Shown here: positions 1-64,000 of the stretch, piece by piece
Numbering within the stretch: the stretch's first letter is position 1
Layout of the letters: each line of letters begins with the position of its first letter
Source of the DNA: a virus
Direction: 5' to 3' (one strand)
Length of the DNA stretch: 64,000 nucleotides
Virus record (IMG/VR): IMGVR_UViG_3300009082_000017
Span: 96,043 to 160,042 of that record
Notes under the pieces: model-generated
Database searches by the model: none
Seen by the model: the letters and a program-made list of their open reading frames with translations, nothing else
Told to the model about the DNA's origin: nothing
Made by a program: the position numbers and the translations under genes

Positions 1-2
1 TT

Positions 3-95
3 GAAAGTACAGGATATAAAACTTCACATAAATTATTTGAAGGCAATCTTATTGCTAGATTGTTTCCTAGATTTTGGATGGATTATTTTGAATAG
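3..95 (+). CDS. 3' end of an unidentified gene (partial)
   Basis: An open frame runs in from the left edge and ends at TAG 93-95, giving about 30 residues that end in FPRFWMDYFE. The ribosome binding site of the next gene (AGGAGA) overlaps its stop region, as at other junctions here. The fragment is too short to assign a function. Confidence 0.5.
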   Translation, partial: ESTGYKTSHKLFEGNLIARLFPRFWMDYFE

Positions 96-106
96 GAGAA
101 AATAAA

Positions 107-313
107 ATGGAAGTATCTTTTTATGGCATACATGGAAACTCTGGTATGATTGGATTTTCTTTAAATTGGGAAGATCCAAAATTTGGGTTTGGGCAAATTG
201 AGATCAATCAAGGTAATGCAGATGGGAAGATTTTTATTGATTCAGAATCAATGTCGCCAGAATTTGTAAAATCGGTATTGTGTGCGTTGGTTGATAATAG
301 CACCATGAAATAG
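107..313 (+). CDS. hypothetical protein, 68 aa
   Basis: A small acidic protein without recognisable motif. The ATG follows AGGAGAAAATAAA. Its stop TAG lies just beyond the left arm of a dyad repeat (304-323), and the last codons are read through that arm. Function unknown. Confidence 0.6.
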   Translation: MEVSFYGIHGNSGMIGFSLNWEDPKFGFGQIEINQGNADGKIFIDSESMSPEFVKSVLCALVDNSTMK

Positions 314-323
314 CATTTTCATG
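304..323. repeat. ATGAAA-N6-TTTCAT dyad family, left-region copies
   Basis: First copy: CATGAAA-tagcat-TTTCATG. Others in this region: 3314-3333, 4955-4974, 5213-5232, 5442-5461, 6538-6557, 7143-7162, 7378-7397, 8254-8273, 8659-8678, 10043-10062, 10658-10677. Each is 20 bases with a different 6-base centre. The stop codon of the upstream gene often lies in the left arm (TGA in ATGAAA, TAA in ATAAAA). The next ribosome binding site starts within about 20 bases. Confidence 0.9.
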
Positions 324-342
324 TGGTTAAAAAGGAGTAATG

Positions 343-738
343 ATGATAGATTTTTGGGATAGCGATTATATAAAAAAATCAAGAAAAGATCATGTGTGTG
401 AATTTTGCCATGGTAAAATCTTGCAAAGTAGTTCGTGTTATCATGAACATGGCAAATATGACGGAGAATTTCAAGATTATTATTTATGTGAAAGATGCAG
501 AGAATTGATTGATAGCCGAGATGAAAGATGGGAATGGTATGATTCTGGAGAGCTTGGAGAATTTCATGAATTATTTATAGATGGCGGTTATATTAAATGC
601 CCCAAATGTGGATCTAATAATTATGATGAAATAGACTATTCTGGAGATGCGCTGTCTTGCACAATTTCTTGTGATAACTGTGAAAACGAATATAAATTAA
701 ATTTATCAGCAGAAAATCTTTTGGGACAAAACAAATGA
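343..738 (+). CDS. zinc-ribbon protein
   Basis: About 131 aa with two cysteine clusters. CxxC pairs near the N-terminus (CEFC, CERC) and a second set in the C-terminal third (CPKC, CDNC) suggest two zinc-binding modules. ATGs occur at 340 and 343; the spacing from AAAGGAG (331-337) favours 343. It overlaps the next gene by four bases (ATGA), so translation is probably coupled. A nucleic-acid-binding or adaptor role is possible but not shown. Confidence 0.7.
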   Translation: MIDFWDSDYIKKSRKDHVCEFCHGKILQSSSCYHEHGKYDGEFQDYYLCERCRELIDSRDERWEWYDSGELGEFHELFIDGGYIKCPKCGSNNYDEIDYSGDALSCTISCDNCENEYKLNLSAENLLGQNK

Positions 739-995
739 ACATAAATGAATCTTTTGGTAAAGAGTTTGATGCTTTATCTGTTGAAAGCAATCAATTAATG
801 ACTTACGTGACAGAGATTAGAAATAAAATTAATGATATTCCTCAGATAACAGACTTAAATGTTTGTTTAGAATTAGAAAAAGAATATGGTAATCTTGGAG
901 AATATACTAGGCTTTTAGGAGATACGTTTTTCAAATTATCACAAATGTATCATTATGTTAGACTAGTGAACAAAGTTGCTTTGGACGAACAATAA
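735..995 (+). CDS. hypothetical protein, 86 aa, probably helical
   Basis: The start overlaps the preceding stop. The composition (many Leu, Glu, Lys; no Pro after the first third) suggests a helical, possibly coiled-coil, protein. No family recognised. Confidence 0.6.
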   Translation: MNINESFGKEFDALSVESNQLMTYVTEIRNKINDIPQITDLNVCLELEKEYGNLGEYTRLLGDTFFKLSQMYHYVRLVNKVALDEQ

Positions 996-996
996 T

Positions 997-1320
997 ATGA
1001 AAATAAATAGACAACAAGTTTTAGATAAATATAACGGTCATTGCGCTTATTGCGGATGTGGAATAACACTAAAGACAATGCAAGTAGATCATAAAAAGTC
1101 AAAAGCATATGGTGGAACAGACGAATACCAAAATCTTATGCCATCATGTAGATTGTGTAATCATTATAAACGAGCCAATAACTTAGAAACGTTTCGAAGA
1201 TATATTATAGAAATGTATAAAAAATTATCAAAGGTTTATATTTTCAGAGTAGCCGAGAAATATGGAATGTTTGTATGGAAAGATTGGGATGGAAAGTTTT
1301 ATTTTGAGAGATTGCCATGA
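997..1320 (+). CDS. HNH endonuclease
   Basis: About 107 aa with a complete HNH core: CAYCGCG, then VDHKKSKAYGG, then NLMPSCRLCNHYK. This is the CxxC...DH...N...CxxCN arrangement that binds zinc and makes the catalytic metal site. The ATG at 997 directly follows the previous stop; a longer in-frame start exists upstream but overlaps that gene. Small stand-alone HNH proteins in phages are often homing endonucleases or packaging-associated nucleases. No terminase lies nearby, so a free-standing homing type is more likely. Confidence 0.85.
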   Translation: MKINRQQVLDKYNGHCAYCGCGITLKTMQVDHKKSKAYGGTDEYQNLMPSCRLCNHYKRANNLETFRRYIIEMYKKLSKVYIFRVAEKYGMFVWKDWDGKFYFERLP

Positions 1321-1356
1321 AAGTTATTTTATAATGTTGATAAAAGGATAAAATCT

Positions 1357-2556
1357 TTGATTGTAAATAGAACCGAAAGACATATTATTAAAAACACCGA
1401 TGCTATGTGGAAAATCATAGATCGAAAATCTTTTTTAGCTAAAAATTTGTATAACGAAGCCACATATGCCGTTAGACAGGAATTTTTCGCAACGGGAAGT
1501 TGGATTAGAGACCACGAACTAGATAAATTGTTGCAAAGTAGTGAAAATTATAAACAATTGGGTTCGCAAGCATCACAAAAAACAATTCAACTTGTAGACA
1601 AGAACTTTAAATCATATTTTAAGGGAATTAAAGACTGGTCTAAGAAAAGCGGGAAAGGTTATTTTGGCAAACCATCTCTTCCTAATTACAAAAAGAAAGA
1701 TGGACGCAGTATTGTAATAATTAAAAATATTCAGTGTAGGATACAAAATGGAGAAATTTATTTTTCTTGGAAGCCTTTACGAGAATTTACAGGTATTAAA
1801 ACTAGTATATTAGGAGGATTACAACAAATTCGTTTTGTGCCCATGGGTTCAACTTATGTAATGGAAATTGTTTATCAAATTAAAGTGCCAAAAGTGAAAA
1901 ATTTTACTAATAGAATTATGGGAATAGACCTAGGAGTTAATAATCTTGCAACTATTTCAAACAATATTGGTATTCAACCAATTATTGTTAAGGGTGGGGT
2001 TATTAAGTCTATGAATAGATACTATAATAAAGAGAGAAAGAATATTTCAATAGAGACAGGTATGATTTGGAACAAGAGGATGCGTTTACTAACTGACAAA
2101 CATATGCGAAAGATGGACAGCTATATGCATTTAGTAAGTCGAAGGATTGTGGAATATTGCCAGAAATATGACGTGGGTACTTTGGTAATTGGCTTGACAA
2201 AAGAATGGAAAGATGGTATAAATATTGGACACGTAAATAATCAAAATTTTGTATCAATCCCTCATGAGAAATTGATCCAACAATTGCAATATAAGTGTGA
2301 GAATGTTGGAATTAATTGTGTTGTTACAGAGGAAAAGTTTACATCAGGGACAAGTTTTTTGGATAATGAGCTTCCTACAGAGGATAATTATAATATAAAG
2401 AGAAGAGTCAAAAGAGGAGTATTTAAATCTAATGATGGTATAAAATTGAATTCTGATGTTAATGCGGCATTTCAAATTATTAAAAAAGTATTCCCAGACG
2501 CTTTCAAGCAATGGGATAGAGGTTGTGGTTTACAGCCGGTTGCGCTAGAAATCTAG
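1357..2556 (+). CDS. TnpB-like RNA-guided nuclease (IS200/IS605 OrfB family), zinc-finger-less type
   Basis: 399 aa. RuvC-I is at MGIDLGVNNLATIS (Asp), RuvC-II at VVTEEKFTSGTSFLD (Glu) and RuvC-III at NSDVNAAFQII (Asp), so the catalytic triad is intact. The CxxC...CxxC zinc ribbon usual between RuvC-II and -III is absent, replaced by a KRRVKRGVFKSNDG segment as in a known TnpB branch. The start is TTG with AAAGGA eight bases upstream. No tnpA transposase is adjacent, so the element is probably not self-mobile. TnpB proteins cut DNA guided by an RNA made from their own 3' region; a folded 3' end is visible at 2511-2582. Confidence 0.85.
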   Translation: MIVNRTERHIIKNTDAMWKIIDRKSFLAKNLYNEATYAVRQEFFATGSWIRDHELDKLLQSSENYKQLGSQASQKTIQLVDKNFKSYFKGIKDWSKKSGKGYFGKPSLPNYKKKDGRSIVIIKNIQCRIQNGEIYFSWKPLREFTGIKTSILGGLQQIRFVPMGSTYVMEIVYQIKVPKVKNFTNRIMGIDLGVNNLATISNNIGIQPIIVKGGVIKSMNRYYNKERKNISIETGMIWNKRMRLLTDKHMRKMDSYMHLVSRRIVEYCQKYDVGTLVIGLTKEWKDGINIGHVNNQNFVSIPHEKLIQQLQYKCENVGINCVVTEEKFTSGTSFLDNELPTEDNYNIKRRVKRGVFKSNDGIKLNSDVNAAFQIIKKVFPDAFKQWDRGCGLQPVALEI

Positions 2557-2582
2557 ACAGCAAAGGGATGATTCTATCCCAT
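2511..2582 (+). ncRNA. candidate guide-RNA (omegaRNA) scaffold at the 3' end of tnpB
   Basis: A perfect 10-base inverted repeat, ATGGGATAGA (2511-2520) and TCTATCCCAT (2573-2582), encloses the last 36 coding bases and the stop. Inside are a small CTAG/CTAG hairpin and an alternative GGGAT/ATCCC hairpin at 2565-2580. Guide RNAs of TnpB systems come from exactly this position. The RNA itself is inferred, not shown. Confidence 0.4.
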
Positions 2583-2608
2583 AAATTGATACTTTTATGA
2601 GGCAAACA

Positions 2609-3055
2609 ATGAACAAAGGTTACATAGCAGATCAACAAATCATGGACAAATACAACCACCTCTTATCTTATAAAAAAGATTTAGGCGAAATATCAATACA
2701 ATATCGTAGAACCAATAATGCGTTTTGTCAAAACCTTATTCATAATAATAAAAATGTTGGTAGGATTTATATCTTTGGGCTACAAGAGAAAAACAATAAT
2801 ATCCATGGTTATGTTGCAAGAGTTCATTTGAATCCTAAGTTTAGGGTAAATGGTTATGCAATACAAATGATGTCTGATATTATTAAACATTTTGGAAATT
2901 GTGTTTTACATATTACATCTGCTAGTCCAAACAGAATTGAAGGGCTTACGGATGATAATAGGGAAATTTATAGAGACAAATTATATAAATTTTATGGTAG
3001 GTTTGGGTTTGTGAGAACGAGTGAAGAACATACTGGAATGATAAGGAGAATATGA
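2609..3055 (+). CDS. GNAT-family N-acetyltransferase-like protein
   Basis: About 148 aa. The centre has beta-strand-like VARVHLNPKFRVNGYAIQMM, resembling the GNAT acetyl-CoA loop region, and the C-terminus has LYKFYGRFGFVRT, matching the typical Y-x-x-x-GF end of the fold. ATG 2609 has GAGG six bases upstream and is preferred to ATG 2597. The substrate is unknown. It could modify a protein or small molecule during infection. Confidence 0.6.
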   Translation: MNKGYIADQQIMDKYNHLLSYKKDLGEISIQYRRTNNAFCQNLIHNNKNVGRIYIFGLQEKNNNIHGYVARVHLNPKFRVNGYAIQMMSDIIKHFGNCVLHITSASPNRIEGLTDDNREIYRDKLYKFYGRFGFVRTSEEHTGMIRRI

Positions 3056-3309
3056 TGTTATTGGAAACACATTTTACTGTTTCAAAAAATTTACAAGATA
3101 TGCCAGATCATATTGAAAGATTAAAAGAAAATTCAATATTAACATTAAAAGATTTACTTTTTAATTTGATCAAAGATGGTGGTAGATTTGAATTTGGTGA
3201 AGCAATTGAAAAATCACATTATAATGAATATAGTAAAGAAACTCAATATGATTTTTATATTACTTATGAGAATTTAGATATTCATTTGCGTCCGTTGTAT
3301 AAAGAATAG
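3055..3309 (+). CDS. hypothetical protein, about 84 aa
   Basis: AAGGAG at 3043-3048 favours ATG 3055 over ATG 3052; the start overlaps the preceding TGA. No motif recognised. A dyad repeat (3314-3333) follows the stop. Confidence 0.6.
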   Translation: MLLETHFTVSKNLQDMPDHIERLKENSILTLKDLLFNLIKDGGRFEFGEAIEKSHYNEYSKETQYDFYITYENLDIHLRPLYKE

Positions 3310-3343
3310 TTTCCATGAAAGAGGGATTTCATGGGGAATTCGC

Positions 3344-3372
3344 TTGACAAAAATACAATAGTGTGATAATAT
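3344..3372 (+). promoter_or_regulatory. sigma70-type promoter, extended -10
   Basis: TTGACA at 3344-3349, 17 bases, then TAATAT at 3367-3372 preceded by TGA. It lies between a dyad repeat and the gene at 3405. Confidence 0.75.
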
Positions 3373-3404
3373 TATTATATAAAAAAATAAAAAGGAGATA
3401 TAAA

Positions 3405-3608
3405 ATGAGTGGATTAACAGATATTGATGATGGAGCAGTACAATTAAATGATGGTTCATACAGCATTAAACAAGAAGATATTGATAGGGAACATCTAAAA
3501 TATTCTATTTGGAATATTTTAGATAAAGTCATTCCAATTGTTTTTCTTTTATTAGTGGTTATTGTAGGATCATTCTTTTTATCTAATTTATTTGCACACC
3601 CAAAATAA
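3405..3608 (+). CDS. small membrane protein, one C-terminal transmembrane segment
   Basis: 67 aa. The ATG follows AAAGGAGATATAAA. The first 40 residues are polar and acidic; then comes a hydrophobic stretch VIPIVFLLLVVIVGSFFL. This is a tail-anchored arrangement with most of the protein probably in the cytoplasm. It is the first gene after its own promoter. Function unknown. Confidence 0.7.
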   Translation: MSGLTDIDDGAVQLNDGSYSIKQEDIDREHLKYSIWNILDKVIPIVFLLLVVIVGSFFLSNLFAHPK

Positions 3609-3613
3609 AAATA

Positions 3614-4603
3614 ATGAAAATATTATTAGTTGATGTTGATAGCAAAATACCCAATTTAGCATTAATGAAAATATCAACATATCATAAACAATTGGGCAAT
3701 AATGTTGTCTTAAAGAAAATAGGATTGGATGGGTATCCAAAGAAGAAACATATTGTAGTAGATGCATTCGGGTATGATAACGTTTATGCATCTACGTTGT
3801 TTGTTGCAAATCAAAAATGTTATGAAATAAAAAATTGTAAAAATATTGAAATTGGTGGTACGGGATATGATATTGAGAAAAAACTTCCAATCATTATAGA
3901 TGATCTAGATCCCGATTATTCAATTTATCCTGAAAACGATACAAGTGTAGGGTTTATAACCAGAGGATGTGTTAGGGATTGTTATTTTTGTGTTGTCAGA
4001 AAAAAAGAAGGTTTGATATATAAGTATAGGGATATAAATCAAATTGTCAAACATAAAAAAGTTGATTTCCTAGATAATAATATATTAGCATACAATAAAC
4101 ATTTAGAAATTTTACAAGAATTAATAGATAAAAAAATATATTGTTGGTTTAATTCTGGATTAGATATTAGGCTTATTAATGATAAAAATGCTGAACTATT
4201 ATCTAAACTAAAATATTTAGGAGAATATACTTTTGCTTTTGATCTTATTGAAAATGAAGAAATTATAAATAAAAAATTACAAATATTGAAAAAATATATT
4301 GATAAAGATTGGAAATTAAAATTTGATTTATATGTCAATCCAAAAGATGATATTAGTGATATTTTATTTAGAATAAATTGGTGTAGAAAAAATAAAGTTT
4401 TGCCTTATGTAATGCGAGACAAATCTTGTTGGGAAAGTGAAAATAATGAGTTCTATGTTGATTTGGCGGCTTACTGTAATCAACCAAATATTTTTAAAAA
4501 AATGAGTTGGGAAGAATTTTTAAATAAAAGACATACAAAGCAAGAGCGCATTCAATCAAGTTTAAACTTATGGAGAGAAGGAATAAAAAATGTTCAAATA
4601 TGA
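3614..4603 (+). CDS. radical SAM protein
   Basis: 329 aa. The cluster-binding motif CxxxCxxC is at Cys119, Cys123 and Cys126 (RGCVRDCYFC). The preceding region (KILLVDVDSKIPNLALMKIS...) resembles the cobalamin-binding-type Rossmann domain that precedes some radical SAM cores, though the cobalamin histidine motif is not clear. Radical SAM enzymes cleave S-adenosylmethionine to start radical chemistry; the substrate here is unknown. It overlaps the next gene by 14 bases, which suggests the two act together. Confidence 0.8.
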   Translation: MKILLVDVDSKIPNLALMKISTYHKQLGNNVVLKKIGLDGYPKKKHIVVDAFGYDNVYASTLFVANQKCYEIKNCKNIEIGGTGYDIEKKLPIIIDDLDPDYSIYPENDTSVGFITRGCVRDCYFCVVRKKEGLIYKYRDINQIVKHKKVDFLDNNILAYNKHLEILQELIDKKIYCWFNSGLDIRLINDKNAELLSKLKYLGEYTFAFDLIENEEIINKKLQILKKYIDKDWKLKFDLYVNPKDDISDILFRINWCRKNKVLPYVMRDKSCWESENNEFYVDLAAYCNQPNIFKKMSWEEFLNKRHTKQERIQSSLNLWREGIKNVQI

Positions 4604-4949
4604 TGTTTTTTTAATTTGTCCAGTTCGGAATGCTACTGAAGATCAAAAAGAAAAAATGCAACAATATATAAATGAAATAGAGAATCAAGGAAAAACTATT
4701 TATTATCCCGCCAGAGATACAGATCAAAATGACACTATTGGATTTAGGATTTGTACAGATAATAAAAATGCTATTAAAAATTCTAAAGAAATTCATATTT
4801 TTTGGGACAAAAATAGTACTGGGAGTTTATTTGATTTGGGTATGGCGTTTGCTACTGATAAAAAATTAAAGATTGTGAATTTAGATGATGCGCCTTTGAC
4901 TGAAGGAAAAAGCTTTACAAATATGATTCGTTATTGGAGTGAACAATAA
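4590..4949 (+). CDS. nucleoside 2-deoxyribosyltransferase-like protein
   Basis: 119 aa. VFLICPVRNA at the N-terminus, YYPARDTDQ in the middle and GSLFDLGMAFA near the end match phage members of the nucleoside 2-deoxyribosyltransferase/SLOG-like superfamily. These proteins exchange or hydrolyse the base of deoxynucleosides or bind nucleotide derivatives. The overlap with the radical SAM gene hints at modified-nucleotide metabolism, which is inference only. Confidence 0.6.
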   Translation: MFKYDVFLICPVRNATEDQKEKMQQYINEIENQGKTIYYPARDTDQNDTIGFRICTDNKNAIKNSKEIHIFWDKNSTGSLFDLGMAFATDKKLKIVNLDDAPLTEGKSFTNMIRYWSEQ

Positions 4950-4992
4950 TACACCATGAAACACAGATTTCATGAACAAATAAAGGAGTAAA

Positions 4993-5217
4993 ATGTTAAC
5001 AAATATTGTAGGAGACATACATAGACATATGGCATATTTCGGAACAGTTCCGAAATTAGTAATTGGCAAATTTACTTTAGAGACCATAAGAAAAGAATTT
5101 GGCAACTTAATTATTGATGCTGATTTAGATAATCAAAGAGGACAAACTATTGCCGGATGTGAATTTGAAGAAGCCGATTTTTGGTGGGGATATTATTTGA
5201 AAAAGTTTATATCATGA
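4993..5217 (+). CDS. hypothetical protein, 74 aa
   Basis: The ATG follows AAAGGAGTAAA. The C-terminus is rich in Trp and Tyr (FWWGYYLKKF). The stop TGA (5215-5217) is inside the left arm of the dyad repeat 5213-5232. Function unknown. Confidence 0.6.
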   Translation: MLTNIVGDIHRHMAYFGTVPKLVIGKFTLETIRKEFGNLIIDADLDNQRGQTIAGCEFEEADFWWGYYLKKFIS

Positions 5218-5251
5218 AACTTGTATTTCATTAGGGAAGAAAGGATAATTT

Positions 5252-5446
5252 ATGATAGATGCGATTATTGCGATTGTAGTAGGATTGTTGCTTTTATATT
5301 TTGGCATATCATCAATAATATTGTTTATAAAAAATGTTAATAAAAATGATGGAATATGGATTATAGCGAGTGCATTAATTTGTTCCATTGGATTATTTTT
5401 ATTTGGTGGTGGAATTTTACAAATAATAAAAATTATTTTACCATGA
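5252..5446 (+). CDS. small membrane protein, two transmembrane segments
   Basis: 64 aa. Two hydrophobic stretches (residues about 3-27 and 37-63) are separated by a short polar loop (KNVNKNDGI). Its TGA lies inside the dyad repeat 5442-5461. Function unknown. Confidence 0.7.
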   Translation: MIDAIIAIVVGLLLLYFGISSIILFIKNVNKNDGIWIIASALICSIGLFLFGGGILQIIKIILP

Positions 5447-5507
5447 AACTAGAATTTCATGGTGTATTACAAATAAGATAATATTAGTATAGTGTAAGGA
5501 GATAAAT

Positions 5508-6542
5508 TTGGGAATAAACGTACTTTCATGTTTTGATGGAATTTCTGCCGGTCAATTGGCATTACAAAGAGCAGGAATTAAAGTAGACAATTATTTTGCA
5601 TCAGAAATTGACAAATATGCAATTCAAATTACACAGAAGAATTTTCCTAATACTATTCAACTAGGAAGTATTAATGATTATAAAGACTGGGATTTGCCTA
5701 AAATTGATTTGGTTATTGGCGGTAGTCCATGTCAAGGCTTTAGCAATGCAGGGAAAGGATTAAATTTTGAAGACCCAAGAAGCAAATTGTTTTTCACATT
5801 TTCTGATATTATCAAATATTATAACCCTAAATATTTTTTGTTAGAAAATGTAAAAATGAAAAAAGAATGGCAAGATGTTATTAGTGAATATATGGGTGTT
5901 GGCCCTATTGAAATTAATTCATCTTTAGTTTCTGCTCAAAATAGAAAACGCTTATACTGGACAAATATTAATTCTGTTGAAGTCCCCTTGGATAAAAATA
6001 TTTATATTGCAGATATTGCCGAAGAAGATGCAGAGCCTATCATATTACATAATTTATATGGTGGTTTTGGAGAATCAAAACCAAGAGTTTTTACAGAAAA
6101 ATCTCCAACAATAAGAACTGCAAGTGGTAGAGGTCATATTCCAAGCGTTGTTCGTAAAGATATTTATTGGAAAGACGTTCAGGAAACTGATGCCAAAGAT
6201 GTTTTTTATTATACTGATAAATCATTTAATTGGATAAATAAGTCAGAAGAACGAAAAGCAAAATTTAAGATTTATGATAAAAATACTGAAGAAAAAATGC
6301 AAATGGTTGAGGCATCACATTATAAATTGTATAGTAATCAACGTTGTTTTGGCATAAGAGATAAAGGTGGAATTAGGTATATTTCAAATATTGAATGTGA
6401 AAGATTACAAACGTTTCCAGATAATTATACGGAAGGCGTATCCAAAACTCAACGATACAAAGCAATTGGTAATTCCTGGACGGTAGATGTAATTGCTCAT
6501 ATTTTTTCATATTTGCCTGAAAACTGGAAAGTCACCACATAA
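5508..6542 (+). CDS. DNA (cytosine-5-)-methyltransferase
   Basis: 344 aa. Motif I is VLSCFDGISAGQLAL; motif IV is GGSPCQGFS with catalytic Cys75; motif VI is ENV at about 113; motif VIII is QNRKRLYW; motif X is YKAIGNSWTVDV. All catalytic elements are present and the length is normal. The start is TTG after AAGGAGATAAAT. The sequence style resembles phage Dnmt3-like enzymes. No matching restriction enzyme is adjacent, so it most likely protects phage DNA from host restriction. Confidence 0.93.
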   Translation: MGINVLSCFDGISAGQLALQRAGIKVDNYFASEIDKYAIQITQKNFPNTIQLGSINDYKDWDLPKIDLVIGGSPCQGFSNAGKGLNFEDPRSKLFFTFSDIIKYYNPKYFLLENVKMKKEWQDVISEYMGVGPIEINSSLVSAQNRKRLYWTNINSVEVPLDKNIYIADIAEEDAEPIILHNLYGGFGESKPRVFTEKSPTIRTASGRGHIPSVVRKDIYWKDVQETDAKDVFYYTDKSFNWINKSEERKAKFKIYDKNTEEKMQMVEASHYKLYSNQRCFGIRDKGGIRYISNIECERLQTFPDNYTEGVSKTQRYKAIGNSWTVDVIAHIFSYLPENWKVTT

Positions 6543-6559
6543 AAGTGTCATTTCATTGG

Positions 6560-6608
6560 AAATTGATATTGATTTACTCTTGACAGATTTATAAAACTGT
6601 GTTATAAA
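6560..6608 (+). promoter_or_regulatory. promoter with upstream AAATTGATATT box
   Basis: TTGACA at 6580-6585, 17 bases, TATAAA at 6603-6608 with TGT before it. Upstream is AAATTGATATT (6560-6570), a variant of the box AAATTGGTATC seen before three other promoters in the window. Confidence 0.75.
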
Positions 6609-6631
6609 TAAAAGAAAAAAGGAGATTTAAA

Positions 6632-7147
6632 ATGGCCTATAGTAATCCTAATAATATTATTACAAAAGGAAAAGAATTGTCTCATTCATCAGAGAATAAA
6701 ATTGAAGCTATTAATGCTCTTGAAAAAGCATTAAGCACATTAAATGAAACAATAAGAAGTGCTTGTGATCTTGGTATTTTCCCAAAAGTGGAAGTTAGGC
6801 AACAGATGTCCTTTTATGAATCTAATCCCGATTCTATTATGGGAATTATTCATTATCTTTCAGCAGATTCCGTATTTTTAGAATATTTAGAAATGTATGA
6901 TAATGCTCAAGGTTTAGTTGGTATGGCACTTCCTCATGGCGAAACCGCAAAGCATAGACTTTCAATATATGAAAGCTCATATAATGAAAGAAAAGAATTT
7001 TTAGAAAAATCTGAATTAGAAGATAAAAAAGATCAATTATTAAAGTTGGAAGATTGGTGGACAAATACAAAAGATACTTTTGAATCCAGAATGGAAAAAA
7101 CAGAAAAAGATATTATTAAAGAGTCTTGTGTAGAAGTTACCCCATGA
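6632..7147 (+). CDS. hypothetical protein, 171 aa, helical
   Basis: First gene after the promoter at 6580, with AAAGGAGATTTAAA before the ATG. It is Glu/Lys-rich with a long probably helical C-terminal half. Its stop falls within the dyad repeat 7143-7162. No family recognised. Confidence 0.65.
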   Translation: MAYSNPNNIITKGKELSHSSENKIEAINALEKALSTLNETIRSACDLGIFPKVEVRQQMSFYESNPDSIMGIIHYLSADSVFLEYLEMYDNAQGLVGMALPHGETAKHRLSIYESSYNERKEFLEKSELEDKKDQLLKLEDWWTNTKDTFESRMEKTEKDIIKESCVEVTP

Positions 7148-7193
7148 AAGATTTGTTTCATGGTATAAAAATTAGATAAGAAGGAGATTAAAC

Positions 7194-7367
7194 ATGCAAA
7201 CAAAGCAAATTATTGGAATTGTTTTGGGAATTTTAATATTGTTGGGATTTTTGTCAATCCCTATTTTTATAGCAGGATGGGTAATAGGTCTTTTATCAGA
7301 TTTAATTATCATTGTAGCTTTAGGAATTATTGTTGTTGTGACGGGTTTAGCTAGTGGCGCATTGTAA
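7194..7367 (+). CDS. small membrane protein, 57 aa
   Basis: The ATG follows AAGGAGATTAAAC. After QTKQ the protein is almost entirely hydrophobic, in two stretches divided by LLSD, so it is probably a two-helix inner membrane peptide. Function unknown; a holin-like size alone is not enough to call it. Confidence 0.6.
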   Translation: MQTKQIIGIVLGILILLGFLSIPIFIAGWVIGLLSDLIIIVALGIIVVVTGLASGAL

Positions 7368-7427
7368 TTATTTGTCACATGAAATCAATATTTTATGGTG
7401 CTAAACACCATAGAAAGGATAAATCTA

Positions 7428-8258
7428 TTGAAAGAATTACAACCGGCAATCAAATGGTCAGGAAGTAAACGTCCTATTGCAAAAGAAATTGTAGAATCAT
7501 TTCCAGATAATATTGAAACATATTATGAACCTTTTTGTGGCGGATGTTCTGTACTGTATTATTTATTGAATAGCAATAAACTTGGTGCAAAACGATATGT
7601 TTGTTCAGATATCAATAATGATTTAATAGATTTGTGGAATACAATTAAATCTAATCCAAGTCAAGTTATTAATAATTATTCGAGAATGTGGAATGAGTTA
7701 CAAGTTTTAAGTATTGCAGATCGCAGACAATATTTCTACGATGTTCGAAGTAGATTCAATAAAGAAAAATCACCTTATGACTTTATGTTTATTATGAGAA
7801 CTACAACCAATGGTATGCCTAGATATAATAAATTAGGAGAATTTAATAATTCTTTTCATATTACAAGAGATGGTATTAATCCAAAAGAATTTACAACTAC
7901 GATTGATAAATGGTCTAGTTTATTAAATAATTATGAAGTAGAATTTGTTTGTCAAGATTATATTAATATTGTTTCAGATAGCGAAGATGTGATTTATTTA
8001 GACCCGCCTTATGCTGGGACAAAAGGAATGTATTATGGAGTAATTGATTATAATAAATTATGGGAATGGGTGAAGATTCAAAAAGGATTTGTCGCACTAA
8101 GTTTTGATGGAAGAACCACAAGCACAGAATATTCTGATTTAGTTCCAAAGGATATTTTTAGTAATCATAAATTGATTTGTTCTGGTAATTCTTCATTCAG
8201 AAGGACTATCGGAAAATCAAGATCAGAGTATGTTTATGAAAGTTTATATACCCAATGA
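7428..8258 (+). CDS. DNA adenine methyltransferase, Dam/D12 class
   Basis: About 276 aa. KWSGSKR at the N-terminus and EPFCGG form the SAM-binding site (motif X/I); DINNDLI is motif II; YLDPPYAG at about 191-198 is the catalytic DPPY motif. The order X-I-...-IV fits the alpha (D12) group, which makes N6-methyladenine, often at GATC. TTG 7428 has GAAAGGA upstream; the longer in-frame ATG at 7395 sits in the arm of a dyad repeat and lacks such a site. Confidence 0.9.
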   Translation: MKELQPAIKWSGSKRPIAKEIVESFPDNIETYYEPFCGGCSVLYYLLNSNKLGAKRYVCSDINNDLIDLWNTIKSNPSQVINNYSRMWNELQVLSIADRRQYFYDVRSRFNKEKSPYDFMFIMRTTTNGMPRYNKLGEFNNSFHITRDGINPKEFTTTIDKWSSLLNNYEVEFVCQDYINIVSDSEDVIYLDPPYAGTKGMYYGVIDYNKLWEWVKIQKGFVALSFDGRTTSTEYSDLVPKDIFSNHKLICSGNSSFRRTIGKSRSEYVYESLYTQ

Positions 8259-8285
8259 AAGAACTATTTCATGGAGAATAAACAT

Positions 8286-8474
8286 TTGAAAACTAAAAAT
8301 TTGGTATATTATTTATTTGGGGCAAATGATCTAGTTTCTTTATGGAAGTTGTTTCTTGCCACTATCTCAATAAAATATTTTTTGCCTAATAGACGATCCA
8401 AAAAAATGTTAAGAGAAAAGATAAAATATCTTAAAATATTAGAAAACATAAATAAGGAGAATAAAAATGAGTAA
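8286..8474 (+). CDS. hypothetical basic protein, about 62 aa
   Basis: TTG 8286 lies nine bases after GGAG; an in-frame ATG at 8271 is inside the dyad repeat arm. The protein is Lys-rich with a central hydrophobic stretch. It overlaps the next gene by eight bases. Confidence 0.5.
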   Translation: MKTKNLVYYLFGANDLVSLWKLFLATISIKYFLPNRRSKKMLREKIKYLKILENINKENKNE

Positions 8475-8655
8475 ATATCTTGTAAATATTATGGTTCCTG
8501 TAACTTTTCAAATTAAAATTGAAGCTGAAAATGAAGATGAAGCGTGGGATATTGCAGAAAAAGAAGGCTATGATCGTATTGATTTTTCTAGTGATGCAAT
8601 TGATGACGATAAGGGTGGCAGTGAAGTATATGATGTAATGCTTGATAGTGATTAA
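8467..8655 (+). CDS. hypothetical acidic protein, 62 aa
   Basis: The ATG follows AAGGAGAATAAAA. A strand-rich N-terminus (KYLVNIMVPVTFQIKIEA) is followed by an Asp/Glu-rich tail. This size and layout are common in small phage proteins of unknown function. Confidence 0.6.
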   Translation: MSKYLVNIMVPVTFQIKIEAENEDEAWDIAEKEGYDRIDFSSDAIDDDKGGSEVYDVMLDSD

Positions 8656-8694
8656 CCCAATGAAAGGACTCTTTCATGGGAGAAAGGACAAATT

Positions 8695-9069
8695 ATGAAT
8701 AAAAAACAATGGTTTTTGAATATTGAAGGAAGCAAACAAAAGTGGGATATCCCAATCGAGATCAATGAAAAATATCTTTCTGACTACACATCAGATAATC
8801 TCAAAATTCATTATCAATACATCCCTATAAAATTTTCTTTATCTAAAAAATATGTATATGGCATTGATGTTAGAGGCAAGTATAAGCAATGGGGACTCCC
8901 TGTTGAGGCTACACCTAAAGAAGTAGAAGCATGGAGAGAAGATGGTATAGAGATTAATCGAATTATAAATTCTATCCCATCTTGGTGGGTAGATATGGGA
9001 TTCTCTGTTAGGGTTTGGTGCTTTTGGCAGGATGTGTTTAATTTTAATAATCCGTTTGTAAATAAGTAA
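8695..9069 (+). CDS. hypothetical protein, 124 aa
   Basis: Preceded by GAAAGGACAAATT. It is rich in Trp and aromatic residues (SIPSWWVDMGFSVRVWCFW). No family recognised. Confidence 0.6.
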   Translation: MNKKQWFLNIEGSKQKWDIPIEINEKYLSDYTSDNLKIHYQYIPIKFSLSKKYVYGIDVRGKYKQWGLPVEATPKEVEAWREDGIEINRIINSIPSWWVDMGFSVRVWCFWQDVFNFNNPFVNK

Positions 9070-9125
9070 TTATCACAAAACAAACTAATCGTATTATTAA
9101 TTACATTATAGGAGGATTTTTTCTA

Positions 9126-9920
9126 TTGAACAAAAAAATAAAAATTTATAATTTGAAATATTTTTTTATTACCATTTGTTTGTTAATTTTTATATTCTTT
9201 ATTTTTCAAAAACAGTCTAGTGTTGTTGCGGTATTCTCAACTCCTACTTCAATCCCATTCCCAGAAAAGACTCCTATGGTTTTTGATCATTCTGAAATAA
9301 ACAATGATAATTATAAATATAATGGATATTGGGAAGGGAACTATTGGATAAAAGGAGTCCCCTCATATGAAACTCTTATGCTTAGAATGCCAATGGTTGC
9401 CGGTGGTTCGGCAGTTACTTACGATCCTTATTTAATGGAAGTCACTGCAAATAAAGCGGGATTTGATATTGAAAAATATGTTGGAACCGTCGCTGTTTCT
9501 TTTTGGTCAGAAGTGGGGCATGAAGTGTGGATATATCATCCTAATTATGGTTGGGAAGGCCCATTTTTAGTAGTAGATGTGTCTCGACAAATTGATGTTT
9601 ATCGTCAAATTGTATATCAAAATCAAGTTGTTGAATTAGATTTTGAAACAGCAAAAAGATGGGAGATGTGGGAAGTGGTTAATGGAAATAATATTTTGGT
9701 AAATGGCAGGGTTGATGGAGTTATTGTATCAAAAGTTCCACCAGAAAAAGTAAATAGGTATCCTGTTGTACAATTATCAGATTTCTTTTTAGAGAATGTG
9801 AAATATATAACTTCTTATGAAAAAACGCCAGTATATAATCCTCCTAAAAATACGGGGCTACCACTTCCTATCTGGAAAATAGGTGATTATTGGGTAATAT
9901 TCCCAACAGAAAAATATTAA
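9126..9920 (+). CDS. membrane-anchored or secreted protein with a double-psi-barrel-like domain
   Basis: 264 aa with a TTG start after AGGAGG. Residues about 11-30 form one hydrophobic segment (signal peptide or anchor), so the rest probably lies outside the membrane. The central part (VGHEVWIYHPNYGWEGPFLVVDVS, read in two overlapping pieces of the sequence, then YRQIVYQNQVVELDFETA) resembles RlpA-like double-psi beta-barrel proteins that bind or cut peptidoglycan. I recall similar proteins in Chloroflexi, a weak host hint. A cell-wall role is inference; no catalytic residue is assigned. Confidence 0.4.
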   Translation: MNKKIKIYNLKYFFITICLLIFIFFIFQKQSSVVAVFSTPTSIPFPEKTPMVFDHSEINNDNYKYNGYWEGNYWIKGVPSYETLMLRMPMVAGGSAVTYDPYLMEVTANKAGFDIEKYVGTVAVSFWSEVGHEVWIYHPNYGWEGPFLVVDVSRQIDVYRQIVYQNQVVELDFETAKRWEMWEVVNGNNILVNGRVDGVIVSKVPPEKVNRYPVVQLSDFFLENVKYITSYEKTPVYNPPKNTGLPLPIWKIGDYWVIFPTEKY

Positions 9921-9924
9921 ATTG

Positions 9925-9952
9925 TTTATACCACTATATGTGATGGTATAAA
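9925..9952 (+). repeat. 9-bp perfect hairpin after the barrel-protein gene
   Basis: TTTATACCA (9925-9933) and TGGTATAAA (9944-9952) are perfect inverted repeats with a 10-base loop. No T-run follows, so it is not a standard terminator. A related CACTATATG sequence recurs 3' of it near 9964. Confidence 0.6.
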
Positions 9953-10074
9953 AAGTAACGACACACTATATGATGTATATATAATTCAACGGAAAATTGT
10001 GAATGGCATATGATTATATATCCAAGTGTAGGATAATTACTTCATGAAATATAACCTTCATGGAAACTAGTTCA

Positions 10075-10123
10075 AAATTGGTATCAATTTACCCTTGACA
10101 AAAATCAAATTATGTGATAGACT
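10075..10123 (+). promoter_or_regulatory. promoter with AAATTGGTATC box
   Basis: TTGACA 10095-10100, 17 bases, TAGACT 10118-10123 with TGA before it. The upstream box AAATTGGTATC is at 10075-10085. It should drive the structured leader and the gene at 10359. Confidence 0.75.
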
Positions 10124-10129
10124 TGTATA

Positions 10130-10358
10130 GTCTTGGTACGCGGATATACTTTTGGAGATGAAGGAGATGGGGTCGCGGTTGGGATTGCTGGGCGACTAAC
10201 CAAAAGAAATTTAGCATAAGATAGAAGCAAAATAAAGTGTATGAATATGCTTCAAAAAATCTTGGTGAGATTAATTATATAATAATATGTATAAGATTCC
10301 TAGAAATAAACTCACAAAATACTAGGATTAAAAAAACTTATAAAGGAGAAAAACAAAA
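10130..10358 (+). ncRNA. structured RNA leader or small RNA, about 230 nt
   Basis: There is no gene between the promoter and 10359 apart from a possible 13-codon frame (10158-10199). This stretch is much richer in G than its surroundings. CTTTTGG (10149-10155) pairs with CCAAAAG (10200-10206). Inside, GTCGC (172-176) pairs with GCGAC (192-196) and GGTT (177-180) could form a pseudoknot with AACC (198-201). Downstream, GAAGCA/TGCTTC and TCCTAG/CTAGGA make two more hairpins. I match it to no known riboswitch or ribozyme. Confidence 0.5.
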
Positions 10359-10652
10359 TTGAAAGATTATAGAAAAACACATAGTAAAATTCGAATCCCC
10401 GCAAAACAAAATAATAACATTATTGTTTCACCTCTATCTACCTCCAAAGAAGAAACTTCTGTCGAAGGCTTAGAACCTAAAATCATTCCCGATAACGGCA
10501 AACGTTTTACAGTTAAATCCAATCAATGGGTTATGGAGAAGTTTCAAAACCAAGACACTCCTACTAGAAAAATTATTGATTTAGGTAAAGATTTGACCTG
10601 GCAGGAAGCCAAGAAAATGAAGAAAGAAAATAAGAATTCGTGGATTATTTAA
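10359..10652 (+). CDS. hypothetical basic protein, 97 aa
   Basis: TTG start after AAAGGAGAAAAACAAAA. The N-terminal half looks disordered; the C-terminus is KKMKKENKN-rich. It is the first gene behind the structured leader, so it is probably controlled by it. Function unknown. Confidence 0.6.
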   Translation: MKDYRKTHSKIRIPAKQNNNIIVSPLSTSKEETSVEGLEPKIIPDNGKRFTVKSNQWVMEKFQNQDTPTRKIIDLGKDLTWQEAKKMKKENKNSWII

Positions 10653-10694
10653 TTCCCCATAAAACGAATATTTCATGTGATAAGAGAGACGTAA

Positions 10695-10868
10695 ATGTGT
10701 TTTAAAAAGAAAAATAATAAATATATGAAATGCCCATTATGTAGAGGGAAAGGTTATACGGGAATTATAATACATGAAAAGTGTCCAAGGTGTGAAGGCG
10801 ATAAAAAAGTATTAAAATCAGAAGACGAATCAAAAACTTGTGGAACTTGTGGTGGAAGATTAGATTGA
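10695..10868 (+). CDS. small zinc-finger protein, DnaJ-type CxxCxGxG repeats
   Basis: 57 aa. CPLCRGKGYTG, CPRCEGDK and CGTCGGR follow the DnaJ central zinc-finger pattern. No J domain is present. Its TGA overlaps the ATG of the next gene. It may be a free-standing zinc-binding adaptor. Confidence 0.65.
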   Translation: MCFKKKNNKYMKCPLCRGKGYTGIIIHEKCPRCEGDKKVLKSEDESKTCGTCGGRLD

Positions 10869-11380
10869 TGCGTTATCTCGTACATTTAAAAAATATTTTG
10901 CTTCATAAATATTATGTTTTTTTTGCTTGTTTGAAATTAAAAGTCCCTTTGTATTTAGCAATTTTTCACGATATTTCAAAATTTAAATTATCTGAATTTA
11001 TTCCATATGCTAAATATTATTATAATAAAGACGGATCTCATGCCGATGTAAAAGACAAACACGGTGAATTAGAATACACTAAAGAAGCAAACAATATTAA
11101 AGTGGCGTGGCTATATCATTCTCATACAAACAGGCATCATTGGAACTATTGGATTACTATTAGGTCTGATGGATTAATTTATCCAAATATAATTCCCGAT
11201 AAATATATAAAAGAAATGGTTGCAGATTGGATAGGTGCATCTAAAGCTTATAATCTAAATATTAAGGTTATTGATTGGTATAATAAGGAAAAAGAAAACT
11301 TAATATTACATCAAGATACTAGAACAAAAATAGAAAAAATATTACAAATATTGGAGTATAATGGAAATAATAGAAACTGA
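10868..11380 (+). CDS. DUF5662-like protein
   Basis: 170 aa from ATG 10868, which overlaps the previous TGA. FHDISKFKLSEFIPYAKYYY and HHWNYW resemble the phage DUF5662 family, which carries His/Asp motifs reminiscent of metal-dependent HD proteins. Activity is unproven. It overlaps the epimerase gene by 20 bases. Confidence 0.65.
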   Translation: MRYLVHLKNILLHKYYVFFACLKLKVPLYLAIFHDISKFKLSEFIPYAKYYYNKDGSHADVKDKHGELEYTKEANNIKVAWLYHSHTNRHHWNYWITIRSDGLIYPNIIPDKYIKEMVADWIGASKAYNLNIKVIDWYNKEKENLILHQDTRTKIEKILQILEYNGNNRN

Positions 11381-11903
11381 AATCCCAGAAGTTGTTATTT
11401 TTAATCCCATTATTTATGGAGATAATAGAGGTTTTTTTGCAGAGATATTTGTTTATAAAGAATTTGAAAATAGATGTGGGAATTATTTATTTGTTCAAGA
11501 AAATTATTCAAAATCTATTAAGAATACTTTACGTGGACTTCATTATCAATTACAAAAAGAGCAAGGCAAATTGGTATCTTGTATTAATGGTGAAATATTT
11601 GATGTGGCTGTGGATATTAGAAAAAATTCGCCCACTTATAAAAAATATGTATCTGTTTTATTATCAGATAAAAACAAAAAAATGGTTTGGATTCCACCTG
11701 GATTTGCTCACGGGTTTTTTACTTTAAGCGATATTGCCGAAATAGAATATCGTTGTACAAATTATTATAGCAAAGAAAATGAAAGAGGTATTAGGTGGGA
11801 TGATCCGAGTGTTGGAATTAATTGGCCTATACAAGATGGAGAATTGCCTATATTGTCTGAAAAAGATAGTAAATTAAATTTTATTAATAGTGAGGAGAAT
11901 TGA
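11361..11903 (+). CDS. rfbC: dTDP-4-dehydrorhamnose 3,5-epimerase (RmlC) family
   Basis: 180 aa, normal length for RmlC. RGLHYQ carries the catalytic His; VDIRKNSPTY, WIPPGFAHGF and GIRWDDPSVGI are family signatures. RmlC epimerises C3 and C5 of a dTDP-4-keto-6-deoxyhexose. It opens the sugar island and overlaps the next gene by one base. The exact substrate may differ because the next gene encodes a C3-deoxygenating enzyme. Confidence 0.88.
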   Translation: MEIIETEIPEVVIFNPIIYGDNRGFFAEIFVYKEFENRCGNYLFVQENYSKSIKNTLRGLHYQLQKEQGKLVSCINGEIFDVAVDIRKNSPTYKKYVSVLLSDKNKKMVWIPPGFAHGFFTLSDIAEIEYRCTNYYSKENERGIRWDDPSVGINWPIQDGELPILSEKDSKLNFINSEEN

Positions 11904-13039
11904 TGCAAAAAGGTAATACGTTGAAAGTTCCAGTTACTGGGCAAGTTACAGGCGATGAAGAAACTGAAGCAATTATAGAAGTTGCAAAATCAAAGCAATA
12001 TGCTCCTAATAAAAAAGTTGAGCAATTTGAGCATGATTTTGCAAAATTTGTTAAAAAAAGATATGGTTTATTTGTAAATAGTGGATCTTCTGCTAATTTA
12101 TTAGCGACAACTGCTTGGGCGAAATATCATGAAAAAGAAACAAAAGCATTGGAATGTACTCTTCCTGCTTTAATGTTTCCTACTACCTTGAATCCCTATC
12201 TCCAAAATAATTTTACTATAAAATTAATAGACGTAGAAGTTGAAACTCTGCAAGCAAAAAGCCCAGAAAAACATGGTGTGCATACATTAGGGAATTATGC
12301 GGATTTGTCAAATATAGAGGACAGTTGTGACGCCATGCTTCCAGGTCATTACAAGGGAGAGATACAAACCTTTTCTTTCTTCCCCGCACATTTTTTGTGT
12401 ACCGGCGAAGGGGGAATGGTCACTACAGATAATCCTGAATTATATAAGTTGATGCGTTCAATTATGCATTGGGGTAAGGATTGCTGGTGCCCTCTTGGTA
12501 GCGACAATACTTGTGGTAAAAGATTTGAACATCAATTTGGAGAAATGCCTTATGGGTATGATCATAAATATATTTATACCAATATTGGATATAATTTAGC
12601 CAATACTGAAATGGCTGCTGCAATGGGAATTGAACAATTGAAAAAACTTCCTTATTTTCTTGAAACTAGAAAAAATAATTTTAAGAAATTATATGAAGGA
12701 TTGTCTAAATTTTCTGATAGCTTTATTCTTCCAAAAACAGTTTTACCAGATACTCCATGGTTTGCATTTCCTATTACCGTCAAAAGAGAATCAAAAATTT
12801 CAAGACGAGATATGGTAGAATTTCTTAATAATGAAGGTGTTGCTTCAAGACCTATCATGGGTGGAAATTTAAAGAGACAACCTGCATATTTAAATATAAA
12901 ATTTAAGTATGGTGGGATATTAGAAAATTCTGATCTCATCACAGATAATTCATTTTATATTGGTTTATGGCATGGATTGTTCGAAGAACAAATTGAATAT
13001 AGTATTAATACTATTGAAAGATTTATGGAAATGCAATGA
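11903..13039 (+). CDS. RfbH/E1-like CDP-4-dehydro-6-deoxyglucose 3-dehydratase
   Basis: 378 aa of the DegT/DnrJ/EryC1 fold. The residue that is the PLP-binding Lys in aminotransferases is His163 here (SFFPAH). The cysteine set Cys142...Cys194-x-Cys196-x7-Cys204, with GKDCWCPLGSDNTCGKRF context, matches the [2Fe-2S] site of RfbH/E1, the PMP-dependent enzyme that removes the C3 hydroxyl on the way to 3,6-dideoxyhexoses. The gap after the first Cys is 51 residues, shorter than I recall for E1. The start is ATG 11903 after GAGGAG. Its reductase partner is not in this window. Confidence 0.8.
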   Translation: MQKGNTLKVPVTGQVTGDEETEAIIEVAKSKQYAPNKKVEQFEHDFAKFVKKRYGLFVNSGSSANLLATTAWAKYHEKETKALECTLPALMFPTTLNPYLQNNFTIKLIDVEVETLQAKSPEKHGVHTLGNYADLSNIEDSCDAMLPGHYKGEIQTFSFFPAHFLCTGEGGMVTTDNPELYKLMRSIMHWGKDCWCPLGSDNTCGKRFEHQFGEMPYGYDHKYIYTNIGYNLANTEMAAAMGIEQLKKLPYFLETRKNNFKKLYEGLSKFSDSFILPKTVLPDTPWFAFPITVKRESKISRRDMVEFLNNEGVASRPIMGGNLKRQPAYLNIKFKYGGILENSDLITDNSFYIGLWHGLFEEQIEYSINTIERFMEMQ

Positions 13040-13746
13040 AAATATTAGCATTAGGATACGGAAAGTTAGGACAAGAAATTGTTAAACAATCTGGTTGGGA
13101 TTATATTAGCCGAGAAAAAAATAATTTTGATTTCAACAATATAAATTCTTACAATAAATATCTTTACAATTATGACACAATAATAAATTGTATAGCAAAC
13201 ACATATACTTATTCTGACGACAAACAATCAATGATCGATACTAACTTCAAAGCAGTTGTGAACCTAATAGAATTCTCAAATTTGTATAATAAGAAGTTAA
13301 TCCAAATAGGAACGGATTACATTTATGATGGGTCAGTAGAAAATGCTTCAGAAGAAGATATTCCTGTCCATGCAAGAAATTGGTATTCTTATTCAAAACT
13401 TTTAATAGATGGATATATACAAAGCTTTTGTGAAAATTATTTATTAATAAGAACATCGTTCAAGTCCAATCCATTTCCTTATCCAAAAGCAATCACTACG
13501 CAAAAAGGTAATTTTGATTATACAGATAAAATTGTTGAAAAAATAATTAACTTAATAAACAATAATGCAATCGGTGTTTACAATGTTGGACATAATACAC
13601 CATGGACTATTTACGAAATGGCTTTAGAAACAAATAAAGATGTTGTACCTTGTGATGATATTTTAAATGAATCAATGCCTACAAATATTACAATGAATAT
13701 GGAGAAGTATAATGAGTTTATTAGAAATCTTAATACCGGTTTATAA
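13036..13746 (+). CDS. NAD(P)-dependent sugar reductase/epimerase (RmlD-like SDR)
   Basis: 236 aa. MKILALGYGKLGQEI is the Rossmann glycine motif; TDYIYDG and the YSYSK (YxxxK) catalytic pair are typical of RmlD/NDP-sugar dehydratase SDRs. It overlaps neighbours on both sides by a few to 35 bases. It probably reduces a keto group of a nucleotide sugar made by the two preceding enzymes. Confidence 0.78.
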   Translation: MKILALGYGKLGQEIVKQSGWDYISREKNNFDFNNINSYNKYLYNYDTIINCIANTYTYSDDKQSMIDTNFKAVVNLIEFSNLYNKKLIQIGTDYIYDGSVENASEEDIPVHARNWYSYSKLLIDGYIQSFCENYLLIRTSFKSNPFPYPKAITTQKGNFDYTDKIVEKIINLINNNAIGVYNVGHNTPWTIYEMALETNKDVVPCDDILNESMPTNITMNMEKYNEFIRNLNTGL

Positions 13747-14404
13747 TATGCAAGGTAAGGGACTGGAAATGCTTGCATACAGTTTTAAACAACTTAAGTT
13801 GCAGCGTTTTAAAGATTTTAGCGTTCTTATTTCTGATGATTCAGAAGATGAAACAATTAAAACTTATGTAAGTGGGATCAAAGACCTAGAAATAAAATAT
13901 GTAAAAAATGAAGGGATGCATAGTATTGCTGGCAATATGAATAATGCCATTAAAAATGCAACTGGAGAAATTCTTCAAGTAATGTGTCAAGATGATTATT
14001 TTTACAATAAAGATTCTTTACAAAAAATTGTAGATAATTTTGATAGGGGTAAGGGTTGGATGTGTAGTATGTATATGCATACAAAAGACAGGCTAGGGTT
14101 ATTCAATCAACAAATTCCCAAATGGAATCCTAAGATTTGTTTGGATAATACTTTGGGCACACCTTCTTGTTTGTCATTTTTGAACGATAAAGACGTTCCT
14201 TTATTGGATGAAAATTTAAAATGGTATGTTGATTGTGACCATTATTATCGGTTATTCAAAAAATGGGGCGAACCTAAGATTTTGAAAGAATTAATTTTTG
14301 TTCAGTTATTATGGGAAGGACAAACGACTCAAGGAATTACTCAAGAAATTGTTAATACTGAAGTTGCATATATTAATGATAAGTATGTAGGAGAGTTGGG
14401 TTGA
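13712..14404 (+). CDS. glycosyltransferase family 2
   Basis: 230 aa. EILIPVYNMQGKG at the N-terminus, ISDDSEDET and the CQDDYF metal-binding acidic motif are GT-A/GT2 features. It should transfer a sugar from a nucleotide sugar. The acceptor is unknown. Confidence 0.85.
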   Translation: MSLLEILIPVYNMQGKGLEMLAYSFKQLKLQRFKDFSVLISDDSEDETIKTYVSGIKDLEIKYVKNEGMHSIAGNMNNAIKNATGEILQVMCQDDYFYNKDSLQKIVDNFDRGKGWMCSMYMHTKDRLGLFNQQIPKWNPKICLDNTLGTPSCLSFLNDKDVPLLDENLKWYVDCDHYYRLFKKWGEPKILKELIFVQLLWEGQTTQGITQEIVNTEVAYINDKYVGELG

Positions 14405-15054
14405 AAAAATATTTAAAAGATGTTACTCTCCTTGCATATGATACTCGCCCAGATAAAATTGAAGGGACTATTTGGGCACTACAAAAATGTTGTGAGGGAT
14501 TAGATTTTTATGAGGTTAAGTTGTTGACAGATATAATGCCTGATAATTTACCTGAAAATATTAAATTGGAATATGCTCCACACATTAATCATATTAATGA
14601 TTTTAATTTGTATATGTTCTTAGAGTTAGGGAAACACATAGATAGTTCACATTGTTTGTATGTACAGGATCATGGGTTTGTTATTTCGCCTCAGATTTGG
14701 CGTGATGAGTGGTTAGAATACGATTATATTGGGGCTGGATGGAATTGGATGCCTGATGCTTATGTTTGTCATGAAACGGGTGAACATGTTCGACAGGGCA
14801 ATGGGGGATTTTCACTTCGCAGTTCTCAAATTTTAAATTTGCCTAAAGAAAAAGGGTGGTATTTGAAAGAAGAACAAGGCTGGAAAAATGAAGATGGACA
14901 AGTGTGTGTTTATTGGCGCAAAGATATGTTAAAAAATGGAATAAAATATGCCCCTATTGAAGTTGCATCTGTTTTTTCTTATGAAAAAGATACCCCAGAG
15001 AATATGAATATTAAAGAATTTTTCGGATATCATAGAAATATGCCTAGGAGATAA
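14401..15054 (+). CDS. DUF5672 glycosyltransferase-like protein
   Basis: 217 aa with a TTG start overlapping the previous stop. YVQDHGFVISPQIW, YDYIGAGWNW and GNGGFSLRS are DUF5672 signatures. The family is associated with glycan synthesis loci. The donor is unknown. Confidence 0.75.
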   Translation: MKKYLKDVTLLAYDTRPDKIEGTIWALQKCCEGLDFYEVKLLTDIMPDNLPENIKLEYAPHINHINDFNLYMFLELGKHIDSSHCLYVQDHGFVISPQIWRDEWLEYDYIGAGWNWMPDAYVCHETGEHVRQGNGGFSLRSSQILNLPKEKGWYLKEEQGWKNEDGQVCVYWRKDMLKNGIKYAPIEVASVFSYEKDTPENMNIKEFFGYHRNMPRR

Positions 15055-15056
15055 TA

Positions 15057-15713
15057 TTGAATAAACTTTTTATAATTAGTCGATATAATGAAGATTATTC
15101 TTGGATAAAAGAATATACTAAAAATTATCTTATTTATAATAAAGGTGATCTAATTTTAGATGATTCTCACGTTATCAATACCGAAAATATTGGTGGAAAT
15201 CAACGAGACATATCCAAATTTGCTTTTGAAAATTATAATAATTTACCAGATATTATGATATTTATTCAGTCGTTTGTTTGGGATCATTGTAAAAAAGATA
15301 TTTTTGACAACCTAATCCAAAATACAACATTTACCCCTTTGGAATATTATGGAAGTATTCCGGCAAATGGATGGGAACAAAGAGATGAATTTGGAGGGTT
15401 CCTTGAGACGAATAATAATTGGTACATTTCTGCACATAATTCAACTTATAATTTAACTTGCAGATATGAATCTTTTGATCAGTTTATGAATAAATATTTT
15501 GAAGACTACCAACATTTAGATTTTATTCGTTTTGCTCCAGGTTCACAATATATCATTACACCAAAAGAAATTTTACAATATCCAAAAACATTTTGGAAAT
15601 GCTTGATGGAAGAATTGACAACAAAAAATTCAACTGAAGCGCACATCGTAGAAAGAAGTTTATATTATATTCTTAATGGTGATTATAATTTGAGAAAGGA
15701 TTTTTATGGATAA
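15057..15713 (+). CDS. DUF3431 family protein, probable glycosyltransferase
   Basis: 218 aa with a TTG start two bases after the previous stop. IISRYNEDYSWI, ENIGGNQRDISKFA and LPDIMIFIQSF match the DUF3431 pattern found in glycosylation clusters. Confidence 0.7.
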   Translation: MNKLFIISRYNEDYSWIKEYTKNYLIYNKGDLILDDSHVINTENIGGNQRDISKFAFENYNNLPDIMIFIQSFVWDHCKKDIFDNLIQNTTFTPLEYYGSIPANGWEQRDEFGGFLETNNNWYISAHNSTYNLTCRYESFDQFMNKYFEDYQHLDFIRFAPGSQYIITPKEILQYPKTFWKCLMEELTTKNSTEAHIVERSLYYILNGDYNLRKDFYG

Positions 15714-16641
15714 TTTTTCACAATACAAACCAGGTTTACATAAATTGGTTCATCATTTAGATCATTTAAAAAAATTACAAAACAGAGAACCATCCTCCCC
15801 TTTACATTTATCTGTTTTCCCTACAAATTTTTGCCAATTAGAATGTCCTTATTGTGGATTTAGAAAAGTAAAAAGAAATAACACAGAATTATCTTTTGAA
15901 GATTTTAGCAAAGCAATTGATGTTTTAGTAAAGTATGGGTTGAAAGCTATGGAACAATCAGGTGGTGGTGATCCTCTTTTATGGTCTCATTTTGATAAGG
16001 CAACAGAATATGCATATAACAAAGGTTTGAAATTATCACTAGTCACTAATGGATTGGAATTAGGTCACATGTCATCAAAAACTTTATCTTTATTTTCTTG
16101 GATACGAGTTTCAATACAATCAGAAGCATATGCAAGAAAAATAGATTTGAGTAAAATTCCAAATAATATAAAAAGAAGTATGTCATTTATTGTTCACGAT
16201 GAAAAATCTTTTAATGAATTGGATAAAATACATGAATTTGCAAAAGAAAAAAATATTCTTATTAGGATTGCACCAAATAGACCTTGCGACAAAAGTTGGG
16301 CAAATAAAGTAAAAGATAAAGCAGAAAATTTAGGACACCCATTTTTGTTTTTTGAAAAATCTAATGAAACTCCTAACGGATGCTACATGGCTTGGATAAG
16401 AGCAGCATTAGATTGGGAAGGTAATTTTCTTCCTTGCCCATCAATTGAATTGACACCAGAATGTGCTGGATATATTCCTGATAATTTTAAATTATGCAAA
16501 GTGTCGGAATTGGAAGAATGGATTTTAAATAACCCTGTACACGATTTAGGACATCGTTGTAAATTCTGCAATTGTGGTAAAGACACAAATGATTTTGTGT
16601 ATGGGATGCTTCAAGATATAGAGGATGTGGATTTTGTATAA
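15706..16641 (+). CDS. radical SAM protein with C-terminal Cys cluster
   Basis: 311 aa. The motif CQLECPYC provides CxxxCxxC for the SAM [4Fe-4S] cluster; SGGGDPLLW and LVTNGLELG are typical core motifs. The C-terminal third has cysteines (CPS..., CKFCNCG) like the twitch/SPASM auxiliary cluster. Such enzymes act on peptides or sugars. In this island a sugar modification is plausible. Confidence 0.85.
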   Translation: MDNFSQYKPGLHKLVHHLDHLKKLQNREPSSPLHLSVFPTNFCQLECPYCGFRKVKRNNTELSFEDFSKAIDVLVKYGLKAMEQSGGGDPLLWSHFDKATEYAYNKGLKLSLVTNGLELGHMSSKTLSLFSWIRVSIQSEAYARKIDLSKIPNNIKRSMSFIVHDEKSFNELDKIHEFAKEKNILIRIAPNRPCDKSWANKVKDKAENLGHPFLFFEKSNETPNGCYMAWIRAALDWEGNFLPCPSIELTPECAGYIPDNFKLCKVSELEEWILNNPVHDLGHRCKFCNCGKDTNDFVYGMLQDIEDVDFV

Positions 16642-17272
16642 TATTGATGGGAATTTTTTTGATAAAGATTATTTTGAAAATGGGAAACAAACCAATAAAA
16701 GTTTCTATGAAAATTATCATTGGATGCCTCAAAGAAGTTTTAGAGAAGCGTTAGCTTTTATTGACTGTTTGCAACTCAATGAAAATTCTTATGTTCTAGA
16801 AATTGGCTGTGCGAAAGGTTTTCTTATTCGTGCATTAAGAGAATTAGAAATTAAAGTAGATGGTGCAGATATCAGCAATTATGCCTTGTCGTTTGCACCG
16901 GAAGGATGTTGGAATTGCTCGAATGATTCTTCTTGGGATAACCATGCTAATTTTGGATACACAAATATAATTATCAAAGATATGTTGGAACACTTGAATA
17001 AAGAACAATTGGGAATATCTTTAAATAATTTTTCAAAAGTTTCAAATAAAATGATATGTGTTGTTCCAATTGGAAGCAATGGTAAATATCGAATCCCAGA
17101 ATATGAATGTGATCAGAGCCACGTCATACGAGAAAACGAGTCATTCTGGTATTGTTTTTTTGAAATGAATGGTTGGAAAGTTATAAATCATTTTCCACAT
17201 TTAAAAGGGATAAAAGATAATTGGACTCATTATCCTGATGGCAACCATGTTTTTGTATTGGAGTATAAATAA
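16625..17272 (+). CDS. class I SAM-dependent methyltransferase
   Basis: 215 aa. VLEIGCAKGFLIRAL is motif I and VDGADIS is motif II of the Rossmann methyltransferase fold; KDMLEHL is the motif IV region. The start overlaps the preceding gene by 17 bases. It probably methylates a sugar or a small molecule. Confidence 0.8.
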   Translation: MWILYNIDGNFFDKDYFENGKQTNKSFYENYHWMPQRSFREALAFIDCLQLNENSYVLEIGCAKGFLIRALRELEIKVDGADISNYALSFAPEGCWNCSNDSSWDNHANFGYTNIIIKDMLEHLNKEQLGISLNNFSKVSNKMICVVPIGSNGKYRIPEYECDQSHVIRENESFWYCFFEMNGWKVINHFPHLKGIKDNWTHYPDGNHVFVLEYK

Positions 17273-18126
17273 TGTTGAGTATTGATTTAACCGGTAACTG
17301 CGGAGACCAAATCCTACGCTACTGTATTTGCAGAAGTGTAGCTGAAAAAAACAATTATAGGTATGGGATAAATTCAATTACTAGTAATGATTATTATAAT
17401 GGAAAAGGACAATTATATTTTTTTAAGGGTATTGATTATGGTGAACCTAACAATACACCCTTTAGTCAATTGCCCCCAAACACAGACAATGTTTGGGAAG
17501 AAAAAAGAGAGTTTTATCAAGGATATAATTTTCATCCTTTCCAACCAGATATTTTTGATGTTACACCTAATACTAAATTGATAGTTTATTGTGGACAAGA
17601 TGCATTCTATCTGGATAAAGAAAAAGTTTCGAAATGGTTAGAGATTAAAGATGAATATGCGGAAGAATCTAAAAGGTTATTAGAAGGATCAGAAATTGAA
17701 TTAAATGAAAATACTTGTGTGATTAATTGTCGTGGTGGAGAATATAAATCAGTTCCATCTTTATTTTTAACACATAATTATTGGGACAAAGCAATTGCTT
17801 TTATGAAACAAAAAAATCCTAACTTTAAATTTATTGTTGTTACGGAAGATCCAGAATTTTATAAAACATTTTTTGATGTACCTGTTTATCATTTTAATAT
17901 TCATACTGATTACTATATTCTTAATAATGCAAAAAATATTATCGCTTCAAATTCTGGGTTTGGAATATTTCCGATTTGGACTAATAAAAATAATCCATAT
18001 GTTATCGCCCCTTATTTATGGGCGAATCATAACTACGGTGAGAATGAGGAGTGGGCAAATTCGAATATGAGAAGTTGGGATTGTTTTAATTTTATGGATA
18101 GGGATGGAGAGTTGTATGACAAATGA
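17272..18126 (+). CDS. glycosyltransferase, fucosyltransferase-like
   Basis: 284 aa. The N-terminus LTGNCGDQILRYCI, the central NCRGGEYKSVPS (compare HxRRGDY), VVTEDPEFY and ASNSGFGIFPIWT follow the motif order of GT11-type alpha-1,2-fucosyltransferases. The exact sugar is uncertain. Confidence 0.6.
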   Translation: MLSIDLTGNCGDQILRYCICRSVAEKNNYRYGINSITSNDYYNGKGQLYFFKGIDYGEPNNTPFSQLPPNTDNVWEEKREFYQGYNFHPFQPDIFDVTPNTKLIVYCGQDAFYLDKEKVSKWLEIKDEYAEESKRLLEGSEIELNENTCVINCRGGEYKSVPSLFLTHNYWDKAIAFMKQKNPNFKFIVVTEDPEFYKTFFDVPVYHFNIHTDYYILNNAKNIIASNSGFGIFPIWTNKNNPYVIAPYLWANHNYGENEEWANSNMRSWDCFNFMDRDGELYDK

Positions 18127-18144
18127 GTTGCATAAGGGCGGAGT

Positions 18145-18864
18145 ATGTTTATTTATAAAACGACAAACTTAGTTAATGGTAAAATTTATATAGGGCAATC
18201 TCAGCACGACATTAGTTTTGATTATTTAGGTTCTGGAGTATTGTTTACAAAAGCTATAAAAAAATATGGAAAGAAAAATTTTAAAAGAGAAATTTTAGAA
18301 GACGGTATTGTTGATATAAAAACATTAAATGATAGAGAAATTTATTGGATAGAATATTTTCATGCGACGGATATAAATATAGGATATAATATTTCTATAG
18401 GAGGATTCGGTACAATAGATCCTACTGGAAGAGTTGCAAAAAGAATATCTGAAGGAAGAAAAGGGGTTAGGTTATCTGAAGAGTCTAAAAAAATATTATC
18501 AGATGCACATCTTGGAATAAGACAAACAGAAGAAAGTAAAGTGAAAATATCAAAAACATGCAAAGAGAATATAGAAAAATTTGGTCATCCTCAAGCGGGG
18601 ATACCTAAACCTGAAGAATTAAAAGAAATTATGCGGAGAAATTCTCAAGGCAAAATTCGTGGAGGGGCATCCAAATATATAGGTGTTCAAAAAGGAAGAA
18701 GAAAAAAGTGGAAATCCCAAATAGTTTATAAGAAAAAGATTTATTATTTGGGAGAATTTGACGATGAAAAAGATGCGGCAAGAGCATATAATAATAAAGC
18801 ATTAGAGCTTTATGGGACAACCGCTAGATTAAATATTATAGAAGAGGATGAGAATAATGAATAA
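18145..18864 (+). CDS. GIY-YIG homing endonuclease with NUMOD3 and AP2 domains
   Basis: 239 aa. N-terminal FIYKTTN...KIYIGQS is the GIY-YIG core; SEESKKILSDAHLG and TEESKVKIS are NUMOD3 DNA-binding repeats; the C-terminal SKYIGVQKG...YYLGEFDDEKDAARAYN is an AP2-type DNA-binding domain. It is inserted between glycan genes without breaking them, as expected for a free-standing mobile endonuclease gene. Confidence 0.9.
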   Translation: MFIYKTTNLVNGKIYIGQSQHDISFDYLGSGVLFTKAIKKYGKKNFKREILEDGIVDIKTLNDREIYWIEYFHATDINIGYNISIGGFGTIDPTGRVAKRISEGRKGVRLSEESKKILSDAHLGIRQTEESKVKISKTCKENIEKFGHPQAGIPKPEELKEIMRRNSQGKIRGGASKYIGVQKGRRKKWKSQIVYKKKIYYLGEFDDEKDAARAYNNKALELYGTTARLNIIEEDENNE

Positions 18865-19594
18865 TTTTAAAATTTATTTTAGAATTTCTAGCAAGGGCAA
18901 TCCACTTGGACGCACAGAACTTTCTGGTACTGAATTAGATGGAATTACTAGACAAGATTGTTTTAATAATTTATTAAGAGTTTTTGGTACAGAGAATTTA
19001 ATAGTGATTGCAGATAATGCTGACGATGATGTAATATCATTTTTACAATCTAAAGGAATAAAAAATATTGATAGAACATATTTTGGGAATACTCTTAGTT
19101 TTAGATATATTTTAGATCGAGCAGTTAGTGAATTAGATGAGGATGGCATTGTTTACTTTTTAGAAGATGACTATGCTCACAATTATAATGCCGAAACAAT
19201 AATTAGGGAAGGGCTAGAAATTGGGGATTATGTATCCTTATATGACAGCATGGACAAATACAAAGATACTGATAAAGGAGGATATAATCCCTTTATTCAT
19301 AATGGAGGGGAAGATACGAGAGTGATGATTACAGATACTTGTCATTGGAAAATTACAAATGCTACGACTATGAGTTTTGCTTCAAAAATAAAAACGTTGC
19401 GAGAAGATTATGGTGTAATTACAAAATATTGTCCTAATGGCGCACAGCATCCCATGGATTTTTTGATGTTTAGAGAATTGGTTACGCAAAAAAACAGAAA
19501 ATTAATCAATCCTATCCCTGGATATTCTGCACATATTGGGCTTGAAATGTCACCTTTTGTTCCATGGATTAAATTATTAAAAGGAGAATTATGA
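18857..19594 (+). CDS. glycosyltransferase-like protein, GT-A type
   Basis: About 245 aa. VYFLEDDYAHN gives a DxD-like metal motif in a GT-A context; CHWKITNATTMSF follows. ATG 18857 has GAGG nine bases upstream, and ATG 18848 is also possible. The family is not certain. Confidence 0.6.
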   Translation: MNNFKIYFRISSKGNPLGRTELSGTELDGITRQDCFNNLLRVFGTENLIVIADNADDDVISFLQSKGIKNIDRTYFGNTLSFRYILDRAVSELDEDGIVYFLEDDYAHNYNAETIIREGLEIGDYVSLYDSMDKYKDTDKGGYNPFIHNGGEDTRVMITDTCHWKITNATTMSFASKIKTLREDYGVITKYCPNGAQHPMDFLMFRELVTQKNRKLINPIPGYSAHIGLEMSPFVPWIKLLKGEL

Positions 19595-20214
19595 GTAAAG
19601 ATATTGCTATTGAAGTACTTAAATATTTAGATTTTAATGATGGGGTGTACTTTGACGCAGGCGCGCAAAATGGCGAATTTCAGTCGAACACAGTCATTTT
19701 AGAAAGAGCAAAAAATTGGACAGGTATACTTGTGGAACCATCTCCAAAAGCATATAGTGATTGCTTGAAAAATAGAAGCCAAGAAAAAAATATTATTATT
19801 CATGGAGCATTAGTTTCTGCCGATTATGGTAAACCTACTATTATGGGGGATTTCTTTGGTCATCCTATGAATAGTATTGGTGGTAAAAGATTAAATAATG
19901 CAGGTAATTCTGTTATTGAAGTTCCCGCTTATACTATGAATGAAGTTTTGGAAAAATATAACGTTGATAAAATTGATTTTCTAAGTTTGGATATCGAAGG
20001 GCTAGAATACTGGGTATTGAAAGATTTAAACTTTGATAAATGGGCACCAAAATGGGCATTGATTGAATGGAACGAAGGGGAAGATGAATTATTTCCATTT
20101 ATGAAAAGTAAAGGATATGACTGTGTTGGAAATATTTCTGATTTTAATTTAGTGGACGACCCTCAATGGCCTCAAACACACCAAGACTGGCTCTTCAAAT
20201 TAAAGGATAAATAA
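19591..20214 (+). CDS. FkbM-family methyltransferase
   Basis: 207 aa. YFDAGAQNGEFQSN (SAM site), ILVEPSPKAY, PAYTMNEVL and DFLSLDIEGLEYWVL are hallmarks of FkbM methyltransferases, which usually O-methylate sugars. It fits the surrounding glycan island. Confidence 0.88.
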   Translation: MSKDIAIEVLKYLDFNDGVYFDAGAQNGEFQSNTVILERAKNWTGILVEPSPKAYSDCLKNRSQEKNIIIHGALVSADYGKPTIMGDFFGHPMNSIGGKRLNNAGNSVIEVPAYTMNEVLEKYNVDKIDFLSLDIEGLEYWVLKDLNFDKWAPKWALIEWNEGEDELFPFMKSKGYDCVGNISDFNLVDDPQWPQTHQDWLFKLKDK

Positions 20215-20218
20215 TATT

Positions 20219-21037
20219 ATGTCAAAAGTCTATGACGTTCAAACAGTCTTTAATGAAATTGATACATGGATGCTCCGTTTCGAGGTCTTGAATGATTCAG
20301 TAGATTATTTTGTAGTTAACGAGGCACCGTTAACTTTTAGTGGCAAACCTAAACCTTTATATTTCTGGGAGAATCGTGATAAGTTTGCAAAATTTTCAAA
20401 CAAAATTATCTACAATGTTTTTGACGAAGAAAAACAAGGTTGGGATCAATGGGATAGGGATAGAGAACATAAAAATGGAGCGATGAAAGCTCTTGAAGGT
20501 GTCGCCAATGATGAAGATATAATTTTCTATTCCGATGCTGACGAAATCTGGAACCCTTCCAATATCAATTTTGATAATTTTAAAGATGACACTTTATATA
20601 TTCTATACCAATCGGTATATTATTACTATCTAAATTGCCTTTGGGAAAATACTGTAGACCCAACTGCCATTTGGAGAGGGAGCCGTTATAGCTCCTATGG
20701 TTTATTAAAAAATCATTCTTTTGATGCTTTTAGAGCATACGATGGGTATTTCTTCCAGAATCAATTATTTAAAAAAGAATATATTAATAAAGGTGGTTGG
20801 CACTTTTCATTCTTAGGAGGCGCTGAGAATATTAAATATAAAATAGATTCTTACGGCCATCAAGAACTTAATGTACCTGTTATTAATGATAATGTTCAAA
20901 ATAATATTGATGCTTTACGAGATCCATTTTTCAGACCAAATTTCAGAATTAGTCCCATTGATATAACTTTAGAGACTCATCCTAAATATTTAGTTGATCA
21001 TTTAAATGAATATAGTAAATATATTTATAAAAGTTAA
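20219..21037 (+). CDS. glycosyltransferase family 17-like
   Basis: 272 aa. The N-terminus FNEIDTWMLRFEVLNDSVDYFVV with TFSGKPKPLYF, and then FYSDADEIWNP, match GT17-type beta-N-acetylglucosaminyltransferase relatives found in bacteria and viruses. The donor sugar is unproven. Confidence 0.78.
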   Translation: MSKVYDVQTVFNEIDTWMLRFEVLNDSVDYFVVNEAPLTFSGKPKPLYFWENRDKFAKFSNKIIYNVFDEEKQGWDQWDRDREHKNGAMKALEGVANDEDIIFYSDADEIWNPSNINFDNFKDDTLYILYQSVYYYYLNCLWENTVDPTAIWRGSRYSSYGLLKNHSFDAFRAYDGYFFQNQLFKKEYINKGGWHFSFLGGAENIKYKIDSYGHQELNVPVINDNVQNNIDALRDPFFRPNFRISPIDITLETHPKYLVDHLNEYSKYIYKS

Positions 21038-21050
21038 TTTGTTTTAACCC

Positions 21051-21079
21051 TTGACAGATTTTAGTTTATGTGTTATAGT
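21051..21079 (+). promoter_or_regulatory. internal promoter in the glycan island
   Basis: TTGACA 21051-21056, 17 bases, TATAGT 21074-21079 preceded by TGT. GTTTTAACCC directly upstream is identical to the sequence before the promoter at 25610. Confidence 0.75.
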
Positions 21080-21109
21080 AATAGAAATATATTGGGTTAG
21101 GAGGATAAG

Positions 21110-21745
21110 GTGAAATTAGACCAAATTTTTGAATTAGGATATTTAATCAATTTAAAAGAAAGAGTTGATCGTTGGGAATTATGCGATCATGAGTTCTATA
21201 AAATCAATTATTATCCACAACGATTTGAAGCAATTAAAAATGAAGTAGGTAGAGTTGGATGCTTTCTTAGTCATTTAGAAATATTAAAAAAAGCACAAAG
21301 AGAAAATAAAAATGTTTTAATAATGGAGGATGATGTAGAGTTTGATGAAGATTGCAGACAAGTATTGGAAGCGTCTCTAGACGAACTTTGTGATTTAAAT
21401 TTTGATATGGCTTATTTCGGTGGGAATATTCTCCGTCCATTTTTCCAAGTCACAAAACATTGGGCAAGATTAAGCCATTGCCAATCAACCCATTGTTATA
21501 GTATTCATCGAAATTTTTTATCAACAATTATAAATTTTCTTGAAAATAATTCTACTCAAAAAACAGGATTGGCAATTGATCAATTATATGCAGACTATCT
21601 TATTCCTAATTGTAAAGCTTATATTATTATGCCCATAATCGCAAGACAACGTTCGGATTTTTCAACTATTGAAAATAGAGAAGTAACTTATGATTTGCCG
21701 GTTAAAAGATATTGGCATTATTTGGTGAAAAATGAAAAAGTGTAA
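21110..21745 (+). CDS. glycosyltransferase family 25
   Basis: 211 aa, GTG start after AGGAGG. YLINLKERVDRWE, GRVGCFLSHLEILKKA and VLIMEDDVEFD are GT25 motifs, as in LPS and collagen galactosyltransferases. It is the first gene after its own promoter. Confidence 0.87.
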   Translation: MKLDQIFELGYLINLKERVDRWELCDHEFYKINYYPQRFEAIKNEVGRVGCFLSHLEILKKAQRENKNVLIMEDDVEFDEDCRQVLEASLDELCDLNFDMAYFGGNILRPFFQVTKHWARLSHCQSTHCYSIHRNFLSTIINFLENNSTQKTGLAIDQLYADYLIPNCKAYIIMPIIARQRSDFSTIENREVTYDLPVKRYWHYLVKNEKV

Positions 21746-22577
21746 AACAATTATATTCTCTCGCAATCGTCCTCTTCAATTAACCTTATGCCTTAAAACA
21801 TTATTAAATCATTGTACGGACATTTTACAACAATCAAACATTACAGTTTTATACAGAAATGATGAGGAATATCGGCAGTCTTTTGACAATTTAATGTTGG
21901 AATTTCCCCAAATATCGTTCAAAAAGGAGGAAAATTTCAAAAAAGACCTGCTTTCTTTGCTACCACATGAAAGCAACATTTCATGGGGTAAAAATGAAGG
22001 TTTTGTCACTTTTGTTGTCGATGATCAGATTTTCACCGAAGATTTTTCAATGAAAGAAGTTATTTCAACACTTGTTGAAAATCAGGATTGTATAGGGTTT
22101 AGTTTACGTCTTGGCAAAAATTGTGTACGATGTTTCCCTTATGATTGTGAGCAAGCAATTCCAAAGACAGAAAAAGTTTCAAAGAATGTTGTAAAATATA
22201 ATTGGCAAGAAGCAGAGTATGACTTCAATTATTGTTTAGAGTTATCTGCAAGCGTTTACAGGGTAAACGACCTTATAGAGATGTTTGAGATTTGCGATTA
22301 TGACTCACCCAACCACCTCGAATCAATTATGAGTTCGTGTTTTTATAAGGACAAACCAAACCTTTTAATGTTTGAAAAATCGGCATCCTTCAGTTATCCG
22401 ATGAATAAGGTTCAAACATCACACCCAAATAGGAGTGGAGATTTCAATCCTGACACTCTTAGATTAATTTATGAAAAGGGTGGAAGATTTGAAAATAAGC
22501 AATTTGATGGTTATATTAGTAATGGAGCACATGAGATTCCAGAAAGTATAAATTTGGTGGACACATATGGCAAATGA
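21732..22577 (+). CDS. glycosyltransferase-like protein carrying an internal dyad repeat
   Basis: 281 aa. TIIFSRNRPLQLTLCLKTLL and FVVDDQIF are consistent with a GT-A fold. A complete copy of the intergenic dyad (21966-21985) lies inside the frame and encodes HESNIS. It overlaps both neighbours. Confidence 0.6.
   Translation: MKKCKTIIFSRNRPLQLTLCLKTLLNHCTDILQQSNITVLYRNDEEYRQSFDNLMLEFPQISFKKEENFKKDLLSLLPHESNISWGKNEGFVTFVVDDQIFTEDFSMKEVISTLVENQDCIGFSLRLGKNCVRCFPYDCEQAIPKTEKVSKNVVKYNWQEAEYDFNYCLELSASVYRVNDLIEMFEICDYDSPNHLESIMSSCFYKDKPNLLMFEKSASFSYPMNKVQTSHPNRSGDFNPDTLRLIYEKGGRFENKQFDGYISNGAHEIPESINLVDTYGK
21966..21985. repeat. dyad repeat inside a glycosyltransferase gene
   Basis: CATGAAA-gcaaca-TTTCATG, a perfect member of the family but in frame in the gene at 21732 and far from any gene junction. 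Confidence 0.8.
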
Positions 22578-23349
22578 TCTAGTAAGTATCTTAACCCCCA
22601 CATACAACCGTCCAGACTGGTTAGTATTAACATTGAAATCATTAATTGCACAAACCTATACTAATTGGGAATGTATCGTGGTAAATGATGCTGGTATGGA
22701 TGTTGGTAATATTATAAAAAATCTTGACGATAATAGAATAAAATATTATACAAACCCCGTTAATTTGGATTTGTCGGGTACGCGCAATGTGGCAACAGAA
22801 AAAGCAACTGGTGATTGGTTTATTATGCTTGACGATGATGATCAACTTTTTCCAGAAGCCATTGAATTTAGATTATGGAGAGCACATAAATTAAATGCAG
22901 AAATAGTTTATTCTAGGGTTTTGCAATGTTATTACGAAAAACGAGATAATGGTTATCAATATATTGGAGAAAAGCTTTATTGGGACAGCATTTATGACCC
23001 AGATTTGATACTTTTGCAAAATGTTAGCCCTTGCAATGGAATAATGTATTCTAGGAAAGCGCAAGAAGTAGGAGGATTGTTTGATACCGAATTAAAAGCA
23101 GGAGAAGATTGGTCGCATTCAATTGCTATGTCAAGACATTATCCGTTTTATGAAACTAAAATTATTGACTGTAGTTGTAGTTTTCGGACAGACAATAACC
23201 AAATGACCGGTAGCCGCAATTTTGCAATAGATCAAGCAAAGATTTATAAAAGATGGCGTTCGACAGCAAAGAACTTATCTTGGGTAGTTGAGAATCAAAA
23301 CAAATCATTATTAGCACGAGGGATTAATCCTTCTGACTTTGGACTATAG
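22567..23349 (+). CDS. glycosyltransferase family 2
   Basis: 260 aa. VSILTPTYNRPDWL, VVNDAGMD, LSGTRNVA and FIMLDDDDQLFPE are classic GT2 motifs. The C-terminal acceptor region is unassigned. Confidence 0.9.
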   Translation: MANDLVSILTPTYNRPDWLVLTLKSLIAQTYTNWECIVVNDAGMDVGNIIKNLDDNRIKYYTNPVNLDLSGTRNVATEKATGDWFIMLDDDDQLFPEAIEFRLWRAHKLNAEIVYSRVLQCYYEKRDNGYQYIGEKLYWDSIYDPDLILLQNVSPCNGIMYSRKAQEVGGLFDTELKAGEDWSHSIAMSRHYPFYETKIIDCSCSFRTDNNQMTGSRNFAIDQAKIYKRWRSTAKNLSWVVENQNKSLLARGINPSDFGL

Positions 23350-23360
23350 GAGAGAATAAA

Positions 23361-24473
23361 TTGACCCGTTTCGCAATGTTTTATTCAGACGACATTGGCT
23401 CGTTGAATTGCAGCCTTTATAATATTATTTATCCAGCAAAATATATTAATGAAAAATATCCAGGAATTCATTCTGCTGACACTTTTAATATTAATCAATT
23501 AAATCAATGGACTCCAGAAGTTGTAGAGTCAATTGAAAAAGCAGATTTAGTATTGATTGAAAGAAATTTATTTGGCGATGCACTCATTCGAGAGATGCAA
23601 CTTTTTTTACAAAATAAACCTGTCGCATTAATATGGGATGATTCTTATGAAAATATTTGCGAGGAGAACGCTAGTTTTTCGTTCTGGCACGATAGTCTTG
23701 TTCAACGTCAAAATGAAAAAGGAGTATTAGAAAATATAAAAATATTTCCGCATAATATTACACAACTTCGTAAAGCAGCTAGATTGGCAAAAGCATATAT
23801 TGGGCCATCTAGATTACTTGCAGAAGATTGGAGTAAATATACTGATTCTTATCGCATTTATAATTATTTAGATTTGGAACGTTATCCTGAAGATTCTAAA
23901 CCATTGTTGCCTTTCAATGGAATTACTATTGGTTGGTGTGGATCTCTTTCTCATGTATCATCTTTTACTGAAAGTGGAATTATTCCTGCTTTAACTTATA
24001 TCGGTAGAAAATATGACAATGTTAGAATTATGACAGGTGGAGACAAAAGGATTTATGATAAAATTAATCTTCCGAATACAAGAAAAATATTTTCATCATA
24101 TGTTCCAGATGAACAATGGGCATCGTTACAAAAAAGTGTAGATATTGGTATTGCCCCACTTACGTCATCTTTTGATCGTCGCAGATCACATATCAAAGTA
24201 TTAGAATATATGCTTTTGAAAATTCCATGGATCGCCAGTAATTTTGAAACATATGAGGAATTGGGTGAATATGGGCATCTTATTGAAAATGGGGTTGACA
24301 ATTGGAAGAAGGCTATGAGTGATGCAATTGAAAATATTGATAAGTATCGTGAGTTAGCGAATGGTAAAGCTTATGAGTTTGCCAAAGAACAAACCTATGA
24401 AAAGAATATTGATAAATTGATCGCTGTGTACCAACAGATTATAAGTTCTCCTGATAGAGATGACCCACAATGA
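23361..24473 (+). CDS. glycosyltransferase group 1 (GT4-like, GT-B fold)
   Basis: 370 aa, TTG start. TIGWCGSLSH opens the nucleotide-sugar half; HIKVLEYMLLKIPWIAS is the GT4 E-x7-E-type region. It overlaps the next gene by four bases. Confidence 0.8.
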   Translation: MTRFAMFYSDDIGSLNCSLYNIIYPAKYINEKYPGIHSADTFNINQLNQWTPEVVESIEKADLVLIERNLFGDALIREMQLFLQNKPVALIWDDSYENICEENASFSFWHDSLVQRQNEKGVLENIKIFPHNITQLRKAARLAKAYIGPSRLLAEDWSKYTDSYRIYNYLDLERYPEDSKPLLPFNGITIGWCGSLSHVSSFTESGIIPALTYIGRKYDNVRIMTGGDKRIYDKINLPNTRKIFSSYVPDEQWASLQKSVDIGIAPLTSSFDRRRSHIKVLEYMLLKIPWIASNFETYEELGEYGHLIENGVDNWKKAMSDAIENIDKYRELANGKAYEFAKEQTYEKNIDKLIAVYQQIISSPDRDDPQ

Positions 24474-25366
24474 TTGAAAGAATATCTGCAATTTATTCCA
24501 TAAGAAATATTATTACAAATATGAGATATATTGGTGCATCTACAGATATTAAGAAAAGATGGGATAAGCATAAAAGATATTTAAAGCACAACAAACATTG
24601 GAATTTTTTATTTCAAGAAGAATATAATATTTATGGTGAAAACGCATACGAATATACAATTGTTCAATTGCTACCGTCAGACAAAGAATTACTAAAATTT
24701 ATGGAAACATATTGGATTGTGTATTACGATTCTTTTGTTGATTGTGGGAAAGGATATAATTTGACATATGGTTCTCCAAATTTTTGCCCATCAAATACTA
24801 CGAGGGAGAGAAATAGAGAAGCCCAAAAGGGAAAAACAATGTCCGAAGAAACAAAAAAGAAAATATCTGATTTCATGTCCAGCGAAGACAATCCACATTT
24901 AGGAGCAAAAAGAAGTGAAGAAACAAAAAAGAAAATGTCAGATGCCGGAAAAGTAAAAATATTTACAGAAGAACATAAAAAGCATTTATCAGAATCTTTA
25001 TCTGGTGAAAATCATCCGTGGTTTAATAAACATTTACCAGAAGATACAAAAGAGAAAATTGCAGAGGCTCAAAGAGGAGAGAAAAGCCCTAGGTTTAATT
25101 GGCAATACACAGAAGAGGAATTGGACTTAATTTCTAGAGGAAGACAGGGAATAAAAAATAGCGGAGAACATACGAGTACTTATGTTGGAGTTTCTTTTTC
25201 AGATGCAACATGTGAATGGAGATCTTCTATCACTTTTAGAAAACAGGTTTATAATTTAGGCTTTTTTAATGATGAAATAAATGCAGCTAAAGCTTATGAT
25301 AAAAAAGCTATTGAATTATATGGCGAGAATGCTAAAACAAATTTCCCAAAGGAAAATTATAAATGA
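24470..25366 (+). CDS. GIY-YIG homing endonuclease with NUMOD3 and AP2 domains
   Basis: 298 aa. AIYSIRN...MRYIGASTDIKKRW is the GIY-YIG core; several SEETKKKIS-type NUMOD3 repeats follow; the C-terminus (TYVGVSFSDATCEW, YNLGFFNDEINAAKAYD) is an AP2 domain. It has the same architecture as the gene at 18145, and the two probably share ancestry. Confidence 0.9.
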   Translation: MIERISAIYSIRNIITNMRYIGASTDIKKRWDKHKRYLKHNKHWNFLFQEEYNIYGENAYEYTIVQLLPSDKELLKFMETYWIVYYDSFVDCGKGYNLTYGSPNFCPSNTTRERNREAQKGKTMSEETKKKISDFMSSEDNPHLGAKRSEETKKKMSDAGKVKIFTEEHKKHLSESLSGENHPWFNKHLPEDTKEKIAEAQRGEKSPRFNWQYTEEELDLISRGRQGIKNSGEHTSTYVGVSFSDATCEWRSSITFRKQVYNLGFFNDEINAAKAYDKKAIELYGENAKTNFPKENYK

Positions 25367-25581
25367 ACATCCCCGAAACCCTAACCTATCTCAACACAGA
25401 AATACAACTCAAAAAAGCGAGCCTCAAAAACTCGCTTTTTATTCTATCTATGGTTATTGAAGATACAAACGTTGGAAGTATAGAAGATGTTATTATAAAT
25501 TATTATAATAGTCAAGGAATATCGTGTAAGGTAAAACGATGTAATTTGACAGGTGAATTTGAGATTAGTATTTGGTGGTAA
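25363..25581 (+). CDS. hypothetical protein, 72 aa, frame contains a terminator
   Basis: The start overlaps the previous stop (ATGA). The C-terminal half (SIEDVIINYYNSQGISCKVKR) looks like a real protein. The codons for about residues 17-26 also form a strong terminator hairpin (25412-25440). Either expression is low and needs read-through, or the true protein starts later. No family recognised. Confidence 0.4.
   Translation: MNIPETLTYLNTEIQLKKASLKNSLFILSMVIEDTNVGSIEDVIINYYNSQGISCKVKRCNLTGEFEISIWW
25412..25440 (+). terminator. Rho-independent terminator closing the glycan island
   Basis: AAAAAGCGAG (25412-25421) and CTCGCTTTTT (25431-25440) form a perfect 10-bp stem with a nine-base loop, ending in a T-run and preceded by an A-run. 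It could act in both directions. A new promoter follows at 25610. Confidence 0.85.
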
Positions 25582-25609
25582 TTTAATGTAACGAGTTTTG
25601 TTTTAACCC

Positions 25610-25638
25610 TTGACAAGATTTATATTTAATGATAAACT
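25610..25638 (+). promoter_or_regulatory. sigma70-type promoter, extended -10
   Basis: TTGACA 25610-25615, 17 bases, TAAACT 25633-25638 with TGA before it; preceded by GTTTTAACCC. Confidence 0.75.
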
Positions 25639-25672
25639 TCTTGCACAAATAAGAAAAAAGGAGAATAAAAAA

Positions 25673-26020
25673 ATGACTAGATCAACTCAATACATCGGAC
25701 TAAACAATCTTGCTAGAACCTATATCAAAAACGCTCTTTCTGTCGAAAAATATGAAATGACAGAAGGAATGTTTGACGAAAAAATTATGGGGTGTATTTA
25801 TCATATGCCAGTTCCAGAAGGGCTAAATAAAGAATATATCTTTAAGGAAGTTGTTCAGTTTACTGCGTGGTCTTCTGGCCAGATGATCTTTACTCATTTG
25901 CAAGGTACTCTTATAAAAGAAATTGGTCAAGTCTGCGATATGGGTGAATATTTTTCATGGATGAAAGTCCCTGATAATGATGTGGAATATGATCCTGATT
26001 TGGGTGTTTATAGTTTATAA
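25673..26020 (+). CDS. hypothetical protein, 115 aa
   Basis: The ATG follows AAAGGAGAATAAAAAA. A longer frame starting at 25610 would use the promoter itself as coding sequence and is rejected. No motif recognised. Confidence 0.65.
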   Translation: MTRSTQYIGLNNLARTYIKNALSVEKYEMTEGMFDEKIMGCIYHMPVPEGLNKEYIFKEVVQFTAWSSGQMIFTHLQGTLIKEIGQVCDMGEYFSWMKVPDNDVEYDPDLGVYSL

Positions 26021-26062
26021 GTTATTTAAGAATATTTGAATTTCAAAAGGAAGGAGGAATAC

Positions 26063-27211
26063 ATTATATATAAAACGATTTTTGTTCCAGTGAAATGCAA
26101 TAAAAAAGATTTTGAATACATAAAAACTTTAAATAAAATTTCTGCAAATGTGTGGAATTATTGTGTTGAAATAGACAAAGAAAATGGTCAAAAATTAACT
26201 TTATCGCAATTAGAATTTATGACTAAAAATAAATTTCCATTACATGCAAAAGGAATACATCATATTGTTTTTAAATATTTGAATGCAAGGAAGTCAATGT
26301 GGGAAGTTATTAAAAAGAATAAAGACAATGGAAATAAAATAACCTTACCATATAGATTAAAAGAATATATGCCCACTGGTTGGGATTCACAGGCAATACA
26401 TCCAGAATATGACAATAATAAAATTAGGCTTACTTGCATTTTGGGTAGAGGACAAATTGTTTGCAAAGTTAAATCAATACCCAACAATATCGCAGAGATT
26501 GAATTGGTCTATAAAGACGAATATTATTTATCTATCAAATATAAAGAAGAAAATGATACAAATTTAATTCAATCGGATAATATTGCTAGTATTGACCTTG
26601 GAGAAATTCATGCAATTACAAGCATTGACAAATTTGGGAATTGTGTTATAGTTACTAATAGAAAGATTCGTAGTTTAATTAGATTAAAAGATAAAAGACA
26701 AGGCGAATTACAATCTTTAAGATCAAAATGCGTCAAAGGAAGCAAACAATCTAAAAAATATACAAAAGCAATTTATGATATTAAATATGAGTTTGATAAC
26801 AAAATTTTGGATGCGCTTCACAAACAAACAAATTTATACGTCAAATGGTGTAGAAGTCATAAAATTTCGAAAGTTTATTATGGAGATTTAGATACCACTA
26901 CTAGAAACAGCAAAGGCAAGAAAAGTCAAAAAATAAATCATAAATTAAGTATGTGGAGATTTGGTATATTAATTAAACAACTTCAATATAAACTTTTTCA
27001 ATATGGTATTGTAATGGAAGAAATAAGTGAAGCATATACAAGCCAAACTTGCCCAAATTGTGGCAATAGAAAAAAGACGGGAAGTAGAAACTATTCTTGT
27101 AAGTGTGGATACATTCAACACAGAGATATTGTAGGTGCAATAAATATATTGAATTTTAATACAGATACTGATTTAAAAATGTATAAAAACAAGGTATATC
27201 TACAAATCTAG
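26063..27211 (+). CDS. TnpB-like RNA-guided nuclease with complete zinc ribbon
   Basis: About 382 aa. ASIDLGEIHAITSID is RuvC-I; EEISEAYTSQTCPNCG holds the RuvC-II Glu and the first zinc pair; CKCGYIQHRDIVGAINIL holds the second pair and the RuvC-III Asp. AAGGAGG (26051-26057) is placed for an ATT start at 26063; the in-frame TTG at 26036 has no such site. It differs from the TnpB at 1357 in having the zinc ribbon. No tnpA is adjacent. Confidence 0.88.
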   Translation: MIYKTIFVPVKCNKKDFEYIKTLNKISANVWNYCVEIDKENGQKLTLSQLEFMTKNKFPLHAKGIHHIVFKYLNARKSMWEVIKKNKDNGNKITLPYRLKEYMPTGWDSQAIHPEYDNNKIRLTCILGRGQIVCKVKSIPNNIAEIELVYKDEYYLSIKYKEENDTNLIQSDNIASIDLGEIHAITSIDKFGNCVIVTNRKIRSLIRLKDKRQGELQSLRSKCVKGSKQSKKYTKAIYDIKYEFDNKILDALHKQTNLYVKWCRSHKISKVYYGDLDTTTRNSKGKKSQKINHKLSMWRFGILIKQLQYKLFQYGIVMEEISEAYTSQTCPNCGNRKKTGSRNYSCKCGYIQHRDIVGAINILNFNTDTDLKMYKNKVYLQI

Positions 27212-27229
27212 AAATAGTGAGTAGTAGAA

Positions 27230-27356
27230 GTTGACGTTATCAACCTAGTTTAAAGACTGGTGGTTTCTTATTAGAAAAAATTTGGCTATTGCCAAAAATA
27301 ACGGAAGTGTTCTTTTGTTACATAACAAATAAAAAGTAGCAAATATATTATTTGCT
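27230..27356 (+). ncRNA. hairpin-rich region after tnpB, candidate guide-RNA 3' region
   Basis: Four hairpins follow the stop without a gene: GTTGA/TCAAC (27230-27244), TTTGGC/GCCAAA (27281-27296), TTTGTT/AACAAA (27314-27329) and AGCAAATA/TATTTGCT (27338-27356). Guide RNAs of TnpB systems arise from this position. The RNA boundaries cannot be set. Confidence 0.35.
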
Positions 27357-27377
27357 CAAATTATTTAAGGAGAAAAT

Positions 27378-27596
27378 ATGAACAACGAATATCAAGACTG
27401 GCGATCCATTCTCAATCCACCTACAAAAGATGGTGAGATTTGGATTTATGCTTATATTTGGGACGACGGATGGTGTATCATTAGAAAATATTATTACATG
27501 TCTGAGGGATTCAAAAAAGGTACGGCAAGATGGATGCCCATTATAGTTCCTCAACCACCTACCGATGTAGATTTTAGTTTATATGAAACCCCATAA
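27378..27596 (+). CDS. DUF551-like small protein
   Basis: 72 aa. DWRSILNPPTKDGEIW at the start and ARWMPIIVPQPPTD near the end resemble the DUF551 pattern common in phages and prophages. The TAA is inside the dyad repeat 27592-27611. Confidence 0.55.
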   Translation: MNNEYQDWRSILNPPTKDGEIWIYAYIWDDGWCIIRKYYYMSEGFKKGTARWMPIIVPQPPTDVDFSLYETP

Positions 27597-27611
27597 AACG
27601 ACTGTTTCATG
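27592..27611. repeat. ATGAAA-N6-TTTCAT dyad family, middle-region copies
   Basis: Copies at 27592-27611, 28593-28612, 28940-28959, 31186-31205, 32893-32912, 33209-33228, 33696-33715, 34517-34536, 34807-34826, 35092-35111, 35396-35415, 35614-35633, 36767-36786. When the left arm is ATAAAA (TAA stop) the right arm stays TTTCAT, leaving one mismatch; TTTTAT right arms keep G-U pairing in RNA. Confidence 0.9.
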
Positions 27612-27630
27612 CGCAAAAAAAGGAAAATAA

Positions 27631-27807
27631 ATGAAAAAATCTAAAAAAGCAAAATTAGTAATCACAGAAAAACAATATACTAAAAAAGAATGTCAACTTA
27701 CTTGCCCACATTGTCATACTGAATTTCATTATATGAATGGATTTGATGAAAATATTTTATTATACAAATGTACTCAATGTGGAAATTCTATTAGACTATA
27801 TGATTAA
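27631..27807 (+). CDS. small zinc-ribbon protein, 58 aa
   Basis: CPHC and CTQC, 26 residues apart, give a two-knuckle zinc ribbon. The N-terminus is Lys-rich. The ATG follows AAAGGAAAATAA. Confidence 0.6.
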   Translation: MKKSKKAKLVITEKQYTKKECQLTCPHCHTEFHYMNGFDENILLYKCTQCGNSIRLYD

Positions 27808-27819
27808 GGATAAAATAAA

Positions 27820-27966
27820 ATGCCCCTAGATAGAGACCTAGAAGATACTCGTGACGAAGAATCATATCAAAACTATTCTGATGAAAAAGAAGAAGCATTT
27901 TGGGATGAGGTTGATTATGAATATGATAGAATGATGGATGATAAAATGGATAAAGAAAATTGGTGA
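27820..27966 (+). CDS. very acidic small protein, 48 aa
   Basis: Over 40 percent Asp and Glu, with Met and Tyr, starting MPLDRDLED. AAGGATAAAATAAA precedes the ATG. Very acidic phage peptides sometimes mimic DNA, but there is no direct evidence of that here. Confidence 0.5.
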   Translation: MPLDRDLEDTRDEESYQNYSDEKEEAFWDEVDYEYDRMMDDKMDKENW

Positions 27967-27971
27967 AAAAT

Positions 27972-28130
27972 ATGACTGATCAACCGGCTGATAGTTATTG
28001 TAAAGGATGTAAATTTTTGAAATTAATTTATGAATTGGATGACAGGCAATATTATTTTGGATGTGAAAGCAAAATGACTTGTGATAAAATTAAAGAAAGT
28101 GAAGAAAACAAAAATGGCAGAGAAAACTAA
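27972..28130 (+). CDS. small Cys-containing protein, 52 aa
   Basis: CKGC near the N-terminus with later single cysteines (FGCESKMTC) suggests metal binding. It overlaps the following gene by 17 bases. Confidence 0.5.
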   Translation: MTDQPADSYCKGCKFLKLIYELDDRQYYFGCESKMTCDKIKESEENKNGREN

Positions 28131-28317
28131 CCCTATCTATAAAATTTGTACTTGTTGCCAAACCCCATTCCACTATACTAAAAAATGGAATGACAAAATT
28201 CTCGAACAAGAAGCCATCAAACGATATGGTGATACTGTGGTGAAGCAAGAGGGTGTTGAAATTTGTAAGAAGTGTTGGGATGGGTTGGAGAAACCGGAAG
28301 GAAATAAAAATGATTGA
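28114..28317 (+). CDS. small zinc-binding protein, 67 aa
   Basis: CTCC near the N-terminus and CKKC near the C-terminus form a probable zinc site. ATG 28114 is chosen; an upstream in-frame GTG at 28081 lies inside the preceding gene. It overlaps the next gene by eight bases. Confidence 0.55.
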   Translation: MAEKTNPIYKICTCCQTPFHYTKKWNDKILEQEAIKRYGDTVVKQEGVEICKKCWDGLEKPEGNKND

Positions 28318-28597
28318 TGCTGAAAAATTAAGAATTATTACTAAAGAAGGTAGTATTAAAAAAGAAAAAACAATTTTGGAAAAAATCAATGATTTTATTG
28401 AATATGTAGAAAAAGAAATAAAATATAAAGCGTCAAATGGATTTTATTCTGCAAAAATTGATCCTATTAATTTTGATAAAAATTTAATAGACACAAAAAT
28501 AATCAATGAAATTAGAAAAAAACTAGAAAATTTTGGCTATAAAGTTGAAATGGATTATATTAGTGATGATATTTATATTAGTTGGTATAATTCATGA
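28310..28597 (+). CDS. hypothetical protein, 95 aa
   Basis: The ATG follows AAGGAAATAAAA. It is Lys- and Ile-rich with a probable helix-then-strand layout. The TGA (28595-28597) is inside the dyad repeat 28593-28612. Confidence 0.6.
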   Translation: MIDAEKLRIITKEGSIKKEKTILEKINDFIEYVEKEIKYKASNGFYSAKIDPINFDKNLIDTKIINEIRKKLENFGYKVEMDYISDDIYISWYNS

Positions 28598-28630
28598 AAC
28601 CGGTATTTCATGTGGTAAAAAGGATAAAAA

Positions 28631-28936
28631 ATGACAAAAAATAAATGTATATATGAAAAATGGGGTGTATATTTTGCTCAGGGATGTACGGATCAACATA
28701 TATCAGAGCACACTTGTAGTGATTGGTGCATATGCCCAAAATGCGGAAAAGAAATTGAATTTTATGTTGAGCCAGAAGAGTACAGAGAAAAACAACCAGA
28801 AATTTATGAGGATGTAACTAGTGAAAAATGGTTCGCTGAAATAGTTTTTGAAGATGGAGAGCGCATTAAAGCTATTGGGAATTCTAAAATGGATGTTACT
28901 TTGAGATGGAATAGACTGCAAAGAGAATTATTATAA
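28631..28936 (+). CDS. small protein with Cys pairs, 101 aa
   Basis: CSDWCICPKCGKE in the first half is a likely zinc knuckle. The C-terminal half (WFAEIVFEDGERIKAIGNS) looks like a small beta domain. Function unknown. Confidence 0.6.
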   Translation: MTKNKCIYEKWGVYFAQGCTDQHISEHTCSDWCICPKCGKEIEFYVEPEEYREKQPEIYEDVTSEKWFAEIVFEDGERIKAIGNSKMDVTLRWNRLQRELL

Positions 28937-28968
28937 CCCCACGAAAGAACCATTTCATGAACTTGATT

Positions 28969-29008
28969 AAATTGGTATCTTGACAAGTACATCAAAGTAT
29001 GATAAACT
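28969..29008 (+). promoter_or_regulatory. promoter with AAATTGGTATC box abutting -35
   Basis: The box AAATTGGTATC (28969-28979) runs directly into TTGACA (28980-28985); 17 bases later is TAAACT (29003-29008) with TGA before it. Confidence 0.78.
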
Positions 29009-29043
29009 TATTAAAATTGAATTTACATTAAGGAGAAAATATT

Positions 29044-29346
29044 ATGAGTAGCAATAAAGGTATGAAAAATTTAGATATTGAAAGTATGAAAGGCGATATT
29101 AATAGTGACGAGAATACAACAAATGCAATAGACGACTTTGAACCAACCGACGCAGAATTACAAGAAATGATGAAAGAACTCCACATCGAAGAAGAAGCAG
29201 AAACCAAGAATAAAATTTTAGAAGACTGGTCGGAAGTGACTTGTATTTCTTGCTTAAAGCCAGTAGACTTAATGAAGGCAGTTTTCATTGATGAAGCACC
29301 TTACCATAAACATTGTGCAGAAGAAGAGTTGCGATATGAAGACTAG
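29044..29346 (+). CDS. small acidic protein with C-terminal zinc motif, 100 aa
   Basis: First gene after the promoter at 28980. The N-terminal half is very acidic; CISC...YHKHC near the end resembles half of a LIM-type zinc finger. It overlaps the next gene by 11 bases. Confidence 0.6.
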   Translation: MSSNKGMKNLDIESMKGDINSDENTTNAIDDFEPTDAELQEMMKELHIEEEAETKNKILEDWSEVTCISCLKPVDLMKAVFIDEAPYHKHCAEEELRYED

Positions 29347-29554
29347 TATTACACAAAACGAATACGAATTACTTACTTTTTTAAAATCGCAACAAGATCA
29401 ATTGGAACGTATGTCTAACCGTATGTATTATTATGCAAAGAAACTCTTAGAATTAGAAGATGACAACTGGCTCACAGATTACTTTAATGATACTATTGGT
29501 GTTACGGCGTTTTTGAATCAAGTTGGTATTGATATTGATACGAAAAACCCTTGA
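29336..29554 (+). CDS. hypothetical protein, 72 aa, helical
   Basis: ATG 29336 is chosen because the in-frame ATG at 29288 lies deep in the previous gene. The -35 box of the recombinase promoter overlaps its stop codon. Confidence 0.5.
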   Translation: MKTSITQNEYELLTFLKSQQDQLERMSNRMYYYAKKLLELEDDNWLTDYFNDTIGVTAFLNQVGIDIDTKNP

Positions 29555-29579
29555 CAGATAGCGAATAATGTAGTAAACT
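29551..29579 (+). promoter_or_regulatory. promoter of the tyrosine recombinase gene
   Basis: TTGACA 29551-29556, 17 bases, TAAACT 29574-29579; there is no TGn here, unlike most others. AAAACCC is directly upstream. Confidence 0.72.
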
Positions 29580-29604
29580 TATCTTATAGAAAAGGAGGCA
29601 TCAC

Positions 29605-30555
29605 ATGGTTACTGAAAAAAATAAAAAAGAACTCAAAATAATTGAGAAAAAAGAATTAGATAAATTCTTGCATCGCAAGTCTATTAAGTCTGAGCATACT
29701 AGGAAGTCATACAAAAATTGCATTGGACAATTGTTTGATCATTATAATATTGAAACGATAGAAGATTATCAAAAACTCACATTGTCTAATTTCGAAGATT
29801 ATCTTAATTCTTTACCAATCAAAGATGCCTCGTATAATCAACACCTTCGCTCTCTAAAGGTTTTCTCGTCTTGGTTAAAGAAGCATGATAAAATTCAAGA
29901 AGATATCCTCCAACCAATTAAATTGACTAAGGTAAACGCAGTTACTGGCGATAAAGAATATGATAAGAAAAGACGAGCGAAAGAAAAGTTATATCTTACA
30001 GATAATGAAATTCAAAAAATGATTGCTGTGTCAAAAAATATAAATTCTAAATTAGCTATTGCCCTTATGGGGTATATGGGACTTCGCAGAGAAGAACTTG
30101 TTGGTTTGACTATCACAGATGTTCATGGAGATTTCTTAGGGATTCCAGGGAAAGGCGGTACATACGAAGAAAGAAAAATGCCTCCTGCTGTAAAGTTTTT
30201 GGTAAATGAATATTTGAAAACCAGAAATAATAATTCTGAATATCTTATCGTTTCAAAAGTTGGGCAACATCAAATTACAAATACCAATTCTATTTATGAA
30301 AGGATCAAATCTGCCGGAAGAAAAGCTGGAATTGATGCCGAAAAAATGAAATTAGTTACCCCACATACAATGAGACGAAGTACTGCTTGTAATGCTGTAC
30401 TTAGGGGTGTTCCAAGTACTGTAGTCAAAGAGATGCTTAGGCATCAACGACAAGTTACAACTGATATCTATTTGGAAGCGTTAAAAGGATCTGAGGCAGT
30501 TGATGCAGCTTTTGATTCACAACCAATGCCCGATATGTCAGTTTTGATGGTATAG
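29605..30555 (+). CDS. tyrosine recombinase (XerC/XerD-like integrase)
   Basis: 316 aa. An N-terminal core-binding domain (residues about 15-100) precedes the catalytic domain with Arg161 (GYMGLRREEL), Lys183 (PGKGG), His254 and Arg257 (PHTMRR), His280 (MLRHQ) and the nucleophile Tyr289 (DIYLEAL). All six catalytic positions are filled. It may integrate the phage, resolve dimers or serve recombination at a repeat. No repressor or clear attachment site is visible next to it. Confidence 0.92.
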   Translation: MVTEKNKKELKIIEKKELDKFLHRKSIKSEHTRKSYKNCIGQLFDHYNIETIEDYQKLTLSNFEDYLNSLPIKDASYNQHLRSLKVFSSWLKKHDKIQEDILQPIKLTKVNAVTGDKEYDKKRRAKEKLYLTDNEIQKMIAVSKNINSKLAIALMGYMGLRREELVGLTITDVHGDFLGIPGKGGTYEERKMPPAVKFLVNEYLKTRNNNSEYLIVSKVGQHQITNTNSIYERIKSAGRKAGIDAEKMKLVTPHTMRRSTACNAVLRGVPSTVVKEMLRHQRQVTTDIYLEALKGSEAVDAAFDSQPMPDMSVLMV

Positions 30556-30564
30556 GAGAATAAC

Positions 30565-30798
30565 ATGGAAATCGAATTATCTAAACTAGAATGGGAAAGA
30601 TTTTTAACCTACCATGAAGAAAAATATGGTGAGTATGGATGGTATCCAAATTTAACCGGAGTAAACGTAGTAGATAGAAATACTGGTAAGTTGGTTGGAT
30701 TTCGTCAAAATATTCCAGAGCGATGTTTTATTTTGGAAGAATGGTTAGTGGGGACACCATGGGAAAAATTTGTAAGTGTAACCACGGTTACTAATTAA
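30565..30798 (+). CDS. hypothetical protein, 77 aa
   Basis: The ATG follows AGGAGAATAAC. Compact and Trp/Tyr-rich (EYGWYPNLTGVNVV). No family recognised. Confidence 0.55.
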   Translation: MEIELSKLEWERFLTYHEEKYGEYGWYPNLTGVNVVDRNTGKLVGFRQNIPERCFILEEWLVGTPWEKFVSVTTVTN

Positions 30799-30809
30799 AA
30801 GGATAAAAA

Positions 30810-30917
30810 ATGAATATTTTTAATATGTTGATAATTCTGTTCCTTGTGTTAATGTTTTTTATTAGTTTGACTATTGATTCAAAATATTATAATAAATCGA
30901 CAGGGGAGTTGCCATAA
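30810..30917 (+). CDS. very small membrane peptide, 35 aa
   Basis: AAAAGGATAAAAA precedes the ATG. Residues 3-22 are fully hydrophobic, followed by DSKYYNKSTGELP. The stop overlaps the next ATG by one base, which supports it as a translated unit. Confidence 0.5.
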   Translation: MNIFNMLIILFLVLMFFISLTIDSKYYNKSTGELP

Positions 30918-31195
30918 TGACACATGTTACGGTTCATCAACTTACAGCAAGAAATAGTGAGAAAGTTTTCTTAAATGTCGATAATGATGTTTATGGATGT
31001 GTTAGTGTTTGGGGATCTTGTTATCAAAGACGAACATTTTTAATTCAAAAAGATTGTGATTTTTATCTTATGCAATTTGAAAATGATGAGTATTATAAAG
31101 AATGGCAAGAAAGCGAATCTGGTAAATTTTGGAAAGATGCAAGAATAACAGAAATTTTACCAATTATTAAAGATGATTATTACACCATGAAATAG
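30917..31195 (+). CDS. hypothetical protein, 92 aa
   Basis: The ATG overlaps the preceding stop; GGGGAG lies upstream. No motif. It ends in YYTMK, where the final codons and stop run through a dyad repeat (31186-31205). Confidence 0.55.
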   Translation: MTHVTVHQLTARNSEKVFLNVDNDVYGCVSVWGSCYQRRTFLIQKDCDFYLMQFENDEYYKEWQESESGKFWKDARITEILPIIKDDYYTMK

Positions 31196-31225
31196 AGATT
31201 TCATTCGGTTGAAGAAAGATAAATT

Positions 31226-31444
31226 ATGAGTAAACCTATTATTACAGAAATTAGTGACGAAGATGGTCTTTATGAAATTAGAGAAGATTATTTGGGTAAA
31301 GAAATTATTCCTTGTAAAGACGTAGAAAAATGGGGGAATAATAGTTTTTTTGGAAATAAATTGAATGGATTTATGTCTGGCCATTTTATAGTGGATGGTA
31401 GAGAAACTTGTTTCTTTGCTGTAAAATATGGAAAGGGAAAATAA
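31226..31444 (+). CDS. hypothetical protein, 72 aa
   Basis: GAAGAAAGATAAATT precedes the ATG. A mixed alpha/beta composition with no known motif. Confidence 0.55.
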   Translation: MSKPIITEISDEDGLYEIREDYLGKEIIPCKDVEKWGNNSFFGNKLNGFMSGHFIVDGRETCFFAVKYGKGK

Positions 31445-31445
31445 T

Positions 31446-31925
31446 ATGTCACAACACTACGACTTAATTACAGAAATAAAAAATCTACCCTTTAACATCA
31501 AAAATATTTTTGATTGGTCAAAAGTACTCTGGAATAATTTCGATTGGAGTGGTGATTTTCTTCTTGAAATTATCGAGTATAAATTAAAGAGAATGAAGCA
31601 GTATATGGAAGTTGATACTTTTGTTTGCAAAGAATCGGCTAAAGAAGATATTGACCAGATCAATTCTTGTTTAGAAGCATGTAGAAACTTGATATCAAAT
31701 GATTTTGAAAGTGATTTGGCAATAAAACATTATGATAAATACCCAATTAAATATGAACGTTACGTTGACGAAAAAGGACTTAGGCATACAGTTTGGAAGA
31801 ATATGGGCGAACAAGAAAAAATAGAGTTTGATGAAATGACAAAATTAATTGATGAATATCAAGAAAAATATAAACACCAATTATTCGACACCTTGCGTGA
31901 AAAATATAATTGGTGGGGAGATTAG
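31446..31925 (+). CDS. hypothetical protein, 159 aa
   Basis: ATG 31446 has GAAAGGGA upstream. Helical and rich in Trp/Lys/Glu; no family recognised. The next gene follows after one base. Confidence 0.6.
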   Translation: MSQHYDLITEIKNLPFNIKNIFDWSKVLWNNFDWSGDFLLEIIEYKLKRMKQYMEVDTFVCKESAKEDIDQINSCLEACRNLISNDFESDLAIKHYDKYPIKYERYVDEKGLRHTVWKNMGEQEKIEFDEMTKLIDEYQEKYKHQLFDTLREKYNWWGD

Positions 31926-31926
31926 T

Positions 31927-32274
31927 ATGACACATTGGAATCACCGTGTAGTAAAGAAAGAATATCCTGAAAGTGCAGAGGTGTACACAGAATACTCTAT
32001 TCGAGAAGTCTTCTATAATGATGATGGAACAATCTACGCCTACACCGAAAACCCTATGGAAACTCGTGGAGAATCATTAGATTCGTTGCGAGAATATCTT
32101 ATGAGATGTTTGAAGGCTTTGGATCAGCCTGTTTTGGTAGATGGTGAGGTTGAGTTTAATGATGGTGGTGAAGAATGGAATGAGGAGTTTGGGCCATTCA
32201 ACAGCATGGAAGAATTAATGAAAGCTCTTGAAGCAGAAGATGAAGAAAATGAGGATGAAGATGCAATCGTTTGA
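31927..32274 (+). CDS. small protein of the HWNHR family, copy 1
   Basis: 115 aa. MTHWNHRVV...EYSIREVFYNDDG is shared with the gene at 32646 (MSHWNHRIV...EYSIREVHY). The C-terminal tail is very acidic (EDEENEDEDAIV). Such small proteins recur in bacteria and phages without known function. Confidence 0.65.
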   Translation: MTHWNHRVVKKEYPESAEVYTEYSIREVFYNDDGTIYAYTENPMETRGESLDSLREYLMRCLKALDQPVLVDGEVEFNDGGEEWNEEFGPFNSMEELMKALEAEDEENEDEDAIV

Positions 32275-32665
32275 TACAGGGAAGGATGATGCGAGATACC
32301 GCGAATTACAAAATGCTTGGTCTGATGATAAGATTACTTGGAAGCAATTTCAAAAAGCCGAAGAGTATAAGTTTAGTTTAAATCAATTATTGTTTTGGGA
32401 TAGTTGTAGTTTTTGGGATAAGGTTATGGTTGTGTTTGGTAGAAAAGAATATCCAGATCAAGATATTTATGATACTAGAAGTGTATATTTTCAGGAAAGA
32501 GAAAAAATTATTAGTAAAGTAATAAAATATGGTTATGATAATAATATTCAATTTTCTTTCAAGCAAATGAAAAGTTTTGATCCATTACATGATAGAAATT
32601 ATAAAGAAAATTGGAAAGAGTTTGTGAAACAAAATGAGGTCAAAGATGTCTCATTGGAATCATAG
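32261..32665 (+). CDS. hypothetical protein, about 134 aa
   Basis: The frame is open from 32228 with several Met codons overlapping the previous gene; ATG 32261 (MQSFDTGKDD) gives the smallest overlap. It is aromatic-rich with no motif, and overlaps the next gene by 20 bases. Confidence 0.5.
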   Translation: MQSFDTGKDDARYRELQNAWSDDKITWKQFQKAEEYKFSLNQLLFWDSCSFWDKVMVVFGRKEYPDQDIYDTRSVYFQEREKIISKVIKYGYDNNIQFSFKQMKSFDPLHDRNYKENWKEFVKQNEVKDVSLES

Positions 32666-32897
32666 AATTGTTTTAAAAGTTTATCCTTCTGGGGAAGCAG
32701 AATATTCTATTAGGGAAGTACATTATAAAAGTGAGGATGATTCTAATCCAGTATCATATAGCGCAAATCCACAACCTCCTTGTTCTGACACACCAAATGG
32801 ATTGAAATGGTATTTGGAAAAATCATTGGAAGCTTTTGAAAAGCCTACTTTGTTTGAGGGGCAAATTACAGAGTTTGAGAAGAATAAGTTTCAATGA
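32646..32897 (+). CDS. small protein of the HWNHR family, copy 2
   Basis: 83 aa, a paralogue of the gene at 31927: same HWNHR start, EYSIREV strand, and the position of FEKPTLFEGQI matches DQPVLVDGEV. The two flank one unrelated gene. The TGA lies in the dyad repeat 32893-32912. Confidence 0.65.
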   Translation: MSHWNHRIVLKVYPSGEAEYSIREVHYKSEDDSNPVSYSANPQPPCSDTPNGLKWYLEKSLEAFEKPTLFEGQITEFEKNKFQ

Positions 32898-32943
32898 AAC
32901 AGTAGTTTTATGGGGAAGTAAAATATAAAAATAGGAGATGAAA

Positions 32944-33213
32944 ATGAGTAAAGAAAATGAACTAGAAAAAAGAATAGAAATTCTTGAAAAAGAAATTAGT
33001 GATATAAAAGAAAACATGAAGAAAAGAAGTGCATACATTATCACTAGGCTTTCTTGCGGAGTATGGAGACAATATTGGAATGAAAGGGCACAATGTTATT
33101 CTCGTTCTTTCTCTGATGCCACATTCTTTTCGGAAGAAGAAAAGAAAGTATACACTCGTAAATTAATGAGTGGTGAGTGGAGAAAGATTTCTTCGTTTTT
33201 GGATTTTCAATAA
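32944..33213 (+). CDS. hypothetical protein with N-terminal coiled coil, 89 aa
   Basis: AGGAG (32933-32937) fits ATG 32944 better than ATG 32938. Heptad-like ELEKRIEILEKEISDIKENM is a probable coiled coil. The C-terminal part is unassigned. The stop lies in a dyad repeat (33209-33228). Confidence 0.6.
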   Translation: MSKENELEKRIEILEKEISDIKENMKKRSAYIITRLSCGVWRQYWNERAQCYSRSFSDATFFSEEEKKVYTRKLMSGEWRKISSFLDFQ

Positions 33214-33232
33214 AATAATAATTTCATTAGGT

Positions 33233-33248
33233 TAAATTGGGTGGCAAC
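33233..33248 (+). repeat. left arm of a long-range inverted repeat around the gene at 33272
   Basis: TAAATTGGGTGGCAAC pairs with GTTGCCACCTAATTTA at 33676-33691: 15 of 16 positions are complementary and the last is a G-U pair in RNA. Confidence 0.7.
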
Positions 33249-33271
33249 GGAAAAGGAAAAGGTGAATACAT

Positions 33272-33661
33272 ATGGAAAATGTAAAGAATTTTGATAAAAT
33301 GAACGACGCCTTAAATAATATATTTTCAAATGGTAGTCAACCATACCACATTGACTATGAAAGAAGTTATGGCAATTTATTTGGGAATGATATAAAAAGT
33401 GCTGTAAAATTTTATTTGAGATTAGGATCTGAAGTAATGTATCCTAGTGATAAATATGCAGGATTTGTTTTATATCCTCAAGCCCTTAATCCGTTTTTAC
33501 GAATTATGGAGACTATGGGAGAATCAAGAAATATTATTATTCTTCCTGGTTTTGATCAAGAGACTGGAGACAAGGAATTCCCAAATCGTCCAGCATACTT
33601 AATTATAAAAGTTCCAAATCAAGTAACTTATCCCACAGATATCGCAATGGGAAAAATATAA
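33272..33661 (+). CDS. hypothetical protein, 129 aa, inside an inverted-repeat cassette
   Basis: The ATG follows AAAAGGTGAATACAT. No motif; the middle (YPQALNPFLRIMETMG) looks globular. It is the only gene enclosed by the inverted repeat 33233-33248/33676-33691, suggesting either a small mobile cassette or a message folded into one loop. Confidence 0.6.
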   Translation: MENVKNFDKMNDALNNIFSNGSQPYHIDYERSYGNLFGNDIKSAVKFYLRLGSEVMYPSDKYAGFVLYPQALNPFLRIMETMGESRNIIILPGFDQETGDKEFPNRPAYLIIKVPNQVTYPTDIAMGKI

Positions 33662-33675
33662 TTAATTAAAGTTAG

Positions 33676-33691
33676 GTTGCCACCTAATTTA
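33676..33691 (+). repeat. right arm of the inverted repeat around the gene at 33272
   Basis: GTTGCCACCTAATTTA, complementary to 33233-33248 with one G-U wobble. A dyad repeat follows five bases later, as one precedes the left arm. Confidence 0.7.
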
Positions 33692-33755
33692 GTCCAATGA
33701 AATGCCCGATTCATGGAAATATATAAAAAATAAAATATTAAACAAGGAGAATATA

Positions 33756-33923
33756 ATGGAAGAGACTGTTACAATTAGTAAGGCTAAATGGAATAAATTA
33801 GTTAATGCAGACATGTTGTTGGGTATTCTACAAGATTATGGTGTAGATAATTGGAGTGGATATTCAGAAGCCATGGAAGAGTATGAAGACGCTTTGAGAG
33901 ATTGCGCTGAAACGGAAGAATAA
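33756..33923 (+). CDS. small acidic protein, 55 aa
   Basis: AAGGAGAATATA precedes ATG 33756; the longer upstream frame has no ribosome binding site. TISKAKWNKLVNADMLLGIL suggests a helix. Function unknown. Confidence 0.55.
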   Translation: MEETVTISKAKWNKLVNADMLLGILQDYGVDNWSGYSEAMEEYEDALRDCAETEE

Positions 33924-33924
33924 T

Positions 33925-34233
33925 ATGAAAACAAAATGCTATTGTGTTTATTGCCCCAAACATCCATTCTTTGAACGTCAAAAAGAATTTGGACAAATTT
34001 CTGGATGGCACGCAAATATGTATAGCCCTATCCATTTCGACATGACTGCCGGTGCAGATGTTGAATGTCTTGATCCAAAAAGTGATGCTTTCTATGATTT
34101 GGAAGTTGAACCAGAAGATCATGAATTCAAGACATGTGCTTATGGTGACGGTAGTGCCGAAACAGGAACTAGTGGATGTGGTTGGGAAATTGATGCCTAT
34201 TGTGGTAATGAAGAGTATAAGGAGTTAGAGTAA
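33925..34233 (+). CDS. Cys-rich hypothetical protein, 102 aa
   Basis: CYCVYCPKH at the N-terminus and further Cys residues (CAYGDG, SGCGWEIDAYCG) suggest a metal-binding fold. No family recognised. It starts one base after the previous stop. Confidence 0.55.
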   Translation: MKTKCYCVYCPKHPFFERQKEFGQISGWHANMYSPIHFDMTAGADVECLDPKSDAFYDLEVEPEDHEFKTCAYGDGSAETGTSGCGWEIDAYCGNEEYKELE

Positions 34234-34234
34234 A

Positions 34235-34513
34235 ATGAGTTTATATAGAAAGTTGCCAGTAGAGATTGAAGCATTCAAATGGACAGGAGACCAAGACCAA
34301 ACTGAAGATCCGTTATGGATTGTTAACGCAATCAAAAGAGGAGATGTTTATTTTGTCAATCATAATTCTGGATTGGTTTTTATGAAAATAAAAACTCTTG
34401 AAGGAGAAATGACTGCCGGTCAAGGTGATTATATTATTAAGGGAATTAAAGGCGAATTGTATCCTTGTAAGCCTGATATTTTTGAAAATAGTTATGAGTT
34501 ACTACAAAAATAA
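34235..34513 (+). CDS. conserved phage protein with GDYIIKG motif, 92 aa
   Basis: GQGDYIIKGIKGELYPCKPD is a signature of a small protein family frequent in phages and prophages of many hosts, usually annotated only as a phage protein. Function is unknown to me. Confidence 0.7.
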   Translation: MSLYRKLPVEIEAFKWTGDQDQTEDPLWIVNAIKRGDVYFVNHNSGLVFMKIKTLEGEMTAGQGDYIIKGIKGELYPCKPDIFENSYELLQK

Positions 34514-34567
34514 TTCCATGAAAGCGTCATTTCATTAGGTCTATAAAAATAAAAGGAGAATATAAAA

Positions 34568-34804
34568 ATGGCAAAAAGTATAAAAACACAAATGGAATTA
34601 CTTTACGAAATGTGCGTAGAAATTTATGCTTGTTTGGAGTTAGATAGAGAATGGGAAAGTGCCAATCCCAGTGAAGCGTCTAATGTAGCTGACAGGGTCT
34701 TATGGATATTGGATAAAGAAGACAATGAAAATTTTCGTAAATTAGTACAAATCAAAATGGATGAAATTGATCCAGACTTTGATTATCACGACAAACAACT
34801 ATAG
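34568..34804 (+). CDS. hypothetical protein, 78 aa
   Basis: AAAGGAGAATATAAAA before the ATG. Acidic and helical, with no motif. Confidence 0.55.
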   Translation: MAKSIKTQMELLYEMCVEIYACLELDREWESANPSEASNVADRVLWILDKEDNENFRKLVQIKMDEIDPDFDYHDKQL

Positions 34805-34870
34805 TCAATGAAACTGCCATTTCATTAGAATAAATTAAAATAAAATTAAAAATAAAAAGGAGAAAATATA

Positions 34871-35089
34871 ATGAGTGCTGGAGCGTATAAAAGTGGAAAT
34901 TGGGAAGGAAATTTCAAATTTTCACCAGGAACATTTGAAGAAAAGAAAGACCCAGATGATAATTTAAGATATATGTATAGACAAATCCCGTCTAACTTTA
35001 CTGGAGAAAAAATAATTTATAATGTGAATGGGAATAGAGTCAAGGTTAGTGTAGAAAATGGAAGAGTATATAATTGGAGTTGGGGATAA
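34871..35089 (+). CDS. hypothetical protein, 72 aa
   Basis: AAAGGAGAAAATATA before the ATG. Gly/Asn-rich with strand-like segments (EKIIYNVNGNRVKVSVENGRV in two pieces). No family recognised. Confidence 0.55.
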   Translation: MSAGAYKSGNWEGNFKFSPGTFEEKKDPDDNLRYMYRQIPSNFTGEKIIYNVNGNRVKVSVENGRVYNWSWG

Positions 35090-35196
35090 CCCATGAAACA
35101 GATATTTTATGGGGCGTTAAAAGGTAATATATTGCTTGTTATGGTATAAAACAAAGGTTAAAGTGTAAGTTATTACTTATTATAAAAAGGAATAAA

Positions 35197-35400
35197 ATGG
35201 AAAACGAATATAAAGATTATGTAATTGTAATGTGGAATAATGATTCTAAATATAAAGGGCAAACTCAAAATATTGAAACGCAAGGTGAAGCCGAATCTTT
35301 ATTTTCAGAATATTTTAATCAATTTGAAAATATTGAATTAGTAGAGATAAATACCACAAGGACTGTTTTAAAACACAAGTATATGACAATTACCTCATAA
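35197..35400 (+). CDS. hypothetical protein, 67 aa
   Basis: AAAAGGAATAAA before the ATG. The TAA stop (35398-35400) is inside the dyad repeat 35396-35415, whose left arm reads ATAAAA instead of ATGAAA. Confidence 0.55.
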   Translation: MENEYKDYVIVMWNNDSKYKGQTQNIETQGEAESLFSEYFNQFENIELVEINTTRTVLKHKYMTITS

Positions 35401-35447
35401 AACGAAAATTTCATGTGAAATAAAATTTATAGAAAGGAGAATAAGAG

Positions 35448-35618
35448 ATGGAAGAGAAAATTGAAGCAAAGAAAAGAAATACTTCTTGGATAGTCACGGC
35501 GACTTCCCCATTGATCAGACCTGGACTAAGTATTAGTATTACGGTTTCTGAAAAATATGTTGTAGAAGAAACTTTAAAACTTATGGATAAGATTAGAGAA
35601 ATTAATACTACCCCATGA
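35448..35618 (+). CDS. hypothetical protein, 56 aa
   Basis: GAAAGGAGAATAAGAG precedes the ATG. A basic N-terminus and a single central strand region (LSISITVSEKYVV). TGA 35616-35618 is in the dyad repeat 35614-35633. Confidence 0.55.
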   Translation: MEEKIEAKKRNTSWIVTATSPLIRPGLSISITVSEKYVVEETLKLMDKIREINTTP

Positions 35619-35663
35619 AACAAGAGTTTCATTAGAAACTTAAATCTATAGAAAGGATATTAT

Positions 35664-35909
35664 ATGTCAAATAAAATTTTACATTTACAAATTCCGATGA
35701 TGGATACAAAAGCACCAGTACGAGATGCTTTTGGGGTATCAGCAGAAGCAGCAAGTAAATTTGTTTCTATGGTAAAAGAAAAGCTTGGAGATGATTGGGT
35801 TGTAGTTATGTCACCCTTTAACCCAACAATTTCTGAAGATGGTCAAACATTTTATAACTTTAAAATGGAACAACTTACAAAAGAAGAATTAGTAAATTTA
35901 ATCAAATAA
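35664..35909 (+). CDS. hypothetical protein, 81 aa
   Basis: GAAAGGATATTAT before the ATG. AEAASKFVSMVKEKLGDDWVVVMSP suggests an alpha/beta fold (read as two segments). Function unknown. Confidence 0.55.
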   Translation: MSNKILHLQIPMMDTKAPVRDAFGVSAEAASKFVSMVKEKLGDDWVVVMSPFNPTISEDGQTFYNFKMEQLTKEELVNLIK

Positions 35910-35928
35910 ATTCAAAAAGGAGAACCCT

Positions 35929-36051
35929 ATGACCGACGAACAAATCAAACAAATGAATGAACACAACGAAGCTATGGCAAAATTACGTTCAGAAAAGGCA
36001 AAGCAACCAAAGACACATCGAGAGAAACAGAAGGAACGGAAGCGTCATTAA
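35929..36051 (+). CDS. very small basic protein, 40 aa
   Basis: AAAAGGAGAACCCT before the ATG. The C-terminal half is KTHREKQKERKRH, strongly basic, so it could bind nucleic acid. It is the last gene before a promoter and tRNA. Confidence 0.5.
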   Translation: MTDEQIKQMNEHNEAMAKLRSEKAKQPKTHREKQKERKRH

Positions 36052-36069
36052 TTATTAGTAATATTAATA

Positions 36070-36119
36070 AAATTGGTATCACTAAAACCCTTGACAAATT
36101 TGGGTTTGTGTGGTAGACT
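36070..36119 (+). promoter_or_regulatory. promoter of the tRNA and hsp20 region, with AAATTGGTATC box
   Basis: The box is at 36070-36080; TTGACA 36091-36096, 17 bases, TAGACT 36114-36119 with TGG before it. AAACCC (36085-36090) and GGGTTT (36102-36107) flank the -35. Confidence 0.78.
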
Positions 36120-36128
36120 TAGGTAGCA

Positions 36129-36189
36129 TTGACGAAGGCATAGCTTATCGTCATTAAAGTTTACGGCATCTTGCCAAAAATGCCGAATC
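36129..36189 (+). other. hairpin leader before the tRNA
   Basis: TGACGA/TCGTCA around 36129-36153 and CGGCAT/ATGCCG around 36165-36186 form two hairpins between the promoter and the tRNA. They may guide tRNA 5' processing. Confidence 0.45.
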
Positions 36190-36263
36190 GTACCCTTAGC
36201 TCAGTTGGTTAGAGCAAGCGGCTCATAACCGCTGGGTCACAGGTTCAAGTCCTGTAGGGTACA
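36190..36263 (+). tRNA. tRNA with CAU anticodon (Met, or Ile2 if lysidine-modified)
   Basis: A full cloverleaf: acceptor GTACCCT/AGGGTAC, D arm GCTC...GAGC, anticodon stem AGCGG/CCGCT with loop CTCATAA (CAT at 224-226 of this kilobase, that is 36224-36226), variable GGGTC, T arm ACAGG TTCAAGT CCTGT, discriminator A. CCA is not encoded. C4-G69 and C5-G68, which TilS favours, are present, so tRNA-Ile2 reading AUA is possible and would suit an AT-rich phage. Confidence 0.93.
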
Positions 36264-36264
36264 C

Positions 36265-36276
36265 TAGGGCAATGAG
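36265..36276 (+). repeat. left arm of inverted repeat around hsp20
   Basis: TAGGGCAATGAG is a perfect 12-base complement of CTCATTGCCCTA at 36701-36712. It starts two bases after the tRNA. Confidence 0.7.
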
Positions 36277-36314
36277 GCAACCTATTTCTTTTATTTCACA
36301 GGAGGTAAATTATT

Positions 36315-36689
36315 ATGTTCCCAACTACTTTTTTCGAAACACTTTCTTTTGATCCACGAGCCTACAGGTTCCATCGTCCAATGCTAGAACGAGAAGGTTA
36401 TTTTACTATTGAAAAAGATGGTAAAATTCTTGTTCTTTTGAATGTATTGGGTGTAGCAAAGGATGACATTTCTGTTGATGTTAAAAACACGTCAGAAAAC
36501 AAAGAATTAATTGTTATTAATGGTACAACAAAAAACGAGGATTTTGATAAAGAATTTAGCATCAATATGTCATTCCTTGTAGGAAAACCCATGGAAACCC
36601 TTGAATGGGATATGGAAAATGGTTTTATGACTATGACTCTTACTTTCAAAGAGCCAGTAAAACCATCAGTCAAGATTATTAGCAAGTAA
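36315..36689 (+). CDS. small heat-shock protein, Hsp20/alpha-crystallin family
   Basis: 124 aa after a CAGGAGG site. The N-terminus SFDPRAYRF is short; REGYFTIEKDGKILVLLNVLGVAKDDISVDVK (read in parts) is the alpha-crystallin beta sandwich start, with GVAKDDISV matching the G-x-x-x-x-D-I-x-V strand. The usual C-terminal I-x-I/V is seen as VKII. These are ATP-independent chaperones known from several large phages. The gene is enclosed by a 12-bp inverted repeat. Confidence 0.82.
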   Translation: MFPTTFFETLSFDPRAYRFHRPMLEREGYFTIEKDGKILVLLNVLGVAKDDISVDVKNTSENKELIVINGTTKNEDFDKEFSINMSFLVGKPMETLEWDMENGFMTMTLTFKEPVKPSVKIISK

Positions 36690-36700
36690 ATTTCTTTCGT

Positions 36701-36712
36701 CTCATTGCCCTA
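36701..36712 (+). repeat. right arm of inverted repeat around hsp20
   Basis: CTCATTGCCCTA, perfect complement of 36265-36276, 12 bases after the hsp20 stop. Confidence 0.7.
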
Positions 36713-36896
36713 TTTGGTATCATTATTATAGAATCTAATTAAGGAGGTGAACCATCTACACAACCCAATGAAAGTGTTATTTCATGGTAATTTTAAAAGG
36801 AGTTATATAATATAAAATAAATAAAAAAATAAAAATAAAAAATCTAAAATAAAAATCAAAAAATAAAATTATATAAAAGAAAAGGAAAAAATAAAA
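36713..36896 (+). other. gene-free A/T leader before the SSB-like gene
   Basis: It holds TTTGGTATC (like the promoter box), an orphan full-length Shine-Dalgarno AAGGAGGTGA (36741-36750) without a convincing ATG, a dyad repeat (36767-36786), and then about 80 bases almost purely A and T built from AAATAAAA-like units. The last part should be unstructured and favour strong translation of the next gene. Confidence 0.5.
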
Positions 36897-37949
36897 ATGG
36901 CAAAAACTAAAGGATTAGAACTTCCGCAGCAACGTGGGAATTTTGAGATTAAGGGTATCGTTACTGGCGTATCTAAGGAAAATTTCTATAAGGAAACAAA
37001 GACAAAGACAGGTAAGGATTTTCGTGCCTTGAATTTCGGTGTTACATTTGACAAAAATCAAACATTATTCGTTACTCTTACTGGTATGCCCATGGATAAT
37101 GTTTATTTCTCCAAACGCGGAGAAAAGGGTGAAAAGCCCACCACTATGCCGGTGCCTTGGAAAGATCGTCGCACCTTCAAGAAAGAAGGATTCTCTCTTA
37201 TTGGTGTGAATTGTGGTTTGAAGAAAACCACAAATGACAAAGGTACAGAAGTTAATGATATTCAACATTTAACTCCTTTTGATGCGTGCCAGTATATTTC
37301 TGAAAATCTTCAAGATGGTGTTTCAGTTTATATTCGTGGAAATATTGAATTTTCACATTATGCAAATAAAGAGGGTGAATTACAACATAATTCAAAGTTG
37401 GTTATTACTCAAATCTCATTATGCAAGCCTGTAGATTTCGAAGCGACTGATTTCAAACCTGACGCTCAATTCACTCAACCTTTTGTGTTTATGGGGGTTC
37501 GTAAGGAAGATTCAGTTTTTGTAGCAGAAGGCAAAGTTGTGAATTATGCTACTGTTGAAGATGCAGAATTTATTATCGAAAATGAAAAAATTGCAACCAA
37601 TTTCAAGAAAAATGTCAAGCCATACACTGCTATGAAAACATGGGGCGATATTCGCACTGTAAAAAATACTGAAGTTGTTGAAGAAACTACTTCAGATGAT
37701 GGTTGGGGCGAAAAGAATGCCATGGATCGTGTAACTGGTCAATATCGCAAAACGCTTATTATTATGGGTGCAGACAAAGAGTCTCTTGATCGTGAAACAT
37801 ATACCGAGGCATTACTAGATAAGGCTATTGAAACTATGGCTGCTAACGAAAATGCTAAGAAAGATTTTGGAGAAGGAGAAGAAGATTGGGGCGGAGATAG
37901 CAAGATTAGTGGTGAAAAGAAAGAAGATGATGACGAGGCTTGGAGCTAG
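36897..37949 (+). CDS. single-stranded DNA-binding-like protein
   Basis: 350 aa. Residues 15-160 are strand-rich (GNFEIKGIVTGVSKENFY, FRALNFGVTF, SVYIRGNIEFSHY), consistent with OB-fold. The last 45 residues are acidic and end DDDEAWS, like the SSB tail that recruits partners. It heads the replication operon, right before the Sak4-like ATPase. The fold is inferred from pattern, not homology. Confidence 0.6.
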   Translation: MAKTKGLELPQQRGNFEIKGIVTGVSKENFYKETKTKTGKDFRALNFGVTFDKNQTLFVTLTGMPMDNVYFSKRGEKGEKPTTMPVPWKDRRTFKKEGFSLIGVNCGLKKTTNDKGTEVNDIQHLTPFDACQYISENLQDGVSVYIRGNIEFSHYANKEGELQHNSKLVITQISLCKPVDFEATDFKPDAQFTQPFVFMGVRKEDSVFVAEGKVVNYATVEDAEFIIENEKIATNFKKNVKPYTAMKTWGDIRTVKNTEVVEETTSDDGWGEKNAMDRVTGQYRKTLIIMGADKESLDRETYTEALLDKAIETMAANENAKKDFGEGEEDWGGDSKISGEKKEDDDEAWS

Positions 37950-37951
37950 TT

Positions 37952-38128
37952 ATGAATAAAATTGTAATGAAAATTCAGTCTAAAGAAGACGAGGTGTCAT
38001 CGTCAATCAAAATGAAAGACCATCCTGATGAGGACGAGTTAGATATGATTGTATTGTGTTTTAGGAATTTGCTTGAAAAGGCAGATTATTCGCAATCTCA
38101 AATTGATGGTATTTTGAAGGAGAACTAA
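37952..38128 (+). CDS. hypothetical protein, 58 aa
   Basis: ATG 37952, two bases after the previous stop. Acidic, helical C-terminus (YSQSQIDGILKEN). It sits between two replication genes and may be an accessory factor. Confidence 0.5.
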   Translation: MNKIVMKIQSKEDEVSSSIKMKDHPDEDELDMIVLCFRNLLEKADYSQSQIDGILKEN

Positions 38129-38131
38129 CAT

Positions 38132-39205
38132 ATGAAATATGCAAAGAACGTACTTAAGGTTGACATTTCAAATTTTAGACATTACTGGCGTGGAATCCCT
38201 AAAATTGGAAAGACAACGCTTTTCAGGGACTTACTCGTAGAAAGTTATGGTGATACAAAATTTGGATTGTTGTTATCTCCAGGAAATGAAACGGGCTATA
38301 AGGCGCTTAGTGATATCGTTGCTCACGAAACTCCAACATGGGAAGACTTTGTAGAAACTGTTGACGATCTTGTTGAGAATAAAGAAGACAATGAATTTAA
38401 GCTTGTAGCAATTGACACTGTAGACGAATTAGTTTCAATCGCCTCAGACAAGGTTCTCAAGGTTCATTTTGCACGTAAAAATGAAAAGGCTTTTACTCTT
38501 AATGCTGCATTGGGCGGTTTTGGGCAAGGGCATATTATGGTTCAAGATTTGATTAATGATCAAATTCGTAGACTTGAACTTGCTGGTTACGGACTTGTTT
38601 TTATTAGTCATACTAAGATTAAAGAAATCAAGGGCAAAACCGAAGAGGATACTTATAGTCAATTGACTTCTAATATGGAAAGTCGATTTGATAAGATCTT
38701 CGCTGACAAGGCTGATGTGATTGCAACCTTTATGACTGTTAAAAACGTTAAAGATAATAAGCTTGAAGGTACTTCTCGCTATATTTTCTTCCGTAATGAT
38801 GGTTTCGTTGATGCTGGATCTCGTTTCAATAATATGCCAGAAAAGGTTGAAATGTCTGCGAAGAATTATCTTGAAGCATTCAACCAAGGCGTAATTTCTT
38901 CTTTTGGGAAGCCTGTTGATCAAAAGGAGATTGAAAGATTACGCAAGGAAGAAATCGCCAAACGTGATGCAGATGCCGCAAAGTATGTTGCAAAAGCAAA
39001 GACGGGAAGTGTTGAGAATGCCGATAGTCTTAAGTCTGCGGAAGACTACATTAATTTGATTGATAAAGAGATTGCTTCATTGGACAAAGAGGGCAAGCGT
39101 CAAAAACAGGAAGAACTCAAAGAACATAATGTTCCTACCAAATACAAGGAACTTACTGACATTGAAGTTCTCAAGACCATTTTAAAGGTTGTTTCAAGCA
39201 AGTAG
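38132..39205 (+). CDS. RecA-fold ATPase, Sak4-like (AAA_24)
   Basis: 357 aa. Walker A GIPKIGKTT at residues 21-29, Walker B LVAIDTVDEL with Asp95 and GYGLVFISHTK as a sensor-like strand are the pattern of phage Sak4/AAA_24 recombinases that work with a phage SSB in annealing and strand exchange. The C-terminal 110 residues are charged and helical. Its position directly after the SSB-like gene supports the call. Confidence 0.82.
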   Translation: MKYAKNVLKVDISNFRHYWRGIPKIGKTTLFRDLLVESYGDTKFGLLLSPGNETGYKALSDIVAHETPTWEDFVETVDDLVENKEDNEFKLVAIDTVDELVSIASDKVLKVHFARKNEKAFTLNAALGGFGQGHIMVQDLINDQIRRLELAGYGLVFISHTKIKEIKGKTEEDTYSQLTSNMESRFDKIFADKADVIATFMTVKNVKDNKLEGTSRYIFFRNDGFVDAGSRFNNMPEKVEMSAKNYLEAFNQGVISSFGKPVDQKEIERLRKEEIAKRDADAAKYVAKAKTGSVENADSLKSAEDYINLIDKEIASLDKEGKRQKQEELKEHNVPTKYKELTDIEVLKTILKVVSSK

Positions 39206-39230
39206 TGTTATAGGATTATTGTTATAAAAA

Positions 39231-39264
39231 ATGGGTAGGGCATATAAAGGTTTGTCCTACCCAT
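39231..39264 (+). terminator. hairpin after the Sak4-like gene, possible terminator
   Basis: ATGGGTAGG (39231-39239) and CCTACCCAT (39256-39264) are perfect arms with a 16-base loop, preceded by an A-run. The T-run is weak (TATTGT), so termination may be partial. Confidence 0.55.
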
Positions 39265-39302
39265 TATTGTAAAGGAATTAAAGGAACAAAAGAGAGTTAA
39301 TT

Positions 39303-39935
39303 ATGGAAATAAAAACAACTCGAAAATGTAAAAAATGTAAAAACCTAATCGTCCTAGAAATGGATAAATTTGTTCCTTTCAATAAAGATGATTATTATCA
39401 TTATGATTGTTTTATAGAACACATGAATAGTAAAAGTAAAAAATTATCGCAAGAGGAAATATCAAAAATGATTACAGAATCACAAGAAAAAAATCGTGAT
39501 AAAGTGAAAAATATCATTGACAAGAACCATCTCTTTGCGTATGTTGTAAGACGATATGAATTAACCTATAAACCCAAACACTTCTTCATTAAATTTGAAG
39601 AAATTTTTAATGGTCATTATAAAAATATAACCGAACCCATTTCTCCAGGTGATTTATTAGATATGTGGATAAGGAAAGAAGGTTATTTGGATAGAACTAA
39701 TCAATGGAAGGTTGGCAAAGGCGAAGGGATGGAAGGTTTGAATAGGATGTTTTATGATATTTCAGTGCTTTTAAGCAAGTATAGTAGTTATAAGAAGTGG
39801 AAAGAAATGCAAGAAGTAAATACTCGCACCAAAGAAAATATTATTGAAGAAAATAAATTAAAAATAGATTATATGAAAATATATAATACAAATAAAGAAA
39901 AAAATAACATAGAAAATATACTTGAGGAGATTTAA
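39303..39935 (+). CDS. hypothetical replication-operon protein with N-terminal zinc knuckle
   Basis: 210 aa. CKKCK and a following YHYDCF suggest a zinc knuckle at residues 9-40. The remainder is helical and Lys/Glu-rich with IRKEGYLDRTNQWKVGKGEG in the middle. Placed just before the helicase, it might be a loader or accessory factor; no motif proves this. Confidence 0.55.
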   Translation: MEIKTTRKCKKCKNLIVLEMDKFVPFNKDDYYHYDCFIEHMNSKSKKLSQEEISKMITESQEKNRDKVKNIIDKNHLFAYVVRRYELTYKPKHFFIKFEEIFNGHYKNITEPISPGDLLDMWIRKEGYLDRTNQWKVGKGEGMEGLNRMFYDISVLLSKYSSYKKWKEMQEVNTRTKENIIEENKLKIDYMKIYNTNKEKNNIENILEEI

Positions 39936-39937
39936 AT

Positions 39938-41485
39938 TTGAGTGACATCGAAGAAAGAATCAAGAATGTACCTAATGAGATTTTGGTGATAGGTTCAATT
40001 TATAAGCAACCAGAATTACTTGTAGAATATGCTTTTTATATAAAAAGTAAGTACGACATAAGCGACCCCTCGTGTAAATTTTTTTACGATCATGCTGAAA
40101 TTATTTTTAAGAAAATGCCTGATGCGTTCAACAATCAATCAAACATTGATTTATACATGATGGAAGATAAAGAAAGATTCGAAACGTATAAAAAATATGG
40201 TGGTTGGAAAACTGTTGAAGAATGGATGAAATTAGCATCTGTTGATGATTTTAAAAATTACTTTGATACAATGAAGAAATTTTCATTGTGCCGCGAGTAT
40301 CATAGGAACGGGTACGCTATTGAGAAAATTTTAGATCACTCAAAATTCAATATTTTCTCACCAGAGGATATTTATCGCCTGATCAGAACTCGCGTAGACA
40401 AAGTACGCACAGTGATTATGAAAGATAACGATATAGAAATTTTGAACGAGAACATGTCAAGTGTCATTATGAACTGTCTTGATAACCCCGACATGGGACT
40501 TCCTTTGCAGTACCCTCTCGTAACCGATATGCTTAGGGGCATTAGGCTAAAACAAGCAATGTGTGTTGGTATGCTTAGTAATGCTGGCAAATCACGTTTT
40601 ATGTTTACAATCATTGCATATATTGCGCTTATATTGAAGAAAAAAGTTTTTATTCTTCTTAACGAGATGAGCATTTCTGAGATGCGATATTGTCTTCTTG
40701 TCACAATTTTAAACAATGAATGCTTTCAAAAATTAACTGGTGTTAAAATTGAAAAAAAAGAGAAGGAAATCACACTTGGTTTATTTAAGTCAGAAGATGG
40801 GGAATTTATTTATCGAAAAAGAGACGAAAACGGAAATAATATAGAATCTTTGGAAGATTTTGAAGAAAGATTAATGGTTGAGTCTGTTGAATATAGAAAA
40901 GTTATGAAAGTGGCAAAATGGATTGAAAAAGAAACCGAAGGATTGATTTATGCAAAAGATGTTTCTATGGCATATGATGATAAGAGTTTAAATTTTGAAA
41001 TTACTAAAGCACATATGACCAATTCAATTGATTATTTTTTCTATGATACTTTAAAGAATGATACAAATGCTCTTGGTGAGTGGGCAAGCTTAATTGCCAC
41101 AACTACTAAATTAAAAGAATTGGCAAATCAACTAAATATTTATATTTATGGCAGTATTCAGCTTACACCAGATGCCCATATGATGCAACCCATGGAATTA
41201 AATTCTATGACGATAGCTGCCTCAAAAGGAATTAAAAATATTCTTGATACTTTATTCTTATGTAAAGAAATTGAATCTAAGGATTTTCACAAATATTATT
41301 ATATTAATTATGAATCTAATAATGGGGATTGGGGAGAGGAATGTCAAAGAAGTTTGGATTTGAACAAAAGATATTATTGTTTTGTAACGGACAAACTTCG
41401 TAGTGGTGCAAAGAAAAACTTGCTCTTTAGTCTTGACCTCAATCTCAATAAATGGTCGGAGGACGGGGAATTATTTAGGAAATAA
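39938..41485 (+). CDS. replicative DNA helicase, DnaB-like
   Basis: 515 aa with a TTG start. An N-terminal domain (NEILVIGSIYKQPELLVEYA) resembles the DnaB N-domain; Walker A GMLSNAGKSR is at about 211-220, followed by VFILLNEMSISEMR; YFFYDTLKND and IYIYGSIQLTPD fit motifs H2/H3 of the RecA-like core. It unwinds DNA ahead of the polymerase as a hexamer with the primase encoded downstream. Confidence 0.8.
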   Translation: MSDIEERIKNVPNEILVIGSIYKQPELLVEYAFYIKSKYDISDPSCKFFYDHAEIIFKKMPDAFNNQSNIDLYMMEDKERFETYKKYGGWKTVEEWMKLASVDDFKNYFDTMKKFSLCREYHRNGYAIEKILDHSKFNIFSPEDIYRLIRTRVDKVRTVIMKDNDIEILNENMSSVIMNCLDNPDMGLPLQYPLVTDMLRGIRLKQAMCVGMLSNAGKSRFMFTIIAYIALILKKKVFILLNEMSISEMRYCLLVTILNNECFQKLTGVKIEKKEKEITLGLFKSEDGEFIYRKRDENGNNIESLEDFEERLMVESVEYRKVMKVAKWIEKETEGLIYAKDVSMAYDDKSLNFEITKAHMTNSIDYFFYDTLKNDTNALGEWASLIATTTKLKELANQLNIYIYGSIQLTPDAHMMQPMELNSMTIAASKGIKNILDTLFLCKEIESKDFHKYYYINYESNNGDWGEECQRSLDLNKRYYCFVTDKLRSGAKKNLLFSLDLNLNKWSEDGELFRK

Positions 41486-41487
41486 TT

Positions 41488-42236
41488 ATGACAAATAAAA
41501 TACCTCATAATTTTAAAGATTTAACTGGAATGACTTTTGGAAATTTAACTGTTATAAGAGAAAATGGTAGAGATAAAAATAAAGGAGTTATTTGGGAATG
41601 TCAATGTTCTTGTGAAAATAAAACAATAGAAAATATAAGAAGTTCATATTTGATACGAGGAAAGACAATTGGTTGCAAGGATTGTATGAAAAAACATGTG
41701 GCGAAATTAATTGGTGACGCACATAAAAAATATAATAAATATAATTTATCTGGCGAATATGGAATAGGATATGTGGACGATGGTAGAGAATTTTATTTTG
41801 ATAAAGAAGATTTTCATTTAATAGAAAAACATTATTGGAATATAGATCCTCATGGATATACATATACCAATAATCCCGATAGTAAAAATGGATATTTACA
41901 TCAAATAATACTAAATATTCCAAAAGGTTTTGTTGCAGATCATATAAATAGAAATAAATTAGATAATAGAAAAAATAATCTACGTATTTGTAAGAATGGA
42001 GACAACGCAAAAATTCAAATTTATCTAAAAATAATAAATCTGGGATAATTGGAATTTCTTGGGATTTAAAAAATAACAAATGGACATCTCGGATTACCAT
42101 AAATAGAAAAGGAATTAATCTTGGAAGATTTGATGACTTTGAAGAAGCAATTAAGGCAAGACTAAAGGCAGAAAAATTTTATTTTGGCGAATTCGCCCCA
42201 CAACAACATTTGTACGAGCAATATGGTATAATATAA
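41488..42236 (+). pseudogene. HNH-AP2 endonuclease gene broken by a one-base frameshift
   Basis: Frame one (41488-42048) encodes an intact N-terminal part: DLTGMTFGNLTVI, CQCSC...CKDC zinc pairs, NLSGEYGIGY and the HNH-like VADHINRNKLDNRKNNLRI. The AP2 domain continues in the -1 frame to the stop at 42234-42236 (SGIIGISWD, LGRFDDFEEAIKARLKAE). One A seems missing from the run 42009-42013. Whole homologues lie at 50580 and 61148. It could be decay or a sequencing error. Confidence 0.8.
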
Positions 42237-42281
42237 TAATACACAAAAACAATAACCCTATAGAAAGGACACCCAACAACC

Positions 42282-43298
42282 ATGGATTCATATCAACTTA
42301 AAGAATATATCATTGAAAATAATAAAGTAGAATTTATTCTACAAGAGTTGGGTTGTCAACATATAAAACTACACTCTGGTTATTGGACTTGTGGTAATCC
42401 ACCTCCTTCTGATAATCCTCAAGCAATAACCCTATACAATAACGAATTTTTAAATGTTGTAAATTATACTAAAGACATGGGAGAAAGAACTGACATTTTT
42501 TCTCTTATTGGATTTATAAATCAATGTAATTTCTTTGAGTCGATGTTGTGGTGTTGTAATGTGTTAGGTTTAGATTATTATCATGAGCCGACATTAGAGT
42601 TACCTGAGAGTCTTAGGATTACAAAGATGTTGATGAAGATGAAAATTAATGATGAGGAAGAGGATGATACACCTATTAGGGTTTTGGATAAGAACATTTT
42701 AAAATATTACAAAACTCCCTGCGTAAACGATATGTTTTTAAAGGATGGAATAAGCTATGACTGTCAGAAGGAATTTTTAATAGGTTACGACGAAGAAAGT
42801 AATAGGCTAACGATTCCGATATTTGATGAAATAAATTCACTCGTCTCGATTAAAGCAAGACTATTCAAAGAAGAACTTTCTGAATATGACCAAAAATATA
42901 TTTATCTTTATAAATGCCCTAGAAATAAAATACTTTTTGGTCTAAATAAAACACATGATTATATTAAGGAAAGTGGTAAAATCTTTGTTGGAGAATCAGA
43001 GAAGAGCGTTTTACAATTATGGTCTTATGGGGTTAAGAATAGTGTAGGGATAGGCGGGAAAAAGATTGGTAAGCGCCAGATAGACATGCTTTCACGTCTT
43101 AATGCTAAGATTTGTTTTGCGTTTGATAAAGACGTGACTCAGAAAGAATTGGAAGAAAAAGCAAATATGTTTGTAGATGGAATTCCTATTTATGCTATTA
43201 TTGATACAGATGGGATTTTGGGGGAGAAGGAATCGCCTATGGATAATAAAAGCAAGTGGGAAATTTTGAGTAAGAATAATGTTTATAAAATTAAATAA
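42282..43298 (+). CDS. DNA primase, DnaG-like with TOPRIM domain
   Basis: 338 aa. The TOPRIM core is visible as IFVGESEKSVLQLWSYG (catalytic Glu), VGIGGKKIG and ICFAFDKDV (DxD). The N-terminal zinc-binding part is degenerate (GCQHIK...YWTCGNPP). It is short compared with bacterial DnaG, and its helicase-interacting C-terminus seems missing. It probably makes primers with the upstream DnaB-like helicase. Confidence 0.78.
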   Translation: MDSYQLKEYIIENNKVEFILQELGCQHIKLHSGYWTCGNPPPSDNPQAITLYNNEFLNVVNYTKDMGERTDIFSLIGFINQCNFFESMLWCCNVLGLDYYHEPTLELPESLRITKMLMKMKINDEEEDDTPIRVLDKNILKYYKTPCVNDMFLKDGISYDCQKEFLIGYDEESNRLTIPIFDEINSLVSIKARLFKEELSEYDQKYIYLYKCPRNKILFGLNKTHDYIKESGKIFVGESEKSVLQLWSYGVKNSVGIGGKKIGKRQIDMLSRLNAKICFAFDKDVTQKELEEKANMFVDGIPIYAIIDTDGILGEKESPMDNKSKWEILSKNNVYKIK

Positions 43299-43316
43299 TA
43301 GAATGGAAAATAATAA

Positions 43317-45053
43317 ATGAAATATAAATTAATTGAAAATAATATAAATTTTAGTAATGATAATAGTTACAATTTGGTTGATAGAATCCTAATAAATAGA
43401 GGGGTATCTGAACCAAAGCACTATTTAAAAACCACAGATGCCGACTTATATCCATATCAACTTTTAGATAATATGGATGAAGCGGTAAAATGCCTATTGA
43501 CACATATTGAAAACAATGATAATATTTGTATTCTGGTCGATTGTGACGGAGATGGCGTTTGCTCGGCAGCAATGCTATATCAATATTTGAAAGAAGCTTT
43601 TCCATCTATTCATTTACAATATACTATGCAAGATGGGAAACAACATGGACTTAGTGATAAAACAAAATTGCCAGAAAATATTCAATTACTTTTGACACCG
43701 GATGCATCCACAAATGATGTCAAACCCTGTAAAAAATTAAAAGAAAATGGTGTTGATGTAGTTTCATTAGACCATCACATTAAAAACGTCGAGAATCCTT
43801 ATGCTATTATTGTAAATCCATATTGTAGCAAAAACTATCCTAATTTTAATCTTTCTGGAGGAGCAGTAACTTATAAGTTTTTACAGGCGCTTGATTCAGA
43901 GTTGTGGGGTGATAATGCCAATAAATATTTAGATTTGGTTGCATTGTCCTTAATCTCAGATTCTATGGATTTGCGTGAAAAAGAATGCCGTAGATTGGTA
44001 GAATTAGGTCTTTCTAATATTAAAAATAAAGCATTTTTGTCAATTATTAATAAACAAAATTATTCTATTGGTGGAGACGTTAATATTATCAACGTGATGT
44101 TTTATATAACGCCATTGATTAATAGCACAATTCGCGCAGGAGAAATGGAAGATAAAAAGAATCTCTTCGAAGCCTTTTGCCAAATTGATCAAGATTTTGA
44201 CTATACTAAGAATAGTAAAACTGAAACCGTCAAAGAAGATATTTATACAAGAGTAGCAAGAGTCGCTACAAATTTACGTGCAAAACAAAATCGTGAGATT
44301 GATAAAGGACTAGAAATTATTAATCAAGATATTGAAAAATATAATCGAAATAATAATAAGGTTTTATTTGCAAATTGTAATGGATTGGATAGCAATTACG
44401 TGGGGCTTGTAGCGATGAAGCTCGCATCACAATATTCCAAACCCTGTATCCTTATCCATGAATCAGAAAGAAGTGCAGATTATTATACTGGTTCTATGAG
44501 AAATTATAATAATAGCCCTATTGAAAACTTCAAACAATTTATTGAAGAGACGAAATTATTTGATTTCGTACAAGGGCATATGGGAGCCAGTGGGGTCGGT
44601 CTGAAAAAACAAAATATCAAAAAAGCAATTGATTTTATGAATGAAAAATTGAAAGATGTTGATTTTGATAAATTTTATAGAGTTGATTTTATTATGTCTC
44701 CAGAAGAAATTACTCTTGATTTTGTGCAAGAATTAGATAAATTAAAGGGTATTTGGTGTGGTACAATTGAAGAACCTTGTATTTTGGTTAAGGGTGTTAG
44801 GGTTAATACTAATGATATTGAGTTGATGGGTAAGGAACAAGACAGTTTCAAATTTAGATTAAATGAGGATGGAGTCCAATGTATGGGATTTAAGAGAAAT
44901 ACAGACGACCCTATACTTAAACTAAAAGAAGAAGAACCATTAGGGACATGGATAGAATTAGAAGCTGTTGTGAAAGTAAACATGAACTCATTCAACCAAA
45001 TTCTTTCACCGCAATCAGTCATTCAGGATTATAATTTGATTAAAAAAGGATAA
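43317..45053 (+). CDS. RecJ-like single-strand DNA exonuclease (DHH/DHHA1)
   Basis: 578 aa. ILVDCDGDGVCSAAM is the first metal motif, VSLDHH the DHH motif, LSGGAVTYKF and FVQGHMGASGVGL the DHHA1 signature. RecJ degrades single-stranded DNA 5' to 3' in recombination and lagging-strand processing. Length is near that of bacterial RecJ, and it is placed between primase and polymerase. Confidence 0.87.
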   Translation: MKYKLIENNINFSNDNSYNLVDRILINRGVSEPKHYLKTTDADLYPYQLLDNMDEAVKCLLTHIENNDNICILVDCDGDGVCSAAMLYQYLKEAFPSIHLQYTMQDGKQHGLSDKTKLPENIQLLLTPDASTNDVKPCKKLKENGVDVVSLDHHIKNVENPYAIIVNPYCSKNYPNFNLSGGAVTYKFLQALDSELWGDNANKYLDLVALSLISDSMDLREKECRRLVELGLSNIKNKAFLSIINKQNYSIGGDVNIINVMFYITPLINSTIRAGEMEDKKNLFEAFCQIDQDFDYTKNSKTETVKEDIYTRVARVATNLRAKQNREIDKGLEIINQDIEKYNRNNNKVLFANCNGLDSNYVGLVAMKLASQYSKPCILIHESERSADYYTGSMRNYNNSPIENFKQFIEETKLFDFVQGHMGASGVGLKKQNIKKAIDFMNEKLKDVDFDKFYRVDFIMSPEEITLDFVQELDKLKGIWCGTIEEPCILVKGVRVNTNDIELMGKEQDSFKFRLNEDGVQCMGFKRNTDDPILKLKEEEPLGTWIELEAVVKVNMNSFNQILSPQSVIQDYNLIKKG

Positions 45054-45056
45054 TAT

Positions 45057-48000
45057 ATGACTTATACCGCATTACATAACCATAGCATGTACAGCCTCTT
45101 GGATGCCTTTTCAACCCCAAGAGACTATTTAGAACGTGCAAAAGAAATAGGATTAAAAGGATTTGGAATACATGAGCATGGCAATGAGTATTCTTGGATT
45201 TATTATGCGGAAATCCAAAAAGAATATCCAGAGATACGTCTTTTGTATGGGGTTGAAGCGTATGAGGCTTTTGACATTAATATAAAGGATAAAGATAGTA
45301 AATATTTTCATTTACTTCTAACTTGTATTAATGAAAAATCTCGTATAGCCTTAAACGAAATTGTTTCAAAATCAAATTTAGAAGGATTTTATTATCGTCC
45401 TAGAGTTGATTTGAATATGTTAAAACCATATGGAGACCTATTTATTGTATCTACCGCGTGTTTAGCTTCCAAAATTTCAAGAGAACAAGACTATCAAAAA
45501 TGTATTGAATATATTGAAGAATACAAATCTATATTCCCACATTTTTATCTTGAAATAATGCCTCATAATACTCCTGATCAAATTGAATATAACCAAAAAC
45601 TTATTCAATTATCAAAAGACACCAATACTGATTTTATTATTACTTGTGATAGCCATTCAGCCACAAAAGAAGATTTGTACTATCAAGGTCGATTAGTACA
45701 AATTGCTCGTGATGAAGAAACAATGACAGAAGTTTATCAAGATTGTTATTTAATGAGTGATTATGAAATTCATGAAATTTTGGATTCACAAATTGGTGTT
45801 GATAATGTAAATTTAGGGTTATTAAATACTAATAAAATACTTGATATTGCCGAAGATGTAAAGATGCCTTTTCAATCATCAAAACTTCCTCACTATCCGT
45901 TACCAGAAGGTATTGATACCAATGAAGAATATTTAAAAGAACTTGCTTATGAAGGTTGGTCGAAAAGAAATTTTAATAAACTTTCTGAAGAAGAACAAAA
46001 TATACGAAAAGAACGTATCGAATATGAATTAAAAATGATTCATCAAATGGATTTTGATGGGTATTTTTTGATTGTATGGGATTTTATTAATTGGTCTAAA
46101 TCAAATGGAGTGTACGTCGGCCCAGGTCGTGGTTCTGCCGGTGGCTCAATTGTTTGCTATCTTCTTGGAATTAGTGAACTTGATCCAATTAAATATAATT
46201 TGATTTTTGAACGCTTTATAAATCCTGAAAGAATTTCGGAACCTGATGTTGATCTAGATTTTGACAATCGGGAAAAAGTTGTTCAATATATTACTGAGAA
46301 ATATGGTGAAGATAAAGTTTTTCAAATTATTAATTTTAGCTATATTACTCCATTATTAGCGATTAAAGATGTTGCTCGTACATTGGGAATACCATATTTA
46401 ATATCAGAGCAAATCTCCAAAAAATTTACTTATGAAACTTTTGATGAATGTATTGAAAATAATAAAGATCTATTAGATAAATATTCAGAATATACAGATT
46501 TGTTTAAAATAGCGTCAAAATTATCAGGGAAAGTTCGTCATGCTTCCGTACATGCAGGTGGTGTTGGAATTGTTGATACCAATGTTTATAACTTCATGGG
46601 TATGAAATTAGGAGCAAAAGGTGAACATGTAATTCAAGTAGATAAAAAGAAAGCCGAAGATATTGGGATTATTAAATTTGATATTCTTGGCGTTTCTACA
46701 TTATCTGTTATTAAAGACATTCTTGAAGAAACCAAAATAGATCCATGGGAAATTGACCCAAACAACGATATATTTTTATCTGATGAAAAGATGTATGATA
46801 TTTTGAGAAGTGCGAATACTAATGGTGTCTTTCAAGTAGAATCTCAAGGTATGAAAGATTTATTAGTACGCCTTGAACCAGATAATATTAATGACATAAG
46901 TGCAGTTTTAGCACTTTATCGCCCAGATTCCATGGAGTTCTTGGACGATTACATTAAATACAAACATAATCCTTCTGAAATAGATGTTTGGCATGATGAT
47001 ATGTTACCTATTGTAAAAGATACTTATGGCTGTATAATTTACCAAGAGGAATTGATGGCTCTTGTTAGGAAATTTGGGGGCAGGACAATGGGTGGTGCCG
47101 ATCTTTTCAGGAAGGCCATCGGTAAGAAAGATATAAAATTAGTTAAAAAAGAAGCAAAGAAACTAGAAGAAGAAATTATTAATAATGGGTATGGCAAACA
47201 ATTGGCGAAAAAAATTAGTGAATATTTGTCCTCTAAAGGATCATATATGTTCAACAAATCGCATTCGGAACTTTATGGTATTTTAACCCTACAAACTGCC
47301 TATCTCAAAGCCCATTACCCTGTATATTTTTTTAAGGCTCTTTTCAACCAAAACAAAAATGATTATGGAACTTTAAATAAATACATCATTGACGCACAAA
47401 AAATGAATGTAGAAATTGTAACCCCAAACATAAATGACTCTGATAGGAACTTCTCTGTTAAAGATAATAAAATTATTTTTGGACTTGAAGCTATTAAAGG
47501 AATCGGCGGTAAACTTGTTGACACAATTATTGAAGAAAAAACCAATAATGGTAAATTCCTAAATTTAAAAGATTTTGTCATACGAACCCAACCATCAATT
47601 TCACAAATTGTTGCATTAGTAAAATCAGGTGCAGTTCCTTGCAAAAATAAATATGAATATTTGGTAAACTATGCAGAATCATTAATAGAATCAAAAGAAT
47701 ATTCACCTGTAAAATCATTACCATCTACTTCAATTTTGAAAGAAAAATATAATTTGAACCTCGATAAAATATCTGACAAAGAAGAAAAACTATCTAGATA
47801 TAATAACGTCCGAAAAGTAGAATATAATAAGCAACAAATTCAAAAAAGAAATAAGTTCATTCAAGAGTTTCAAGAAAAATATTTGCAAAATAAGGAGTTG
47901 TGGGAATTTGAAACACTATCTATATTCTTGAAAGATAATCCTTTCGAAAATGCTTACAAATATATTGCCCCAATTGAAGATTGCAGTGATAATGGTAAGT

Positions 48001-48257
48001 GTGTGGTGATAGGTGTTATTTCAGATATTACCAAAAAGAAAGATCATCATGGGAAACAATTTGCTTTTGTGAATTTATATTCTCCATTTGGACTTTTGGA
48101 TATTACTGTTTGGCATACACAATTAAATGAGTTTGCAGACCTTATAAAGAAGGGACAACAGATCGCTGTGTTGTGCAAGAAAAATGATGAGAGATTGATT
48201 GCCGAATCCTTTAAAACATACGACAAATGGTTGGAAGATAGAAAACTTAAAAAATAA
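45057..48257 (+). CDS. dnaE: DNA polymerase III alpha subunit, DnaE type, with intact PHP domain
   Basis: 1066 aa. The N-terminal PHP domain keeps all expected metal ligands: HNH (H7, H9), Asp16, HEHG, YGVEAYE, YFHLLL, STACLAS, and CDSHSA. The polymerase core shows GPGRGSAGGS, EPDVDLDFD and IKFDILGVSTLS, so the three catalytic Asp are present. A C-terminal OB segment (CVVIGVISDITKKKD) follows. It is the phage replicase. No separate proofreading exonuclease is seen, so the PHP domain may proofread. Confidence 0.95.
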   Translation: MTYTALHNHSMYSLLDAFSTPRDYLERAKEIGLKGFGIHEHGNEYSWIYYAEIQKEYPEIRLLYGVEAYEAFDINIKDKDSKYFHLLLTCINEKSRIALNEIVSKSNLEGFYYRPRVDLNMLKPYGDLFIVSTACLASKISREQDYQKCIEYIEEYKSIFPHFYLEIMPHNTPDQIEYNQKLIQLSKDTNTDFIITCDSHSATKEDLYYQGRLVQIARDEETMTEVYQDCYLMSDYEIHEILDSQIGVDNVNLGLLNTNKILDIAEDVKMPFQSSKLPHYPLPEGIDTNEEYLKELAYEGWSKRNFNKLSEEEQNIRKERIEYELKMIHQMDFDGYFLIVWDFINWSKSNGVYVGPGRGSAGGSIVCYLLGISELDPIKYNLIFERFINPERISEPDVDLDFDNREKVVQYITEKYGEDKVFQIINFSYITPLLAIKDVARTLGIPYLISEQISKKFTYETFDECIENNKDLLDKYSEYTDLFKIASKLSGKVRHASVHAGGVGIVDTNVYNFMGMKLGAKGEHVIQVDKKKAEDIGIIKFDILGVSTLSVIKDILEETKIDPWEIDPNNDIFLSDEKMYDILRSANTNGVFQVESQGMKDLLVRLEPDNINDISAVLALYRPDSMEFLDDYIKYKHNPSEIDVWHDDMLPIVKDTYGCIIYQEELMALVRKFGGRTMGGADLFRKAIGKKDIKLVKKEAKKLEEEIINNGYGKQLAKKISEYLSSKGSYMFNKSHSELYGILTLQTAYLKAHYPVYFFKALFNQNKNDYGTLNKYIIDAQKMNVEIVTPNINDSDRNFSVKDNKIIFGLEAIKGIGGKLVDTIIEEKTNNGKFLNLKDFVIRTQPSISQIVALVKSGAVPCKNKYEYLVNYAESLIESKEYSPVKSLPSTSILKEKYNLNLDKISDKEEKLSRYNNVRKVEYNKQQIQKRNKFIQEFQEKYLQNKELWEFETLSIFLKDNPFENAYKYIAPIEDCSDNGKCVVIGVISDITKKKDHHGKQFAFVNLYSPFGLLDITVWHTQLNEFADLIKKGQQIAVLCKKNDERLIAESFKTYDKWLEDRKLKK

Positions 48258-48272
48258 AAATAAATATAAAAC

Positions 48273-48318
48273 ATATTACCACATATCCCTTGACAGATTA
48301 CAAGATATGTGGTAATAT
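48273..48318 (+). promoter_or_regulatory. promoter flanked by a perfect 14-bp inverted repeat
   Basis: ATATTACCACATAT (48273-48286) and ATATGTGGTAATAT (48305-48318) are perfect complements. Between them lies TTGACA (48290-48295); the -10 TAATAT (48313-48318) is the end of the right arm, at 17-base spacing with TGG before it. The arms could be an operator, or fold in read-through RNA. Confidence 0.8.
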
Positions 48319-48355
48319 AAATAGATATAAAAAACTAAACCAAAAGGACAAAAAC

Positions 48356-50578
48356 TTGGACACTACAACAATCTACGAATTCAAAATAACTCCAATTGTA
48401 GAACTCTATTACAACGAAGACAATTTTTACGGAGTCTACAAATTTCGAACGCTAGATTCATATCTCCCAGAAATTAAGCAAACCGAAGCTTATGACTTTG
48501 ACTCAAATAAAACAGAGATGAAGTTTGAAGGAATGCTTGCTGGCCGTACCCAAAGATTGAATATGGGTACGGAGTATGAGGTTAAGGCAAAATTAGAGTT
48601 TTCAAAAAAATATAAAAATTATAATTATGTTCCCATTTCTGTCACTCAGCCGATGCCAAAAAGTCTTGATGATCAGAAAAAATTCCTTCAGTCTGTTTGT
48701 ACACCTTTGCAAGCAGAAACACTTTTAGAACAATACCCTGATGTTGTTCAAATGATTGTGGATGGTAGAGAAGGAGAAATTGATTTAGGTAAGACGAAGG
48801 GGATTAAGGAAATTACTTTTGAGAATATTAAGAGTAAGGTGTTGGATAATTATGCGATTTCGGACATCCTTAGTCTTTTGGTTCCGCTTGGGATCTCCTT
48901 CTCAAAAATTAGGAAGTTGTTAGGCGGTGAACCTAACCCTACTATATTGAAGGAAAAGATTTTGGATGATCCTTATTTATTGAGTGACATTCCTGGAATT
49001 TCATTTAAGGTAGTAGACGGTATCGCAGTTGGGATGAATCCTGAATTTAGGACTTCAAAAAAGAGAATTATTTCTTTTATCAAAAATCATTTAAGAGAAG
49101 TTGGTGAAAGCGATGGGCATACTTTTATTTATAAAAATGAGTTGTCTGAAAAGATAAATAATACTATTTCTGAATGTGAAGAATTGTTTGAAGAGGTTTT
49201 GTCTGAGCAAGAAGAATATGAAACATTTTTACATATTGAAGGAGATAAGATTGGTTTAAATTATTGTTGGTATGTCGAAAAAGAAATTTATAGAATCCTA
49301 AAAGAGATAAATGATAGCGAACCAATTGTATTAACGCAAGAAGAAATTGATAATGGAATTTCAAATGCTGAGAAAGAATTGGGATTTAATTATACCGAAG
49401 AACAACGAGAAATTTTAATAAATTGTACCAAATCAAATCTTACTTTAATTACAGGAAAGGCAGGTACAGGGAAGACAAGTCTCACAAGAGGACTATTAAA
49501 TATTTATAAAAATCATTCTATGGTTTGTGTGGCATTATCAGCAAAGGCTGCAAAGAGAATAAATGAGATCACGGGATTCGCCAGCAGTACAATCCACCGA
49601 GCCTTGGGAGCGAAGGGACTTAATTCCTTTGTTTACAATAAAGATTTCAGAATGCCATATGAAGTAAACTTAGTAGAAGAAATGTCGATGACGAATAATT
49701 CTTTGTTTTATGATTTTATTTCCGCAATGAGGATTGGTTCTAAACTTATTCTATGCGGAGATCCATTTCAAATTCCAGCGATAGGAGCAGGAGCGGTTTT
49801 TTCGGATATACTTGAAAAAGATATTTTTGATGTAAATAAACTTACAAAAATATTAAGGCAAAGCGAGGATTCTGGAATTGTTGTAGATGCAAATAAAATT
49901 AGAGACGGAATATCGCCCATCAAAACACCCTCATTTAAAGAAGCTCACGGATTGAACGGAGATATGGTTTTTATGTTCCGTAGTGATAGGGATGAGTTGA
50001 ATAGAATTGCTATTGAAACATATTTAAAAACAATCAAAGATGTTGGTATAGATAATTGTTATATTTTGACTACGAGACGAGAAGGATGTGTTAATAGTAG
50101 TCGTGAAATTAGTAAAAAAATACAAGATATTTTGATTGGCGATGATGTAGCAATGATGAAATATGGAGATAATAAAACATTCAAATTGGGTGCAAGGGTA
50201 ATCCACACCTTCAATGATTACGATACTCAAACTTTTAATGGCGATATGGGAACAATTACAAGTTTTGGTAAGGACGAAGGTGGAGATTTCTTAGAAGTTA
50301 CTTACCCTGAAAAAACTACAACATATTATAAAGGAGATTTAAAGAAATTAGAATTGTCTTATTGCCTCAGCACACACCGATTCCAGGGGAGTGAATCCAA
50401 AGTAATTATAGGGATCATTGATAATAATGGCTTTCTTTTATTATCACGTCCTATGCTCTACACACTCATCACGCGCGGGAAAGAAAGAGTTTTATTGCTT
50501 GCAGAGCCATTTGCATATAACCAAGCATTGAAAGAAGAAAATGCTGGTATAAGAAAAACATGGATGAAAGGATTTTAA
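48356..50578 (+). CDS. RecD2-like DNA helicase (superfamily 1)
   Basis: 740 aa from TTG 48356 after AAAAGGAC; the longest frame would begin at the -35 box and is rejected. An N-terminal OB-like region is followed by helix-hairpin-helix-like repeats (ILDDPYLLSDIPGISFKVVDG in parts), then the helicase core with GKAGTGKTS at about 367-375, VALSAKAAKR, LILCGDPFQIPAIGAG and the C-terminal YCLSTHRFQGSE. It unwinds 5' to 3' and may act in recombination or origin opening. Confidence 0.87.
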   Translation: MDTTTIYEFKITPIVELYYNEDNFYGVYKFRTLDSYLPEIKQTEAYDFDSNKTEMKFEGMLAGRTQRLNMGTEYEVKAKLEFSKKYKNYNYVPISVTQPMPKSLDDQKKFLQSVCTPLQAETLLEQYPDVVQMIVDGREGEIDLGKTKGIKEITFENIKSKVLDNYAISDILSLLVPLGISFSKIRKLLGGEPNPTILKEKILDDPYLLSDIPGISFKVVDGIAVGMNPEFRTSKKRIISFIKNHLREVGESDGHTFIYKNELSEKINNTISECEELFEEVLSEQEEYETFLHIEGDKIGLNYCWYVEKEIYRILKEINDSEPIVLTQEEIDNGISNAEKELGFNYTEEQREILINCTKSNLTLITGKAGTGKTSLTRGLLNIYKNHSMVCVALSAKAAKRINEITGFASSTIHRALGAKGLNSFVYNKDFRMPYEVNLVEEMSMTNNSLFYDFISAMRIGSKLILCGDPFQIPAIGAGAVFSDILEKDIFDVNKLTKILRQSEDSGIVVDANKIRDGISPIKTPSFKEAHGLNGDMVFMFRSDRDELNRIAIETYLKTIKDVGIDNCYILTTRREGCVNSSREISKKIQDILIGDDVAMMKYGDNKTFKLGARVIHTFNDYDTQTFNGDMGTITSFGKDEGGDFLEVTYPEKTTTYYKGDLKKLELSYCLSTHRFQGSESKVIIGIIDNNGFLLLSRPMLYTLITRGKERVLLLAEPFAYNQALKEENAGIRKTWMKGF

Positions 50579-50579
50579 A

Positions 50580-51314
50580 TTGTCTTTAATAGATTTGACT
50601 GGAAAAAGATTTGGAATGTTGGTAGTTCTTCATAGGACTGAAAGACCAGAAGGGGTAAAAACTGGAACATTTTGGTTGTGTCAATGTGATTGTAAAAGTG
50701 ATCCGGTGGCCGTAAGAGCAGGAAATATAAAAAAACAACATTCTTGTGGGTGTTATAGAAATTTAATGGCTTCTACGCGACAAAAGAAATATAATGAATA
50801 TAATTTGTCTGGAGAATACGGAATAGGTTATACCCTAAAAGGTGAAGAATTTTATTTTGATTTAGAAGATTATGATAAAATCAAAGACTATTGTTGGTAT
50901 ATGCATCAAGATAATTATTTATCAACAAATATTCCAGGATATTATCATCCAAGATTAGAAGTATTAATGCACAGAATGATTCTCGGATTAGAAGATCCAT
51001 CTATTCAAGTTGATCATATTGATAGACACAGAAATGATAATAGAAAATTTAATTTAAGAATCGCTTCTCCTAAACAAAATTCTAGAAACAGAACTAGACC
51101 AAGTAATAATTCTAGCGGAGTAATGGGAGTTTGTTGGTCTGATAGAAGTGGAAAATATAGAGCATATATAACATATAATCATAGATGGATTACTTTAGGA
51201 GAATTTGGTGATATGGAAGATGCAATAAAAGCTAGATTAAAAGCTGAGTTGGAATATTTTGGATTAGAATTTTCTTCACAACGTCATCTATTTAAAGAAT
51301 ACGGAATAATTTAG
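50580..51314 (+). CDS. HNH-AP2 endonuclease (probable homing type)
   Basis: 244 aa with a TTG start. DLTGKRFGMLVVLHR with CQCDC...SCGCY is the zinc-binding start; NLSGEYGIGYTLKGEEFYFD, VDHIDRHRNDNRKFNLRIA (HNH) and the AP2 domain SSGVMGVCWSDRSGKYRAY complete it. It is a paralogue of the genes at 41488 and 61148, inserted directly after the helicase gene. Confidence 0.88.
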   Translation: MSLIDLTGKRFGMLVVLHRTERPEGVKTGTFWLCQCDCKSDPVAVRAGNIKKQHSCGCYRNLMASTRQKKYNEYNLSGEYGIGYTLKGEEFYFDLEDYDKIKDYCWYMHQDNYLSTNIPGYYHPRLEVLMHRMILGLEDPSIQVDHIDRHRNDNRKFNLRIASPKQNSRNRTRPSNNSSGVMGVCWSDRSGKYRAYITYNHRWITLGEFGDMEDAIKARLKAELEYFGLEFSSQRHLFKEYGII

Positions 51315-51328
51315 TCAAAGGAGACCCT

Positions 51329-51529
51329 ATGCCCGAATACCAATACCGATGTACCTTATGTTCCACCAAATTTTCTATCTTTCGTCCAATGTCAGAATCA
51401 TGGGAAGTTTATTGTCCAAAATGTAGGAGTGAACACTTGGAAAGAATTTTCTTTGCTACACCTGCTGTCTTTAATGGAAAAGGTTTTTATAAAACTGATA
51501 ATAGAATACCCTTGACAGACGACGAATAA
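51329..51529 (+). CDS. FmdB-type zinc ribbon protein
   Basis: 66 aa. MPEYQYRCTLCSTKFSI, CPKCRSEHLERIFF and PAVFNGKGFYKTD match the FmdB putative regulatory family, a small CxxC...CxxC zinc ribbon. Its exact role is unknown. Confidence 0.83.
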   Translation: MPEYQYRCTLCSTKFSIFRPMSESWEVYCPKCRSEHLERIFFATPAVFNGKGFYKTDNRIPLTDDE

Positions 51530-51540
51530 TAACTTATTAT
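51512..51540 (+). promoter_or_regulatory. sigma70-type promoter
   Basis: TTGACA 51512-51517 inside the end of the previous gene, 17 bases, TATTAT 51535-51540. No extended -10. Confidence 0.55.
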
Positions 51541-51559
51541 ATAAAATAAGGAGATAATT

Positions 51560-51640
51560 ATGAATGTAAACGAAATCACTAAAAAACAATGGTTTTTGAT
51601 TGTGGGCTTGCTGTTTTTAGCATCAATTTTAGCTAATTAA
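51560..51640 (+). CDS. very small membrane peptide, 26 aa
   Basis: TAAGGAGATAATT precedes the ATG; residues 11-25 are hydrophobic (WFLIVGLLFLASILA). It is directly downstream of a promoter, so it may be translated. Function unknown. Confidence 0.45.
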   Translation: MNVNEITKKQWFLIVGLLFLASILAN

Positions 51641-51644
51641 CCCC

Positions 51645-51664
51645 CACAAAGTGGTATTTTCATT
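51645..51664. repeat. ATGAAA-N6-TTTCAT dyad family, right-region copies
   Basis: Copies at 51645-51664, 51877-51896, 52120-52139, 53051-53070, 54476-54495, 54677-54696, 55019-55038, 55864-55883, 57404-57423, 57693-57712, 58131-58150, 58293-58312, 58996-59014. The first, 57404 and 58131 copies are worn; the last has a five-base centre. Confidence 0.85.
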
Positions 51665-51694
51665 GGATGGCACAAAAAATAAAAAGGAGATAAA

Positions 51695-51886
51695 ATGAAA
51701 TTGTCAGAATTAATAAAAGAAAATATAAAAGAAAATTTCAATAAAATAGTAAATAGCGATAATATTGAAGAATATGTAAAACATTTAAGTCATGAGTTTA
51801 TTTCCAATTATACTTTGGATGAACTCTCAGAAATGTTCACAGCTTCAATTTATAATAAAAAAATTAATCAGTTTTTAATGAAATGA
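51695..51886 (+). CDS. hypothetical protein, 63 aa
   Basis: AAAGGAGATAAA before the ATG; helical and charged. The TGA overlaps the dyad repeat 51877-51896. Confidence 0.55.
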   Translation: MKLSELIKENIKENFNKIVNSDNIEEYVKHLSHEFISNYTLDELSEMFTASIYNKKINQFLMK

Positions 51887-51915
51887 AGTTTTCATGGGGT
51901 TGAGAAAGGATAATT

Positions 51916-52110
51916 ATGTTTACACAAAAAATGTATAAAGCCTTACGTCGAGATAATCAAGGAAAAGAAAACATTATTACAGATCTATTAAATGAAATTG
52001 ATAGACTAAATAAAGAATTGCACCCAATATGTAATTGTGAAAGATGCACTGGAATAAAAGATTATTATTTAGAAAGCGAAGATGATAATCCCAGTTTTTC
52101 AATGCATTAA
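51916..52110 (+). CDS. small Cys-containing protein, 64 aa
   Basis: A helical N-terminus (NIITDLLNEIDRLNKEL) then CNCERC, a possible metal site. Function unknown. Confidence 0.55.
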   Translation: MFTQKMYKALRRDNQGKENIITDLLNEIDRLNKELHPICNCERCTGIKDYYLESEDDNPSFSMH

Positions 52111-52155
52111 ATATATTACCATGAAATAAATGTTTCATGGACTAGAAAGGTAAAA

Positions 52156-52434
52156 ATGGAAAGACATCATGTGTATTGTACTTGCTGCATTTATGGAAAT
52201 AAATTAATAAATAGTCTTTATAAAAAAGATAGACCAGACGACCCTATTGAAGCGTCTCCCCTGATTTGTAGAAATTGTTATCCTTGGAATTTAGAAGATA
52301 GCAGATCCTCAGATTTGAGAAAAAATTATAAAGAATCTTTGTCTGGATGGTGGTGGCTTACAAAACAAGAAATAAAAGATTGGTTTATGTATACACTTTA
52401 CAAAATTTGTAAAATACAAAAAGGAAAAGAATGA
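52156..52434 (+). CDS. zinc-ribbon-like small protein, 92 aa
   Basis: CTCC and CRNC about 25 residues apart form a likely zinc site; Trp-rich C-terminal half (GWWWLTKQEIKDW). The stop overlaps the next ATG. Confidence 0.55.
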   Translation: MERHHVYCTCCIYGNKLINSLYKKDRPDDPIEASPLICRNCYPWNLEDSRSSDLRKNYKESLSGWWWLTKQEIKDWFMYTLYKICKIQKGKE

Positions 52435-52610
52435 ACGCAATAATTACGGTAAAATTTAAATTATTAAATTTATGCAACCCTGAAGATTTAGAAAGTATGG
52501 GGATGACTTTTGAAGAAATGGTTAGAAACCTAATTTCAGAAGAGGGTATTTTTGGTTTAGTAGAAGATGGTGGAGAAATTATTAGCGTTGAATCAATTGA
52601 GTCTATTTAA
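52431..52610 (+). CDS. hypothetical protein, 59 aa
   Basis: AAGGAAAAG before an ATG that overlaps the previous TGA. An N-terminal strand (NAIITVKFKLL) and acidic helices. No family recognised. Confidence 0.5.
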   Translation: MNAIITVKFKLLNLCNPEDLESMGMTFEEMVRNLISEEGIFGLVEDGGEIISVESIESI

Positions 52611-52622
52611 GAAAGGTGATAT

Positions 52623-52850
52623 ATGATAACTGAAGAAAACTACACGGTTTGCCGAAGAAAAGAAAATTCCGTAGAAATAAAAGATTTCGAAAACTTTGAA
52701 GACGCTTATAATCATTTTAAAAAAGATAAAGATAAATATTTATCAGGGTATATTGAACATTCATACAAAGTTACAGAAACATTTTTTGATTTTAATAAAA
52801 CAAAATATCCTCCACGAGATCAAGTGGAAGATATGGTAAATAATACATAG
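52623..52850 (+). CDS. hypothetical protein, 75 aa
   Basis: GAAAGGTGATAT before the ATG. Lys/Asp-rich with no motif. Confidence 0.55.
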   Translation: MITEENYTVCRRKENSVEIKDFENFEDAYNHFKKDKDKYLSGYIEHSYKVTETFFDFNKTKYPPRDQVEDMVNNT

Positions 52851-52863
52851 GAGAAAATGATCA

Positions 52864-53055
52864 ATGAGAAACAAGAAAATAAGCCTGAAATATAAAGGGA
52901 TGCAACATTTAGTAAAAGATTTGGATTATTTAGTAGAATTAGGATTTGCAGAATTTGTCCCAGATCCAAAAACCGGCGAGTATGGGTATAGATTTAAAGA
53001 GGATGGGGTTAAATTGTTGGCTAACATGAACCAGGAAGAAAAAATTTCCCAATGA
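52864..53055 (+). CDS. hypothetical protein, 63 aa, winged-helix-like end
   Basis: GGAGAAAATGATCA precedes the ATG. LVELGFAEFVPDPKTGEYGYRFKEDG (in two parts) resembles the recognition wing of a small winged helix, so a DNA-binding role is possible. The stop lies in a dyad repeat (53051-53070). Confidence 0.5.
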   Translation: MRNKKISLKYKGMQHLVKDLDYLVELGFAEFVPDPKTGEYGYRFKEDGVKLLANMNQEEKISQ

Positions 53056-53082
53056 AATTGAAGTTTCATGGGGATTTGGGTA

Positions 53083-53111
53083 TTGACAAGATAAAGAAAG
53101 TATGATATAAA
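53083..53111 (+). promoter_or_regulatory. sigma70-type promoter, extended -10
   Basis: TTGACA 53083-53088, 17 bases, TATAAA 53106-53111 with TGA before it. Confidence 0.78.
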
Positions 53112-53131
53112 TAATCTAGGAGATTATAAAA

Positions 53132-53512
53132 ATGGAAGATAAATCAACTGTCAAACTTAGAACTGAGAAATTGAATATTATTGATGCTAATGAAAAATAT
53201 AGAAAAGAAAATTATACAGACGTTACATTAAAAGATATTTCTATTATTATGCATAGAGCTTGTGGACAAGGAGTGATTCATAATTTAGCATATGAATTAT
53301 CTAATATTTTGCAAATAGATTCCGAATCTATGTTGTATGCTTTAGATGTTGTTCGAGACAAATATATAAATATTAGCAATCAAGATGCCTTAAATATGTT
53401 TTTTGGTAGTAAAGAACATTTCCCCGCTTGGTGTTTTCATTCGGATATTGAAAGGAAAAAACTAGTTTTACAAAGACGATTAGAACGCTTGAATGAAATG
53501 GAGATTTTATGA
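53132..53512 (+). CDS. hypothetical protein, 126 aa
   Basis: First gene after the promoter at 53083. Helical, with HRACGQGVIHNLAYEL in the middle. It overlaps the next gene by four bases. No family recognised. Confidence 0.6.
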   Translation: MEDKSTVKLRTEKLNIIDANEKYRKENYTDVTLKDISIIMHRACGQGVIHNLAYELSNILQIDSESMLYALDVVRDKYINISNQDALNMFFGSKEHFPAWCFHSDIERKKLVLQRRLERLNEMEIL

Positions 53513-53733
53513 AAAATCCAATTATATATTATGGTGACGACGGTTGTTTATGGCTTTGTTTTCGAAATGAAAACAAGCAAATTAATTTATGTTTAGAAAA
53601 TGAAGGCATAGAATCTAGTTGGAATTATGTTGGCAAAAATCCAACAGAAGCAGAATGTTATACTTTAGATTCTCATCTTGCCGAAAGACTACGAGAGTTT
53701 TATGAGGATTATAGAGAAACGGAAGAAGGATAA
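53509..53733 (+). CDS. hypothetical protein, 74 aa
   Basis: The start overlaps the previous TGA (ATGA). Strand-rich N-terminal half (IIYYGDDGCLWLCF). Function unknown. Confidence 0.55.
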   Translation: MKNPIIYYGDDGCLWLCFRNENKQINLCLENEGIESSWNYVGKNPTEAECYTLDSHLAERLREFYEDYRETEEG

Positions 53734-53735
53734 AA

Positions 53736-53960
53736 ATGCAAAAACTTTTTATGATTCGAGACATTGTTACTGGTGAATATTTCGATGATGATTACAATGA
53801 ATGGGGTGATTACGAAAACGCTAGTCTTTATGAAAAGATTGGCGAACAATACTACTCTGGAGCAACAGGCGAAATGGAATTGCCAGAAGATTCAGAATGG
53901 GTAGAATATGTTCTTCCCCATGAAAGCGCAATTTTATTGGATCAAGATGAAAAAATTTAG
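53736..53960 (+). CDS. hypothetical acidic protein with internal dyad repeat, 74 aa
   Basis: AAGGATAAAA before the ATG. A dyad repeat (53919-53938) is read in frame as HESAIL. It overlaps the next gene by 14 bases. Confidence 0.55.
   Translation: MQKLFMIRDIVTGEYFDDDYNEWGDYENASLYEKIGEQYYSGATGEMELPEDSEWVEYVLPHESAILLDQDEKI
53919..53938. repeat. dyad repeat inside a small gene
   Basis: CATGAAA-gcgcaa-TTTTATT within the gene at 53736, just before the overlapping start at 53947. Confidence 0.7.
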
Positions 53961-54123
53961 AGGCGTATTTGCCGAAGACAGAAATTGGTTTACTGACTTA
54001 ATTTATAATTTATTTGGTGGTCTTGTAAATAGATTATTATTTAAATTACCTTATTCTGAAACAGGACGAAAAATTATGATTTGGTTTGTTCAACATGATC
54101 CAGAAGAATATTCGGGTAGCTAA
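53947..54123 (+). CDS. hypothetical basic protein, 58 aa
   Basis: ATG 53947 is chosen over an upstream ATG in the previous gene. A helical amphipathic middle (LIYNLFGGLVNRLLFKLP) could contact a membrane. Function unknown. Confidence 0.5.
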   Translation: MKKFRGVFAEDRNWFTDLIYNLFGGLVNRLLFKLPYSETGRKIMIWFVQHDPEEYSGS

Positions 54124-54133
54124 AGGAGATAAA

Positions 54134-54496
54134 ATGAATATAAAAAGAAAACTAAGTTATGCCCATAATATAAAAATATTTGATAAAAATAACCCAAATA
54201 TCAAAATATTAAATACAGATGAATCCATAATTACATTGTTTAAAAACAACGATGTTCCCATTGAATATTGCGAAACACCTGAAAAGAATGAAGTCATCGG
54301 TTTTATTTCAAAAGTTGGTGAATTTATTGGAAGTGAATTGTTTGGAGACGTTACTTTTTGGGGAGAAAACTATTCTACATACGAACTTAAAAATTATTGT
54401 GTAGAAGTTGATTTTGAAGAAGCTGGAGAAGGTGAGTGTTGGGTTAGCAGAATTGTTTGTGTAGAATTCCAACCACATAAAACTATTATTTCATGA
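54134..54496 (+). CDS. hypothetical protein, 120 aa
   Basis: AAAGGAGATAAA before ATG 54134. Its last codons (HKTIIS and stop) form a dyad repeat (54476-54495), with the TGA in the right arm rather than the left. Confidence 0.6.
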   Translation: MNIKRKLSYAHNIKIFDKNNPNIKILNTDESIITLFKNNDVPIEYCETPEKNEVIGFISKVGEFIGSELFGDVTFWGENYSTYELKNYCVEVDFEEAGEGECWVSRIVCVEFQPHKTIIS

Positions 54497-54505
54497 GGTA
54501 AAACA

Positions 54506-54706
54506 ATGGAAACATTTAAAGACCAACAAGGCAGTATTTTTTATGCTTCTGACAGAGATGACTTAATACAAATAATTCAGAAATTATTAATTTATATATC
54601 TGATGTTTGTGAAAGCTATGGTAATGAATATGAGGCACTAGAAAAAGAAATCATAAAATTAGGAATACCATTGCCTAATAAAACGACCATTTCATTAGAG
54701 GAGTAA
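54506..54706 (+). CDS. hypothetical protein, 66 aa, C-terminus written through a dyad repeat
   Basis: GAGGTAAAACA before the ATG. The end NKTTISLEE is encoded across the dyad 54677-54696, so here the repeat is fully coding. Helical middle. Confidence 0.55.
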   Translation: METFKDQQGSIFYASDRDDLIQIIQKLLIYISDVCESYGNEYEALEKEIIKLGIPLPNKTTISLEE

Positions 54707-54708
54707 AA

Positions 54709-55023
54709 ATGAGAGAATATACAGCAGTCAAAGTAGATAAATTAGTAGAGGCAAAAGTTACTTGCAATAAATGTGGCATGATTTATGATAATGAAACATT
54801 TGATCCAGAAATGCCACAAGGATATGAAGAATGGCAATGGGACACCATTCATGCTTTTAAAGTAGATTTTGGGTATGGCTCTTCCCATGATATGGAAAGA
54901 TGGAAATTTGATTTGTGTGAAAATTGCATTGAAGAATTAGTGGATTCATTTAAAATTAAAGCACAAAAACTTGGTACCGATCCATTTGGTGAAGAATTAT
55001 CTATTCAAGAAAATAATCAATAA
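54709..55023 (+). CDS. zinc-binding small protein, 104 aa
   Basis: CNKCGMIYD and later CENCIEE give two CxxC knuckles about 50 residues apart. RBS GAGGAG. This layout recurs in phages as an unassigned zinc protein. Confidence 0.6.
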   Translation: MREYTAVKVDKLVEAKVTCNKCGMIYDNETFDPEMPQGYEEWQWDTIHAFKVDFGYGSSHDMERWKFDLCENCIEELVDSFKIKAQKLGTDPFGEELSIQENNQ

Positions 55024-55048
55024 AACATATATTCCATGGAGGTAAATA

Positions 55049-55822
55049 TTGAGATTAAACGATGATATAGTTATTAAACAATGTGATTGTATGGATATAA
55101 TGCAAAGAATTCCAGACAATTATGTTGATATGATTTTATGCGATTTACCTTTTGAAAAAACTGGTGCAAAATGGGATATTATTATACCTTTAGATAAATT
55201 ATGGGTTCAATATAATAGAATTATAAAAAAAGATGGTGCAATAGTTTTGTTCGGAGTAGAACCATTCACATCAATGCTAATAATGAGCAATTTAAATAAT
55301 TATAGATATAAATGGACATGGGGAAAAGAACAAGGTGGTAATTTTCAATTAGCAAAACTTCAGCCATTAAATGTACTAGAGGATATTTGTGTGTTCTCTC
55401 TTTCAAAAACTGCTAATGGCGCAAAAGAAAATATGAGATATTTCCCAATTATGACGAAAAGAGATAAGCCAACAAAATCAGGTGGCAATCCTTCTGTAAG
55501 TGATATTTTGCATAAAAATAATATGGTGGCATTACATAAGATATATGAAGAAAGTTATCCAAAAAATATTTTGCGTTTTAATAAAGATCATAGTTCGAAA
55601 AGATTGCATCCGACTCAAAAACCGGTTGAATTATTAGAATATCTGATAAAAACATATACAAAAGAAAAAGAAGTTATTTTAGATAATACTATGGGTGTGG
55701 CATCAACAGGAGTTGCTTGTATAAACACAAATCGCAAGTTTATTGGGTATGAATTAGATGAAAAATATTTTGAAATTGGTAAAAACCGACTTTTAGAATG
55801 TTTAGTAGAAAAATCGAAATAG
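55049..55822 (+). CDS. DNA N4/N6-methyltransferase, beta class
   Basis: 257 aa with a TTG start. CDLPFEKTGAKWD is motif IV with DLPF in place of DPPY, and HPTQKPVELLEYLIKTY then LDNTMGVASTG are motif X/I; FIGYELDEKYF is motif II. The order IV-...-I is the beta group. It modifies adenine N6 or cytosine N4. Motif I is loose (DNTMGVAST), but this variant is familiar in phage enzymes. Confidence 0.85.
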   Translation: MRLNDDIVIKQCDCMDIMQRIPDNYVDMILCDLPFEKTGAKWDIIIPLDKLWVQYNRIIKKDGAIVLFGVEPFTSMLIMSNLNNYRYKWTWGKEQGGNFQLAKLQPLNVLEDICVFSLSKTANGAKENMRYFPIMTKRDKPTKSGGNPSVSDILHKNNMVALHKIYEESYPKNILRFNKDHSSKRLHPTQKPVELLEYLIKTYTKEKEVILDNTMGVASTGVACINTNRKFIGYELDEKYFEIGKNRLLECLVEKSK

Positions 55823-55904
55823 AAACATATATCAAAAATAATAACTATTTTTAAGATTTACCCCATGAAATGCAAATTTCATTGATTTAATCGAAAGGAG
55901 GATA

Positions 55905-56102
55905 ATGACCACACCAAAAGAAGCATTAGAATTCTCCAAAGAAAAAGCAACAACCGAATTATTACAATTTATAGTTTCTGCTTCCAAAGGATATGAATAC
56001 GTTAATAAACAAAAACTAAGAGAAATTATAGATTGGATAACTTTGGCATCTTGTTTAGAAGGCCAAGTTATGATAAGCGAAAACCTACCTAAAAAAGAAT
56101 AG
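55905..56102 (+). CDS. hypothetical protein, 65 aa
   Basis: GAAAGGAGGATA before the ATG; helical. No family recognised. Confidence 0.55.
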   Translation: MTTPKEALEFSKEKATTELLQFIVSASKGYEYVNKQKLREIIDWITLASCLEGQVMISENLPKKE

Positions 56103-56111
56103 AGGCATACT

Positions 56112-56324
56112 ATGGCACGAGGGATTCACAGCAATACCCACATTACCAAATTGTTTTACATCCTTAGAAGAAAAGGAATATCTGATGGATTAAAACATTA
56201 TTGTGTACTTGAATTACGTCACTGGCAGGAAATAACCACAGATGAAGCTTATAAATATTTAGGATTAGATTATAATAACCTAGAAGAACAATTTAATAAT
56301 ATTACAAAATCAAAGGAGAAATAA
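56112..56324 (+). CDS. hypothetical protein, 70 aa
   Basis: GAGGCATACT before the ATG. Basic N-terminal half, acidic C-terminal half; TTDEAYKYLGLDYNNLEEQF suggests a small helical, perhaps DNA-binding, domain. Confidence 0.55.
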   Translation: MARGIHSNTHITKLFYILRRKGISDGLKHYCVLELRHWQEITTDEAYKYLGLDYNNLEEQFNNITKSKEK

Positions 56325-56329
56325 TAAAA

Positions 56330-56545
56330 ATGACAGACGAAGGAAAGAAATTACAGCAAGAACAAATCCAAAGAAGTTATGATTTATTGAAAGAGGAAGG
56401 CGTTGTAACGAGTAAAGATTCTGCGTTATATTGGATTTTTGAAATTGCACAAAATTATGATACTGCTGAAACAATTGGAGAACATCGCGCGGTAATTGAT
56501 GAGCTTGCAGCATATGCATTACTTGGGAAAGAATGTGTTGAATAA
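56330..56545 (+). CDS. hypothetical helical protein, 71 aa
   Basis: AAAGGAGAAATAATAAAA before the ATG. No motif. The promoter at 56566 follows its stop. Confidence 0.55.
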   Translation: MTDEGKKLQQEQIQRSYDLLKEEGVVTSKDSALYWIFEIAQNYDTAETIGEHRAVIDELAAYALLGKECVE

Positions 56546-56553
56546 AACTAATT

Positions 56554-56594
56554 TTACCAGAAACCTTGACAAATTTACATTTCTGTGGTAAACT
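56554..56594 (+). promoter_or_regulatory. promoter flanked by an imperfect inverted repeat
   Basis: TTGACA 56566-56571, 17 bases, TAAACT 56589-56594 with TGG before it. TTTACCAGAAA upstream and TTTCTGTGGTAAA at the -10 are complementary except for two extra bases. This resembles the promoter at 48290. Confidence 0.75.
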
Positions 56595-56619
56595 TATTTT
56601 ATAATTATAGGAGCGCACA

Positions 56620-56943
56620 TTGGGCAATATATGTTTTTATTGCAATAAAGAAATTACTGAAAAAGACACATGTTGGTTTGAACCAATAGATGGGTCTTAC
56701 CCCACAAAATATGGTAATATCCCTTTTCATAAAGAAAAATGTTATCGAACTATAAAAGATATTTTCCAATATTTAGAAGAAAATAAAGAAAGAGTTTTTG
56801 ATTTTATTGCAAATGGATCTAAACAAATTGTAGAAAATAAGGCAAAACAAATAAAAGAAACTATTGAAGAACAACCTAAAACAAAAGAAAATAAAATCAA
56901 AAAAACTAAAAAAATTAAAACTAAAAAAACTAAAAGGAAATAG
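56620..56943 (+). CDS. zinc knuckle protein with Lys-rich tail, 107 aa
   Basis: TTG start after AGGAG. CFYCNKEITEKDTC and then HKEKC suggest a zinc-binding N-domain; the last 30 residues alternate Lys with Thr/Ile, likely for nucleic acid binding. First gene after the promoter. Confidence 0.6.
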   Translation: MGNICFYCNKEITEKDTCWFEPIDGSYPTKYGNIPFHKEKCYRTIKDIFQYLEENKERVFDFIANGSKQIVENKAKQIKETIEEQPKTKENKIKKTKKIKTKKTKRK

Positions 56944-56947
56944 TAAA

Positions 56948-57193
56948 ATGGGAAAATACGATGTAAAAATAACCAACCAATTAAAAGAAGGTGATAAAGT
57001 AAAAATTGATATTGAAAAATATCGTTGGCAAAGAGAACAAGGATCTCTCACTGATACTTTTTGGCAATTTTTGGAAGACAATAAAGAAACTATTTTTACA
57101 CTTTTCGCAAGAAATAAATATGGAATTATGTGGGGAATAGAAGAGGATACAAGATGGTCTTTATATGGTGATTTTTTGATTAAGATTGACTAA
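56948..57193 (+). CDS. hypothetical protein, 81 aa
   Basis: ATG 56948 after AAAGGAAATAGTAAA. Charged, with WQFLEDNKETIFTLFA in the middle. The stop overlaps an ATG of the next frame. Confidence 0.55.
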   Translation: MGKYDVKITNQLKEGDKVKIDIEKYRWQREQGSLTDTFWQFLEDNKETIFTLFARNKYGIMWGIEEDTRWSLYGDFLIKID

Positions 57194-57204
57194 TGGAGAT
57201 TAAT

Positions 57205-57399
57205 ATGGCATACTGGGTGTATTGGACAATATTTTCTGTATTAGCTTTTTGTGTGGCTGGGATTATTATTAAGTTTTTGTGGGATATTTTACAAGAACTT
57301 AAATTCTTAAATAAAAATCCCAAAGAAGGCAATTGTCCTCATGGGTATAGTGATTGGGATGCGTGTCAAGTTTGTAGTTCTGAAAAGAAATACTTTTAA
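57205..57399 (+). CDS. small membrane protein with Cys pair, 64 aa
   Basis: GGAG precedes ATG 57205 (ATG 57193 is also in frame). The N-terminal 30 residues are a transmembrane helix; CPHGYSDWDACQVC near the end may bind metal. Confidence 0.6.
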   Translation: MAYWVYWTIFSVLAFCVAGIIIKFLWDILQELKFLNKNPKEGNCPHGYSDWDACQVCSSEKKYF

Positions 57400-57442
57400 T
57401 TACAATAAGAAATTAATTTCATGGAATGAGTGAGGATAAGAT

Positions 57443-57697
57443 GTGACATTTTCTAATTCTGGAGCCATATGTTCTGCAAGTTATATAAGTTGGGGCGATA
57501 CTTGGCTTAATTACGATCATACTATTGTTTCTAGAAAAGAATAAAAAGAAAAACATTTCTGTGAATATTGCGGATCATATAGTGAGTCAGTTTATAGAGA
57601 AGGAACTTGTGGCGCATGTGGCGCTCCATTTGGGAAATCACAACATAAGACAAAGACTTATCCTGATCGTTCTTGTGGATGGGTATATGCACCATAA
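57443..57697 (+). pseudogene. zinc-ribbon gene split by an in-frame stop
   Basis: From GTG 57443 (GAGGA upstream) the frame gives SGAICSASYISWGDTW... to TAA 57542-57544, then continues in the same frame as KEKHFCEYCGS, CGACGAPFG and SCGWVYAP to TAA 57695-57697. Both halves together look like one 84-residue zinc protein. A single T-for-A change (AAA to TAA) explains the break. Read-through is a less likely option. Confidence 0.6.
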
Positions 57698-57739
57698 AAC
57701 GATAATTTCATGGGAATAAAATAGAAAGGATAAATAAAA

Positions 57740-57952
57740 ATGCATGTAAATCTTATTTATAAAGAAAACGATTTTCAAACATTAGCAGAATTATTCTTGA
57801 AACATAGAACTGTTAATGAATTCATTGAAGAAGCTATACATAGTCCAATTAGATCATTTGATGGGAGTAATAGAATTGATATGAATACTGCTATTACTGT
57901 GTGGCAGTCGTTTAAGGCGTTGGAGAATGTTATGGATAAGGTTGAAGCGTAA
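57740..57952 (+). CDS. hypothetical helical protein, 70 aa
   Basis: AAAGGATAAATAAAA before the ATG. The stop overlaps the next ATG by one base. No family recognised. Confidence 0.55.
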   Translation: MHVNLIYKENDFQTLAELFLKHRTVNEFIEEAIHSPIRSFDGSNRIDMNTAITVWQSFKALENVMDKVEA

Positions 57953-58140
57953 TGAGAGATTATCCTTTTTATGTTTATTTGCACACAAATGGCGAATTAA
58001 TTACCAAGAACCCTTGGGTTGTAGATTCTATGGGCGCTAGTGAATATTTTGATAGCAGTTTTGTTGTAAAATATTGGCTTGTTAAAAACGACGAAGAACT
58101 TGAAGGCGTAAAAAAACAAGCTGTTAAATTAATAAAATGA
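57952..58140 (+). CDS. hypothetical protein, 62 aa
   Basis: YPFYVYLHTNGELITKNPW suggests a beta-rich start. TGA 58138-58140 sits in the centre of a worn dyad (58131-58150). Confidence 0.55.
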   Translation: MRDYPFYVYLHTNGELITKNPWVVDSMGASEYFDSSFVVKYWLVKNDEELEGVKKQAVKLIK

Positions 58141-58159
58141 ATATTTCACTAGGAGAAAA

Positions 58160-58294
58160 ATGATTAAATTATTAAAACAATTATTTTGTGCTTTAATTTA
58201 TGCTCACGATTTTGAAAAATATTCTGGTAGTGAATATGCAAAATGTGAAAGATGCGGATATATCACATCAGTATATTATAGAGAAAATGTTTAA
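58160..58294 (+). CDS. very small protein with CxxC, 44 aa
   Basis: AGGAGAAAA before the ATG. CERCGYITS is a half zinc site. The TAA (58292-58294) begins the dyad 58293-58312. Confidence 0.5.
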   Translation: MIKLLKQLFCALIYAHDFEKYSGSEYAKCERCGYITSVYYRENV

Positions 58295-58322
58295 TAAAAT
58301 AGATAATTCATGGAGATAGAAT

Positions 58323-59000
58323 TTGTATAAAATATACAATCAAGATAATACAAAAGTCTGTAGTTTACCAAAAGTAGATTTAGTATATGCAGATATGATC
58401 TATGAAAATGAAGACCTTTCATGGATTTATGATTTTTTCGATTTGCTTAAACCTAATGGAATTTTTATCGTTCAAACAGATTTTCATACAAATTATTTAG
58501 TGAGAGATGCCCTTGAGAATATACGTCAAGCAACATTTGTAAACCATTTGGTTCAAAAGAATGAATGGGGAAACCACCCAAAAAATAAATTTCATCAATG
58601 CTATGACGACATTATAGTTTTCTGCAATGGTAAAGATTGGAAATTTTATCCAGAAAGAATTCAAGTAGACAAGGTTACAAAAAATAAAGGATTAAATCCT
58701 TCAGGTAGACAAACCAAACAAGCAACAGCATGGATAGACGATATTTGTCTAACTACAACATCAAAAGAAAGAATCAAAAAAGAAGATGGGCATTTAATTA
58801 GATGGCAGAAGCCCTTAAGATTATTTGATAGGATTGTTGCGCCTTTTACTGACGAAAAAGATTTAATATTTGATCCGTTTATGGGTAGTGGTAGTTTGGG
58901 CGAATGGTCAATCAAAAATAATAGAAATTATATTGGTATAGAATACGATGAGGTTGTTTTCGGATTAGCGAAACAAAGATTAGATAAGCTTACCCAATGA
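58323..59000 (+). CDS. DNA N4/N6-methyltransferase, divergent motif IV
   Basis: 225 aa with a TTG start. LIFDPFMGSGSLG is a good motif I and YIGIEYDEVVFGLA motif II. Motif IV reads YADMIYENED, where canonical enzymes have DPPY. The remaining beta-class order (IV first, I last) is kept. It may have altered specificity or be inactive; the family itself is clear. Confidence 0.75.
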   Translation: MYKIYNQDNTKVCSLPKVDLVYADMIYENEDLSWIYDFFDLLKPNGIFIVQTDFHTNYLVRDALENIRQATFVNHLVQKNEWGNHPKNKFHQCYDDIIVFCNGKDWKFYPERIQVDKVTKNKGLNPSGRQTKQATAWIDDICLTTTSKERIKKEDGHLIRWQKPLRLFDRIVAPFTDEKDLIFDPFMGSGSLGEWSIKNNRNYIGIEYDEVVFGLAKQRLDKLTQ

Positions 59001-59082
59001 AAATCACTTTCATGCGAACATCAAATTCTCGTAAACTATACGATTAACACGAATTACAAAATTACAAAGAAGGGAGGTTCCC

Positions 59083-59256
59083 ATGGAGATCTTAAATAGA
59101 AATGAAATAAGTGAATTAGTAGACATGTATAGTATTAAAGATACCGTTGATACTTTTATATCAAAAACTATCAATAAATTTCCACTTACTGAAGACGAAT
59201 TAAAATTAACATTTCAAATTATTGACCGTTGTTTTATTAGATGGTATATTGACTAA
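59083..59256 (+). CDS. hypothetical protein, 57 aa
   Basis: AGGGAGG before the ATG. All-helical composition (ISELVDMYSIKDTVDTF). No family recognised. Confidence 0.55.
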   Translation: MEILNRNEISELVDMYSIKDTVDTFISKTINKFPLTEDELKLTFQIIDRCFIRWYID

Positions 59257-59273
59257 AAGACTAAAAAATCAAA

Positions 59274-59501
59274 ATGACAAAATATTTTCATGGACTAACA
59301 ATAGAAGAGAAATGTGATATCTATAACAATAGAATCCCATGGTATAAAACTGCTAAAAAATATCCTCAACCTGAGTGGTGTTTACATCAAAATGCAATCT
59401 GTGGTTTATTTGGATGTGATGAATTATGGGAAGGATTAATCGAAGGAAAGAAAGATTGTTATAGTTGTAAGTGGTGTGAAGGAGGAGAATATTATGAGTA
59501 A
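59274..59501 (+). CDS. Cys-rich small protein, 75 aa
   Basis: Six cysteines, ending CYSCKWCEGGEYYE, probably binding zinc. It overlaps the next gene by eight bases. Confidence 0.55.
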   Translation: MTKYFHGLTIEEKCDIYNNRIPWYKTAKKYPQPEWCLHQNAICGLFGCDELWEGLIEGKKDCYSCKWCEGGEYYE

Positions 59502-59682
59502 GAGTGAATTTAAGAAATTAGTTGAGATGGAAGTTTTAGGGTTTATTGATTTTGTTAATGATAGAGGTTATTTTTTACAAAATAATGAAGATGAGAATAG
59601 TAGAATTACTTATGTAATTCTACAAAAATTGTTACAAGAATATTTAAGTAAAGGCGAAGGAGAATCCGAAATTGAATGTTAA
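59494..59682 (+). CDS. hypothetical protein, 62 aa
   Basis: GGAGGAGAATATT before ATG 59494. Helical and acidic. It overlaps the ThyX-like gene by 11 bases. Confidence 0.5.
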   Translation: MSKSEFKKLVEMEVLGFIDFVNDRGYFLQNNEDENSRITYVILQKLLQEYLSKGEGESEIEC

Positions 59683-60226
59683 ATTATTATCTGAACATGG
59701 TTATGAAGAAGCCGCACTTGGCTTCTCTTTAAGTTATAACACTAGCATTGAAAGAGCAAAAGAAATTTTACCCAAATATGCTTGGGGAAAATCTGGAGAA
59801 ACAAAATTTCTAGAAAGTATTTATATTTGGTTGGATGTTACCGCCCCTAGATATTGGTGGCAAGAAGCTGATACTTATAGGTTGACTACAAAACAAAGCG
59901 CTTCAACAATGCATACATTAATGAAAGCAAAACTATCAGAAGAAAATTTTGAAGAAAGTATTTATACAGAATTTGTAGGATTCCAAAATTATTTAGATTT
60001 CTTAAATGGATTAATTGAACATAAAGAAATTCCAATAGATAATATTAAATGCTTATTGCCAGAAGGATTTCTCCAACGTAGAATTTGGGTAATAAACTAT
60101 AGAGTGTTACAAAATGTTTATAACCAAAGGAAAAATCATCGACTCCCACAATGGCATTACTTCTTTGATGAAATTTTCAAAGACTTACAACATCCTGAAT
60201 TTATCAAACCACCGGAGACAAAATGA
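59672..60226 (+). CDS. ThyX-like protein
   Basis: 184 aa with a TTG start. APRYWWQEADTYR with SASTMHT, and LPEGFLQRRIWVINYRVLQNV with QRKNHRLPQW (separate segments), resemble phage proteins related to flavin-dependent thymidylate synthase, where RHR and R...H...R residues bind dUMP. The classical RHRxxSxNE motif is not present, so activity is uncertain. Nearby nucleotide genes support the link. Confidence 0.5.
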   Translation: MNVKLLSEHGYEEAALGFSLSYNTSIERAKEILPKYAWGKSGETKFLESIYIWLDVTAPRYWWQEADTYRLTTKQSASTMHTLMKAKLSEENFEESIYTEFVGFQNYLDFLNGLIEHKEIPIDNIKCLLPEGFLQRRIWVINYRVLQNVYNQRKNHRLPQWHYFFDEIFKDLQHPEFIKPPETK

Positions 60227-60417
60227 CACCAGATGAAGAAACTGATTTGGCAGAAAAATTAGTTCGACTAGTTTCACAATGTATGGAAGAAAAACACATC
60301 GCAAAGGAGAACTTAACTATTGATAATTTTTTAAATTGGGTCGTAGATAAGGCAAATAAATCTATTAAAAGAAAGAAGAAAAAAGATGAAATCCAAAACA
60401 TTAATATTTCTGTATAA
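60223..60417 (+). CDS. hypothetical charged protein, 64 aa
   Basis: GGAGACAAA and an ATG overlapping the previous stop. Ends in a Lys-rich stretch (KSIKRKKKKDEI). It overlaps the next gene by 32 bases. Confidence 0.5.
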   Translation: MTPDEETDLAEKLVRLVSQCMEEKHIAKENLTIDNFLNWVVDKANKSIKRKKKKDEIQNINISV

Positions 60418-60628
60418 CCCCGAAACTAAAGAATACGTTGAATCACTATCCAATGAATGTGACATTTCATGGTGCGATAGTTGGGTTGAGGCGATGGATT
60501 TTAGTGATATGTTTATTGTTAAGAGGTGGGTGAGAAGGTTAGGATTAGAGAATAAGTTTAGGGATTTGGGGTTAAAGTTGAAGTGGAAGAGAGTGTTAGT
60601 ATTTGATGGAGTTAGGGGTGTGGTATGA
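60386..60628 (+). CDS. hypothetical protein, 80 aa, with a coding dyad repeat
   Basis: KTLIFLYNPETKEYVESL and a basic C-terminus. A dyad repeat (60452-60471) encodes NECDIS, similar to HESNIS in the gene at 21732. The stop overlaps the next ATG. Confidence 0.5.
   Translation: MKSKTLIFLYNPETKEYVESLSNECDISWCDSWVEAMDFSDMFIVKRWVRRLGLENKFRDLGLKLKWKRVLVFDGVRGVV
60452..60471. repeat. worn dyad repeat inside a small gene
   Basis: AATGAAT-gtgaca-TTTCATG in the gene at 60386; encodes NECDIS. Confidence 0.55.
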
Positions 60629-61155
60629 TAATAGCGTTTGATTACGATATGGTCACGAGCGACACCATGGAATCTTGGTTGAGGATGTATAACAAAGATT
60701 TTAACGACAATCTTACAGTAGATAAAATTACGTCATGGGGAATCCAAGACTTTGTTAAGTCTGAAGCACGAGATGCCATTTTAGAATATGTAAATCGTCC
60801 AGAAGTATTTGAAAAATCAAAACCAATTTGCGGATCAGCACATGCTCTTTCTTATTTGAAATCACAAGGATATCGTATAATTTTTATATCTGTAAATAAT
60901 CCAGATAACGTAAAAAATAGATGGCTTAAGAAATATGGCTTTATAGAAAGTGATGATGATGTTGTAATCGCAACAGATAAGTCCCTCATAAAGTGCCAGT
61001 TTTTAGTTGACGATAATCCTAAAAATTTATTAAATATTGATGGTATTGGTATTTTATTTACCCAACCACACAATAAAAATATTGATTGGTTTCCAAGGGC
61101 GAATAATTGGCAAGAGGTTATTGGTATTATTGAGGGATGGTCTATAAATGAATAA
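60625..61155 (+). CDS. HAD-family 5'(3')-deoxyribonucleotidase-like protein
   Basis: 176 aa. FDYDMVTSDT is HAD motif I (DxD), IIFISVNN motif II, and FLVDDNPKNLL motif IV. This matches the NT5C-type nucleotidases found in phages, which dephosphorylate deoxynucleotides. It fits the dNMP kinase and reductase downstream. Confidence 0.72.
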   Translation: MIIAFDYDMVTSDTMESWLRMYNKDFNDNLTVDKITSWGIQDFVKSEARDAILEYVNRPEVFEKSKPICGSAHALSYLKSQGYRIIFISVNNPDNVKNRWLKKYGFIESDDDVVIATDKSLIKCQFLVDDNPKNLLNIDGIGILFTQPHNKNIDWFPRANNWQEVIGIIEGWSINE

Positions 61156-61879
61156 AGGAACTATTGATCTTAAAGGTCAACGTTTTGGTAGATTATTAGT
61201 TTTAGAACGATGTGAAAATAATTATTATGGAAGAACTTGCTGGCTTTGCAAATGTGACTGTGATGGCAAAATTGTAAAGATCACAACAAAATCTTTAAGA
61301 AACGGAGATACCCAGTCATGCGGCTGTCTCAATAAAGAACGTTTGTTTGAAAGTATAAAAAAATATAATACTTATGATCTAACTGGAGAATTTGGAGTTG
61401 GATATGACCATAAAGGAGATTCTTTCTTATTCGACAAAGAAGATTATGATAAAATAAAAAAATATTGTTGGATTGTGGCGGAGGAGTATGTAAAGGCATA
61501 TTCTATGGGAGATTTTTCTCATAAAATGATATATTTACATCGTCTAATTATGGGCATAGATGACAAAAATATAAAAATTGATCATGACAACAAAACACCA
61601 TCAGATAACAGAAAAAACAATTTAAGAATTGCAACTGACACACAAAATTTACAAAATTGTTCATTATCCATAAGAAATTCTAGCGGAGTAATTGGTGTTG
61701 ACTGGATGAAAAGTAGATGTAAATATAGGGCTAGAATTCAAGTGAATGGAGAAGGTATTCATTTGGGTGTTTTTAATAAAATAGAAAATGCTATTACTGC
61801 AAGACTTAAAGCAGAAAAAGAATATTTTAAAGAATTTGCTCCTCAAAAACATTTGTTCGAAGAATATGGAGTGATATAA
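61148..61879 (+). CDS. HNH-AP2 endonuclease (probable homing type)
   Basis: 243 aa. DLKGQRFGRLLVLERC, CKCDC...SCGC zinc part, LTGEFGVGYDHKGDSFLFD, IKIDHDNKTPSDNRKNNLRI (HNH) and AP2 SSGVIGVDWMKS. Intact paralogue of 50580 and of the broken 41488. Confidence 0.88.
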   Translation: MNKGTIDLKGQRFGRLLVLERCENNYYGRTCWLCKCDCDGKIVKITTKSLRNGDTQSCGCLNKERLFESIKKYNTYDLTGEFGVGYDHKGDSFLFDKEDYDKIKKYCWIVAEEYVKAYSMGDFSHKMIYLHRLIMGIDDKNIKIDHDNKTPSDNRKNNLRIATDTQNLQNCSLSIRNSSGVIGVDWMKSRCKYRARIQVNGEGIHLGVFNKIENAITARLKAEKEYFKEFAPQKHLFEEYGVI

Positions 61880-61882
61880 TAT

Positions 61883-62413
61883 ATGAAAGTTATACTTGTA
61901 TCTGGAAAAGCACAAAATGGAAAAGACTCCGTTGGGCAAATATTAAAAGAAAAGTTACAAGGAAGAACATTGATTCTTCACAATGCTGACTATTTAAAAT
62001 ATATAGCGAAAGAATATCTTGGATGGAACGGTATAAAAGATGAAAAATCTAGAACTCTGTTACAGAGACTTGGAACAGAAAGAGTAAGGGAAGAATTAAA
62101 ACATCCTTTATTTTGGGTTGAAAGAAGTTGCGATATTATTGATATATTATCAAACGACTTTGACTATTTCATAATTTGTGATTGCCGGTTCCGAAATGAA
62201 ATTTATCTTCCCCAAGCAAGATTCCCAGATAAAGTAATATCCATTAGAGTAGAAAGACTACATTTTGATAATGGATTAAGTGCAGAACAAAAACAACATT
62301 CGTCAGAAATTGATTTAGATCACTTCAAATTTGATTATAAAATTAAATCAGAAAGCGGAATAGATAATTTAAAAATAGAAGTAAATCGTATTGTACCATT
62401 TTTAGAAAAATAA
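61883..62413 (+). CDS. deoxynucleoside monophosphate kinase-like P-loop protein
   Basis: 176 aa. Walker A GKAQNGKDS is at residues 8-16; FIICDCRFRNEI is a Walker B-like strand; VERLHFDNGLSAEQKQHSSEIDL resembles the lid of phage dNMP kinases. It would feed dNDP/dNTP synthesis with the reductase that follows. Confidence 0.75.
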   Translation: MKVILVSGKAQNGKDSVGQILKEKLQGRTLILHNADYLKYIAKEYLGWNGIKDEKSRTLLQRLGTERVREELKHPLFWVERSCDIIDILSNDFDYFIICDCRFRNEIYLPQARFPDKVISIRVERLHFDNGLSAEQKQHSSEIDLDHFKFDYKIKSESGIDNLKIEVNRIVPFLEK

Positions 62414-62434
62414 ATTTATAGAAGGAGGTAGACG

Positions 62435-63250
62435 TTGACAGAAACATTTCCAAATGTAAGAAAATTATCAAAAACAGCAGAAAATATTTTAAAACAAAGA
62501 TACTATAATAAAGATGTGGGTGAAAGTTCATGGGAAGAATTGGTAGACAGGGTAATTAATAATGTAATCCCTGATAGTAAAAATAAAGAATTATCAAGAG
62601 AAATGATTTTAAATACATACTTTGTGCCCAACTCTCCTTGTTTGGTTAACGCTGGCAAAAGAGGTGCAGGATTAAGTGCTTGCTATGTAGTTGATTTCCC
62701 AGATACAATTGAGGGTATTTTTAAAACAAAACTTGATTTTGCTCTTATTGCTAGAAAAGGTGGTGGATGTGGAACTAGTCTAACTAAAATTAGACCAGAA
62801 GGGAATTCTGTAGCAGGTAGTACTCATGGATATGCTGGTGGCCCAATTAGATTCGCAGATACCATTTCACATGACGCAGAAGCTATGACTCAGGCAGGAT
62901 TCCGTAGCATGGCAATTATGTTTACCATTTCCGTATATCATCCAGATGTTATAAAATTCATTAATGCCAAACATGGTGAAAATGAAGAGGCTGAAGAAAA
63001 ACGTATTTCTAATGCCAATATGTCTGTAGTAGTTGATGATAAGTTTATGAATGCAGTAAAAAATGGAGAAAAATTCTGGACGGAATTTGATGGAGTAAAA
63101 TATCAAGAATATGACGCACGAACAGTATATGATTTAATTATTGATGGTGCATGGAGAAATGGAGAACCAGCTTTTCTTTTTAAAGGAGCGATAGATAAAT
63201 CTCCATATAATGAAGTTGGACAAGAAATATTTGGAACAAATCCGTGTTCT
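62435..63250 (+). CDS. nrdJ: ribonucleotide reductase, class II (NrdJ-like), exon 1
   Basis: TTG start after GAAGGAGGT. 272 codons encode FVPNSPCLVNAGKRG, GLSACYV, the RKGGGCGTSLTKIRP segment and end at TNPCS, in the radical-site region. The layout (no N-terminal ATP cone) and NPC-S-EQ context suggest the adenosylcobalamin-dependent class II enzyme, though class I cannot be fully excluded. The frame continues after the intron. Confidence 0.85.
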
Positions 63251-63465
63251 AGGTGATAGTTTGGATCACGTTAAAAATTCGGTGAATTGCTGGAAATCCC
63301 AAGTGGACAATCAGCAGCCAAGCACGATAAATAGCATAAAAGTATCGTGAAGGTTCAGAGACTAGATGGTGAGAAGCTTAATCAATAATCCGTCAAATAG
63401 CGCCGAAAACTCTAAATGAGTTATGATATAGTCCGACACTCTTAGCAATAAGAGATTACAGATTG
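63251..63465 (+). other. group I intron, 215 nt, without ORF
   Basis: It splits nrdJ between the Ser and Glu codons of NPCS-EQP. Core elements read in order: P (AATTGCTGGAAA, 63285), Q (AATCAGCAGCCAAG, 63309), R (GTTCAGAGACTA, 63353), S (ATGATATAGTCC, 63423). P1 forms between exon GTGTTCT and GGATCAC in the intron, with the expected terminal U-G pair. The intron ends in G. Splicing restores the frame exactly. Confidence 0.93.
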
Positions 63466-64000
63466 GAACAACCACTTCCTCCTAATGGAGTCTGCAATTT
63501 AGGTTCGTTGGATATAAGTAAATTTCTAAATAAAAATAAAGAAATTGATTGGGATAAATTAGATCTTGCAACAAGACTGGCTGTTGAATTCTTAGATAAT
63601 GTTATTGACAAAACCACATATCCAACGAAAGAAATCGAAAAATGGAGTTTTGACAATAGACCTATTGGCCCAGGAATAATGGGATATGCAGATTATCTTT
63701 TAATGACTCAAACCGCCTATGGTTCTGAAAAAGCCATTGAAGAATTAGAAAAAATACTTGATTTTATTTATAATATTGCCTTAGACGAATCAGAAAAACG
63801 CGGTAAAGAATTAGGTATTCCAGCCGAATGTTCTAAGTTGTTTAAGCCTCGCAGAAACATTACTATTATAACGATTGCTCCAACAGGAACAATAAGTTTA
63901 ATTGCGGGATGTTCATCAGGAATCGAGCCAGTGTTTTCTGAGATTACAATCAGAAATGATAAAACTGGTAGCTATACATTTGAAAACAACTTAGCGGGAA
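63466..64000 (+). CDS. nrdJ: ribonucleotide reductase, class II, exon 2 (partial)
   Basis: It resumes as EQPLPPNGVCNLGSLDIS, continues with RPIGPGIMGYADYLL and TIAPTGTISLIAGCSSGIEP, which are core RNR motifs, and runs off the window edge. The enzyme reduces ribonucleotides to deoxyribonucleotides for phage DNA synthesis. Confidence 0.9.

Follow-up and report, generated by a model that had tools for sequence, protein, structure and literature searches.

The EAR element, a structured RNA with pseudoknot potential, lies between the genes of Bacillus exopolysaccharide operons. The put RNAs of phage HK022 comprise about 70 nt arranged in two stem-loops, and putL is placed directly behind its promoter (PMC9378689). 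Regarding 5′ stabilisers of mRNA, the review PMC3997798 cites the STAB-SD, the aprE 5′ stem-loop that works together with ribosome binding, not with translation, and a polypurine stabiliser at the 5′ end. The stretch at positions 10130–10358 (plus strand) of the phage DNA studied here resembles the Gram-positive stabilisers in being a 5′ leader with a predicted stem-loop, with a purine stretch of Shine-Dalgarno (SD) type that serves no real gene and with an open ribosome-binding site downstream. It differs from them in its greater length, in the 20 nt that separate the inferred start from its main stem and in carrying two repeated hairpins with 18-nt loops, and its stabilising effect is putative. 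The likeness to HK022 put lies in a compact, probably folded RNA placed shortly behind a phage promoter and before a long operon, but no sequence or Rfam relation is apparent, no terminators were found downstream, and the host is probably not a gamma-proteobacterium. The resemblance to EAR is in the pseudoknot potential and in a structured RNA that stands before a set of sugar-polymer genes; unlike EAR, the phage element has no Rfam match and is part of a 5′ leader instead of standing between operon genes. Based on the evidence collected below, 10130–10358 is understood as the 5′ untranslated leader of an operon that extends from a 97-aa gene into glycan genes, most likely a leader of the mRNA-stabilising, Gram-positive kind, a reading that we hold at somewhat below even confidence.

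The DNA analysed (64,000 nt, hereafter the window) comprises positions 96043–160042 of the 160,042-base IMG/VR virus record IMGVR_UViG_3300009082_000017. Judged by gene content, the source is a large tailed phage. Its DNA polymerase has the best matches in phages of Alicyclobacillus, Rossellomorea and Brevibacillus (~33% identity), and from these matches, and these only, a Gram-positive host appears likely. The island behind the leader encodes a dTDP-4-dehydrorhamnose 3,5-epimerase, a DegT-type aminotransferase, an RmlD-like reductase, a glycosyl transferase and a radical-SAM protein. The preliminary description placed the leader at the entry to this glycan island, and the location is right, but three small genes precede the first sugar gene (RmlC-type, 11361): that of the 97-aa protein (10359–10652, plus strand), which has no family match, one for a 57-aa product with weak DnaJ-zinc similarity, and one for a DUF5662 protein. 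Further away, a group I intron (Rfam RF00028) occupies 63171–63455 of the window, where the first frame of the gene for the ribonucleotide-reductase large subunit ends. Two genes at 1357–2556 and 26036–27211 look OrfB/TnpB-like from reading of their translations; a TnpA partner was not noticed.

The promoter recognised before the leader is confirmed, with the -35 and -10 hexamers of a sigma-A/70-type site (TTGACA-17-TAGACT with TG) at 10095–10123 on the plus strand, and it is one of 18 family sites that a weight matrix finds in the 160-kb genome (ACCCTTGACA, 17 bases, TGTG(A/G)TA..T). Members of this family of strong, host-type promoters (ACCCTTGACA-N-TGTGRTA) are located in the window at 10095, 21051, 25610, 28980, 29551, 36091, 48290 and 56566, with the others elsewhere in the genome. 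The segment 10074–10127 matches other places in the same genome, the leader body showing only short matches at chance level, and transcription presumably starts at about 10130. Distances to the start codon are bimodal in the family, with 10 promoters at 18–32 nt and 8 at 59 nt or more; the 10095 promoter, at 229–230 nt, falls in the long-leader group. The ~11 kb that follow (10359–21037) are without a further promoter of the family.

The earlier statement of about 230 bases without a gene is confirmed in that the 229 nt up to the TTG at 10359 contain no convincing gene and no open reading frame of coding character. Its companion, unusual G-richness, applies to a patch at 10149–10206 (23 G and 31 G+C in 58 nt), which ranks in the top 0.15% of genome windows for G and the top 0.23% for G+C. 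Windows this rich in G form 14 patches across the genome, 13 of them within open reading frames of at least 60 aa and the sole exception being 10149–10206. Within the patch and 24 nt after the inferred start begins the purine-rich stretch GGAGATGAAGGAGATGGGG (10154–10172, plus strand), whose two GGAG motifs offer a possible ribosome-binding site; the known stabilisers likewise have a stretch of this type close to the 5′ end and no long gene behind it, and here only a 13-codon frame, MKEMGSRLGLLGD (10158–10199, plus strand), is attached. That frame had been described as lying, with its own Shine-Dalgarno sequence, between the arms of an outer stem. The frame is present, but the GGAG at 10154–10157 runs directly into the ATG at 10158, leaving no spacer, and could serve only an inner ATG at 10167 (9-nt spacer). 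Of 11,934 windows taken from the phage's genes, only 6 have codons as rare as those of the frame, CGG and CTG each accounting for ~1% of their synonyms in the phage. With its rare codons and abutting SD the frame is probably not a gene, which argues against the region being coding.

The stems named in the preliminary description all exist at their places, but their statistics are weaker than had been stated. In the G-rich core (10149–10206, plus strand; MFE -12.9 kcal/mol), the closing stem CTTTTGG/CCAAAAG (10149–10155/10200–10206) surrounds an inner GTCGC/GCGAC (10172–10176/10192–10196), with a possible GGTT/AACC pseudoknot (10177–10180/10198–10201), and two later hairpins are at 10224–10253 and 10298–10327. 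The longest perfect stem of the leader begins only at +21, away from the 5′ end. The MFE of the whole leader has a z of -1.25 (p ~0.11; 21 of 200 shuffles as stable or more), and the sub-regions 10149–10206, 10140–10210 and 10207–10358 have z values of -1.04, -1.89 and -1.77. Shuffled leaders contain about one perfect 7-bp inverted repeat each, and a 7-bp outer stem nested around a GC-rich 5-bp inner one turns up in 0.7% of the shuffled sequences and in 4% of windows drawn at random from the genome. In the ensemble, computed with an energy model that leaves pseudoknots outside, the probabilities are ~0.17 for the 7-bp stem, 0.27 for the GTCGC stem and ~0.55 for a pairing GGTTGG/CTAACC that excludes both, so that the core stems compete. 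The first nine bases of the leader pair with 10320–10328 at an ensemble probability of 0.5–0.8, and this long-range pairing and the stem of the second hairpin (U2, below) are mutually exclusive. The two predicted states could constitute a switch; nothing downstream visibly depends on it. A further pairing appears possible between GTGAG (10265–10269) and CTCAC (10311–10315) in the U2 loop.

A feature new relative to the preliminary description is that the two later hairpins look like copies of one unit. The first, U1 (10218–10263, plus strand), has the inner stem GAAGCA/TGCTTC (10224–10229/10248–10253), the 18-nt loop AAATAAAGTGTATGAATA and the outer stem AAGAT/ATCTT, with ensemble probabilities of ~0.9 (inner) and ~0.65 (outer). 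The second, U2 (10290–10342, plus strand), has the inner stem TCCTAG/CTAGGA (10298–10303/10322–10327), the 18-nt loop AAATAAACTCACAAAATA and a possible outer stem TATAAG/CTTATA, at 0.2–0.45 (inner) and ~0.01 (outer), and it adjoins the SD of the 97-aa gene. The two are 74 nt apart and share the 6-bp stem and the 18-nt loop; 12 of 18 loop bases are identical, with the loop edges kept as AAATAAA-N7-AATA, and all six stem pairs differ. Such a pair appeared in none of 8000 local shuffles of 10207–10358 under criteria set post hoc, and under a slightly looser rule the whole genome holds two such pairs, where shuffled genomes average 0.8. The pair is not exceptional genome-wide; its weight comes from its location in the leader. 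A search of the 160 kb with mismatches and G-U pairs allowed gave no third copy of loop plus stem, bar one poor match with a 16-nt loop. A kissing contact of the two loops was considered and dropped, since it would comprise 3 bp only. With their fully different stems, U1 and U2 offer a test of structure within a single genome that lacks relatives.

Comparative searches place the leader in near isolation. Rfam covariance models, as the check suggested with the preliminary description, gave no match at the leader, neither for the window at gathering score nor for 9900–10700 at E values up to 10, EAR, T-box and riboswitches included. The sole homologue in 2.9 million viral contigs, IMGVR_UViG_3300027792_000019 (79 kb), is identical throughout the 12,513 bases that surround the leader and 100% identical wherever compared, and it is, by this identity, the same phage; covariation between phages therefore gives neither support for nor refutation of the leader's shape. 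Phage and plasmid nucleotide collections returned 30-nt chance matches to the leader or nothing. The identical contig was likewise all that was found by a structure-shaped DNA pattern search of the viral contigs, by the DNA polymerase used as bait for nearer relatives, and by the 97-aa protein compared with annotated phages, viral contigs and bacterial genomes. A viral match of 32% identity to the 97-aa protein was rejected as chance, the protein being larger, differently built and set among unrelated genes. Around relatives of the DUF5662 protein (38–42% identity), no further gene is shared with the phage save ribonucleotide reductase in one, so that no leaders for comparison are available there.

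The output side of the leader appears to be open. The Shine-Dalgarno AAAGGAG (10342–10348) and the TTG start of the 97-aa ORF (10342–10361 together, plus strand) are mostly unpaired, with SD pairing probabilities of 0.01–0.42, and the leader contains no SD-complementary segment beyond a 5-nt A-rich one beside the SD. A strict scan of 9900–26300 found no intrinsic terminator on either strand, and a separate scan of the plus strand in 8000–14000 none either; the leader itself has none. In the absence of both terminator and SD-hiding pairing, control by attenuation, by a riboswitch or by hiding of the SD is unlikely, and the same two findings (no terminator in 9900–26300 on both strands, no anti-SD) point to a constitutive rather than a switching leader. 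The roles that would remain are in transcript stability, elongation or protein binding. Taken together, the label of an unassigned structured RNA leader mostly holds: the Rfam-negative, non-coding G-rich patch and the duplicated hairpin sustain it, overall folding that barely beats chance does not, and the leader is probably structured and has probably a control or stabilising role.

The leader is one of several. Over their first 110 nt, the eight long leaders of the promoter family have more stable folds than windows taken at random from the genome (Mann-Whitney p = 0.00017, or p = 0.0007 without the tRNA-bearing leader), a signal for which the higher G+C of some of them accounts in part; the 10130 leader alone compares with random windows at p 0.17–0.22. 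The longest stem starts at +2 to +8 in four of the eight, with a 10-bp stem from +2 in the leader at 25564 and an 8-bp stem from +2 in that at 41026 (both minus strand), and the leader at 46728 (plus strand) has an 8-bp stem around further pairing. None of the other long leaders has sequence in common with the 10130 leader. The group result supports a shared theme of folded 5′ leaders that have no sequence in common, which suits transcript stabilisation better than a specific sensor. At 46762–46893 of the genome (plus strand), a leader of 132 nt, in which the 8-bp stem ACTGGACT/AGTCCAGT encloses further hairpins, reaches a fold z of -3.5 and is, as modelled, a better candidate for a structured RNA than the 10130 leader. 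On the minus strand at ~38110–38405 of the genome, the ~290 nt that separate a family promoter from a tRNA have no Rfam family and fold strongly within a 533-nt leader (z of -4.8, tRNA included); they are possibly an undescribed non-coding RNA.

Several other explanations of the 10130 leader were weighed. Processive antitermination in the manner of HK022 put or the EAR element, the folded RNA binding to RNA polymerase shortly behind the promoter and causing read-through of a long operon, would account for a compact G-rich core of 58 nt set just behind a promoter and before ~11 kb devoid of another one of the family; we consider it unlikely, given the negative Rfam result, the other long leaders without sequence in common, and the lack of intrinsic terminators to be read through in 9900–26300, a scan confined to the intrinsic type, as distinct from Rho sites. 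Of similarly low probability is that U1 and U2 are both bound by a single RNA-binding protein, for instance one from the host or the 97-aa product itself, and that this protein regulates how the neighbouring gene is translated. Two copies equal in stem length, loop length and loop edges on different stems, with U2 ending right at the SD, are what such a protein might require, but there is no third copy in the genome, the 97-aa protein has no family match, and the outer pairing of U2 is next to absent from the ensemble. A ligand-sensing riboswitch, or some other undescribed RNA structure whose G-rich core contains a pseudoknot, is suggested by a GC-rich non-coding patch in an AT-rich genome and by nested stems with the potential GGTT/AACC contact. 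It appears quite improbable in view of the weak fold statistics, the identity of the sole homologue and an output offered by neither terminator nor SD sequestration.

Control by a leader peptide, in which ribosomes stalled on the 13-codon frame alter the fold downstream, had been raised in the preliminary description. The frame is complete, it lies between the arms of the outer stem, and it contains the very rare codons CGG and CTG; but rare codons are expected anyway from a GC-rich non-coding patch, the SD abuts the ATG, and there is no run of a single codon. The idea is weak because neither a terminator nor an alternative structure that hides the SD was found for such a peptide to control, and we regard it as highly improbable. 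That the leader is an ordinary long 5′ untranslated region, its stems due to chance, would agree with the whole-leader z, with the comparison to random windows (p ~0.2) and with the one 7-bp inverted repeat expected per shuffle. Against this stand the unique non-coding G-rich patch and the duplicated hairpin unit, and we deem chance alone very unlikely. A bolder proposal, to which we assign a distinctly low probability, is a new class of cis-acting phage RNA, with a G-rich pseudoknotted core and two hairpins, variable in the stem and conserved in the loop, that would modify the transcription or decay machinery, the 10130 leader being one of several unrelated structured leaders behind one promoter family.

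According to the mRNA-stabilising reading, which we prefer, the folded G-rich element near the 5′ end would be accompanied by GGAG motifs that bind ribosomes without driving a real gene. This element and the two hairpins right before the first gene would block decay that depends on the 5′ end, with the effect that the long transcript lives longer, and the pairing of the first nine bases with 10320–10328 would tuck in the 5′ end. Weighed against the proposal are the whole-leader fold z, a core z of about -1.0, the main stem at +21, the post hoc criteria for U1 and U2, and a Gram-positive host that is unproven.

The promoter of the leader is situated in a second genome-wide pattern. The most over-represented 8-mer of the genome, TTTCATGG (79 copies against 5.9 expected), is half of a 26-bp palindrome, ACCCMATRAAA-N6-TTTCATGGGGT, with 111 genome copies at a PWM score of at least 9 versus 2 in the reversed sequence. 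One copy at 10040–10065 (score 20.3) is centred 43 bp before the -35 hexamer, and a second (10655–10680, score 29.4) lies between the 97-aa and 57-aa genes; from 10,680 to ~21,960, across the glycan island, there is none. Six of the 18 family promoters, 10095 included, have a copy 21–43 bp upstream of the -35. The centres mostly lie 18–42 nt before start codons, with orientations relative to the gene divided 40 to 35; in the window they are found, for example, at 313, 3323, 4964, 5451, 7152, 8263, 8668, 10052 and 10667, and further at 28602, 34526, 36776, 51886 and 57702. Covariation at the RNA level was tested in the outer arms and is absent, so the element is likely a DNA site bound by a dimer, and the copies together have the look of an operator or stoperator system that spans the genome. 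The SPBRE/MrpR system of SPbeta is similar (PMC10516654). Like those operators and the stoperators of cluster A mycobacteriophages, the element is repeated in intergenic sites across one genome, with many near promoters; unlike them, it is palindromic, measures 26 bp, has more than 100 copies and is centred ~30 nt before start codons. In a distant relative of 127.5 kb, IMGVR_UViG_2808606549_000001, which has one protein at 57% identity, the element occurs 43 times versus 2, and nothing there matches the leader, the promoter family or the 97-aa protein. A Moorella phage has zero copies in 35 kb, and bacterial genomes contain 26 exact, isolated matches. A tyrosine-recombinase-like gene, recognised by reading of its translation, lies at 29605–30555 of the window behind its own family promoter; its product may be an integrase or, by analogy with MrpR of SPbeta, a repressor with that fold, and is hence a candidate binder of the element.

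If a repressor binds the palindromic element, the promoter of the leader would come under control of the lysogeny type. The regulation of large phages of probable Gram-positive hosts is poorly known. Should the 10130 leader and its sisters act to stabilise transcripts or to extend them, the way in which such a phage keeps long operons expressed from host-type promoters would become apparent.
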